Assembly (NCBI GenBank): GCA_017471245.1
Contig: JAFUVB010000085.1
Location: 1-38,845 of the forward strand
Reading direction: 5' to 3'
DNA from: Prevotella sp.
Lineage (GTDB): Bacteria > Bacteroidota > Bacteroidia > Bacteroidales > Bacteroidaceae
DNA length: 38,845 nucleotides
The stretch's first letter is position 1. Every line of letters starts with the position of its first letter. Shown one piece after another: positions 1 through 38,845 of this stretch. The notes beneath the pieces are model-generated. The model had not been told where the DNA came from and searched no databases. It saw only the letters and a program-made list of their open reading frames with translations. The position numbers and the translations under genes were made by a program.

Positions 1-29
1 ATTTCTGTAATTTTGTCGTCGGTAATCAT
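1..29 (-). CDS. N-terminal edge of a leftward gene, possibly a transposase
   Basis: An ATG on the minus strand at 29-27 opens a frame that stays open to the window edge and gives MITDDKITE. Nine codons cannot establish function. From memory, starts of the form DKITEIF occur in IS982-type transposases of Bacteroidales, so an insertion sequence just outside the window is possible. Reading leftward, a TACCTTTA stretch (roughly 80 to 73) resembles a Bacteroidetes -7 box. It could equally be an unrelated gene or a chance frame. Confidence 0.3.
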
Positions 30-449
30 GAGTATATTCTTTTGTCTTACTTTATAAGTAACCGGAAATCACCTATAAAGGTACAAAAAATATCTCAGAT
101 TACCAACTTTTTAGAAAACTTTCTTATCCCGAACTGGCGTATAAATAATTATTGTTCGCAAGTTCTGAAGACTACTCAAGCAGATAATCTCAAGCCGATT
201 ATCAAGGCTTTCAGTGACAAACAAGGCATCTGCAGCGCGCGGATAAGAGCATTGCAAAAAGTATGATTGCGAGTTACTCGGAGTGTTTGCTCTGAAAACA
301 GCTTCTTTTTGCATTGAAAACTGCGAGTTTTTCCGATGAAAACTCGCAGTTTTTGATGTAAAAACTTTCACGAACTCAAAAACGTTCATTCTCAGGTAGT
401 GTGAAACGCCATAAAAAGAAACGTAGAAGGGATGTGTGATGGCGAAAAG
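30..449. other. Gene-free stretch with a 22-bp array at its right side
   Basis: This AT-rich stretch separates the leftward edge gene from the 3' end of the antitoxin gene. Open frames on both strands overlap each other and show no recognisable domain, so I do not call a gene. The right part (251-382) is a 22-bp tandem array, listed separately. I see no clear intrinsic terminator for the antitoxin gene. Confidence 0.5.
251..382. repeat. 22-bp tandem array, locus 1
   Basis: Units of exactly 22 bp start at 295, 317, 339 and 361, and every one begins AAAAC or AAAACT. Two more degenerate units fit the register at 251 and 273. Units 317 and 339 contain a dyad, AAAAC-N5-GTTTT (15 bp), followed by a 7-bp spacer. 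Unit sequences drift while the period does not. The array lies just downstream of the antitoxin gene. Confidence 0.75.
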
Positions 450-713
450 CTAAACGTGTATCAGCGATTCTCCGAAGAAAGAAGAAATCTGCGAAATGGT
501 GCGCACGGTGAAATTATGTTGTCCACTAAGCCATTTGGTAATTTCACTTGGACGCTTGCCAAGAGCGCGTGCGAATTCTAATTTTGATAGCCCCTGCCGT
601 GACATCAGATCACTGATTCTATTGGAAATGGCAAGTTCCAAATCCAACTCTTGCTGAATGTCGGCTGGCACGGCAGCCAACATTTTCCGGAAAGATGCGT
701 TCATTGACTTCAT
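450..713 (-). CDS. HTH (XRE/HigA-like) antitoxin
   Basis: The product is an 87-residue protein with a helix-turn-helix in its second half: residues about 30-80 include SRQGLSKLEFARALGKRPSE and ITKWLSGQHNFTVRTI, a typical XRE/Cro fold pattern. Its ATG overlaps the TGA of the upstream gene in an ATGA, so the two are translationally coupled. In this family the HTH protein binds and neutralises the RelE-like toxin and represses its own operon. The gene lies second, which matches the toxin-first order of higBA-type pairs. The role as antitoxin is inferred from size, fold and partner. Confidence 0.75.
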   Translation of the reverse strand: MKSMNASFRKMLAAVPADIQQELDLELAISNRISDLMSRQGLSKLEFARALGKRPSEITKWLSGQHNFTVRTISQISSFFGESLIHV

Positions 714-1180
714 ATGTCAAAAGTATTATTGGTTTCCAATTTGTTCTCAGTCACGCTGATTGTTCCGTTCTTCACCCCCTCTTTGATCAGTTTGTCAAAG
801 TTTTGTAATGTCAGAACGTATCCATTCAATTCGCGGCTATCTTCATATCTCTTTGTGTTTTTAACGCCACCGTTTCCCAGTATCAGAATCTTGTCAGAGA
901 GACGTAGGCAATATAGACGTAGTCTCGACTTTACAACAGGCAGCGCTACAACATGGTCACCCATCTTCCCCTCAGGTCTGAAAAACCGTTCCAAAGCTCC
1001 ACTATCGGCTATCTTACCAAGAAAGCCCACAATGCGCATCAAGTCTGGATTAAATTCTAAATCATCCTTGAACTTATTGTAAAAAGCCTCAAACTCAGTG
1101 TCACTTTCGGAAAGGAATTGAATAGTGTATAATGTGCAGTTCTTAGCTTCTTCTACCAATACCAATTCTGCTTCACTCAT
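710..1180 (-). CDS. RelE/HigB-like toxin, type II toxin-antitoxin
   Basis: The product is 156 residues from the ATG at 1180. A longer frame upstream runs through the promoter and is rejected. The centre and C-terminal half (LERFFRPEGKMGDHVVALPV, then RLRLYCLRLSDKILILGNGG and a lysine-rich TKRYEDSRELNGY) resembles HigB/RelE-like Gp49-family proteins, which as a group are ribosome-dependent mRNA interferases. The N-terminal extension of about 40 residues is longer than in minimal HigB. It is followed by the HTH gene with a 4-bp overlap. I cannot assign catalytic residues with certainty, so RNase activity is inferred. Confidence 0.65.
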   Translation of the reverse strand: MSEAELVLVEEAKNCTLYTIQFLSESDTEFEAFYNKFKDDLEFNPDLMRIVGFLGKIADSGALERFFRPEGKMGDHVVALPVVKSRLRLYCLRLSDKILILGNGGVKNTKRYEDSRELNGYVLTLQNFDKLIKEGVKNGTISVTENKLETNNTFDI

Positions 1181-1204
1181 AATGATAATTGTTTGTTTCG
1201 GTTG

Positions 1205-1212
1205 CAAATATA
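1205..1212 (-). promoter_or_regulatory. Bacteroidetes -7 promoter box for the toxin-antitoxin operon
   Basis: The minus strand reads TATATTTG, matching the TAnnTTTG -7 consensus of Bacteroidetes primary sigma factor promoters. It lies 25 bp before the toxin ATG, leaving a leader of roughly 15-20 nt. No clear TTTG -33 box is present at the right spacing. Confidence 0.5.
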
Positions 1213-1316
1213 CAACTTTTATTTTATTTATAAGTGAAATCGCATAAAAAAATAATAAATGCATTGTTATTTGATAGAGAATCCGATAGTTTTTTTTCTT
1301 TTCAGAAAAAAATGAT

Positions 1317-1324
1317 TACCTTTG
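1317..1324 (+). promoter_or_regulatory. Bacteroidetes -7 promoter box for the rhamnosidase operon
   Basis: TACCTTTG matches TAnnTTTG and sits 33 bp before the first ATG of the operon (1358). A T-rich tract lies where the -33 element is expected, without a perfect TTTG. Confidence 0.5.
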
Positions 1325-1357
1325 TAGTCGGAGCGAAGAGTATAGATAAAACAATAT

Positions 1358-3631
1358 ATGAGACACTGCCTACTGAAACAAATCCTGACGATGCTGATGG
1401 TTGGCTTATCTGCCGCATCATGGGGAGCATACGAATATGTTCCGCAAGACTATGTGTGGACTTCGCAGAGCCACAACAGCAGTGAGTCGATGCCCTGCGG
1501 GGGGCATGACGTCGGCATGAACGTATGGGTGGAAGGCGGCGACCTGCTGTTCTATGTGGCGCAAAGTGGTTGGTTCGACGAGAACAACACGCTGCTGAAG
1601 GCAGGACGCTGGCGGCTGCACTTTGCCAACCGCCCGTTTGACGGCAGCGATTTCCGGCAAACGCTCTGTTTGGACGAGGGCTGCATCTATGTGAAAGGCG
1701 GTGGAGTGGAGGTGAGAATCTGGGCCGACGTGTATCATTCGGAGGTGTTTGTTACCCTGAAATCGAAGCAGAAGCAAGGGGCTGTGCTCAGTTATGAGAG
1801 CTGGCGCTATCGTGACCGTCCGCTCACCAAAGCCGAGTGCCAGCAGTGTTCCTATAAATGGGTTCTGCCCGCCGACTGCACCACCTTTGCCGACAGCATA
1901 CGGGCGAAGGACGGAATATTAGAAGTGAGCCACGTGAACCGTAAGCACACGGTGTTCGACTTTACCGTGGAGCGCGAGCGTTTAGACGACGTGAAAGCGC
2001 AGTTGTATAATCCGTTGGGCGGCAGAAGGATGTCGGTGGAGATGTGTGCTCCCGGATTCGCATTCGCGGGAGTGAGCGACGGGAAATATGTGGATACCGA
2101 CCACCGCGCCTGGCATTTCGAAACAAGAAACGTGAGGAATGCGGAAATCAGCATACGGCTTGATGCCGGAGACGATGAGCTGGCAGGTTTCAGCAAAACG
2201 AAAGGCGCAAAAGCGGTGCCGCTTTCCGCAACGGCATCGCGCAAACGCAGTGAGCAGTGGTGGCACAACTACTGGCAGCGCAGCTGGATACAGACCGACG
2301 AAAGCAACGCAGAAGTGCAGCGCATCGTCCGCAACTATGAGCTGATGCGCTATATGCTTGGCTGCAATGCCTACGGACGCTGGCCGACGAAGTTCAACGG
2401 TGGACTGTTCACCTTCGATCCTGTGTTTGTTGATGAGAAAGCACCGTTCACGCCCGACTACCGCAAATGGGGCGGAGGCACGATGACGGCGCAGAACCAG
2501 CGGTTGGTGTATTGGCCGATGCTGAAGAGCGGCGACTGGGACATGATGCGGTCGCAGACAGATACCTATGTGCGCCTGCTGCCTGCAGCTGAGCTGTGGA
2601 CGAAACACCATTGGGGACACCGTGGTGCCTGTTTCCCGGAACAGATGGAAAACTCGGGACTGCCCAATCCTGCTGAGTATGGCAAGCACAAGGATGGCGA
2701 CGACTGGGGCGTGGAGCGCAATGCATGGCTCGAATATGAATGGGACACTGCTTTGGAGTTCTGCCTGATGATGTTGCAGGCGTATGAATACTCACCCCTA
2801 ACCTCTCATCCCTCACCTCTCACCTCTCATCTCTCACCTCTCACCTCTCACCCCTCACCTCTAAACTCTAAACTCATAGACAGTTGTCTGCGATTTTTCG
2901 ATGAGCATTACCAGTATCTGGCGCAGCAGCGTGGAGTGAAGGCTCTCGACGGTGACGGACATCTGATCATCTACCCAGGATCAGGGTGCGAAACCTATAA
3001 ACAAGCATACAATCCGGCAAGCACCATTGCCGCATTGCGCGCGGTGGCAACCGCCTATTCCCGTTATCTTGCATCAACAAATACAACCGGAGAGTCGCAG
3101 ATGAGCTATCCCGACAGTCTCTTGCAGCGGCTGCCCGACATACCGCTGCGCACCATCGGCGGCGACACCTGCATAGCACCTGCCGTGACGTGGGCGCGCA
3201 TCCAGAATGTGGAAACGCCTCAGCTCTATCCCGTATTCCCCTGGCGGCTCTACGGAATGGGGCGCGACGACATAGAGACGGCGCGAAACACCTATTGGAA
3301 AGACCCGCATGCCGTGGAGATGCGGTCGTCGAAGGGGTGGAAGCAGGATAATATATGGGCGGCGTGCCTCGGTCTGACCGACGAGGCGAAAAGGCTGAAT
3401 GCCGAGAAGCTCGCTGACGGACCTTTCCGTTTTCCTGCCTTCTGGGATGCCGGTTTCGACTGGGCTCCCGACTGTAACCGTGGCGGCAGTGGCATGATCG
3501 GTCTTCAGGAGATGCTGTTGCAGGAGACTCCCGATGGCGAGCTGCTGTTGTTCCCCGCCTGGCCGAAGGAATGGAAGGTGAGCTTCCGCCTGTGTGCCTC
3601 AAATGGGAGAACGGTGGAAGGGAAGAATTAG
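1358..3631 (+). CDS. Secreted DUF5703-type putative glycoside hydrolase with an in-frame heptamer insertion
   Basis: The product is 757 residues. A signal peptide covers about residues 1-24 (hydrophobic MLMVGLSAASWGA). The N-terminal region starting YEYVPQDYVWTSQSHNSSES resembles DUF5703, a beta-sandwich domain. The rest, with aromatic-rich motifs such as NAYGRWPTKFNGGLF and IIYPGSGCETYKQAYNPAST, looks like an (alpha/alpha)6-barrel glycosidase related to GH95-type proteins. I cannot name the catalytic acids or the substrate. Residues 479-506 are an odd low-complexity block of four 7-residue repeats (SPLTSHP type) encoded by a DNA heptamer array and are probably not part of the fold. The gene opens the operon and ends 13 bp before the GH78 gene, so a role in degrading the same glycan is inferred. 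Confidence 0.7.
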   Translation: MRHCLLKQILTMLMVGLSAASWGAYEYVPQDYVWTSQSHNSSESMPCGGHDVGMNVWVEGGDLLFYVAQSGWFDENNTLLKAGRWRLHFANRPFDGSDFRQTLCLDEGCIYVKGGGVEVRIWADVYHSEVFVTLKSKQKQGAVLSYESWRYRDRPLTKAECQQCSYKWVLPADCTTFADSIRAKDGILEVSHVNRKHTVFDFTVERERLDDVKAQLYNPLGGRRMSVEMCAPGFAFAGVSDGKYVDTDHRAWHFETRNVRNAEISIRLDAGDDELAGFSKTKGAKAVPLSATASRKRSEQWWHNYWQRSWIQTDESNAEVQRIVRNYELMRYMLGCNAYGRWPTKFNGGLFTFDPVFVDEKAPFTPDYRKWGGGTMTAQNQRLVYWPMLKSGDWDMMRSQTDTYVRLLPAAELWTKHHWGHRGACFPEQMENSGLPNPAEYGKHKDGDDWGVERNAWLEYEWDTALEFCLMMLQAYEYSPLTSHPSPLTSHLSPLTSHPSPLNSKLIDSCLRFFDEHYQYLAQQRGVKALDGDGHLIIYPGSGCETYKQAYNPASTIAALRAVATAYSRYLASTNTTGESQMSYPDSLLQRLPDIPLRTIGGDTCIAPAVTWARIQNVETPQLYPVFPWRLYGMGRDDIETARNTYWKDPHAVEMRSSKGWKQDNIWAACLGLTDEAKRLNAEKLADGPFRFPAFWDAGFDWAPDCNRGGSGMIGLQEMLLQETPDGELLLFPAWPKEWKVSFRLCASNGRTVEGKN
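2792..2875. repeat. Intragenic heptanucleotide array, 12 units
   Basis: Twelve contiguous 7-bp units run without a register break. Six are TCACCTC or differ only in the final bases, and the last two are TAAACTC. The array is 84 bp long, starts exactly on a codon boundary of the surrounding gene (codon 479) and encodes exactly 28 residues as four 7-residue repeats, with no stop codon. The unit is the reverse complement of GAGGTGA, the heptamer in the arms of the element at 31024-31146. Confidence 0.9.
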
Positions 3632-3644
3632 TTAGTTGATAAAG

Positions 3645-6311
3645 ATGAAAAAGATAATAAGTATATTATTCTGTTTGCTGCTTGTGGAGTATTCTGCAAG
3701 TGCAGAAGAGATTGTTATTACACAGACTTCGTGCAATTACCAGCATGGCGACATGGCGATTGTGGATGGGAAAGCGCGGGTGAGCTGGCTGTTGAGCGGA
3801 GACGTTTCTGCCGCCCCCACTGCCTATCAGGTGGTGGTGACAGAGCGTATCACAGGGCGTGTGGTTTACGACAGTGGAAAGGTTCTTTCCACAGAATCAC
3901 AGCTGATAGAACTTCCGCCACTTTCTCCGAATGACTATGGCTACCGGTGGAAAGTGCGCCAATGGGGATTGAAAAATAAGGTGTCACAATGGAGCCGCGA
4001 GCAGGAACTGCGCGTTGTTCCTCCGTTCCAGAATCCGCAGTGGATAGGTGCCATCTCAAAGAAGGACGCTCATATTCCCGACGGCAGATGGAGCAATGCC
4101 GATTTCAAGAAAGACGATTTCAAGCAGGCATGGGCTGACGTGGACACGCTGAGCAGTAAGAGCATTCTGCTGCAGAAGCGTTTCGCGAATCAGAAGCGGG
4201 TGATTGATGCCATGGTCTATGTGAGCGGCTTGGGGCATTACGAACTGACGATCAATGGCAAGAAGGTGGGCGACAGCGAGTTTGCCCCGTTGTGGAGCGA
4301 GTATTCCAAGACCGTGTATTATAATATATATAATGTACGCGAGCTGTTGCGTTCAGGCAACAACGACATCCGCGTGCTGTTAGGCAATGGAATGTTCAAT
4401 GTGCAGCGCGGCGGCCGCTATACCAAGTTGCAGACCAGTTTCGGTGCGCCGCAACTGTGGTTTTGCATGGTGCTCTGTTACGACGACGGCACTCGGCAGG
4501 AGATTGTCAGCGACACTTCTTGGAGATGGTGCCTCAGTCCGATTACGTTCAACAGCATCTATGGCGGCGAGTCCTACGATGCGCGCTTGGAGAAGGTTAG
4601 TGAGAGCAACTATCATCCGGCTGTCATAGTGGAAGGCCCGGGCGGAGTGCTGCGACCGCAGACCGCACCACCCGTGAAGATCATGGAATACTACGGCGGA
4701 AAGATTTCGCGCCACTCATCGTTTATTACTTATCCAAGCAGAGACTCCCTCGAAACAGCATCCGCCAAAACAAAGCGAGAGATTCATCCGTCGGTTTTCG
4801 TTTGCGACATGAAACAGAACCTCGCTGGTTTTCCGCAGATTACGGTATCAGGGAAACGCGGACAAAAGGTGACGTTGCTCGTTTCTGAACGCCTGACACA
4901 GCAGGGCGTTTGCGACCAGTCGCAGACCGGCCGCCAGCACTATTATGAATACACGCTGAAGGGCGAAGGCATGGAGACATGGCATCCGCGATTCTCCTAT
5001 TACGGTTTCCGCTATATTCAGGTGGAGGGTGCCGTGGCGGAGGGGAGTGACAACCCTGAGGGATTGCCCGTATTGCACGAACTGAAGAGCTGTTTTGTGT
5101 ATAACTCAGCAGCAGAGACCTCTTCGTTCTGGTGTTCAAATGACTTGTTCAACAAGACCCACAGGCTGATTGAGCGGGCGGAGCGCAGCAACATGCAGGC
5201 GGTGTTGACCGACTGTCCGCACCGCGAGAAGCTCGGATGGTTAGAGCAAGACCATCTCAACGGTCCGTCGCTGTTCTATAACTACGACATGGGTGCCTAT
5301 ATCCCGAAGGTGATCCGCGACATCGTGGACACGCAGAAGCCCAATGGCATGGTGCCAACCACCGCACCGCAGTATGTCAGCTTCGGCAATCTCTTCGATG
5401 ATTCTCCCGAATGGGGATCCACATTGATCATCCTGCCTTTCATGTATTATGATTTCTATGGCGACAGTACGCTGATAACCGACAACTATGAACCCATGCG
5501 CCGCTATGTGGATTATCTGACCACGCGTGCGGAAGACGGTATCGTAAGTCATGGCTTGGGCGACTGGTATGACTACGGACCATGGCGTGCCGGATTCTCA
5601 AAGAATACTCCCGTGCCACTGGTTGCCACCGCCCATTATATCTACGACTTGCAGCTGATCAGCGAGGCTGCGCGAATGGTGGGCAATGAGGCGGATGCTG
5701 CGCGATACAGTAGTCTTTACGACGACGTGGTTGCCTCATTCAACCGCCATTTCTATAAGCCCGACTCCTGTTATTACGGCTCCGGCAGTCAGACAAGTAA
5801 CGCGCTGCCGCTGTTCCTCGGTATTGCCGGCGACAACAAAGAAGCGGTGCTGCAAAGTTTGATCAACGACATCCATGCCCATGGCGACCGCCTGACCACT
5901 GGCGACGTGGGCAACCGCTATCTGTTCCGCGTGCTTGCCGACAACGGACAGAACGAACTGCTCTACAAGATGCTCAATCACTATGAAACACCGGGCTACG
6001 GTTTCCAGCTCTTGCAGGGTGCCACCACGCTCACCGAGCAGTGGGATCCGCGACAAGGTTCGTCGTGGAATCATTTCATGATGGGGCAGATTGACGAATG
6101 GCTGTTTCGCTCGCTTGCCGGTTTACGACAGAAACCAGGCACGCACGGCATGCGGCATTTGATCATAGAGCCGCAGATGACAGGCGACATCGAGCAGATC
6201 GACGTTACTGTCAACACCATCTATGGAAAGGTGAGGGTAAAGGCGCGTAAGGGTGCTGAAACAATGGTGGAATTGCCGATAGGCTGTTATAATAAAACGA
6301 CAAGACAATGA
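3645..6311 (+). CDS. Alpha-L-rhamnosidase, GH78
   Basis: The product is 888 residues. I chose the ATG at 3645 (MKKIISILFCLLL...); a TTG three codons upstream is the alternative. A signal peptide of about 20 residues ends near SASAEE. Family order fits GH78: an N-terminal Ig-like domain, a rhamnosidase N domain (about 190-350), a beta-sandwich, an (alpha/alpha)6 barrel (about 470-800) and a C-terminal beta domain. The signature DCPHREKLGWLEQ spans residues 523-535, with E528 the probable general acid. TLTEQWDP contains E798, the probable base region. The enzyme removes terminal alpha-L-rhamnose from pectic or other rhamnosides in the periplasm or at the surface. Its TGA overlaps the next ATG, showing a coupled operon. 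Confidence 0.92.
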   Translation: MKKIISILFCLLLVEYSASAEEIVITQTSCNYQHGDMAIVDGKARVSWLLSGDVSAAPTAYQVVVTERITGRVVYDSGKVLSTESQLIELPPLSPNDYGYRWKVRQWGLKNKVSQWSREQELRVVPPFQNPQWIGAISKKDAHIPDGRWSNADFKKDDFKQAWADVDTLSSKSILLQKRFANQKRVIDAMVYVSGLGHYELTINGKKVGDSEFAPLWSEYSKTVYYNIYNVRELLRSGNNDIRVLLGNGMFNVQRGGRYTKLQTSFGAPQLWFCMVLCYDDGTRQEIVSDTSWRWCLSPITFNSIYGGESYDARLEKVSESNYHPAVIVEGPGGVLRPQTAPPVKIMEYYGGKISRHSSFITYPSRDSLETASAKTKREIHPSVFVCDMKQNLAGFPQITVSGKRGQKVTLLVSERLTQQGVCDQSQTGRQHYYEYTLKGEGMETWHPRFSYYGFRYIQVEGAVAEGSDNPEGLPVLHELKSCFVYNSAAETSSFWCSNDLFNKTHRLIERAERSNMQAVLTDCPHREKLGWLEQDHLNGPSLFYNYDMGAYIPKVIRDIVDTQKPNGMVPTTAPQYVSFGNLFDDSPEWGSTLIILPFMYYDFYGDSTLITDNYEPMRRYVDYLTTRAEDGIVSHGLGDWYDYGPWRAGFSKNTPVPLVATAHYIYDLQLISEAARMVGNEADAARYSSLYDDVVASFNRHFYKPDSCYYGSGSQTSNALPLFLGIAGDNKEAVLQSLINDIHAHGDRLTTGDVGNRYLFRVLADNGQNELLYKMLNHYETPGYGFQLLQGATTLTEQWDPRQGSSWNHFMMGQIDEWLFRSLAGLRQKPGTHGMRHLIIEPQMTGDIEQIDVTVNTIYGKVRVKARKGAETMVELPIGCYNKTTRQ

Positions 6312-8833
6312 AAAAACTAATCCTATTATTGATGATGACGACCATTGGACTCCATGCGGGAGCTCAGGAATACAGGTCGTTGGATGCTGGAAACAAGATT
6401 GATTTTCAGGGAGACAAGATTATCTACGGCGGAAAGACCATCGTGCTCGGACCGAAAACACTGTTCCTCGACGGACAGCTATCGGATGAAGAAGCAGGGA
6501 AGCACCCCTACGTATTCAATACCTTCCAGCAGGCGGCAGCCCATTTCGCCGACGGCACGGAGCAAGAGCCGATGACTTTGTATATTGCCCCGTGGGTATA
6601 TTGGATAGACGACCCCGACGATCCCGCCATCAGACGGGGAGAAAACGGTCATCAGCCATTCGGAATGGTGATCAGATGTCAGTATCTGCATCTGATAGGT
6701 CTGAATCCCGACGCACAAAACATCGTTCTTGCCGTGCAGCGCGGACAGACACAAGGAGCCATCGGCAACTACCAGATGTTTGATTTCTATGGCGACGGGC
6801 TCACCATCAAGAACATGACGTTAGGCAATTTCTGCAATGTGGATCTGGATTATCCGCTGAAGCCGGCATTGAGCAGGAAGATGCGCATGCCTGCCATCAC
6901 ACAGGCGCATGTGGCAGGCTGCCATGGCGACAAGGCGTTTGCTCAGAATGTGCGCTTTATCAGTCGCTTGAACATGACCCCGTTGAGCGGAGCCAAGCGC
7001 CTGCTCTTCGACCATTGTCACATGGAAAGCACCGATGATGCCCTGGCAAGTACAGGTGTCTACCTGCATTGCACGCTCGACTTCTACGGACAGAAGCCTT
7101 TCTGGAGCAGCGACCGCTGCGGAGCGGTGTTCCTCGACTGCGACTTTTCAGTGTGTCATGATGAGGAGCGCACGTATTTCTGCAAGTCTATAGCACCCAT
7201 CAACCTTGTTGACTGCCGTTTCCACTGTGATCATTTCCTGTATGCAGGCTATACCCACACCCCATCAGACTGGCTCAGATCCTATCAATATAATGTGACG
7301 ATGAACGGACAACCCTATTTCGTGGGAGCCGAAAAACCTTACAACACCATCTGCATGGAACAGCGCAACCTGCTGGCTGCCTATCGGTTGAACGATGGCG
7401 ACAAGGTGGTGTACAACACTTACAATCTGTTGCGTGGCGAAGACAACTGGGATCCAATGGGCATGCGCGAAACCATAGAGCGCATCGGAAAGCGCGACGG
7501 CAGGGATTATACCAATATGGCAACAGCGCTGTTGGTGACACCGCGCGAAAACGAGTTGCAGACGGGCGGCAGCGACGTGACGCTGAAGGCAGAGCTGATG
7601 CGCCATAGCGGTTATCTGCTGAACAATGCACGGATACACTGGCGCGTGGAACAAGGAAAAGAGAAATATGTAAGGCTATCCACAAGTGAAGGAACGGAAT
7701 GCACGGTTACTCCACTGTTGGACGCCGACAATCCTGTGCACGTGAATGTTGTTGCCTATACTGATGACGGCTTGGAAGGCTGTGCAGAACTGCGCATCAA
7801 GCCCGCTTTCACAGCGCCACCCGTATTCACTGCCAATCCGAGGATTACGGTGAAGAACGGTATTGCGAAGGTGGACTATCAGTTGAATCTGAATGGTCGC
7901 GAGGATCAGTCGCTGATTACATGGTATCGTGTGAAGGACGGTAAAAAGATTCCCGTTGTCGTGAGCCGACTCGACAAGCCCGAATATACCTATCAGCTGC
8001 GCCCAGAGGATGTGGGCTATCGCCTTGCCGTAAAAGTGGAGCCGAAACATCTGCGTTGTCTGCCGGGGAAGGCTGTTGAAACAGAATTGAAGGCAGCCGT
8101 GAAGGAGAGCCAGACGGTGAGTTCAGACACCTACGAGACCGATTTCCAGAACTTCCCGACCGCCATTCAGCAGGAACTGATACCCAGATTCTGGACAGTG
8201 GACAGCTATAAGCCAGCCGACACCAACGACTATGAGTGGAAAGCAGATCCCTCAAAAGAGTATTGGTATTATGGAGAAGGCATTAACGGTTGTGTGGGAA
8301 CCGGACTTTACGGCATTGCTCCCGGTGCGCGCCTGCGGTATACGCCGCTGCTGGGAAGCTACGGAGATCAGTCGCTCACGTTGAATATCGACCCCAGTAA
8401 GACGGCAGGACAGGGATTCTCAAGCGCCCGTCAGCAGTATCTTGACATCTATCTGAAATACGATACACGCACGATGACAGGCTATGGATTGCGCATCATC
8501 CGCACCACCAAGTATCACAACGCCGTTGACTTTCTGCTGATTCGCAGTGACAATGGAGTCATCACACCTATATCAGAGCCCGTTTCGACCATCTGCTATA
8601 TCACTAATTGCACAGTGTCATTGCGTGTGCAGGGGAATCGTCTCACTGCCCATGCAGAGACAGCATCGCCCATGCAGAAGGTGAGCGACCCGAATCTGAA
8701 ACCAACGGTTGACTTGAGTGCTTCAATAACCCCAAATGATTATGGCGGTTATGGCATCATGTATACGGGCAATGCAGGTGAGGGAGCCAACATGCTGCAC
8801 CGGCTGAAAGTGAAGACTGAATGGAAAAAGTAA
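6308..8833 (+). CDS. Secreted right-handed beta-helix protein, pectinesterase (CE8)-like
   Basis: The product is 841 residues with a signal peptide (MKKLILLLMMTTIGLHAGAQ). Residues about 30-330 resemble the pectin methylesterase beta-helix: VFNTFQQAAAHFADG followed by MTLYIAPWVYWI matches the IQ-A-I / IYI-P-G-Y opening of CE8. TDDALA (D243/D244) and LDFYG (D258) may stand in for the QDTL and DFIFG aspartate motifs. The canonical QAVAL and LGRPW motifs are not evident, so activity is uncertain. Residues about 410-610 look like Ig-like repeats and about 620-835 like a concanavalin-like sandwich. Its start overlaps the GH78 stop by 4 bp and its end overlaps the next gene by 13 bp. A role in de-esterification or glycan binding in the rhamnosidase pathway is inferred. 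Confidence 0.6.
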   Translation: MKKLILLLMMTTIGLHAGAQEYRSLDAGNKIDFQGDKIIYGGKTIVLGPKTLFLDGQLSDEEAGKHPYVFNTFQQAAAHFADGTEQEPMTLYIAPWVYWIDDPDDPAIRRGENGHQPFGMVIRCQYLHLIGLNPDAQNIVLAVQRGQTQGAIGNYQMFDFYGDGLTIKNMTLGNFCNVDLDYPLKPALSRKMRMPAITQAHVAGCHGDKAFAQNVRFISRLNMTPLSGAKRLLFDHCHMESTDDALASTGVYLHCTLDFYGQKPFWSSDRCGAVFLDCDFSVCHDEERTYFCKSIAPINLVDCRFHCDHFLYAGYTHTPSDWLRSYQYNVTMNGQPYFVGAEKPYNTICMEQRNLLAAYRLNDGDKVVYNTYNLLRGEDNWDPMGMRETIERIGKRDGRDYTNMATALLVTPRENELQTGGSDVTLKAELMRHSGYLLNNARIHWRVEQGKEKYVRLSTSEGTECTVTPLLDADNPVHVNVVAYTDDGLEGCAELRIKPAFTAPPVFTANPRITVKNGIAKVDYQLNLNGREDQSLITWYRVKDGKKIPVVVSRLDKPEYTYQLRPEDVGYRLAVKVEPKHLRCLPGKAVETELKAAVKESQTVSSDTYETDFQNFPTAIQQELIPRFWTVDSYKPADTNDYEWKADPSKEYWYYGEGINGCVGTGLYGIAPGARLRYTPLLGSYGDQSLTLNIDPSKTAGQGFSSARQQYLDIYLKYDTRTMTGYGLRIIRTTKYHNAVDFLLIRSDNGVITPISEPVSTICYITNCTVSLRVQGNRLTAHAETASPMQKVSDPNLKPTVDLSASITPNDYGGYGIMYTGNAGEGANMLHRLKVKTEWKK

Positions 8834-10305
8834 GCAACCATAGGTTATTGAAGAACAATTGGAGTGCAATCATCATTGTGTTCCTCACACCGCTGTTGTG
8901 GTATTTCGTTTCAGCCATCCTGCCTACACACGACGACTGGACTTCGTTGACGAGACCCACCTTCGCTCCCTTCTTCACGAAGGAGCGGTTCTTTCTCTAC
9001 GGCAACTACTGGCGACCGTTTGACTCGATGATCGGTTATGTGGCAGGGCGCAATCCGCAGGCGTTGTTTCCCGCATTCCATCACATCCTTGTTGTCGTTG
9101 GTCATGTTTTGTGCTCATTGCTGGTTCTTCGGCTGCTCTCGGTTCTGCGTTTCGGTGTGACATCAAGGAATGTTGCCACGGTGTTTTTCTTCATCACGCC
9201 GGCTGCCATGGCGACTGTTACTGCCGTTGACAGTCAGAATCAGGTGTACTCGCTTTTATGTGGCATCGTGTCGTTTCTGCTGTATGTGGGCGTGAAAAAG
9301 GGAAAATATCTCCTTTGGGCTGTGTTTGTTTTCCTCGCAGCATTGTTTAAGGAGAACGGACTGATGTGGGCGCTCATCTGTCCGCTGTTGGCTTATGGAT
9401 TTGATTTCATTGATCGGAAATCACTGAGAAAGGATCTGCTGGCAGGCATAGGCATCATGGCAATGTATGCCTTGGCTATTGTCTTGCAGCCCAAGGACAT
9501 CGTTATTCAGGCGGAATACATTCCAGGCGTGATGAAGATCATAAAGAATATGGTGAAGTTCATGTTTACTTCTTTCGTCACCGTGGATTATGTTTATCTG
9601 CTTCATCAGCCTAATCGCAATATGTGGATGGCGGCAATCACCTTTCTGATGGCATTACCTTTTATATATAGTATACTCATTGGCAACGGAAAGACCCTTA
9701 TCGGGAAAAAGATGATCTGCACAATGCTTTGTCTGCTCATTGCAGTGGCACCGCATCTGCTCACCGTGTTCAGCATGATGCATGCCTATGCGGGACTTGC
9801 CATGGTAGCTGTGATGACGGCATGCCTGATGGATACGGGCAGACATGGAAAGGAAACAATGCTGTTTTTCCTGTTGTTTGCCGTCAACGCCGTTTTCATT
9901 GATGCTCATTTGATCAGCGAATCGGTGAAATCGGGGCAGGTGGGAAAGAGCATGGCCGTTGAGGCGATAAGGAAAACAGGAGAGCCGGCAAGAAGAGTAT
10001 ATGTGATAATCATTGAGGATGACTATCCGAAGCTGTCTTCATTCTGTGTGGTTCCCAGTGATGCGTTTGGATGGGGGAGGGCTGCACAGTATGAAACCAA
10101 CAACCAATGGCCGGAGGAGATTCGCGACACAACGATTCTTCGTGCGCCCGATTCCATGCAAAGGGCAAAGAAGATAGGTTCGGAAATACTTGAAAAGGAT
10201 TCTTTCGACTGTGTGTGGATTGTGGATGGAAAGCATATTGTAGAAGCAAGTGGCAAGAGACAGTTTTTAGAAGCAAGAAGCAAGAGGCAAGAAGCAAGAG
10301 AATAG
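8821..10305 (+). CDS. Polytopic inner-membrane protein, GT-C glycosyltransferase-like
   Basis: The product is 494 residues with roughly ten hydrophobic helices between residues 15 and 370. The first loop carries THDDW, followed by YWRPFD, which resembles the acidic first-loop motif of GT-C enzymes that use polyprenyl-phosphate sugars (PMT/ArnT type). KENGL occurs near residue 180. Residues about 375-480 form a soluble tail. I cannot assign a substrate. The gene overlaps the preceding one by 13 bp, so it is co-transcribed with secreted glycan-degrading enzymes, an odd partner. The last residues (EARSKRQEARE) are encoded by the GAAGCAA heptamer repeat, and the TAG stop is the first three bases of the repeat core, so the native C-terminus has been replaced or extended. 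Confidence 0.6.
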   Translation: MEKVSNHRLLKNNWSAIIIVFLTPLLWYFVSAILPTHDDWTSLTRPTFAPFFTKERFFLYGNYWRPFDSMIGYVAGRNPQALFPAFHHILVVVGHVLCSLLVLRLLSVLRFGVTSRNVATVFFFITPAAMATVTAVDSQNQVYSLLCGIVSFLLYVGVKKGKYLLWAVFVFLAALFKENGLMWALICPLLAYGFDFIDRKSLRKDLLAGIGIMAMYALAIVLQPKDIVIQAEYIPGVMKIIKNMVKFMFTSFVTVDYVYLLHQPNRNMWMAAITFLMALPFIYSILIGNGKTLIGKKMICTMLCLLIAVAPHLLTVFSMMHAYAGLAMVAVMTACLMDTGRHGKETMLFFLLFAVNAVFIDAHLISESVKSGQVGKSMAVEAIRKTGEPARRVYVIIIEDDYPKLSSFCVVPSDAFGWGRAAQYETNNQWPEEIRDTTILRAPDSMQRAKKIGSEILEKDSFDCVWIVDGKHIVEASGKRQFLEARSKRQEARE

Positions 10306-10402
10306 AACTATGATATAGTCACGAGCGTGGAGCGTTGTATCTCTATACATATCTCTTGCTTCTTGCTTCTTGCCTCTTGCTTCTTAATAAACTTCTTGCT
10401 TC
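10243..10402. repeat. Heptamer-armed element E1 with 54-bp core
   Basis: The left arm has GAAGCAA at 10270, 10277 and 10291 and GAGGCAA at 10284, with outlying units from 10243. The right arm has the reverse complements TTGCTTC/TTGCCTC at 10356, 10363, 10370 and 10377 and a last unit at 10396. Between them lies the core, 10303-10356, which aligns without gaps to the cores at 20057 and 31060. The arms could pair into a long hairpin. The stop codon of the rightward gene lies in the core and the stop of the leftward WbqC gene directly abuts the right arm. A role as a bidirectional terminator is possible. Confidence 0.85.
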
Positions 10403-11095
10403 TTATAAATAAAGAATGCTCTCGTTGCCCTCGTTGAAGAGCAGGTCGAGGATGGAGAGATTGGGAAGGAACCCGTGTTTCTGCTGATAAACCTGATAAT
10501 AGGGAGTGGGGTTGAACTCATCGTCGGGTATGGGGTGCTTCGGACGAATGGCTTCCCGGAAGTCGGAGAGTTGTGATGCCATGCATGAATCATCATCGCG
10601 GCGGCTTGATCCATCCTCACACCAATCATCGGAAATGGGGTTTCCGTAGGCCGCTGTCAGCCGGATGTCAGGCCGGATATCTAATAGTTCGCACATCTTC
10701 TCGGTGATTGCCATGTTAAAATCGAGAAGATACTCCCATTTCTGTTCGAAGAACGGGCGGAGGTCATCTATGTAGTAGTCGAAAAACGGGCTCTCTCCGT
10801 AGGCGCTCTGCAAGGCATACCAGTGGAGATGGCGCCAGTTGCCATGGTCGGAAATCCGGATGTCGCGCATCTTTTGAGCGGAATGGAGCTGCTGATCCTG
10901 CGAAGCATGCTCGATGGGAATTGACAATGTCTGTGTGCCATTGGTTGTTGCGATGACGCAACGATTACGAAATGTCTGCTTGATAAAACTATCATGCTGT
11001 TCTATCAGGCAGACATCATATCTGTTTAACTTCTGATACCACTGAACGGGACCGAAATAAGTGGAGGAAAGCAGGCAACTCCTCATGCTCGGCAA
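10403..11095 (-). CDS. WbqC-family protein
   Basis: The product is 230 residues and matches the WbqC-like family: an N-terminal LLSSTYFGPVQWYQKL, then DSFIKQTFRNRCVIATTNGT followed by LSIPIE, and a C-terminal NPTPYYQVYQQKHGFLPNLS leading into LSILDLLFNEG. Family members often lie in polysaccharide or lipid A-related loci, but the biochemical role is not settled and I do not assign one. The start is M1, with M4 as a close alternative. It begins 16 bp after the lepB stop on the same strand, so it is likely in one operon with lepB and dapB. The gene ends exactly at the right arm of repeat E1. Confidence 0.88.
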   Translation of the reverse strand: MPSMRSCLLSSTYFGPVQWYQKLNRYDVCLIEQHDSFIKQTFRNRCVIATTNGTQTLSIPIEHASQDQQLHSAQKMRDIRISDHGNWRHLHWYALQSAYGESPFFDYYIDDLRPFFEQKWEYLLDFNMAITEKMCELLDIRPDIRLTAAYGNPISDDWCEDGSSRRDDDSCMASQLSDFREAIRPKHPIPDDEFNPTPYYQVYQQKHGFLPNLSILDLLFNEGNESILYL

Positions 11096-11111
11096 CTTGC
11101 TTTTCGTCTAT

Positions 11112-12554
11112 TCACTTGATGTTATCCACCCAACGGAACAACCGCTTCCAGCGTATTCCACCGAAGCCGCTGCGGTCGGGATCGCTGCTCCACCAGATGA
11201 AGATGGGCTTTCCCACGATGTGATCTTCCGGCACGAAGCCCCAGTAACGTGAGTCGGCACTGTTGTGGCGGTTATCGCCCATCATCCAGTAATAGTCCAT
11301 CTTGAATGTATACTCTGTGGTTTCCTCTCCGTTGATGAATATTTTTCCGTCGCGCACCTGCAAGTCGTTGTTCTCATAAACGTGGATAGGCCGCTCATAG
11401 ATGGCGATGTTGTCGAGGTTCAGCTTGATTTTCTCCCCTTTCTTCGGAATCCAGATGGGACCATAGTTGTCGCGTGTCCATCCCAAATGTCCGTTCAGCG
11501 GGTAGATGTCGCCCGTAGAGGCATCGGTGTTAGGGGTAATGGATTCCACCAGGTCGGTTCGCTTGCTCAATACGTCAACAGAATGCTTGGTGAGAGGCAT
11601 GTATCCTGCCTGGTTCAGGCTTGTCACGTCCTCCATGCTGATGCCCAGTTCCTTCATCAGTTCGTCGGGAATCATCTGCTTGAGCTTTACGCGGTAGGTG
11701 TATTGCACCTCGTCGGGTTCCTTGTTTGCCTTTCCGTCGAGATATACGATGCGGTCTTTAATCTGAAGCGTCATGCCTGGAAGTCCCACGCAGCGCTTCA
11801 CGTAGTTCTCACGGCGGTCGGTTGGGCGCGAAATCACATCTCCGTATTCAGGAATATTCTCGCGGATATATCTGCCTCCGAGAGCAAACTCCAGCTGATA
11901 GTAGTCCCATCGCTGCTGGGCAGTGAGGGAATCCAGGTTGGGCTTGTTCTCTTCGGGAATGAGCTGGCTGCCAATGGAGTGGCACATCAGGTAGTAGTCG
12001 GCGGCCTGATACTGAGGTTTGTTGCAGAGGGTGTCGCCGGCGGGGTAATTGAACACCACGATGTCGTTCAGCTGAACCGTTCCCAATCCTTTCACGCGGC
12101 GATAGTCCCAGTGGGGCCAGTCTAAGTAGCTCTTGCACTCCACCATAGGAAGTGTGTGCTGAGTGAGCGGCATGGTGAGCGGTGTTTGCGGTATTCGTGG
12201 TCCGTAGGATACTTTCGACACGAAGAGATAGTCGCCGGTGAGGAGCGATTTCTCTAACGAACTCGATGGAATGACATAGTTCTGGAAGAAGAACTGGTTG
12301 ATGAAGTAGACGGCAACGAGTGCAAACACCAGCGCATCCACCCACGACATGATGAATTTCACGGGTCCTTCACTGTCTTTCCACCATTGCCATTTTATTT
12401 TCTTTGTGATATAGATGTCATAGATGAACGGAACCACGAGCAGTCCCCACCATGATTTCACCCAATAGAGGAACAACAGGTAGAGAATCAGCACGATGAT
12501 GAATTTTGCCCACTGCACTTTGGGGTTCAGTTTTTTCTTGTTCTTGTCAATCAT
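11112..12554 (-). CDS. lepB: Signal peptidase I
   Basis: The product is 480 residues and cleaves signal peptides of exported proteins at the outer face of the inner membrane. Hydrophobic segments lie at about 17-32, 36-48 and 71-89. The S26 serine motif is IPSSSLEKSL with catalytic S99 (the residue before Leu). The general base is K253 in YVKRCVGLPG. The C-terminal box is MMGDNRHNSADSRYWG. It is longer than E. coli LepB because of insertions between the serine and lysine boxes and after them, which is usual in Bacteroidetes. It lies between dapB and the WbqC gene on the same strand, 51 bp after dapB. Confidence 0.95.
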   Translation of the reverse strand: MIDKNKKKLNPKVQWAKFIIVLILYLLFLYWVKSWWGLLVVPFIYDIYITKKIKWQWWKDSEGPVKFIMSWVDALVFALVAVYFINQFFFQNYVIPSSSLEKSLLTGDYLFVSKVSYGPRIPQTPLTMPLTQHTLPMVECKSYLDWPHWDYRRVKGLGTVQLNDIVVFNYPAGDTLCNKPQYQAADYYLMCHSIGSQLIPEENKPNLDSLTAQQRWDYYQLEFALGGRYIRENIPEYGDVISRPTDRRENYVKRCVGLPGMTLQIKDRIVYLDGKANKEPDEVQYTYRVKLKQMIPDELMKELGISMEDVTSLNQAGYMPLTKHSVDVLSKRTDLVESITPNTDASTGDIYPLNGHLGWTRDNYGPIWIPKKGEKIKLNLDNIAIYERPIHVYENNDLQVRDGKIFINGEETTEYTFKMDYYWMMGDNRHNSADSRYWGFVPEDHIVGKPIFIWWSSDPDRSGFGGIRWKRLFRWVDNIK

Positions 12555-12572
12555 ATTTTGTTATTTAGTTTA

Positions 12573-12607
12573 GAATTCAGAAAGGAGAATGGCGAATGAC
12601 GAGGATT
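12573..12607. repeat. Degenerate heptamer block between dapB and lepB
   Basis: Five 7-bp units starting with GA run in register: GAATTCA, GAAAGGA, GAATGGC, GAATGAC and GAGGATT. They end on the dapB stop codon. They have decayed from or are another variant of the GARGYAA heptamers seen elsewhere. No 54-bp core is present. Confidence 0.5.
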
Positions 12608-13322
12608 AAAACTTGAACATATCAGAAATGGTGAGCAGTCCCTGGTGCTCTTTCGTGTATTCTGCTGCCAGCACGGCACCCAATGCGAAGCCCTTGCGCG
12701 AGTGGGCATCGTGGGAGATGGTGATGAGATCGGCATCAGAATCGTAGCGGATGGTGTGAATGCCCGGCACTTCGCCGCGGCGGATATGGTCGATGCGCAG
12801 CAGTTTCGGGTCGGTGGTATCCTCTGCCCACGCCTCTTTGCGGTCGATATTCTCCACGATTTGCTCAGCCAGCGTGATGGCAGTGCCGCTGGGATGGTCG
12901 AGCTTATGCACGTGATGGGTCTCTTCCATCTCCACATCATACTGCGGAAACTGGTTCATGATCTTTGCCAGATAGCGGTTCACGGCAGCGAAGATTGCCA
13001 CGCCGATGGAGAAGTTTGATGCCCAGAACAGTGTCTGACCGCCCTCTGAACACATCTTCTTCACATCCTCGCCATGCTCTTTCATCCATCCTGTGGAGCC
13101 CGAAACCACTTTCACGTTCTTGCTGAATGCCTTCAGGTAGTTGCCGTAGGCTGCCTGTGGGGCGGTGAATTCTATTGCCACGTCGGCTGAGGCGAATGCC
13201 TCGCTTTCAAAATCTTCGAGATTATCGATGTCGATGATACTCACAATCTCATGGCCGCGGTCTTTGGCGATCTGCTCAATCATCTTGCCCATCTTGCCGT
13301 AGCCTATCAATGCAATCTTCAT
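12606..13322 (-). CDS. dapB: 4-hydroxy-tetrahydrodipicolinate reductase
   Basis: The product is 238 residues from the ATG at 13322 (MKIALIGYGKMGKM); a longer upstream frame is rejected because this start begins at the Rossmann motif. It carries out the NAD(P)H-dependent reduction in the diaminopimelate/lysine pathway in the cytoplasm. The nucleotide motif GYGKMG is at residues 7-12. The catalytic box EETHHVHKLDHPSGTA has H136 and K140, equivalent to the His and Lys of E. coli DapB. Length is slightly under the E. coli enzyme, as in other Bacteroidetes. It is the first gene of the dapB-lepB-WbqC run. Confidence 0.95.
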   Translation of the reverse strand: MKIALIGYGKMGKMIEQIAKDRGHEIVSIIDIDNLEDFESEAFASADVAIEFTAPQAAYGNYLKAFSKNVKVVSGSTGWMKEHGEDVKKMCSEGGQTLFWASNFSIGVAIFAAVNRYLAKIMNQFPQYDVEMEETHHVHKLDHPSGTAITLAEQIVENIDRKEAWAEDTTDPKLLRIDHIRRGEVPGIHTIRYDSDADLITISHDAHSRKGFALGAVLAAEYTKEHQGLLTISDMFKF

Positions 13323-13469
13323 ATAGCTGTATATTATAATGTGATGCAAAAGTAATGCAAATCATTTAATTGCACAAAATATTCAATGCTTTTTATTGTT
13401 TTATCAATATTTTTTTGTGAAAGAGAAAGAAAAAATACTGATTTGTTTCCCTATTTGTGAAAAAATAAT

Positions 13470-13477
13470 TAGCTTTG
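13470..13477 (+). promoter_or_regulatory. Bacteroidetes -7 promoter box for the DUF2851 gene
   Basis: TAGCTTTG fits TAnnTTTG and lies 26 bp before the ATG at 13504. TTTG occurs at 13442, 24 bp upstream, slightly wider than the usual spacing. Confidence 0.5.
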
Positions 13478-13503
13478 CATGTCTGAAAAAAAAGGAAAAC
13501 ACG

Positions 13504-14796
13504 ATGGAACGACTGCTGCATTACTGCTGGAAGCACAAGATTTTCCCGCTCGGAGAGCTGCGCACCTCCGACGGTCATTTGGTGGAGGTGATCGATCCCG
13601 GTTTGCACAACCGCAATTCCGGGCCTGATTTCTTCAATGCCAAAGTGAAAGTGAATGGAACGCTGTGGGTGGGCAATGTGGAGATACACCAGAAATCGAG
13701 TGATTGGTATCTGCATGGGCACCACCGCGACGCTGCCTACGATAATGTGGTGCTCCACGTGGTGGCAGCTATCGACAGGGACGTGCAGACTTCTGCGGGC
13801 AATTTTCTTCCGCAATTGCAGATTGAAGTGCCGCAGAAGGTGCAAGACCACTATCAGGAACTGCTTTCGGCAGACAACTATCCGCCCTGCTACCGCATCA
13901 TTCCGTCGTTGACCAGACTGACTGTGCACTCCTGGATGAGTGCCTTGCAGACGGAAAGACTTGAGCAGAAGACCGAGGCGATACGCCGCCGCGTGGAGCT
14001 GTGCGACGGCTCTTGGGAGAGCGGATATTTCATGACGCTGGCGCGCAACTTCGGTTTCGGTGTCAACGGCGATGCTTTCGAGATGTGGGCAAGGCACATC
14101 CCACTCTCAAGCGTGGGGCATCATCGCGACGACTTGTTTCAGATAGAGGCATTCTTCATGGGGCAGGCAGGACTGTTGGAACTGCCGATGATTCCTGAGC
14201 GATACCACCGCGACGCGCTCAACGAGGGCTATTTCACCAAGCTGCGCAATGAATATCAGTATCTGGCACATAAGTTCTCGCTGCAGCCCATGGACGGAAA
14301 CCAGTGGCGCTTCCTGCGGTTGCGCCCCCAGAATTTCCCGCACATCCGCATCTCGCAACTGGCAACGCTCTATTATGAACGTAGGGCTTCGCTCAGTCAG
14401 TTGGTGGAATGCACGACCGTGGAAGAGCTGAACAACATCTTCGAAACACATGTCACCCCCTATTGGGAGACGCACTACACCTTCGGAAGCACCAGCTGCA
14501 TGACGGAGAAATATCTCTCGCCATTCTCCAAGAACCTGGTGATGATCAACACGGCAATACCGATGCTCTTTGCCTACGGGCGCCACCTGATGAAGGAATC
14601 GCTATGCGACCGCGCCTTCGACCTGCTTGAACAGCTCAAGGCTGAGAACAACTACATTGTGCGCATGTGGCGGCAGTGCGGCTTGGAGGTGAACAGTGCC
14701 GGCGACAGTCAGGCGCTCATCCAGCTCAAAAAGGAATATTGCGACAAGAAAGACTGTCTTCGTTGCCGCATAGGATATGAGTATCTGAAGCGGTGA
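13504..14796 (+). CDS. DUF2851 family protein
   Basis: The product is 430 residues from MERLLHYCWKHKIFPLGELR. An upstream extension of 36 residues is translated leader and promoter and is rejected. The family features are visible: LHNRNSGPDFFNAKVKVNGT followed by LWVGNVEIHQKSSDWYLHGH near the N-terminus, a long helical middle, and a C-terminal cysteine cluster (CDKKDCLRCRIGYEYLK). DUF2851 is widespread in Bacteroidetes with no established function; the early part looks like a nuclease-type beta fold, but I do not assign activity. It is divergent from dapB and followed by a 22-bp tandem array. Confidence 0.88.
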   Translation: MERLLHYCWKHKIFPLGELRTSDGHLVEVIDPGLHNRNSGPDFFNAKVKVNGTLWVGNVEIHQKSSDWYLHGHHRDAAYDNVVLHVVAAIDRDVQTSAGNFLPQLQIEVPQKVQDHYQELLSADNYPPCYRIIPSLTRLTVHSWMSALQTERLEQKTEAIRRRVELCDGSWESGYFMTLARNFGFGVNGDAFEMWARHIPLSSVGHHRDDLFQIEAFFMGQAGLLELPMIPERYHRDALNEGYFTKLRNEYQYLAHKFSLQPMDGNQWRFLRLRPQNFPHIRISQLATLYYERRASLSQLVECTTVEELNNIFETHVTPYWETHYTFGSTSCMTEKYLSPFSKNLVMINTAIPMLFAYGRHLMKESLCDRAFDLLEQLKAENNYIVRMWRQCGLEVNSAGDSQALIQLKKEYCDKKDCLRCRIGYEYLKR

Positions 14797-14859
14797 AAGA
14801 CTCGTTGAACACGCAGATCGTCCCCAAGTTTTCGTGAGAGATTTTGTTCCAGTCTTGCA

Positions 14860-15013
14860 ATACCTATGGTTTCATGCCCCGAAACCTATGTTTTTAAGCC
14901 TCAAAACCTATGTTTTTAAGCCTCAAAACCTATGCTTTTGAGCCCCGAAACCTATGCTTTTGAACGGTGAAACCTATGCTTTTGAACGGTGAAACCTAAG
15001 CTTTTGCGCAGCA
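14860..15013. repeat. 22-bp tandem array, locus 2
   Basis: Seven contiguous units of exactly 22 bp start at 14860, 14882, 14904, 14926, 14948, 14970 and 14992. All contain ACCTAWG followed by a T-rich tract. Units 2 and 3 are identical, as are units 5 and 6. Units 2-3 sit on the dyad AAAACctatGTTTT. An eighth, degenerate unit fits at 15014. Confidence 0.9.
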
Positions 15014-15112
15014 AGCACCAATGCTCTTCCTCACGAACCGGCTCTTTGGCTACTTTGGCAGACAGTAATGCGGTTTTTCTGTGAATTGTTCGCCGTTCTG
15101 AATTTTTATCAC

Positions 15113-15120
15113 TAACTTTG
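15113..15120 (+). promoter_or_regulatory. Bacteroidetes -7 promoter box for the thioesterase gene
   Basis: TAACTTTG matches TAnnTTTG and is followed by GCA. It ends 8 bp before the ATG at 15129, so the leader would be very short. A TTG at 15086 is a poor -33 candidate. Confidence 0.45.
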
Positions 15121-15128
15121 CAGCAAAA

Positions 15129-15524
15129 ATGGAATTTATCTTCGAGACAAGGATGATGGTGCGCGATTATGAGTGCGACATTGAGGGAATTGTGAACAAT
15201 GCCAACTATCTGCATTACATCGAGCACACGCGCCACCTGTTTCTCAAGGAGCGCGGACTCAGCTTTGCCGCCATGCACGAGAAGGGAATCGACGCCGTAG
15301 TGGCGCGCATGAGCATGCAGTTCAAGGTTCCCCTGCGCTGCGACGATGAGTTTTTCTCGCGATTGGCTCTGAAGAAGGAGGGCGTCAAGTATATCTTCTA
15401 TCAGAACATCTACCGCGCCGGCGACGAAAAGCTCTGTTTCAGGGCAACCGTTGAGCTGGTGTGCGTGGTGAACGGCAAGCTGGGCAACAGCGAGGAATAC
15501 GACCGTGCTCTTCTCGGATCGTAA
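15129..15524 (+). CDS. Acyl-CoA thioesterase, 4HBT/YbgC-like hotdog fold
   Basis: The product is 131 residues, the normal size of a single hotdog domain. The N-terminus VRDYECDIEGIVNNANYLHY carries the family pattern with D17 at the usual catalytic aspartate position, and IEHTRHLFLKE continues the central helix. Family members hydrolyse acyl-CoA thioesters in the cytoplasm; the chain-length preference cannot be read here. The end of the gene (RALLGS and the TAA stop) lies within the 22-bp array at 15500-15587, so its extreme C-terminus may derive from the repeat. dprA follows after 77 bp on the same strand. Confidence 0.85.
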   Translation: MEFIFETRMMVRDYECDIEGIVNNANYLHYIEHTRHLFLKERGLSFAAMHEKGIDAVVARMSMQFKVPLRCDDEFFSRLALKKEGVKYIFYQNIYRAGDEKLCFRATVELVCVVNGKLGNSEEYDRALLGS

Positions 15525-15587
15525 TAATGTCATTCTCGGAAAGTAATAATGTCATTCTTGGAAAGTAAAACGCGCCATTTCGGATAG
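15500..15587. repeat. 22-bp tandem array, locus 3
   Basis: Units of exactly 22 bp start at 15522, 15544 and 15566, and a fourth diverged unit at 15500 is inside the thioesterase gene. The first two differ by a single base (TTCTCGG versus TTCTTGG). Each of the three begins TAA, and the TAA of the first is the thioesterase stop codon. The array ends 14 bp before the dprA ATG. Confidence 0.8.
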
Positions 15588-15601
15588 TTAAAGCAAGGAT
15601 C

Positions 15602-16735
15602 ATGGATCAGGAAATCACGGAGATACTTTATACGCTTGCGCTCACGCGCATCAACTATTTCAATCTCGCAGGACTGCGCCAGCTGTATGAAAAATTGGGC
15701 AGTGCCACAGCCATCATGGACCATCGGAGCCATCTCAACGATGTGGTTCCCGATGCGTCGCCTAAGCTTGTGCAGGGACTACAGTCAATCGACGAGCCGC
15801 TGAAACGGGCCGAGGCAGAACTGGAATACGACCTGGCTCACGACATTCTGCCCATTCCGATGAACGACGTGCGCTATCCGCAGCGACTGAAAGAATGCGA
15901 CGATGCTCCGCTCCTGCTGTTCTACAAGGGAAACGCCGACCTGAACCAGCAGCGAATCATCAATATTGTGGGAACGCGACACTGCACTGCATACGGGCAA
16001 GACCTGGTAAGGCGATTCGTCACCGACCTGCGCCAACTGTGTCCGCGCGTGCTCATCGTGAGCGGAATGGCATACGGCGTTGACATACATGCCCACAGGA
16101 ATGCGCTGCATAACGGTTACGAGACGGTGGCAGTGCTGGCTCACGGCTTAGACTATCTCTATCCGCCACGCCATAAGCCCACAGCCGATGCCATGTTGCA
16201 GCAAGGCGGGCTGCTTACTGAGTTTTTCACGCAGACAAACGCCGACAAGGTGAACTTCGTGCGCCGAAACCGCATCGTGGCAGGCATGAGCGATGCCTGC
16301 TTGCTGGTGGAGTCGGCAGCGCATGGAGGCGGGTTGATCACGGCACGACTGTCGCGCGACTACAACCGCGACGTATTTGCCTTCCCCGGGCGTGTGGGCG
16401 ATCTCTATTCAGAAGGTTGTAACAACCTGATTCGCGACAATGGAGCCGTGCTGGTGAACAGTGCTCAAGACTTCGTGAATGCAATGGGTTGGGGCGACGA
16501 TGCCACGCTGATGAGGGCGCAGCAACAGGGTATTGAGCGCGAGCTCTTCCCGTCGCTGACTGCCGAAGAGAGGCTTGTGGCTGAAGCACTGTCGGTGCAA
16601 AACGACCAGCAAATCAACATGCTCACCGTGCGCACTAACCTGCCCATAGCCCGTCTCACGGCTCTGCTCTTCGAACTGGAGATGAAAGGAGTGGTGAAGA
16701 CTATGGCAGGCGGATGTTATCATCTGATTCTATAG
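15602..16735 (+). CDS. dprA: DNA-processing protein DprA
   Basis: The product is 377 residues. DprA (Smf) binds single-stranded DNA and loads RecA during natural transformation. Order of parts: an N-terminal helix-hairpin-helix-like region (1-70), a Rossmann-like DprA domain (about 80-290) with IVGTRHCTAYG (122-132), VSGMAYGVDIHAH (153-165) and VESAAHGGGLITA, and a C-terminal winged helix (about 305-377). Length is typical. The short 77-bp gap to the thioesterase gene is mostly a 22-bp array. The TAG stop runs straight into a GAAGCAA heptamer array. Confidence 0.95.
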   Translation: MDQEITEILYTLALTRINYFNLAGLRQLYEKLGSATAIMDHRSHLNDVVPDASPKLVQGLQSIDEPLKRAEAELEYDLAHDILPIPMNDVRYPQRLKECDDAPLLLFYKGNADLNQQRIINIVGTRHCTAYGQDLVRRFVTDLRQLCPRVLIVSGMAYGVDIHAHRNALHNGYETVAVLAHGLDYLYPPRHKPTADAMLQQGGLLTEFFTQTNADKVNFVRRNRIVAGMSDACLLVESAAHGGGLITARLSRDYNRDVFAFPGRVGDLYSEGCNNLIRDNGAVLVNSAQDFVNAMGWGDDATLMRAQQQGIERELFPSLTAEERLVAEALSVQNDQQINMLTVRTNLPIARLTALLFELEMKGVVKTMAGGCYHLIL

Positions 16736-16965
16736 AAGCAAGAAGCAAGAGGCAAGAAGCAAGAGACAAGAGGTAAGAAGCAAGAAGCAAGAGGCAAGAA
16801 GCAAGAGATTAGAACCATATATTGTAGAGGCAAGTGGCAAGAAGCAAGAGGCAAAAGATTAGATATAAAGAATCAAGAAGTAAGAGGCAGGATGCAGTGG
16901 TTTAGAAATAAGTGATAAGCAAGAAGTATTCTCTTGCTTCTTGTTTCTTGCCTCTTGCTTCTAAT
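16734..16965. repeat. Heptamer tract E2 with decayed core
   Basis: GAAGCAA/GAGGCAA-type units begin at 16735 on the last base of the dprA stop and run past 16806. A truncated core (TAGAACCATATATTG, from 16810) follows, then more heptamers including GAATCAA, GAAGTAA and GAGGCAG. The right arm of TTGCTTC/TTGCCTC units lies at about 16926-16965. The long left arm and the broken core suggest expansion and decay of an E1-type element. It fills the dprA-dusB gap. Confidence 0.8.
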
Positions 16966-16977
16966 TAAACAAACGAC

Positions 16978-17988
16978 ATGAAAATAGGCAACATACAGTT
17001 TCAGGAACGTCCGCTCTTCCTCGCACCGATGGAAGATGTCACCGATATTGGCTTCCGTTTGCTTTGCAAGCGCTTTGGAGCCGCCATGGTGTATTCGGAG
17101 TTTGTGAGTGCAGAGGCATTGGTGCGCTCCGTGAAAAGCACTATCAGCAAGCTGACAATTGCCGACGAGGAGCGGCCTGTGGGCATTCAGATCTATGGGC
17201 GCGATGTTCCGCAGATGGTCGAAGCGGCGAAGATAGTGGAGTCGGAGGCACATCCCGATGTCATCGACCTGAATTTCGGATGTCCCGTGAAGAAGGTTGC
17301 CGGCAAAGGGGCGGGAGCAGGAATGCTGCAGAACATACCTTTGCTGCTTGATATAACCCGTGAGGTGGTGAAGGCTGTTGCCACTCCTGTCACCGTGAAG
17401 ACCCGTCTTGGGTGGAACAGTGAACAGTTGATTATCACCGATCTGGCAGAACAGTTGCAAGACTGCGGTATTCAGGCACTTACCATTCATGGCAGGACGC
17501 GCTCACAGATGTATACCGGCGAGGCCGACTGGACATTGATTGGTGAGGTGAAGAAGAATCCTCGCATTCATATTCCCATCATCGGCAATGGCGATATCAC
17601 CACGCCAGAGCAGGCGCAGCTTGCTTTCGACCGCTATGGCGTGGATGCCGTGATGATCGGGCGTGCCACTTTCGGGCGACCGTGGATATTCAAGGAAATA
17701 AGGGATTATATGAATAAGAGTGGCAAGCCGCTCTCCGTCAGTGACAAGCTCGACATTCTCATTGAGCAGCTTCACATCAACATCTCGCGAATCAATTCCA
17801 TCAAGGGAGGCGATGAGCGGGAAAACGAGTATCGGGGCATACTCCACACACGTCGCCATTTGGCTGCCAGTCCGATCTTCAAGGGCATACCTGATTTCCG
17901 TCAGACACGCATTGCCATGCTGAGGGCTGAGAAAACAGACGATTTGTTGCGCATTCTGGAGGAAATCCGCGGGCGCATTGCAGGTTGA
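16978..17988 (+). CDS. dusB: tRNA-dihydrouridine synthase B-type
   Basis: The product is 336 residues and reduces uridines of tRNA to dihydrouridine using FMN and NADPH. It is a TIM barrel (about 1-240) with a C-terminal helical domain. PLFLAPMEDVTDIGFR opens the FMN barrel, and NFGCPVKKVAGKGAGAGML holds the catalytic C102. ALTIHGRTRSQMYTGEADW and GNGDITTPEQA are further FMN-site motifs. Length is as expected. Choice of DusB over DusA/C is from overall similarity. It follows repeat E2 and precedes tcdA by 21 bp. Confidence 0.93.
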   Translation: MKIGNIQFQERPLFLAPMEDVTDIGFRLLCKRFGAAMVYSEFVSAEALVRSVKSTISKLTIADEERPVGIQIYGRDVPQMVEAAKIVESEAHPDVIDLNFGCPVKKVAGKGAGAGMLQNIPLLLDITREVVKAVATPVTVKTRLGWNSEQLIITDLAEQLQDCGIQALTIHGRTRSQMYTGEADWTLIGEVKKNPRIHIPIIGNGDITTPEQAQLAFDRYGVDAVMIGRATFGRPWIFKEIRDYMNKSGKPLSVSDKLDILIEQLHINISRINSIKGGDERENEYRGILHTRRHLAASPIFKGIPDFRQTRIAMLRAEKTDDLLRILEEIRGRIAG

Positions 17989-18009
17989 ATTGATTCACAA
18001 GAAAGAGTT

Positions 18010-18831
18010 ATGGGTATAGAAAAAGGAATCTTTAAGAGAACGCAGTTGCTGCTGGGCGATGCCGCTATGGACGGCATAGCGTCCAAGCGCGTGATAATTT
18101 TCGGTGTAGGCGGTGTCGGATCATGGTGCGCCGAGAGTCTGGTAAGGTCGGGAATCATGCGGTTGACGATTGTTGACAGCGACCGAGTCTGCATTACGAA
18201 CATCAACCGACAGCTCATGGCTACCACCGAAACGGTTGGGCAGGTGAAGGTTTGGGCATTGCGCGACCGGCTGTTGCAGATCAATCCTACTGCGGAAATC
18301 GATGCGCGGCAGCAGATTTTCACCGATTCCACCGCAGAAAGTTTTCATTTAGACGACTATGACTATATCATCGATGCCATCGATTCGCTGAAAGACAAGG
18401 TGCTGCTCATTCAGATGGCAACGCGAACAAAGGCAGTTTTCTTCTCGTCAATGGGTGCCGCACTGAAAATAGATCCCACCCGCATACAGGTAGCAGAGTT
18501 CTGGAAGGTGAAGGGATGCCCGTTGGCGCGTGCGCTGAGGCAGCGTTTCAAGAAGATGAAATCATTTCCTTCGCGGAAATTCCTTTGCGTGTTCAGCGAT
18601 GAATTGCTGAAGAACGAAGGTCACGACGTGACATGCGGAACCGAGAAATGTCTGTGTCCGAAAGCGAAAAACGGACCTGGCGACAAGGGTTTGCTCAATC
18701 ATGAATGGTGTTCGAGCAAGGCGCAGATCAACGGAACACTTGCTCACATCACCGCAATGTTCGGTTTCATGATAGCCGGGCTGGTGATTAAAGATATTAC
18801 GGAACGCGAAAAGAAGCAGCCGCTCTCCTGA
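18010..18831 (+). CDS. tcdA: tRNA threonylcarbamoyladenosine dehydratase
   Basis: The product is 273 residues, close to E. coli TcdA/CsdL. It is an E1/ThiF-like enzyme that uses ATP to cyclise t6A at tRNA position 37. The nucleotide motif FGVGGVGSW is at 31-39 and VDSDRVCITNINRQ at 55-68, both typical of the family. The C-terminal CGTEKCLCPKAKNGPGDKG has the cysteine-rich loop. The last residues form a hydrophobic helix (HITAMFGFMIAGLVIKDI). It is 21 bp downstream of dusB, so two tRNA-modification genes are in one operon, and a hairpin terminator follows. Confidence 0.92.
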   Translation: MGIEKGIFKRTQLLLGDAAMDGIASKRVIIFGVGGVGSWCAESLVRSGIMRLTIVDSDRVCITNINRQLMATTETVGQVKVWALRDRLLQINPTAEIDARQQIFTDSTAESFHLDDYDYIIDAIDSLKDKVLLIQMATRTKAVFFSSMGAALKIDPTRIQVAEFWKVKGCPLARALRQRFKKMKSFPSRKFLCVFSDELLKNEGHDVTCGTEKCLCPKAKNGPGDKGLLNHEWCSSKAQINGTLAHITAMFGFMIAGLVIKDITEREKKQPLS

Positions 18832-18874
18832 AAGCACGGCAATAAGTAGCTGAAAGCTGCATGATGACGGTCGT

Positions 18875-18920
18875 TGCATGAACGCTTAGAGAGTAAATGC
18901 ATGAACGCTGAGAAAATAAA
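18875..18920. repeat. Two-copy 23-bp direct repeat
   Basis: Two copies starting TGCATGAACGCT lie at 18875 and 18898, spaced 23 bp, with a partial copy TGCATGA at 18858. The period is 23, not 22, and the number of copies is small. The repeat is between tcdA and its terminator. Confidence 0.55.
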
Positions 18921-18948
18921 AAGCTGCACAAACATCTGTGCAGCTTTT
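18919..18948. terminator. Bidirectional intrinsic terminator
   Basis: A perfect 12-bp stem (AAAAGCTGCACA with TGTGCAGCTTTT) has a 6-nt loop. It ends in TTTTATT on the plus strand and in TTTTTATTTT on the minus strand. It lies at the end of rightward tcdA and directly at the stop codon of the leftward small ORF, so it can serve both. Confidence 0.85.
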
Positions 18949-19084
18949 ATTCGTAATCCTGAATGGCAAGTCTTATCCGCATTCTCAGTTCCTCTTTCTC
19001 TTGGGGCGTGAGAGGGGCAACCTGACAAATGTACTTGCGCAACGTCTTTTTTGCCTTATTTATGATTGTATGTCTGCCTGCCAT
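18947..19084 (-). CDS. Small basic protein, 45 residues
   Basis: A short frame reads from ATG at 19084 to TAA at 18947: MAGRHTIINKAKKTLRKYIC, then QVAPLTPQEKEELRMRIRLA and IQDYE. The first half is rich in lysine and arginine and the second half would form a charged helix. I do not recognise the family. Its stop codon touches a strong terminator stem, which supports a real transcript end. It lies 126 bp downstream of the sigma factor gene on the same strand and may share its mRNA. Without homologues it could still be chance; a longer in-frame upstream extension lacks a good start codon. Confidence 0.5.
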   Translation of the reverse strand: MAGRHTIINKAKKTLRKYICQVAPLTPQEKEELRMRIRLAIQDYE

Positions 19085-19210
19085 CTTCGTTCTTTTGTTA
19101 ATTGACGGAACGAGAGGCTTAGTGTACTCATTTAATGATTTGTTTTCAGCTCTTGATCAAATGATTTTTTCAAAGTGCAGCTCACGCCGCAGCATTTTTC
19201 AACTGCACGG

Positions 19211-19723
19211 TTACACAGCAGCACATTCCATCGCAGCGAAAGAACGCAGGCGCAGGATACTGCGGTGCATCAGGTTGCGCACGCTCTGGTAGTTGATACC
19301 CATAATGCGACAGATGTCATCATATTTGCGCTGCTCCATGTAGTAGAGGTTGATAATCTGGCGCTGTCTTGGAGACAGCTTGTCGAAGAACTTTTCCACG
19401 CGTGCGCTCAGCATTTGCTGCTCTTCCATGTACTCGCGGTTGTATTCTTCTAATTCAGCAATGGGCTTCATGCTGCTGTCGTTGATCTCGTTGTCGCACA
19501 AACGCACATTGCGACGGAACTCATCATTGATGCGGTTGCGCAGCGATACATAGAGGTAGCTCTCTATGTTGTCCACCTTTTCCAGCGAGTCGCGTTTGGT
19601 ATATAGCTTGACAAACACGTCTTGGATGCAGTCTTTGATCATTTCGCGGTCGGTCGTGAATTTCGAACCGAATGCAAAAAGATTGTCAATATGCGTGTCG
19701 TAAAGATTAGAAAAGTTAATCAT
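19211..19723 (-). CDS. ECF-type RNA polymerase sigma factor
   Basis: The product is 170 residues. Region 2 lies at about 8-75 and includes DCIQDVFVKLYTKRDSLEKV and VSLRNRINDEFRR. Region 4 lies at about 108-165 with LSPRQRQIINLYYMEQRKYD and ICRIMGINYQSVRNLMHRSI. This is the usual two-domain ECF architecture that redirects RNA polymerase to specific promoters. In Bacteroidetes many ECF factors sit beside a FecR-type anti-sigma and a SusC homologue. Here no FecR gene is adjacent; downstream is only the 45-residue ORF, and upstream on the same strand is the 3' end of a large secreted enzyme gene. Target promoters cannot be read from the sequence. Confidence 0.88.
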   Translation of the reverse strand: MINFSNLYDTHIDNLFAFGSKFTTDREMIKDCIQDVFVKLYTKRDSLEKVDNIESYLYVSLRNRINDEFRRNVRLCDNEINDSSMKPIAELEEYNREYMEEQQMLSARVEKFFDKLSPRQRQIINLYYMEQRKYDDICRIMGINYQSVRNLMHRSILRLRSFAAMECAAV

Positions 19724-19784
19724 TTGATAGAGTTTTTATATCAGATTTTTTCTGATTGTTTTCGATTATTTTCGTTTACGTTTG

Positions 19785-19792
19785 CAAAAGTA
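19785..19792 (-). promoter_or_regulatory. Bacteroidetes -7 promoter box for the sigma factor gene
   Basis: The minus strand reads TACTTTTG followed by C, matching TAnnTTTG, 61 bp before the ATG at 19723. The upstream sequence is T-rich without a well-placed TTTG. Confidence 0.45.
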
Positions 19793-19941
19793 GTGACAAA
19801 AATACAAAAAAAATAGGAATTATTGATTTTTATATGAAAAAAATCGCTTTTTTATTTACTTTTTAGTTTTTGTTTGGTAAAGAAAATCTTATTTGGGGGT
19901 AAAATCGTACATTTATAGAAACAAGAAGAAAGATTTCTTCA

Positions 19942-20137
19942 GAGGCAAGAAGCAAGAGGCAAGAAACAAGAGATTAGTATTAAGAAGCAAGAGGTAAGAG
20001 GCAAGAAGCAAGAGAATAGAACTATGTCAGGAATCAAGAAGCATGAGGCAAGAGGTTAGAACCATGGTGTTACCATGAGTATAGAGCGTTGTATCTCTAT
20101 GCATTTCTCTTGCTTCTTGCCTCTTGCTTCTTCCTTC
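19942..20137. repeat. Heptamer-armed element E3 with 54-bp core
   Basis: Left arm: GAGGCAA, GAAGCAA and variants (GAGGTAA, GAAACAA) from 19942. A truncated core copy starts at 20017 (TAGAACTATGTCAGG) and the full 54-bp core is at 20057-20110. The right arm of TTGCTTC/TTGCCTC units runs to about 20137. The core matches E1 at 42 of 54 positions with no gap. It lies 3' of the leftward 1020-residue gene and 5' of the sigma gene. Confidence 0.85.
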
Positions 20138-20170
20138 TTTAAGCAAGCAGAGCTTGCTGCTGCTATGCTT

Positions 20171-23100
20171 TTACAGCTTTTCCAACCAGTAGACAGTGCC
20201 TTCAGAGGTGTCTGCAACACCATAGATATCTTTCAATTTTGCTGATTTCATCGAAAGTTTTGTTTCTCCAGTTCGCGTGTTCACTGTATAGATGTTATAC
20301 TTGCCCGGTTCTATGAGGATGCTGATGGTTGATGATTTGGAATAAACGAGATAGCCCGCATTTGGGTGTCCCAGTGCCACACAACCGGTTCCGTCCATGG
20401 TTTTCATCTTGCAGATGTCGCTCAACAGTTTGTTGTTCTTGATGTTTACGTTTGGCATGGAGCCTCCAGCCATCAGGATTGCCCATCCGTATGTGGGGTA
20501 TTGCTGTGCATAGAATGTAACTGCCTTGTCGGGATACTTCTCGCGGTATTCGCGCACGGCCTTGTAGGCTTCGTCAAAACCAGTCTTTCCTGATGGCCAC
20601 TTGCGCACCCACTGTCTCGGTGCCATGTTCTTTCCTGCTTCAGGAGCCCAGAGTTCCTTGGTGTTGTAGTGCCAATAGCGAATGTCTATGATATCCACCA
20701 CCTTATTTAATTTAGGATCAGCAAGCAGGGCATCCTGCGCATCCTTCGTGCAGCTGAGAGCAATCAGCGGGTGGCAACCGGTTTCTGCTTCCCATTCTGC
20801 AATGGTCTCAAGCCAGAAACGGGTGAAATGCAGCGGTCCGGTGTATTCGGCACTGATCATGTGAACCACGTTTGGCTGGTCTTTCAGCAGGTCAAGGCAC
20901 ATGCGGATATACTGTCGGTGTAGCGGGCGCAGCACAGGATTGTCTACATCATAGAACTGTTCCGCCATGAACACGCGCTTGTCGCCAGTAAAAGGCACGG
21001 GTTCTGGGAAGTTGGTGCCATTGATATTGTTTACGGGGCGCCATGGGCAATCCACCCAATGCGCACCAGCTTCCAGGATGTTGTGCTGGAAATAATGCTC
21101 ATTGAAAAGCAGAATGCCTTTTGGATTTCCTTTTTCTGCAAATTCGTTCAGTCGTTGCCAATACCATTGGTTGGGCTTGTTCAGGTCGTAACGGCTCAGT
21201 CCGTCCCAAGAAACCTCTTTTCCTGAACGGGCGAAAGGTTGTTCATAGAAGGGTGCTCCCACATCTCCGTCGGCTCGGCGTACACGCTCATGGTCGGTGC
21301 GACGTATGTCATACCAGAGTCCGTAGTGATGGTCAAGTGCAGCAAAATGGTGACGTTCCAAGTAGTTGATCACCGAATCAATGCGGTCGGTCCATCCCGT
21401 TCCTTCCCTTCCTGGTACGAATCGGGTGATAGCTGGTCGTGCTCCGCGCTTGGTGAAACTGTCTTTCACGCTGCCCGACCACCACGGAATCTCATACTGG
21501 TTGCCGGTTAGCAGCTGCTGATCCATCGTGAGATGTCCGTCTTTGACTGTATATTCGCGCGCGCGTTCCTTAATTATATGTGCCTTTGGAGCCTTGATGT
21601 CGTCAATGCTTTTGATGCCGTTGGCGTTTGTCGGTGCAGTGTATTCAATGCTGTCGAGCCACATTTCCATGGTAAGCCGCGGTTCTGTGAGCGATACATG
21701 TGCCATTCTCATGGCTTGTTCCACGGTCGGGCTGGTGGTTCCCTCCAAGTCTCGGGGCAGGATATAGGGCTTCACGGCATGAGCTGTTGGCAGATTCTTC
21801 GCCTTGAGGCGTTCTTCCAATTGTGCGTAGAACAGGCTTCGCGGGTGCACATGGTTGTTGCTCCCTAACCATTCCGCATTGCCGGTGAGCGTTCCCCAGC
21901 ATCCGTTGGCACTGCAGCGGTTGTCTTCGTCGGGCGAATAGCACCATAGTGTGGAGGCGGTGCACTGCCAAAGCATGGAGTTGGCTGTGTTCCAGCCCGT
22001 TCCCTGCATCCATTGCTCCAGGTTTCCAAGGTGGATGTCGTGTCCGTCGATGTTCACAATGTCAAACAGCAACCCCGCTGCCCACGAACCGATGCTGCCA
22101 CTGAACCCCAATGATTCTTCGCTGTCGCACTGCACAAAGGCATTTGGACCTGCGGCACAGGCACCGGCAACGAAGTCATGAATGCCGTTTCGCGACACGC
22201 AGCGCTGCACCAGGGTCTGCTGTCCTCTCGTGAGAAACACGCTTCTGCGCCAGCCGCCAACTTCGGAAACAGGCTCCGATGCGATGCAGTCTTCCACCGT
22301 GATACGACTGCAATCCAATTGGATGTTCACTGCCGAGCCGGCAAAGTGCTTGAAGTCAACACGTCTCACCCAGCAGTCGCGCACGTGATCCATGCGAATA
22401 GCATCCCAGCAATGGTCTTCGTCTTTGGGGTTCCAATTGTTTTTCTCTGATTTCATCGTGAGGTTCTCAACTCCGCATTCGCAGATTTCACCCTCGTTGT
22501 AGCCCTTGTTCACATATCCGTTGCCGAATTCCTTGCTCAGTGTGGTGGTGATGGGTGCATCGATGGTGATTTGGTTGCCGCTTACTGCCGTGACAACGCG
22601 GTTCCATGTGATGATGATGTCAGCAGGTTTCCAGCCAGAGCCATCGAGTCCGCCGCCGAAACCGTTCATCTTCAGCGACTGAATCCACTCCATGGTTGAC
22701 GGGCGGGTGATAAGAATGCGGTCGCCCACGGCGATTCCCTGCGTGCTTGCTAATGAAAGCTGTGTGCTTCCTGCCAAGGTCTTGTTACCTAAAATGTCGA
22801 TGGAATCGCCGATTTTTAGTTTGTTCTCACCTTCAAAATACAGCATTGCACCGCGGTCGGCACCGCGTTTCACCAGTGTGGTAACATCTTTCCCCATGCC
22901 GCGAATCACAATGCCTGAAGCAGTAATGTGCAAAGGGCGGTCAATGAAGAACGTTCCTTCGCCTAAGAGAATGGCACCGCGTTGCCCGTCGGCATTCGCT
23001 TTCAGTGTCGCCACATAGTCGATGGCGCGTTGAATGCGGTCGCTACAGTCACCTTCCGTAGCCTTTACAAACACCACATTGGCAACATCAGGAATGGCTG

Positions 23101-23233
23101 TTTCCGATGCGCGGTATCCGCAAGTGGAATAGTCCATCGGCACATAGAGTTTCTTCTCTGGTTTGGGGGCTGCTGTTCCTGTCATGAAAAACAGGCATAG
23201 CAGCAAGCTGAGAATATGTAATCTTGTTTTCAT
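20171..23233 (-). CDS. Secreted two-domain beta-helix (pectate lyase-like) / TIM-barrel-like protein
   Basis: The product is 1020 residues with a signal peptide (hydrophobic LSLLLCLFFMTGTA, cleavage near 22). Residues about 30-470 have the pectate-lyase-3-type beta-helix opening: DCSDRIQRAIDYVATLKANA, AILLGEGTFFIDRPLHI, SGIVIRGMGKDVTTLV, then helix rungs with repeated VENLTM, VRRVDF and VEDCIA steps. Residues about 610-930 look like a glycosidase-type TIM barrel (LLFNEHYFQHN, MISAEYTG, VDIIDIRYWHYN), similar to DUF6298-type Bacteroidetes proteins. A small C-terminal beta domain (about 940-1020) follows. The E in FNEHYF and in SAEYTG are candidate catalytic acids. Substrate is unknown; pectic glycan is inferred from the neighbours. 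It is divergent from the first SusCD cassette. Confidence 0.7.
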   Translation of the reverse strand: MKTRLHILSLLLCLFFMTGTAAPKPEKKLYVPMDYSTCGYRASETAIPDVANVVFVKATEGDCSDRIQRAIDYVATLKANADGQRGAILLGEGTFFIDRPLHITASGIVIRGMGKDVTTLVKRGADRGAMLYFEGENKLKIGDSIDILGNKTLAGSTQLSLASTQGIAVGDRILITRPSTMEWIQSLKMNGFGGGLDGSGWKPADIIITWNRVVTAVSGNQITIDAPITTTLSKEFGNGYVNKGYNEGEICECGVENLTMKSEKNNWNPKDEDHCWDAIRMDHVRDCWVRRVDFKHFAGSAVNIQLDCSRITVEDCIASEPVSEVGGWRRSVFLTRGQQTLVQRCVSRNGIHDFVAGACAAGPNAFVQCDSEESLGFSGSIGSWAAGLLFDIVNIDGHDIHLGNLEQWMQGTGWNTANSMLWQCTASTLWCYSPDEDNRCSANGCWGTLTGNAEWLGSNNHVHPRSLFYAQLEERLKAKNLPTAHAVKPYILPRDLEGTTSPTVEQAMRMAHVSLTEPRLTMEMWLDSIEYTAPTNANGIKSIDDIKAPKAHIIKERAREYTVKDGHLTMDQQLLTGNQYEIPWWSGSVKDSFTKRGARPAITRFVPGREGTGWTDRIDSVINYLERHHFAALDHHYGLWYDIRRTDHERVRRADGDVGAPFYEQPFARSGKEVSWDGLSRYDLNKPNQWYWQRLNEFAEKGNPKGILLFNEHYFQHNILEAGAHWVDCPWRPVNNINGTNFPEPVPFTGDKRVFMAEQFYDVDNPVLRPLHRQYIRMCLDLLKDQPNVVHMISAEYTGPLHFTRFWLETIAEWEAETGCHPLIALSCTKDAQDALLADPKLNKVVDIIDIRYWHYNTKELWAPEAGKNMAPRQWVRKWPSGKTGFDEAYKAVREYREKYPDKAVTFYAQQYPTYGWAILMAGGSMPNVNIKNNKLLSDICKMKTMDGTGCVALGHPNAGYLVYSKSSTISILIEPGKYNIYTVNTRTGETKLSMKSAKLKDIYGVADTSEGTVYWLEKL

Positions 23234-23250
23234 ACGCTGTATGGTTGTGG

Positions 23251-23325
23251 TTAAAGCATCAATTGTTTTTTTGCGGAATCGCTCATTGCTGTGAAATTAA
23301 AGCATCAATTGTTTGCGGAATCGCT
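23251..23325. repeat. Direct repeat in the leader of the leftward enzyme gene
   Basis: Two copies of TTAAAGCATCAATTGTTT followed by GCGGAATCGCT start at 23251 and 23297, 46 bp apart. They differ only by four extra T in the first copy's T-run. They lie 18 and 64 bp upstream of the ATG at 23233. They could be tandem operators or a recent slippage duplication. Confidence 0.75.
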
Positions 23326-23616
23326 ATCAGCAATTCTTCTCTATCTGAAATAACGGAGAATATCGTTCTTTGTACTATCCCACGGAAATAAATTAAGCAT
23401 TCATATCTGCACCTTGCGGTTTTCCTTAAATTAACCTTAAACTCTCACGGTGCCAGTTCCTTTGCGCTGCTCCTGCCGTGCCTCTTCACACCTGAAAACC
23501 CTAAAAATGAGGTGGAAAATAGTACATTTGTTATGATTAAGGTGTATTTTCTTTTCTTTTTTTCGCAATTTCTTTCATTTTGTTGCGCAAAAATAGAAAG
23601 ATTGCAAAAATATTTG

Positions 23617-23624
23617 TATCTTTG
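23617..23624 (+). promoter_or_regulatory. Bacteroidetes promoter of SusCD cassette 1
   Basis: TATCTTTG followed by C matches TAnnTTTG. A TTG at 23592, 22 bp upstream, is a reasonable -33 element. The predicted leader to the ATG at 23708 is about 75 nt. Confidence 0.6.
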
Positions 23625-23707
23625 CAAAATAAAGCTACAGCATTATGGAATACTTTTCTTTCACATAAGATGCAAAACTAATATACCAAAAAATACAACA
23701 AAGACAA

Positions 23708-25219
23708 ATGAGAACAAACAGAAAAATCCGACGAGGAAAGATTCGCGCCCTGCTTTGGACGTTGGGCGTGATGATCTGTTCCAGCTGTGCCGATGGCTAT
23801 GATTCGCCAAACGGCTTTGACTTGGGTGTTAAGAATACCCAAATGGAATCTCCCGACTCCGTTTCGTTTATTGTCAGTGCCGACGGAAAGTCAGCAGTGG
23901 TGTCATGGGATGTCGTTCCTGGCGCCGACGGTCATGTGGTGACATTCCAGAATGTGGATGATCCTGCCAACCCTGTGGTAATCGACGGTATTGAGGACAA
24001 AGTGATTGACGGTAGCAGGTTCACTGTTTCCGTGGCTGAAGACTCTAAGTACAAACTCTCTATCCGCACATTGGGAAACAAGAAACTGAACAATACCGAT
24101 GCTGCAGAGGCAAAGACATACGATCTCACCACCCTCATACCGAAGATAGCAACCATACCTTCGGGTTCCGACATTTATGAGTGGTGGCAGGCTCAGGAGT
24201 TGGACACGCTCGCCTATGAGGTAGCTATTGAGTTAGAGCCGGGTGGTGAGTACACGCTTTCCGACCAGGTTGACTTTGCCGGTCACTTGTTTACGTTCCG
24301 TGGTGACAAGGTGAACCGTCCCGTGGTGAGGATTACTGGCAATGGTTCGTTTGCCACTTACAACGGATTGAAGGTGAAGTTCATCAACTTCGACATGACC
24401 GAGGCAACGGCAGGCGGATTCGTATGCATGAGCAAGGATAACCTGCCCGACAACATCCTCAGCCAGAACCTTGGTTTCATGCGCAGCGGTGCAGCCATCA
24501 ATGGTATATATAACGTGCTCAATCCCATCTATATCTCACAGTGCTGGTTCAAGAACCTGCCTCATGCCATGCTCTATTGCAACGACGTTGCATGCGCCTA
24601 CTGGAATTTCACCGTGAGCGACTGTATTGTGCAGATGAACAATACCACCAAATCAAACATTGGCTTCATCAATCTCTATAATACAGGTCGTCAGGTGAAG
24701 AACATCGTGATTGAAAACAGCACCATCTACAACATTGTTGACAACGATCAGGCATGCTTCGCACGCTATGCCGTCAGCGACTCCAACACACAGCCCGAGA
24801 AAGTGTTCGGAAACACCACTGCTGCCATGAACAGCACATCGTGGAAGATCAGCAAGACCACTTTCTCAAAGACTTATACGGGTTGGCGCTGGGTGAATAA
24901 CGTGAGCGGAACAGGTCGTACAATGACCATCGACCATTCACTCTTCTACGATGTTTCTCAGCTCTATCGTGTGAACAGCGGAACCCGTACTTACCGCTTC
25001 AATGTGCTGTGGAGCCCGCGTGAGGACGATATCACCCGCAACAGCAGCATGGGCGATTCCGGCGGTGCCACCTTCGCAGCCATCTACGATCCCAAGTTCC
25101 AGGGCGACGTAACGCAGGAGCTCGACTTTTCCAAGCCCAACGGCGGTGTAGACTTCACCCCCACAGAGCCTCAGGTGATTGCCAATGGTGTGGGCGATCC
25201 GCGCTGGCTTGCCAAATAA
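23708..25219 (+). CDS. Surface lipoprotein, DUF4957/DUF5123-like, cassette 1
   Basis: The product is 503 residues. A basic N-terminus and hydrophobic stretch end in ICSSC, giving a lipidation cysteine at about C27. Residues about 45-140 form a fibronectin-III-like domain (VVSWDVVPGADGHVVTFQNV, DDPANPVV, LGNKKLNN). The remainder (about 165-500) is a beta-helix-like domain (YTLSDQVDFAGHLFTFRGDK, NGLKVKFINFDM, VIENSTIYNI) and ends VGDPRWL. This matches DUF4957/DUF5123 lipoproteins found in Bacteroidetes glycan-utilisation loci, presumed surface glycan binders. It is 30 bp before susC and is paralogous to the gene at 37379-38845. Confidence 0.8.
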   Translation: MRTNRKIRRGKIRALLWTLGVMICSSCADGYDSPNGFDLGVKNTQMESPDSVSFIVSADGKSAVVSWDVVPGADGHVVTFQNVDDPANPVVIDGIEDKVIDGSRFTVSVAEDSKYKLSIRTLGNKKLNNTDAAEAKTYDLTTLIPKIATIPSGSDIYEWWQAQELDTLAYEVAIELEPGGEYTLSDQVDFAGHLFTFRGDKVNRPVVRITGNGSFATYNGLKVKFINFDMTEATAGGFVCMSKDNLPDNILSQNLGFMRSGAAINGIYNVLNPIYISQCWFKNLPHAMLYCNDVACAYWNFTVSDCIVQMNNTTKSNIGFINLYNTGRQVKNIVIENSTIYNIVDNDQACFARYAVSDSNTQPEKVFGNTTAAMNSTSWKISKTTFSKTYTGWRWVNNVSGTGRTMTIDHSLFYDVSQLYRVNSGTRTYRFNVLWSPREDDITRNSSMGDSGGATFAAIYDPKFQGDVTQELDFSKPNGGVDFTPTEPQVIANGVGDPRWLAK

Positions 25220-25249
25220 TGTTCAATGCGATAAACAAGGAATACAGTT

Positions 25250-28200
25250 ATGAATAAAAGACACATTATTATATATAGTATAGGGCTTTGCCTCGCATTG
25301 GGATTATCGATGCCTGCCAATGCCCAGCAAAACAAGGCTTCCACATCGCAGGCCTCCGGTCGCAATGTGACAGGTCTTGTGGTTGATGAAAACGGAGAAC
25401 CCATCATCGGTGCCACGATCACGGTTGTTGGTCAGACGCAGGGCGGTGCCATCACCGACTTGGATGGAAAGTTCTCTATCCATGTTCCCTCCGGCGGTAA
25501 GATCAAGGTGACCTATATCGGCTTTGTTACTCAGACCGTCAGTAAGCTCGATGGCAACGTGCGCATTGTCTTGAAGGAAGATGCCTCCAGCCTCGACGAA
25601 GTGGTCGTTGTGGGTTATGGTGCCTTGAAACAGAAGAATGTGACGGGTGCCGTTGAGGTGATCAATCCCGAGGAACTGAAAGACTTGGCTGTTACCAGTC
25701 TTTCCGAGGCTCTCATTGGTATGTCACCGTCTATCCACGTCAGCATGCCGTCAACGGGTCGTCCTGGTGAGAATGCCACCATCACCATCCGTCAGGCGCG
25801 CGATGCCGTGGCTCTGATTCCTACAACCGATATGAACGGTGCCAGTGCCGGTGGACAGAAGAACCCCGCCCCGTTGTATGTGATCGACGATTTTGTCTAT
25901 CAGGATGGTGAGAAAGGTGAAGAGGAATTCAACAACCTCGATGTGGATGAAGTGGAGAGCATCACCATCTTGAAGGATGCTGCAGCCGCCATCTACGGTG
26001 CCTATGGTGCCTACGGTGTAATCCTCGTGAAGACCAAGCGCGGAAAGGCCGGCCAGCCACGCATCTCCTATCAGGCTCAGATGAGCTATGTGGATGCCAT
26101 CATGCATGCTGAGATGCTCGACGGCTATAATTACGGCCGTATCTACAACGCTGCCAAGTATGCCTATTCACTGCAGAGGAACAAGACACCCGATATGCTC
26201 ACCGACTATTTCCAGGCCGACGAGTTGGAGCAGATGCGCAACATGAACTACGACCTGCTCGACAAATACTGGTCGTCATCGCTCTCGCAGCGCCACAGCG
26301 TGAACGTGAACGGAGGTAACGAGAAGGCTACCTATTTTGCCGGCGTTACTTATCAGACACAAGACGGTAACATCGGTAAGCTCGACTACAACCGCTGGAA
26401 CTACCGTGCCGGTATCACCGCCAACGTAACCGACTTCCTCAGGGCAACGCTCTCTGTGTCGGGTGACGATTCCCGCAAGAACATGCACGCCACCAGTAAC
26501 TCGGGAGGCGGCAATCAGGAAGACTACCTCTATATGATGAAGAACCCCTCCTACATTCCCGATGAAATCAATGGATACCCCATCTATAACTCTGGAATGG
26601 AAAACGATCCTTCGTCTGACAACTACTACAACTACAAGAGTCTCTATAACTCCATCAACAACCGCGAGCAGAAATCCAGCAACCTGTCAATCCAGGGAAC
26701 GTTGGAGGCCGACTTGGGCAAGCTCTGGAATCCTCTGAAAGGCCTGCATGCCAAGCTCACCTATTCGCGCAACGTGGGCAGCTCGCACGACAACAGCATC
26801 AAGATGGAGAACATCGTCTACCGCGTGAAGAACCGCGGCGGATCTGGTCGCCACCTCTACATCACCGATCCCAATGCCATCATCGACAACGATCCTGATG
26901 TAGACTACGACGAGAACACATTGGAAGGATTCCGCTACATCTCATTCGAAAACATGGAGAAGCGCGTCCTCAACAGTGGTCAGGCTTCGAGCATCACCAA
27001 CCGCGACGACCGCAGCAGCTCTTATCAGGTGAACTTCATGCTCATCTACGGTCGCAAGTTCGGCAAGCACGACGTGAGCGGAACATTCTCCATTGAAAGG
27101 GGCGAGAGCGAAAGCCTCTACAACTTCACGTCGGGAACGCATCCGCTGTCGTTCAGCGACGGAACAGCCAACTCTCTTGCCGACGACACCAAGAAAGAAG
27201 CCGACTGGGGTAAGTCTGAAGGTGCCAACCTGGCTTATATCGGCCGTCTGAACTACGCCTTTGCCGACAAGTATCTGTTTGAGTTCCTTATCCGCTTCCA
27301 GGCTTCTGCCGCTAAGTTCTCACCCGAAAACTATTGGGGCGGATTCCCAAGCTTCTCGGCTGGATGGGTTATGTCGGAGGAGAAATGGTTCCCCAAGGAG
27401 AAGTGGAAGATCGACTTTGCCAAGCTGCGTGCCTCATTCGGAGTGATGGGTCGCGACAATGTGGATGCATGGCGATGGTTGCAGCTCTATTCCTACAACC
27501 CGACCCGCGGTCCCATCTTCGGTACCGACTATACACAGACCTCTGCACGCGCCTTCCAGTTGCCCGAGAAGAGTGGAACCAACCGCGACCTCCACTGGGA
27601 CAAGAACATCAAGACCAACCTCGGTCTCGACCTGCGCATGCTCGACGACCGTCTCTCCTTATCCCTTGATGCCTATTACGACTTCGGCCGCGAGATGTTT
27701 GCCATCCCCACATCCAACGAGATGCCAGGTACGGCAGGAACCTATCCCGCACCTGAGAACTTCAGTGAGATGGATATGTATGGTATGGAAGCCATTGTGG
27801 GCTGGCGTCAGCGCATCAACAAAGACATGTATGTGTCTGCCCGCTTGGGATTCTCCTACGACGACAACAAGGTGCTGAAGACTTACTGGCCGCGCACTGG
27901 TCAGCGCAAGTTCACAAGCTACGTCAAGGGCGAGCGCAGCGACCGCGGTCTGTGGGGCTACTCTTGCATGGGCATGTTCCGCACCTATCAGGAAATTGAG
28001 GAATACTTCAAGAAATACGGGATCACCGACTACCTCGGACTCTCTCAGAGTCAGGTTCATCCGGGTATGCTCATCTATGAAGACATCCGCGGACAGAAGA
28101 TTGAAGGAACCGACGATTACGGCGAGAAAGACGGAAAGATTGACGACAACGACATGGTGCGCATCTCCAAACGCGCCAACAATCCCTATTCGAGCAACCT

Positions 28201-28699
28201 CAACCTGAACTTCGTCTACAAGTCGTTTGCCTTGAATGCTACGCTCACAGGCGAGTGGGGAGCCTACACCATGATGCCTGCCATGTACAAGGAATCATTC
28301 GACGGCATGGAGAAAACCAACGTGTCTGCCATGTGGAACGATATGTTCATCTATGAAGACGTTCACGATTCTTTCGGCAATGTCATTGCTGCTGCCAATC
28401 CCGGCGGGCGCTGGCCGAACTTCGGATACACAAGCGCAAGCGTGAACTCACAGACTTCCACTTTCTGGCGCATGCCTGCCACTCAGATTTATCTGCGCAA
28501 CATCACCATTGCCTACACCCTGCCGAAGACTTGGGTGAAGAGCGTGGGACTGAATGCCGTGCGACTCAACATCACCTGCCAGAATGCATTCAGCTTCTAC
28601 AACGCATGCCCCGGCGGCTACTGGAATTCATTCGCCGGAAGCTATGGCAGCTACCCTGTGGTGCGCAAGATTACGGCTGGTTTGAATGTAACTTTCTAA
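25250..28699 (+). CDS. SusC-family TonB-dependent outer-membrane transporter, cassette 1
   Basis: The product is 1149 residues. A signal peptide ends near ANAQ (25), followed by a carboxypeptidase-regulatory-like domain (about 41-120; VTGLVVDENGEPIIGATITV), a TonB box region (SLDEVVVVGYG, about 120-130), the plug (about 130-265) and a 22-strand barrel ending in NVTF. It imports oligosaccharides across the outer membrane together with the SusD lid encoded 25 bp downstream. The plug end reads AAAIYGAYGAYGVILVKTK, lacking the arginine and asparagine of the usual YGARGANGVI motif. The lipoprotein upstream and SusD downstream are on the same transcript by spacing. Confidence 0.95.
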   Translation: MNKRHIIIYSIGLCLALGLSMPANAQQNKASTSQASGRNVTGLVVDENGEPIIGATITVVGQTQGGAITDLDGKFSIHVPSGGKIKVTYIGFVTQTVSKLDGNVRIVLKEDASSLDEVVVVGYGALKQKNVTGAVEVINPEELKDLAVTSLSEALIGMSPSIHVSMPSTGRPGENATITIRQARDAVALIPTTDMNGASAGGQKNPAPLYVIDDFVYQDGEKGEEEFNNLDVDEVESITILKDAAAAIYGAYGAYGVILVKTKRGKAGQPRISYQAQMSYVDAIMHAEMLDGYNYGRIYNAAKYAYSLQRNKTPDMLTDYFQADELEQMRNMNYDLLDKYWSSSLSQRHSVNVNGGNEKATYFAGVTYQTQDGNIGKLDYNRWNYRAGITANVTDFLRATLSVSGDDSRKNMHATSNSGGGNQEDYLYMMKNPSYIPDEINGYPIYNSGMENDPSSDNYYNYKSLYNSINNREQKSSNLSIQGTLEADLGKLWNPLKGLHAKLTYSRNVGSSHDNSIKMENIVYRVKNRGGSGRHLYITDPNAIIDNDPDVDYDENTLEGFRYISFENMEKRVLNSGQASSITNRDDRSSSYQVNFMLIYGRKFGKHDVSGTFSIERGESESLYNFTSGTHPLSFSDGTANSLADDTKKEADWGKSEGANLAYIGRLNYAFADKYLFEFLIRFQASAAKFSPENYWGGFPSFSAGWVMSEEKWFPKEKWKIDFAKLRASFGVMGRDNVDAWRWLQLYSYNPTRGPIFGTDYTQTSARAFQLPEKSGTNRDLHWDKNIKTNLGLDLRMLDDRLSLSLDAYYDFGREMFAIPTSNEMPGTAGTYPAPENFSEMDMYGMEAIVGWRQRINKDMYVSARLGFSYDDNKVLKTYWPRTGQRKFTSYVKGERSDRGLWGYSCMGMFRTYQEIEEYFKKYGITDYLGLSQSQVHPGMLIYEDIRGQKIEGTDDYGEKDGKIDDNDMVRISKRANNPYSSNLNLNFVYKSFALNATLTGEWGAYTMMPAMYKESFDGMEKTNVSAMWNDMFIYEDVHDSFGNVIAAANPGGRWPNFGYTSASVNSQTSTFWRMPATQIYLRNITIAYTLPKTWVKSVGLNAVRLNITCQNAFSFYNACPGGYWNSFAGSYGSYPVVRKITAGLNVTF

Positions 28700-28724
28700 A
28701 CGACAATCATAAACAGATCATATT

Positions 28725-31019
28725 ATGACACGCAATATATTGAAATCAATAAGTGCCGTCTGCCTCATCAGTGCCGCATTGATGAGCTGCAACGACGATT
28801 TCCTTGCCGAGAAGCGTCCCTTCGGCTCCTTCGGAGAGAACGACGTTTATAACGACTGGGAATCGGTGAAGCTCCGCCTGAACTATATCTATCAGGGATC
28901 GCTGCCTTATTTCCGTGACTATAATTCAAATGGCGGGAACATGGGTGGCAATTCCACCTCTACCAACGGACCGAGCGACCTCTGGCCGGTGGGACTGCCC
29001 GATGTGCTTTCCACCAATGCCGACGAGTTTGCCGGCTATGGCAACAACGGCTATGGCTATTATGCCGACCCGGCAACCGTATGGACCAATACCAACATCC
29101 ATAAGTATTTCTGGACGGGAACCAACGAAAACCCGTGGAAGAAGATGCGCGAGTGCACCGACGTCATCGTGAAAGTGGGGCGCAGCGAAGGTCTTTCCGA
29201 CGACCAGAAGAAATGGGCAATGGGTCAGGCACGCTTCTTCCGCGCCACCCGCTATTTCCGTCTGTTCAAGCGTTTCGGCGGTCTGCCGATTATCCGCGAC
29301 CTGCAGAGCACCACGCTCAGCGATACACTCGACCTGAGAGTGACGCGCCAGTCGTCGGAAGACACCTATAAGTTCATCATCGAAGATCTCACCACCGCAG
29401 GCGAAGAGCTGCCCGTGCGCTGGGAAGAGGAAGCCAACGACTGGGGGCGCGTTACTGCCGGAACAGCATACGCACTGGCAGGCTACGTGGCCAACTATTA
29501 TGCCAGCCCGGTGTTCAACCGCCAGGACGAGCAGGAGCGTTGGCAGCAGGCTTACGAGCTGAACACCAAGGCGATTGAAAAGCTCAACGAAGGACACTTT
29601 GGTATGTCATACGAAGGCAATCCCGGAAACAATGCCAGCAACTGGGCAAAGATATGGTGCAACATCTTCGGAGGCGACAACCTGAACTCCGAGGCTGTGT
29701 TCATGGCCAACTGCAACAATGCTCCCGGCGATGCCGGCGATCAGCTGTACAACTGCTTGGAGCAGAAACTGCGCCCGAGCAACACCGGCGGCGCAGGCGG
29801 CATCACTCCTTCTGCCGAGATGGTGGATGCGTTCCCCATGGCCGACGGCAAGCGCCCCGAGGAAGGTGGTCTTTATCAGTATGACAAGAAACTCTTCTTC
29901 CTGAACCGCGACCCGCGTTTCTATCGCACTTTCGCCTTCCCCGGCACAGAATGGAAGTTCCAGGGATCCATCGACTCCACTCAAATCAGGAGTCCTTATG
30001 CCACCGGTCAGGAGTATCAGTTGCAGAACTGGGCATGGTATAACAATGCCGACAACATGACTGCCGCCGACCAGTATGGCTACTACGGCGATTATTTAGG
30101 AAGAAACGGTAAGTCAATCTACGTGCGCAAGAAGTCGCAGGACTACGGTCTGGGCGTCACTCCGATGTATGTCTTCGACAGCTCTTCTGCATTCAGCCGC
30201 AATGCACAGCCGCTCATTGCTATGCGCTACACTGAGGTGCTGCTCAATCTGGCTGAGTCTGCCTGCGGCATCAACCGCTTGGATGAGGCTTGGAACATTC
30301 TGGTGCGCATCCGCCAGCGTGTGGGCTATACCGGCGACTGCGGTCTGAATCCCGAAATACGCAGCAACCGCGCCAAGATGTTCGAGGCTATCCTCTATGA
30401 GCGCATGATTGAGCTCGCATACGAAGGCAAGCGCTTCGACGACTGCCATCGCTGGATGCTATTCGACGGCGGAGTGGGACAGGACGAAATCGGCGGCAGC
30501 AGCTGGATTCCCTCTGGATGGGGCGGCAACACCTGCACCTATCTTGGTGTGAAACCGCTCAACGACGTCACCCTGCACAGGATTGAAATCTATTTCGACC
30601 CAGAGGCATTCATGGGAGCTTATGCCGAGACCACCGATCCTTTCGCTGCTCTGGAAATCAGCAAGCCCAAAGCGCTGACACTCGATGAAGACTTCACAAC
30701 CGTTACCGACGAGGACGGAAACACCACCTATAACAACACCAACGTGAGGAGCATGGCTAACTTCTACCGTGCCTACATGCTGCGCAAGGACATCACCACC
30801 ATGAACGTGGTTGATGAGGAGACGGGCAACGTGAACGTTCCCACATGGGACAAGAAGTGCTATTTCATGGGTCTTGCCTCTTCCGATCAGGACAACAACC
30901 CCAACGTGGTGCAGACCATCGGCTGGAACAGCGTATTCGGCGGAATGGGTTCATTCGATCCGCTCAGCAAGAATCCTAATACCTCGGTAGAATCTGAGGT
31001 TTCTACAACCACTGAGTAA
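28725..31019 (+). CDS. SusD-family glycan-binding lipoprotein, cassette 1
   Basis: The product is 764 residues, longer than archetypal SusD (about 550). A signal peptide ends in LMSC with the lipidation cysteine at C22, and NDDFLAEKR follows as in SusD/RagB proteins. Family features include KKMRECTDVIVKVG, WAMGQARFFRATRYFRLFKR, TAYALAGYVANYYASPVFNR and LIAMRYTEVLLNLAESACG. It caps the SusC barrel and presents glycan. It follows susC by 25 bp and ends the rightward cassette; a heptamer-armed element follows immediately. Confidence 0.93.
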   Translation: MTRNILKSISAVCLISAALMSCNDDFLAEKRPFGSFGENDVYNDWESVKLRLNYIYQGSLPYFRDYNSNGGNMGGNSTSTNGPSDLWPVGLPDVLSTNADEFAGYGNNGYGYYADPATVWTNTNIHKYFWTGTNENPWKKMRECTDVIVKVGRSEGLSDDQKKWAMGQARFFRATRYFRLFKRFGGLPIIRDLQSTTLSDTLDLRVTRQSSEDTYKFIIEDLTTAGEELPVRWEEEANDWGRVTAGTAYALAGYVANYYASPVFNRQDEQERWQQAYELNTKAIEKLNEGHFGMSYEGNPGNNASNWAKIWCNIFGGDNLNSEAVFMANCNNAPGDAGDQLYNCLEQKLRPSNTGGAGGITPSAEMVDAFPMADGKRPEEGGLYQYDKKLFFLNRDPRFYRTFAFPGTEWKFQGSIDSTQIRSPYATGQEYQLQNWAWYNNADNMTAADQYGYYGDYLGRNGKSIYVRKKSQDYGLGVTPMYVFDSSSAFSRNAQPLIAMRYTEVLLNLAESACGINRLDEAWNILVRIRQRVGYTGDCGLNPEIRSNRAKMFEAILYERMIELAYEGKRFDDCHRWMLFDGGVGQDEIGGSSWIPSGWGGNTCTYLGVKPLNDVTLHRIEIYFDPEAFMGAYAETTDPFAALEISKPKALTLDEDFTTVTDEDGNTTYNNTNVRSMANFYRAYMLRKDITTMNVVDEETGNVNVPTWDKKCYFMGLASSDQDNNPNVVQTIGWNSVFGGMGSFDPLSKNPNTSVESEVSTTTE

Positions 31020-31023
31020 TACT

Positions 31024-31146
31024 TAGAGGATTAGAGGTGAGAAGTCAGAGGTGAGAGATTAGAACTATTATATAGGCATGAGTAAAGAACTTTGTATCTC
31101 AGTGCATATCTCTCACCTCTAATCTTCTCACCTCTAATCCACTAAA
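31024..31146. repeat. Heptamer-armed element E4 with 54-bp core, GAGGTGA type
   Basis: The left arm uses GAGGATT, GAGGTGA, GAAGTCA and GAGGTGA instead of GAAGCAA. The core, 31060-31113, aligns without gaps to E1 (42 of 54 identical) and E3 (41 of 54). The right arm carries the matching TCACCTC and TAATC units. It begins within 10 bp of the susD stop. The arm sequence differs from E1-E3 on both sides at once. Confidence 0.8.
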
Positions 31147-31193
31147 CAACACCTCTAATCCACTATACAACAGCAGAAATCATGAACTAAAAT

Positions 31194-31220
31194 AATCTGT
31201 TTAATCCGTGAAATCCGTTG
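31194..31220. repeat. 9-bp triple tandem repeat
   Basis: Three contiguous 9-bp units, AATCTGTTT, AATCCGTGA and AATCCGTTG, occur between E4 and the 22-bp array. Short tracts with this ATCCGT pattern are, from memory, not rare in Prevotella intergenic DNA. Function is unknown. Confidence 0.5.
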
Positions 31221-31252
31221 TTTTTTCTTCTTGATACCCCTCTTTTGCAAAA

Positions 31253-31582
31253 GTAAATTACATTAATTTGCGCGGTAAATTAATGTAATTTACTTTTCAA
31301 TTTAACTTAATTTACTCAGCAAATTAAATTAATTTGCAGCGGCATACCTCTGTTATGAAGCCTCCATATCGCTGCCTTCAAGCTTGAAAAACGGCGTTTT
31401 CGACCTTTAGCAATAACACTTTCGATCTTCAAAACAGCGTATTCGTGCTTGAATAGCAGCGTTTTCGAACCTCCAAAACGATTCCTCGGAATGGTAAATC
31501 AATTTGATTTGCACGGTAAATCAAATTGAATTGAAAAACAAATCAAGTTGATTTGCAAAGTAAATCAATTTGATTTGCTGGT
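31253..31582. repeat. Composite 22-bp tandem array, about 15 units, locus 4
   Basis: Class A units start at 31253, 31275, 31297 and 31319 with cores such as AAATTACATTAATTT. Class B units start near 31385, 31407, 31429, 31451 and 31473, with AAAAC-ggc/agc-GTTTT dyads. Class C units start at 31495, 31517, 31539 and 31561 with AAATCAATTTGATTT. Two diverged units (31341, 31363) link A to B. The register holds across class changes with at most a 1-bp slip. The 21-bp arms at 31249-31269 and 31277-31297 are also a perfect inverted repeat. Confidence 0.9.
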
Positions 31583-31657
31583 CCCTTTCGCTGTAAACGT
31601 GGCTCAAAAGTGGCGCTTACTTGCTTCTATAGTGCTGCTTTTCTCGTCTCTGTTACC

Positions 31658-31696
31658 GCAAAAACAATGGGAGGGCGCTCAGCGAGGCCCTCCCAT
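31658..31696 (-). terminator. Intrinsic terminator of SusCD cassette 2
   Basis: A perfect 10-bp stem (ATGGGAGGGC at 31667 with GCCCTCCCAT at 31687) has a 10-nt loop. Read on the minus strand it is followed by TTGTTTTTG. It lies 21 bp after the leftward susD stop. Confidence 0.85.
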
Positions 31697-31717
31697 CAGG
31701 GATGATTATCATCATGA

Positions 31718-34006
31718 TTACTCGGTTGTCGTACCGGCTGGCTCGGCTGTCAGCGGATCGTAGGTTCCGTTGCTGCCGCTCTTGTAGTAGTCTTCCCATC
31801 CAACAACCTGCGGGAGGTTGGGGTTGTTGATCTGCTCGCCCTGGGTGAATCCCCAGAAATAGTAGCGGGCGTTCCACGACATGGTGAGCGGAGTGTTGTT
31901 GGAGTCGTAGGCATCGCCCTTGATCTTCTTTCTCACGAGATACGTGTCGTAGAAGGTCTTCAGGTTTTCCAACTGCTCGTCGAGCGGTTTATTCACGATG
32001 GTTTCGCTCAGGTCAACGGCATAGGCATCACGTGTGGCGCGTGTCAGACCGCCCATGTTTGATTTGAGAATCGGGTCGGGGTTGGTCTCGTCTTTCTTCT
32101 CTGTGTTGTCGCCTGCCGTGAATGGCCATGTGCGTCCGCTCTGTCCGTCGGTATAGTTGTACTTGTTCTGCAGACGGAACACGAACTCGTCGCGGCGCTG
32201 ACCCACGAAGGGCTTGAATCCTAAGTAGGTGCAGGTGTTGCCGCCCCATCCTGTCAGTGCCTTTGCTCCGGCTCCTGCCAGTCCCACGCCGCCATCGAAG
32301 AGCAGCCAGCGGCGCATGTCCTCGAAGCGCTTGCCTTCGTAGGCAAACTCAATCTGGCGCTCATAGAGGATGGCAGCCATGCAGGCAGCCTGGTCGCCGG
32401 TGAGGTTTGCGGGCAGTCCGTAGTTGTTGTCAGCCGTGTAGCCTGCGCGTGCTCGGATGCGCTTCAGAAGGTCTACAGCCTCGCCCATTTGGTTAGCGCC
32501 GCATGCAGCCTCTGCCAGGTTGAGAAGCACTTCGGCATAGCGTATCTCCATGGTGGATGTCATGCACTCACGGAAACCTACGTTCTTGCCGGCAGTGTTG
32601 AAGTTGTAGTTGGGTGTGGCGTTCACATCGAGGTCGTCGGAGAACTTGCGGATGTACATGCCGTGAACGGATGTGAGCAGGTTGTCGGCGCCGAAATGGT
32701 CGCTGCTCATCACGTTGTCGAAGTTTGCCGGGTCGTTATACCACACGTAGTTCCAGAGAATGTATTTGTCGCCCGTGTATGGGTTGGCACTGGTGCTGGT
32801 GTTCGGGTCGCCCGTGAAGCGCCAGTATTCGCCTGGGAAGGCAAATGTGCGATAGAAGCGCGGGTCGCGATTCATGAACGGATGCTCTGCATCGTAGGCG
32901 ATGGCAGAAGCTTCCACCTTGGTGTACGAATCGTAGGTGGCAGGGCGCTTGCCGTCTTTCATCGGGAAGAGGTCCACAATCATGTCGGTTGGCGTCTTTC
33001 CGTTGTTGCCCAATGTGTTGGCAGGACGTATCTGCTGTTCCCACAGGTTGTTACGCTGATAGTCGGGCGTAAGGTCGGGTGTGTTCTTGTTATAGCAGGA
33101 AACGAACACAGCCTCGGGGTTGTTCACGATGCCGAGGAACATCTTTGCCCATCCCGATCCGTTCACGCCGGGGGCGTTTTCGTTGGCAAGTCCGTATCCG
33201 CAGGCGTTGATGGTGCCTATTTCCTGCTTGATGGTGTTGTAGGCATTCGTCCAGCGGCTCTGGTCGTTGTCACGATTGAACAGCGGGCTTGCCCAGAGAA
33301 TCATGATACGATGCTTCAGTGCCAGGCAGGTTCCGGTGGTTACGCGTCCCCAGTCGTTTGCCGACCATGAGCTCTCCACGGTGCGCTTCTTCAGCATTTC
33401 TGCCGACTTGTCGAGTTCGCTGCAGAGGAAGTCGTAGCATTCCTGAGCGTTGGAGCGCGGGGTGAATGATTCAGGCACGGGATTCTGCACCTCGGTAACG
33501 AGAGGAATGGAACCATAGTAGCGGAACAACAGGTAGTAGCACCATGTGCGGAGGAAGAAAGCCTGACCCAAGAGTTCGTCTTTCTCGCTGTCGGAGAGCG
33601 TGCTTCCCTGTATTCCTTCGATGGTTTCGTTGATTTCGCGGATGCGGCTCCATGACGAACCGAAGTATCCGGGAGCGCCTGATGTGCCGGTCACGGTGTT
33701 CAGCGTCACCTGCGGATCAACGAATGTGCTGAAGTTGCGGTATTCCTCGGTGCTCTGAGAGTGGTTGTCTGCCATTCCGAGGCTGTTGTATTGCCACATC
33801 TGGCTGGCGCCAGCCTGGATGTTTGGCAGCGTGATGCGGTAGCACTCGTTGAGTCGGCCGTTGGCACCACTGTAATAATTGTAAATCTCTGATGACACAT
33901 TGCTATAGTTCTTCTTGTCCTGGATGAACTCGTCGCTACAGCTGCTCATCGTTGCTGCCACAGCCATTGTGAGGCAAATGGCACCTATATTGAATATTCT
34001 TTTCAT
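31718..34006 (-). CDS. SusD-family glycan-binding lipoprotein, cassette 2
   Basis: The product is 762 residues from MKRIFNIG (ATG at 34006); two in-frame ATGs at 34015 and 34012 are alternatives. The lipidation cysteine is C23 in TMSSCSDEF. Family features are LLGQAFFLRTWCYYLLFRYY, TTGTCLALKHRIMILWASPL and MEIRYAEVLLNLAEAACGAN. Length and sequence parallel the cassette 1 SusD, for example the shared GGNTCTYLG near the C-terminal third. It lies 11 bp after the susC stop and is followed by a clear terminator. It is expected to be the lid of the adjacent SusC transporter. Confidence 0.93.
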   Translation of the reverse strand: MKRIFNIGAICLTMAVAATMSSCSDEFIQDKKNYSNVSSEIYNYYSGANGRLNECYRITLPNIQAGASQMWQYNSLGMADNHSQSTEEYRNFSTFVDPQVTLNTVTGTSGAPGYFGSSWSRIREINETIEGIQGSTLSDSEKDELLGQAFFLRTWCYYLLFRYYGSIPLVTEVQNPVPESFTPRSNAQECYDFLCSELDKSAEMLKKRTVESSWSANDWGRVTTGTCLALKHRIMILWASPLFNRDNDQSRWTNAYNTIKQEIGTINACGYGLANENAPGVNGSGWAKMFLGIVNNPEAVFVSCYNKNTPDLTPDYQRNNLWEQQIRPANTLGNNGKTPTDMIVDLFPMKDGKRPATYDSYTKVEASAIAYDAEHPFMNRDPRFYRTFAFPGEYWRFTGDPNTSTSANPYTGDKYILWNYVWYNDPANFDNVMSSDHFGADNLLTSVHGMYIRKFSDDLDVNATPNYNFNTAGKNVGFRECMTSTMEIRYAEVLLNLAEAACGANQMGEAVDLLKRIRARAGYTADNNYGLPANLTGDQAACMAAILYERQIEFAYEGKRFEDMRRWLLFDGGVGLAGAGAKALTGWGGNTCTYLGFKPFVGQRRDEFVFRLQNKYNYTDGQSGRTWPFTAGDNTEKKDETNPDPILKSNMGGLTRATRDAYAVDLSETIVNKPLDEQLENLKTFYDTYLVRKKIKGDAYDSNNTPLTMSWNARYYFWGFTQGEQINNPNLPQVVGWEDYYKSGSNGTYDPLTAEPAGTTTE

Positions 34007-34017
34007 AAACATCATGA

Positions 34018-37000
34018 TTAGAAGGTTACGTTAAGACCGATAGTAAACTTGCGCAGAGCAGGATAAACGCCATAGCTCATCATCGGATCGATGAATTTGT
34101 CGGGATATGGGTTGTAGAGGCTCAGCAGGTTCTGTCCCGTCACGTTGATGCGTGCTGACTGAACGCCCACGAACTGGCAGATGCTCTTCGGGAACTTGTA
34201 GGCAATGGTGAGGCGGTTCAGCGTGACGCGAGCACCACTGATGCGCCAGAAGGTGGACGTCTGGTTGTTCACACTGGCATAGCGCATGTTGGGATAATAA
34301 GCTTCGCGGTTGGCTGCCTGCAGCAGGTTGCCCTCAGCATCGTAGATGTCGTTATAGATGAACATGTCGTCCGGGTTCCAGAACGAAGGCATGTTTACAT
34401 ACTCTAATCGCTTGTAGTTGAGGTTGTTGTTGGCCGATACACCGTCGCTGGGAGCCAAGGCGCTGCCTGGAACGAAGCTGTAGCCGCCCCAGCTTGCTGC
34501 CAACTGTGTGGAGATGGAGAAGCTCTTGTAGTCGGCACTCAGGTTGAGCGAGAAGTGATAAGGATTAGAGCGGTGTGACAGTTGCACCTCGTCGAGACCG
34601 TCGATGATGCCGTCGGGGCCGGCATATTCGTGCGTTCCCTCGATGAGTGAGCCGCGTATGTCCTTATAGATGAGCATACCCGGACGAATCTGATCTTTGG
34701 TCATGCCCAAGTAGCTGGTGATGTGATACTGGTTGAAGTATTCCTCAATGTCCTGGAACGAGCGGAACATGCCGATGCACTGCATTCCCCAAGAGCCGCG
34801 GTCGGTGCGGCTGCCCTCATAGATCGACTTGTAGTAGTTGCTGGTGGGCCATTCCATGAGCAGCACCTTGTTGTCGGAGAAGCCCGTGTTCAGCTGAATC
34901 TTGTATTTGAAATCCTTGCCGATCTTGTCGCGCCATGTCACGGAGATTTCACTTCCCCAGCTGTCCATCTTACCGTAGTTCTGCGGAGCACCGCTTGTAC
35001 CCACGGTCGTGGGAATGGTGCCGCTGAAGCCGAGCAGCATTTCGCGGTCCCACACATAGTAGGCATCGATGTTGAATCCTAAACGGTTGTTCAGCACGCT
35101 GAAGTCGAAACCGAGGTTTCCCTTGTATGATTTGTCCCAGTGAACATCTCTGTTGATACGTGCGCCGTTGTTGGCTGTGATGTGGCTTCCGGCGATGCCG
35201 TTCTCTCCGAAGATGGCACCTTTGTCGGCTGCGATGTTATAGGTTTGCATCCACTGCCAGGCAGAGATGTTGTCACGACCGGTAAGACCGAATGAAGCAC
35301 GCAGTTTCAGGAAGTCGAGCCACTTGATGTTGCGCATGAATTTCTCCTCGCTGACAATCCATCCTGCTGAGAGCGACGGGAATGTTCCCCAGTAGTTGCT
35401 CGGATGGAATTTCTGAGAGGCATCGGAACGGATGAGGAACTCCAAGAGGTAGCGGTCGTTGTAGTTGTAGTTCAGACGGCCGATGTAGGAGAGAGTTCCC
35501 GACTCTGAGCGTCCCCATGTGGAGCTGGTGTCGCCGCCGTCGCTGGTGTTCAGCGAGTTCGACTGCCCGGTGGAAAACTCGTATGGCTTTGTTCCCTGTC
35601 CGAGCAGGTCTTCTGATTCTGATTCAGACTTCTCGATGGAGAACAGACCGCTCACGTTGTGCAGACCGAACTGGCGTGCGTATGACACGGTGAAGTTGAG
35701 CTGGTAGTTGTCGGAACGGCTCATGGTGCGCTGGATGTAGCCACCGTCGGTACCGTTTGACACCTTTGCGTTGTTGTGGCCGAGGATGAAGTTGTTCTCT
35801 GCCATCACCACATCGTTATAGAAATCCTCCTGTCCGGGAACGGCTGTGTAGAGGTGCTCTCCGCTACCAGTGCGCTGGTTGAGGCGATAAACGGCGAAAG
35901 CCGTACCGAACTCGTTGCCCTTGTCGGTCTTGATAGCCTTTGAATAACTCAGGCGCAGCTTCAGTCCTTTCAGTATGTTGCTCCATCCGAACTCGTAGTC
36001 CAAGGCACCGCTGATGTAGGTGTTGGAGGTCATGCTGCGCATATAGTCGCTGGAGTTCTGCAGATACTCGTAGTTGTAAGTCTGGTTGGCAGCCATTTCA
36101 CCGTTGGTGATGCCATACACTGCCATGGGATAGCCGTTGAGTGTCTCGGGGATATAGCCCGGGTGGGTGAGCAGCATCTGATAGTCCTTGTCGCTGCCGG
36201 TGCTCTGCACCTTCATCAACGGTTTGTTCTGTTTGCCGTAGTCGCCTGAAACCTGCAGTGAAGCCTTGAGCCAGTTGCCCACCTTCACGTCGGTTCCTGC
36301 GCGGAAGTTCCAGCGGTCGTAGTCGAGCTTGCCAAGGTTACCGTCCTGTGTGTAGTAGGAAACGCTGGCATAGTAGTTCGCCTTGTCGGTGGCACCGCTC
36401 AGGTTCACGCTGTGCTGATGGGTGACGGCAGTCTTCCAGTGGTCGGCGAGCAGGTCGTAGTCGAGGTTTCTCATGGCTGCAAGCTCATCAGCCTGGAACA
36501 GGTCGTAGCGCAGGTTGATGCCGGTTTCTGTGGGGTCGGCCATGCGCACGGCATTCCACAGACGGCCGTAGTCGTAGGTGTTGAGCATCTTCGGAGTAGC
36601 CACGGCGTCGGTGATACCGATGGTTCCGCTGTAAGAAATCTGCGGAGCGCCCTGCTTTCCTTTCTTCGTGGTGACGAGCACCACACCGTTGGCGGCGCGT
36701 GCACCGTAGACGGCAGCTGCTGCGTCTTTCAGAATAGAGATCGACTCGATGGTCGACGGGTCGAGATTGTTGAATGCGTTGGAGTCGAGGATGAATCCGT
36801 CGATGACATAAAGCGGCGATTGTGCGTTCACGCCGATGGCACTCAGGTCGCCGGCACCACGGATGGTGAGCGACGAAGTGCTACCCGGACGGTTGCCGCC
36901 GCTGCTGATGCTCACGCCGTTTACCAGTCCGCGCAGCGAGCCGGTGAGGTCGTTGGTTGCCAAATCGGCCACTTCTTCCATGGGTACTGTCTCCACCGAA

Positions 37001-37344
37001 CCTGTCAGGTGCGATTTCTTCTGTGTGCCGTAACCCACAACAACCACTTCCTCAATCTGCTGTGCATCTTCTTTCAGCACAACCTTAGGATTGTTGAAGT
37101 TGGTGATGGTCTCTGTGATGTATCCGATAAAAGAAACAACCACTTGTGCTTTTGCCGGAACATTAGGAAGGGTGAAGTTTCCGTCGAAATCGGTAATCGT
37201 TCCTGTGGAGCTGCCTTTCACCTGCACCGTGGCACCGATGATAGGCTCACCGCTCTGGTCGACCACCGTTCCCTTAACAGTTCTCTGTGCTGAAGCGGCC
37301 ATCGCTACGAAGGCGATCAGCAGGGTGATGATATATTTTTTCAT
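34018..37344 (-). CDS. SusC-family TonB-dependent outer-membrane transporter, cassette 2
   Basis: The product is 1108 residues from MKKYIITLLIAFVAMAASAQ at 37344; a 36-residue upstream extension runs through the intergenic gap and is rejected. After the signal peptide comes a carboxypeptidase-regulatory-like domain (TVKGTVVDQSGEPIIGATVQ), the IEEVVVVGYGTQKK box and a plug with SLTIRGAGDL, PLYVIDGFI and AAAVYGARAANGVVLVTTKK. The barrel ends TIGLNVTF. Compared with the cassette 1 homologue the plug keeps the usual YGARAANG arginine and asparagine. The lipoprotein gene lies 34 bp upstream and susD 11 bp downstream. Confidence 0.95.
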   Translation of the reverse strand: MKKYIITLLIAFVAMAASAQRTVKGTVVDQSGEPIIGATVQVKGSSTGTITDFDGNFTLPNVPAKAQVVVSFIGYITETITNFNNPKVVLKEDAQQIEEVVVVGYGTQKKSHLTGSVETVPMEEVADLATNDLTGSLRGLVNGVSISSGGNRPGSTSSLTIRGAGDLSAIGVNAQSPLYVIDGFILDSNAFNNLDPSTIESISILKDAAAAVYGARAANGVVLVTTKKGKQGAPQISYSGTIGITDAVATPKMLNTYDYGRLWNAVRMADPTETGINLRYDLFQADELAAMRNLDYDLLADHWKTAVTHQHSVNLSGATDKANYYASVSYYTQDGNLGKLDYDRWNFRAGTDVKVGNWLKASLQVSGDYGKQNKPLMKVQSTGSDKDYQMLLTHPGYIPETLNGYPMAVYGITNGEMAANQTYNYEYLQNSSDYMRSMTSNTYISGALDYEFGWSNILKGLKLRLSYSKAIKTDKGNEFGTAFAVYRLNQRTGSGEHLYTAVPGQEDFYNDVVMAENNFILGHNNAKVSNGTDGGYIQRTMSRSDNYQLNFTVSYARQFGLHNVSGLFSIEKSESESEDLLGQGTKPYEFSTGQSNSLNTSDGGDTSSTWGRSESGTLSYIGRLNYNYNDRYLLEFLIRSDASQKFHPSNYWGTFPSLSAGWIVSEEKFMRNIKWLDFLKLRASFGLTGRDNISAWQWMQTYNIAADKGAIFGENGIAGSHITANNGARINRDVHWDKSYKGNLGFDFSVLNNRLGFNIDAYYVWDREMLLGFSGTIPTTVGTSGAPQNYGKMDSWGSEISVTWRDKIGKDFKYKIQLNTGFSDNKVLLMEWPTSNYYKSIYEGSRTDRGSWGMQCIGMFRSFQDIEEYFNQYHITSYLGMTKDQIRPGMLIYKDIRGSLIEGTHEYAGPDGIIDGLDEVQLSHRSNPYHFSLNLSADYKSFSISTQLAASWGGYSFVPGSALAPSDGVSANNNLNYKRLEYVNMPSFWNPDDMFIYNDIYDAEGNLLQAANREAYYPNMRYASVNNQTSTFWRISGARVTLNRLTIAYKFPKSICQFVGVQSARINVTGQNLLSLYNPYPDKFIDPMMSYGVYPALRKFTIGLNVTF

Positions 37345-37378
37345 ACGTATATACCTATTTATTATAGATGAATAACAA

Positions 37379-38845
37379 TTACTGCAGCCAACGCGGGTCA
37401 CCGATGGTACTCGAGATAGCGCCCTTAGCCTTGAAATTAACACCACCGTCATCCTTAGTCAAGTCGAGTGGTTTCAACCAAGCCTTGATTGCATCCACGT
37501 CGGCCAGGCCGTAGGCATCCTCTTCTGTACAGAAGTTGAAGTCGTTGGCAAAGCGTGCACCGTCGCCACTTGCGATCGTTGTGTAAGAAGTGTTCTTGTC
37601 GATGGAATTGATGATCGTGCAATTACCCTGCAAGAACTTCTGCAGACGGGCGCAATAATACAGGATGTTGTTGTTGAACGTAATCGTATAGGCAGCAGCA
37701 TTAGGCGTGTTGTTGGCAAACTCCTTGTCTGAGAAGGTCATGATGAAGGTGTTGTCTGTCAGCGTAGCACTTCCTGTTGCAGAGTCGAACATGGTTGTCA
37801 TGTTGTTTCTGTTGAAACGTATCATACGGTTCTTGGCATTGCTCTTGATGTTGTAGATGGTGCTGTTCTTGATGGTCACGTTGCGGATAGCACTCGATCC
37901 CCAAGACTGACCGTCTTTGTAATAGCAGGTCTGTCCATAGCAGCACAATACGGCAGCATCACCGAACTTTGTTCCGTCGTTATCCAACTGAACGATACAG
38001 TTGACGATGCGTACGTCAACAGCCGACCATGCCTTCTCACCAATGTAGAAAAGACACATCTTCACGTTCTTGAACATGCAGTCCTCAAAGATAAGTGGGT
38101 CATAGAGGATGTAACTCTTGTCGGGGAAGCCGAAGTTGGGTCCTTCCAAAGTAGATGGAGGATTGTTAGAGCACTCAACAACACCCTTTGAGTTCTGCTC
38201 TGTGGCATCAAACTTGATCCACTTGATTTTCAGTCCGGCACCTGTGCGGATCACACCGTCGTAACCAATAGTAACGATGGGGCGGTGAATCTTGTCGCCG
38301 CGGAAAGTAACCTTGTGTGTGCCGAAGTCAACTTCTGAATTCAGCGTGTAGTTACCGTTGGCCTGCAACTCAAAAGCCTGCTCATCGTCTGTGTCAATCA
38401 GATGGCTCTTGACGAAGTCGGCAATGTCGGTGCCAACAGGGATTACCTGTGCCGGCACCATGGTGCTGTAGGCAAACACGGTGGCATCGGTGGCTTCCTT
38501 GTTGTTGAGTTTGGCGTTGCCCAGAGTCTTAACGCTCACGCTGTACTTGGTGTCGTCAGCCTTGTCGAAGAGGAATGAGGTTCCGTCTACGTTGCCGTCG
38601 AAGACCACGACGGGGTTGGCGGGATCGTCAACATTGTCCACGTGGCAATAGTAGCCGCCGGCTCCTGGCACCACGTCCCAAGTCACCTGCACGCTTTCCG
38701 AACCGTCGGCGTTCACCTTCGAGGCGAAACTGCTCTGCGTCAGCGTTGGTGATGCAAGTTGTGAGTCTCTCACCGTGCTGGTGAAAGTCTCGTCACTGTC
38801 GAATCCTTTTGCGCAGGAGGAAACGATGGCAGCCAGTGCCAGCAA
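37379..38845 (-). CDS. Surface lipoprotein, DUF4957/DUF5123-like, cassette 2 (N-terminus outside window)
   Basis: The frame is open to the window edge, so the first residues are missing; the visible part starts inside the signal peptide and reaches the lipobox IVSSC about 11 residues in. 488 residues are seen. An Fn3-like domain (VTWDVVPGAGGYYCHVDNVD, DPANPVVV, LGNAKLNN) is followed by a beta-helix-like domain (YTLNSEVDFGTHKVTFRGDK, IKNSTIYNIKS) ending IGDPRWLQ. It is clearly paralogous to the gene at 23708-25219, sharing the same motifs in the same order. It is presumed to bind glycan at the surface for the adjacent SusCD pair. Confidence 0.82.
   Translation of the reverse strand: MLALAAIVSSCAKGFDSDETFTSTVRDSQLASPTLTQSSFASKVNADGSESVQVTWDVVPGAGGYYCHVDNVDDPANPVVVFDGNVDGTSFLFDKADDTKYSVSVKTLGNAKLNNKEATDATVFAYSTMVPAQVIPVGTDIADFVKSHLIDTDDEQAFELQANGNYTLNSEVDFGTHKVTFRGDKIHRPIVTIGYDGVIRTGAGLKIKWIKFDATEQNSKGVVECSNNPPSTLEGPNFGFPDKSYILYDPLIFEDCMFKNVKMCLFYIGEKAWSAVDVRIVNCIVQLDNDGTKFGDAAVLCCYGQTCYYKDGQSWGSSAIRNVTIKNSTIYNIKSNAKNRMIRFNRNNMTTMFDSATGSATLTDNTFIMTFSDKEFANNTPNAAAYTITFNNNILYYCARLQKFLQGNCTIINSIDKNTSYTTIASGDGARFANDFNFCTEEDAYGLADVDAIKAWLKPLDLTKDDGGVNFKAKGAISSTIGDPRWLQ

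What the first reader, a model, noticed from the sequence alone, without database searches (positions are those of the whole stretch)
31253..31582. Composite 22-bp phased array of three unit classes between converging SusCD cassettes
About 15 units keep a 22-bp register (one 1-bp slip) although the sequence changes from AAATTA-N3-TAATTT dyads to AAAAC-N3-GTTTT dyads to AAATCAATTTGATTT dyads. A constant period with changing sequence suggests selection on spacing, near two DNA helical turns, so that dyads face the same side of the helix. That would fit an array of sites for a dimeric or nucleoid protein, or a chain of short hairpins in RNA. I know of no named element like this.
Basis: partly seen in the sequence, partly recalled or inferred. 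Interest (0 to 1): 0.85.

Follow-up and report, generated by a model that had tools for sequence, protein, structure and literature searches.

The report
Dispersed 22-bp phased dyad arrays, Prevotella
Between genes in this rumen-type Prevotella genome lie dozens of short DNA arrays whose units repeat every 22 base pairs even where the unit sequence changes, and other Prevotella species carry arrays of the same spacing with different sequences, which suggests that something may read the spacing.

Summary
The 330-bp region keeps a 22-bp register (lag-22 identity 0.56, null 0.28, z 10) with one 1-bp slip. It holds two of 47 arrays found in 40 regions of this genome. Their plan is an AT-rich core, usually exactly four 15-bp dyads, with about three GC-type units on each side in the same phase. 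Rumen Prevotella relatives show the same plan with other flank sequences and mostly four or six core units; nearly every step is 22. In intergenic stretches outside the known AT arrays, lag 22 is far above shuffles in this genome (8 against 0.05) and in same-genus genomes (23 against 0.35; 12 against 0.2 without genomes picked after a first look), with unrelated unit sequences. Of 126 arrays, 125 have stops in all six frames. No fixed ends, RAYT link or shared curvature appeared. Against function: the sister species lacks the array here, and units look homogenised. Best reading: a DNA platform for an unknown oligomeric dyad-binding protein (0.45). Main rival: a neutral, gene-converted repeat (0.33).

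The parts
31255..31335 (.). AT-rich core 1: four 15-bp dyads (31255, 31277, 31299, 31321), step 22
31337..31495 (.). seven GC-type, mostly imperfect units in 22-bp register (one 1-bp slip) between the two cores
   Evidence: lag-22 identity 0.485, z 6.0
31496..31576 (.). AT-rich core 2: four dyads AAATCAATTTGATTT-like (31496, 31518, 31540, 31562), step 22
31584..31642 (.). right flank: three further GC-type units in the same register
   Evidence: read from the print-out; family plan
28725..31019 (+). SusD-like gene (PF07980) ending left of the array
31718..34015 (-). SusD-like gene (PF07980) ending right of the array; convergent
14858..15006 (.). second array class in the window: about 7 units CAAAACCTATGCTTTTAAGCCC, period 22; upstream of the same gene the sister species has an AT-core array (L117 752-832)
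281..355 (.). third, weaker 22-bp array (GAGTTTTTGCAATGAAAACTGC, 3.4 copies, 70% matches)

Best explanation
The region holds two copies of a dispersed chromosomal element: a ladder of 15-bp dyads stepped every 22 bp, with a nearly fixed number of strong AT-rich sites (four here and in the sister species, mostly six in two other species) inside weaker GC-type sites of the same phase. Shown: the period, the phase shared by different unit classes, the species-typical unit number, non-coding placement, independence from gene direction, and the same period with unrelated sequences in other Prevotella. Inferred: the ladder is read as double-stranded DNA by a dimeric, dyad-recognising protein that assembles side by side (four or six dimers) and wraps or coats about 90-220 bp at transcription-unit boundaries. 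Selection would then act on spacing and site number more than on sequence, while gene conversion between copies homogenises the sites within a genome and lets specificity drift between species together with the protein.
For: With a free gap of 2-32 bp between two exact units, all 50 forward matches listed (of 96) had a gap of 7 or 29, that is steps of 22 or 44. Successive-unit distances up to 100 bp were 22 in 138 of 148 here (6 more are 44 or 66), 85 of 88 in UBA4268 (the other 3 are 44), 90 of 90 in RUG178 and 103 of 103 in RGIG7592. Flanks outside the core have lag-22 z-scores of 9.7, 10.1, 13.4 and 16.3 (here, UBA4268, RUG178, RGIG7592), with lags 21 and 23 at most about z 2.6, although flank sequences differ between species. 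Unit number: 4 in 38 of 47 arrays here; 4 in 27 of 31 in UBA4268, 6 in 13 of 21 in RUG178, 6 in 16 of 22 in RGIG7592. Seven double arrays are spaced by multiples of 22, five exactly and two one base short. A/T runs at neighbouring phases are nearly absent at flank units 2-3. Of 126 arrays none lies in a predicted gene and 125 have stops in all six frames. Stretches outside the known AT arrays: lag 22 gives 8 of 26 arrays here (null 0.05) and 23 of 97 in 28 same-genus genomes (null 0.35, largest of 20 nulls 2); leaving out G004, G023, G025 and G034, which I sampled after seeing an array in them, 12 of 72 (null 0.2). One place upstream of the same gene has different unit classes with the same period in two sister species.
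Against: No binding protein is known. The array at this locus is absent from the sister species' matching site, so it is not needed there. Units within an array are homogenised in direct orientation, as in neutral tandem arrays. Dyad symmetry is not universal: 6 of 26 same-genus lag-22 arrays had a palindromic consensus at p <= 0.05 (4 of 19 at lag 21, 2 of 68 at all other lags), 1 of 8 in the own-genome stretches, and the AAACCTATGCTTTT class is a poor dyad. Lag 21 is also in excess (18 of 97, null 0.6), of which about half are heptad repeats. 15 of the 23 same-genus lag-22 arrays come from three genomes, and G023 gave none, though single arrays were seen. Placement by gene orientation does not differ from other long intergenic regions (12 of 34 tandem against 29 of 54, p 0.12).
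Confidence: 0.45

Rival explanations
1. A neutral dispersed repeat: a minisatellite-bearing intergenic family copied by patchy gene conversion or an unknown dispersal route, with the 22-bp step inherited from its origin and no host function.
For: In the listed pairs of copies (same-locus pairs set aside) similarity breaks off at scattered points: left ends -164 to +19, right ends -16 to +245 relative to the core (at most 25 pairs listed per genome). Direct likeness within arrays exceeds that between arrays (z <= -2) in 23 of 42 unit pairs. The site of this array is empty in the sister species. In UBA4268 the AAACCTATG class sits inside a conserved dispersed element of about 470 bp in the six copies aligned. 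Published Prevotella and Porphyromonas repeats of unknown function exist (PINSR, BrickBuilt).
Against: The same 22-bp step recurs in unrelated sequences of different species. Unit number is nearly fixed. Phase persists through flank units of about 40% identity here and in UBA4268: a rough simulation of the seven double-array spacings gives joint odds of 0.024 to 0.00003 for indel/substitution ratios of 0.02-0.1, on assumed rates.
Confidence: 0.33
2. Intrinsically curved or wrap-prone DNA (topoisomerase or nucleoid-protein wrapping without a sequence-specific reader), in the way that phased A-tracts act.
For: Flank units place AAA and TTT runs about 10 and 12 bp apart in turn; RUG178 and RGIG7592 cores are predicted to be curved (end-to-end/contour 0.78 and 0.77, shuffled 0.91).
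Against: Cores of this genome and of UBA4268 are predicted as straight as shuffles (0.94 against 0.94 and 0.95 against 0.94), and their flanks are only slightly bent (0.93 against 0.96; wedge parameters recalled). The G025 class GGTGATACTGGAGTATCATCAG holds no A-tracts.
Confidence: 0.1
3. A chain of short hairpins that acts in RNA (terminator, attenuator or processed RNA).
For: The two left-hand units 31255/31277 lie in a 21-bp perfect inverted repeat with a 7-nt loop, scored as the one terminator-like site of the region (0.4 +/- 0.7 in shuffles). GC-type and some other units fold alone with -2 to -5 kcal/mol. In this genome the unit pairs u1-u3 and u3-u4 show inverse complementarity at z -2.9 and -2.0.
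Against: Single AT units fold with 0 to -1 kcal/mol. Over four genomes inverse complementarity within arrays is better than between arrays (z <= -2) in 2 of 42 unit pairs and worse (z >= 2) in 18. Orientation relative to tandem genes is random (15 against 11). No Rfam family reaches its gathering score.
Confidence: 0.07
4. A MITE or a REP/RAYT-type palindromic element moved by a transposase.
For: Dispersed, palindromic, non-coding and lineage-restricted as far as seen.
Against: No fixed ends. The only Y1 transposase gene found in this genome lies among unrelated GC palindromes and no 22-bp array within 3.3 kb. No hit in viral contigs (exact pattern), plasmids or phages (blastn with its low-complexity filter).
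Confidence: 0.05

Closest known systems
PINSR, 188-bp intergenic repeat of Prevotella intermedia/nigrescens (PMC4755523; abstract and passages seen)
   Same: Intergenic, 177 and 184 copies in two strains, lineage-restricted within Prevotella, no terminal inverted repeats, function unknown.
   Different: Described as one 188-bp consensus restricted to its clade; no 22-bp register is reported in the passages seen. Its sequence is in a figure that is not held, so it could not be compared.
BrickBuilt, 23-nt minisatellite inside a MITE of Porphyromonas gingivalis (PMC4596501; passages seen)
   Same: Dispersed intergenic element of a Bacteroidales genome with a short tandem array (23 nt).
   Different: Has leader, tail and IS5-like terminal inverted repeats with target duplications, and variable unit number; here there are no fixed ends, the step is 22 and the unit number is nearly fixed.
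REP/BIME extragenic palindromes with RAYT transposases (recalled)
   Same: Palindromic units in intergenic clusters, species-specific sequences.
   Different: No RAYT link in this genome, AT-rich core units in place of GC-rich hairpins, strict 22-bp phase.
Multi-site operators of oligomeric dimer proteins, such as Lrp/AsnC-family octamers on 15-bp dyads (recalled; a lead only)
   Same: 15-bp dyads repeated about every two helical turns; four dimers would match four sites.
   Different: No protein identified; dozens of similar arrays in one genome and six-site versions elsewhere; not tested.
Phased A-tract clusters in bacterial genomes (PMC3940949, PMC7537859; search listing only)
   Same: A/T runs spaced about one helical turn apart in the flank units.
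   Different: Arrays of this genome are not predicted to be curved, and some classes elsewhere lack A-tracts.

Membership tests
MITE | Fixed ends shared by copies (terminal inverted repeats) | tested here: not met
   Breakpoints between listed copy pairs scatter over more than 150 bp on both sides
MITE | Target-site duplication at filled against empty site | tested here: inconclusive
   One matching empty site was read, but the whole intergenic region differs, so no junction can be defined
REP/BIME with RAYT | A Y1 transposase gene flanked by the repeat | tested here: not met
   One PF01797 gene found; the 3.3-kb locus holds other palindromes (2.4 kb read by eye) and no AT array or lag-22 run (whole locus)
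BrickBuilt | 23-nt unit inside leader and tail with IS5-like inverted repeats | tested here: not met
   Step 22; no fixed leader or tail around the AT-core arrays. A leader-array-tail element of about 470 bp exists for another class in UBA4268
PINSR | 188-bp consensus sequence | not testable with these tools
   The consensus is only in a figure
Structured RNA family (Rfam 15) | Score above a family's gathering threshold | tested here: not met
CRISPR array | Identical repeats separated by unique spacers of similar length | tested here: not met
   The 7-bp linkers recur between loci (GCTGAGT, GAAAAGT, GCGCGGT) and the units vary; cas genes not searched
Lrp/AsnC-type multi-site operator | Bound by an oligomer of that family | not tested
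   Needs pull-down or EMSA

The most novel reading that the evidence does not exclude
A genus-wide class of chromosomal element in Prevotella defined by geometry and not by sequence: ladders of units, often dyads, at 22 bp, with a fixed number of strong sites, at transcription-unit boundaries. A fast-evolving protein would read them, so that each lineage rewrites the unit sequence but keeps period and site count, somewhat as eukaryotic satellite DNA keeps unit length while its sequence turns over.
Probability: 0.3. Interest if true: 0.9.

Novelty: new variant of a known kind. Interest (0 to 1): 0.7.

Why it matters
If the period is under selection, Prevotella chromosomes carry dozens of standardised protein platforms whose reader is unknown, a handle on nucleoid or transcription-domain organisation in a dominant gut and rumen genus. 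It also makes a clean test possible: sequence classes vary naturally while spacing does not, so spacing and sequence can be separated experimentally. If instead the family is neutral, it is a striking case of concerted evolution that keeps a 22-bp unit across unrelated sequences, and it bears on unexplained repeats such as PINSR.

Tried and rejected
RNA hairpin chain: near-zero single-unit energies for the AT core and no general excess of inverse complementarity within arrays; rejected as the main reading, with the contrary signals named under that rival. Within-unit covariation gave no clear answer: the C..G/T..A association in core units is positive here (odds ratio 4.2, p 2e-6) but runs the other way in UBA4268 (0.38, p 0.05).

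REP/RAYT: one Y1 transposase gene, no array beside it. MITE: no fixed ends. Curvature as the common property: not shared by this genome and UBA4268. Rfam: none at gathering score. Mobile-element collections: no hit. Preference for convergent genes: 13 of 34 array-bearing regions against 14 of 54 long intergenic regions; the tandem/non-tandem contrast has p 0.12.

Corrections and limits of my own steps. One search prints nine sister-species pairs, but in L045/L090 the arrays lie on opposite sides of the shared gene, so I count eight sites (three with both flanks matched: L014, L023, L029; five with one flank: L010, L017, L027, L030, L044). One search compared 11 pairs; L018 and L041 lost synteny and were dropped. 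The chain finder allows only steps of 21-23 and up to 3 mismatches a unit, so the counts 7 and 5 at L029/L130 may miss units; searches do not fix the step. The 20 contig-start stretches came from contigs without a hit, so they lean against the AT class; with L048 they are the 21 own-genome stretches. G004, G023 and G025 were sampled more deeply after one search had shown an array, and the G034 stretch was taken at a known array; one search repeats the count without these four. 2 of the 28 genomes had no usable intergenic bases. One of the 8 own-genome lag-22 arrays is partly a heptad repeat. The simple gene caller misses genes (one 16-kb stretch of L193 without any, which is why that array fell out); therefore checks stop codons directly (1 of 126 arrays has a frame open across it, 309 nt). 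G034 and record RUG037 are probably one genome (contig length 165293 in both), so they are not counted as independent; other handles may also repeat named records.

Full report
What is there. Over 31253-31582 identity at lag 22 is 0.562 (null 0.276 +/- 0.028) and falls to 0.356 and 0.326 at lags 21 and 23. Eleven unit positions run from 31255, then four from 31496, one base short of register. The AT units are good dyads (8 of 8 with 6-7 of 7 pairs); the seven middle units keep the register (z 6.0) but only two are dyads in the fixed frame. SusD-like genes converge on the array.

It is a family. A search with the 330 bp found 106 matches in the 3.73-Mb genome, 40 of 52 candidate places having been scored. 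In 40 regions (the window and 39 fetched loci) I found 47 arrays of two or more units: 38 with four units, four with six, two with five and one each with three, seven and eight; the steps were 22 except one of 23, in a finder that allows 21-23. Aligning 37 four-unit arrays with enough flank, turned by the central GAAAAG linker, shows about three GC-type units on each side (GAAAGCGSCGCTTT-like) in the same phase, with information falling towards background beyond about -66 to -88 on the left and +154 on the right, an element of roughly 220-240 bp. Two arrays in one region lie 176, 176, 198, 198, 220, 241 or 109 bp apart, that is multiples of 22 in five of seven and one base short in two.

The period is the constant. 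With any gap of 2-32 bp allowed between two exact units, all 50 forward matches listed, of 96, had a gap of 7 or 29. With gaps of 1-21 allowed, 9 of 398 same-genus genomes matched (this one included) and every listed match had a gap of 7. In records of RUG178, RGIG7592 and UBA4268 the arrays step by 22 and mostly have 6, 6 and 4 units (13 of 21, 16 of 22, 27 of 31); successive-unit distances are 22 in 90 of 90, 103 of 103 and 85 of 88, and 138 of 148 here. Their flanks are also phased at 22 (z 13.4, 16.3 and 10.1; 9.7 here), although in the first two the flank sequence is another one, GGGAGCAATGCTCTG-like. In this genome and UBA4268 the phase is sharp at flank units 2-3 (about 71-79 in-phase A/T runs per position against 2 at neighbouring phases) and fades by units 7-8.

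Beyond this sequence class. In 21 own-genome stretches from contigs without a known AT array, 8 of 26 distinct intergenic arrays have 22 as best lag, more than any other lag (null 0.05 per shuffle set), including classes AAAACCTATGCTTTT and AAAAGATAATGTTTT. In 28 same-genus genomes sampled thinly (142 kb of intergenic DNA), 23 of 97 arrays have lag 22 (null 0.35) against 1, 1 and 2 at lags 20, 23 and 24, in 11 of 28 genomes; 15 of the 23 come from G004, G015 and G025. Without the four genomes that I sampled after seeing an array, it is 12 of 72 (null 0.2). Lag 21 is also in excess (18 of 97; 15 of 72), about half of it heptad repeats. Examples at 22 are GGTGATACTGGAGTATCATCAG and AAAGGTCAACCCTTTTTGTGAA in G025 and AAAAGACGGCCTTTTGCAACGC in G004. 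Some of the 23 are near threshold. A palindromic consensus (p <= 0.05) was found in 6 of 26 lag-22 arrays, 4 of 19 at lag 21 and 2 of 68 at other lags, so outside the AT class the period is better supported than the dyad. The order-level sample (20 stretches) gave 1 of 6 at lag 22.

Comparison with the sister species. UBA4268 DNA around several arrays is about 75-89% identical. At eight shared sites both species have arrays at step 22 with mostly four core units; this genome has two arrays where UBA4268 has one at three of them. At window 14858-15006 this genome has about seven AAACCTATGCTTTT units; upstream of the same gene (83% identical; the other flank was not matched) UBA4268 has an AT-core array. 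At the window's own SusCD site UBA4268 has only about 205 bp between the matched stretches, against about 635 here, and no array. So arrays are often inherited in place, sometimes differ in class, and sometimes are absent.

Tests of mechanism. None of 126 arrays lies within a predicted gene (own simple gene caller), and 125 of 126 have stops in all six frames. Orientation in tandem regions is random (15 against 11). Over 94 arrays of four genomes, direct likeness of units within an array exceeds that between arrays (z <= -2) in 23 of 42 unit pairs, while inverse complementarity does so in 2 of 42 and is worse (z >= 2) in 18; this speaks for concerted evolution and against RNA or cruciform pairing between units. 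Listed copy pairs share no fixed ends. The only Y1 transposase gene found has other palindromes around it and no array. Predicted curvature is not shared between species. Single AT units barely fold as RNA; GC-type units fold with -2.6 to -4.9 kcal/mol in four of the five tested.

Reading. A DNA-level platform for a protein that binds dyads and packs at 22-bp steps explains the fixed step, the near-fixed count, the graded sites and the independence from gene direction; the protein and the boundary role are inference. The neutral rival explains homogenisation and the empty site, but not why unrelated sequences share 22 bp. I cannot separate them by sequence alone and give 0.45 and 0.33. The checks did not change these odds.

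Literature. Seven searches of the open-access library gave no description of 22-bp phased arrays in Prevotella among the papers listed; the lists were cut (20 of 27, 15 of 60, 15 of 987), only titles and abstract starts were seen there, and subscription papers are not held. Nearest are PINSR (PMC4755523: abstract and passages) and BrickBuilt (PMC4596501: passages). Passages of PMC5771137 added nothing. PMC3940949 and PMC7537859 were seen only in the listing.

Noticed in passing
window 31023-31145, 2791-2875, 10269-10385, 16734-16962, 19941-20139: Second repeat family: heptad satellites, mostly as long inverted repeats (AGAGGTG/CTCACCT or AGAAGCA/TCTTGCT arms). By eye, copies at 31029-31139 and in L036 share a similar centre while the arm sequence differs but stays self-complementary. 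Heptad arrays with other sequences also occur in same-genus genomes.
   Followed up: partly
window 31199-31220; also L016, L020, L025, L027 left of arrays: A dispersed AATCCGTGAAATCCGTTGT-like repeat lies beside several arrays.
   Followed up: no
L269-L274 (UBA4268): The AAACCTATGCTTTT class sits in a conserved dispersed element of about 470 bp with leader and tail; these are not themselves 22-bp ladders (lag-22 not significant). 38 of 40 listed matches in that genome are to the array part; six copies were aligned.
   Followed up: partly
L242 1300-2000: The one Y1 (RAYT-like) transposase gene is surrounded by GC palindromes (cccagggc...gccctggg, ggcctgaaaggcc), possibly its own REP sequences.
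   Followed up: no
window 15511-15568: Another short 22-bp repeat, TTCTCGGAAAGTAATAATGTCA, 2.6 copies at 91%, at the end of one gene and into the following gap.
   Followed up: no
L061 (UBA4268) 1030-3335 against L014 3054-3085: Two predicted genes lie beside the array in UBA4268 and are absent at the matching place in this genome, the difference starting at the array's right side.
   Followed up: no
window 20171-23233 and 23708-25219: DUF6298 protein and DUF4992/DUF4957 protein next to the left SusCD pair, a likely polysaccharide-use locus.
   Followed up: no
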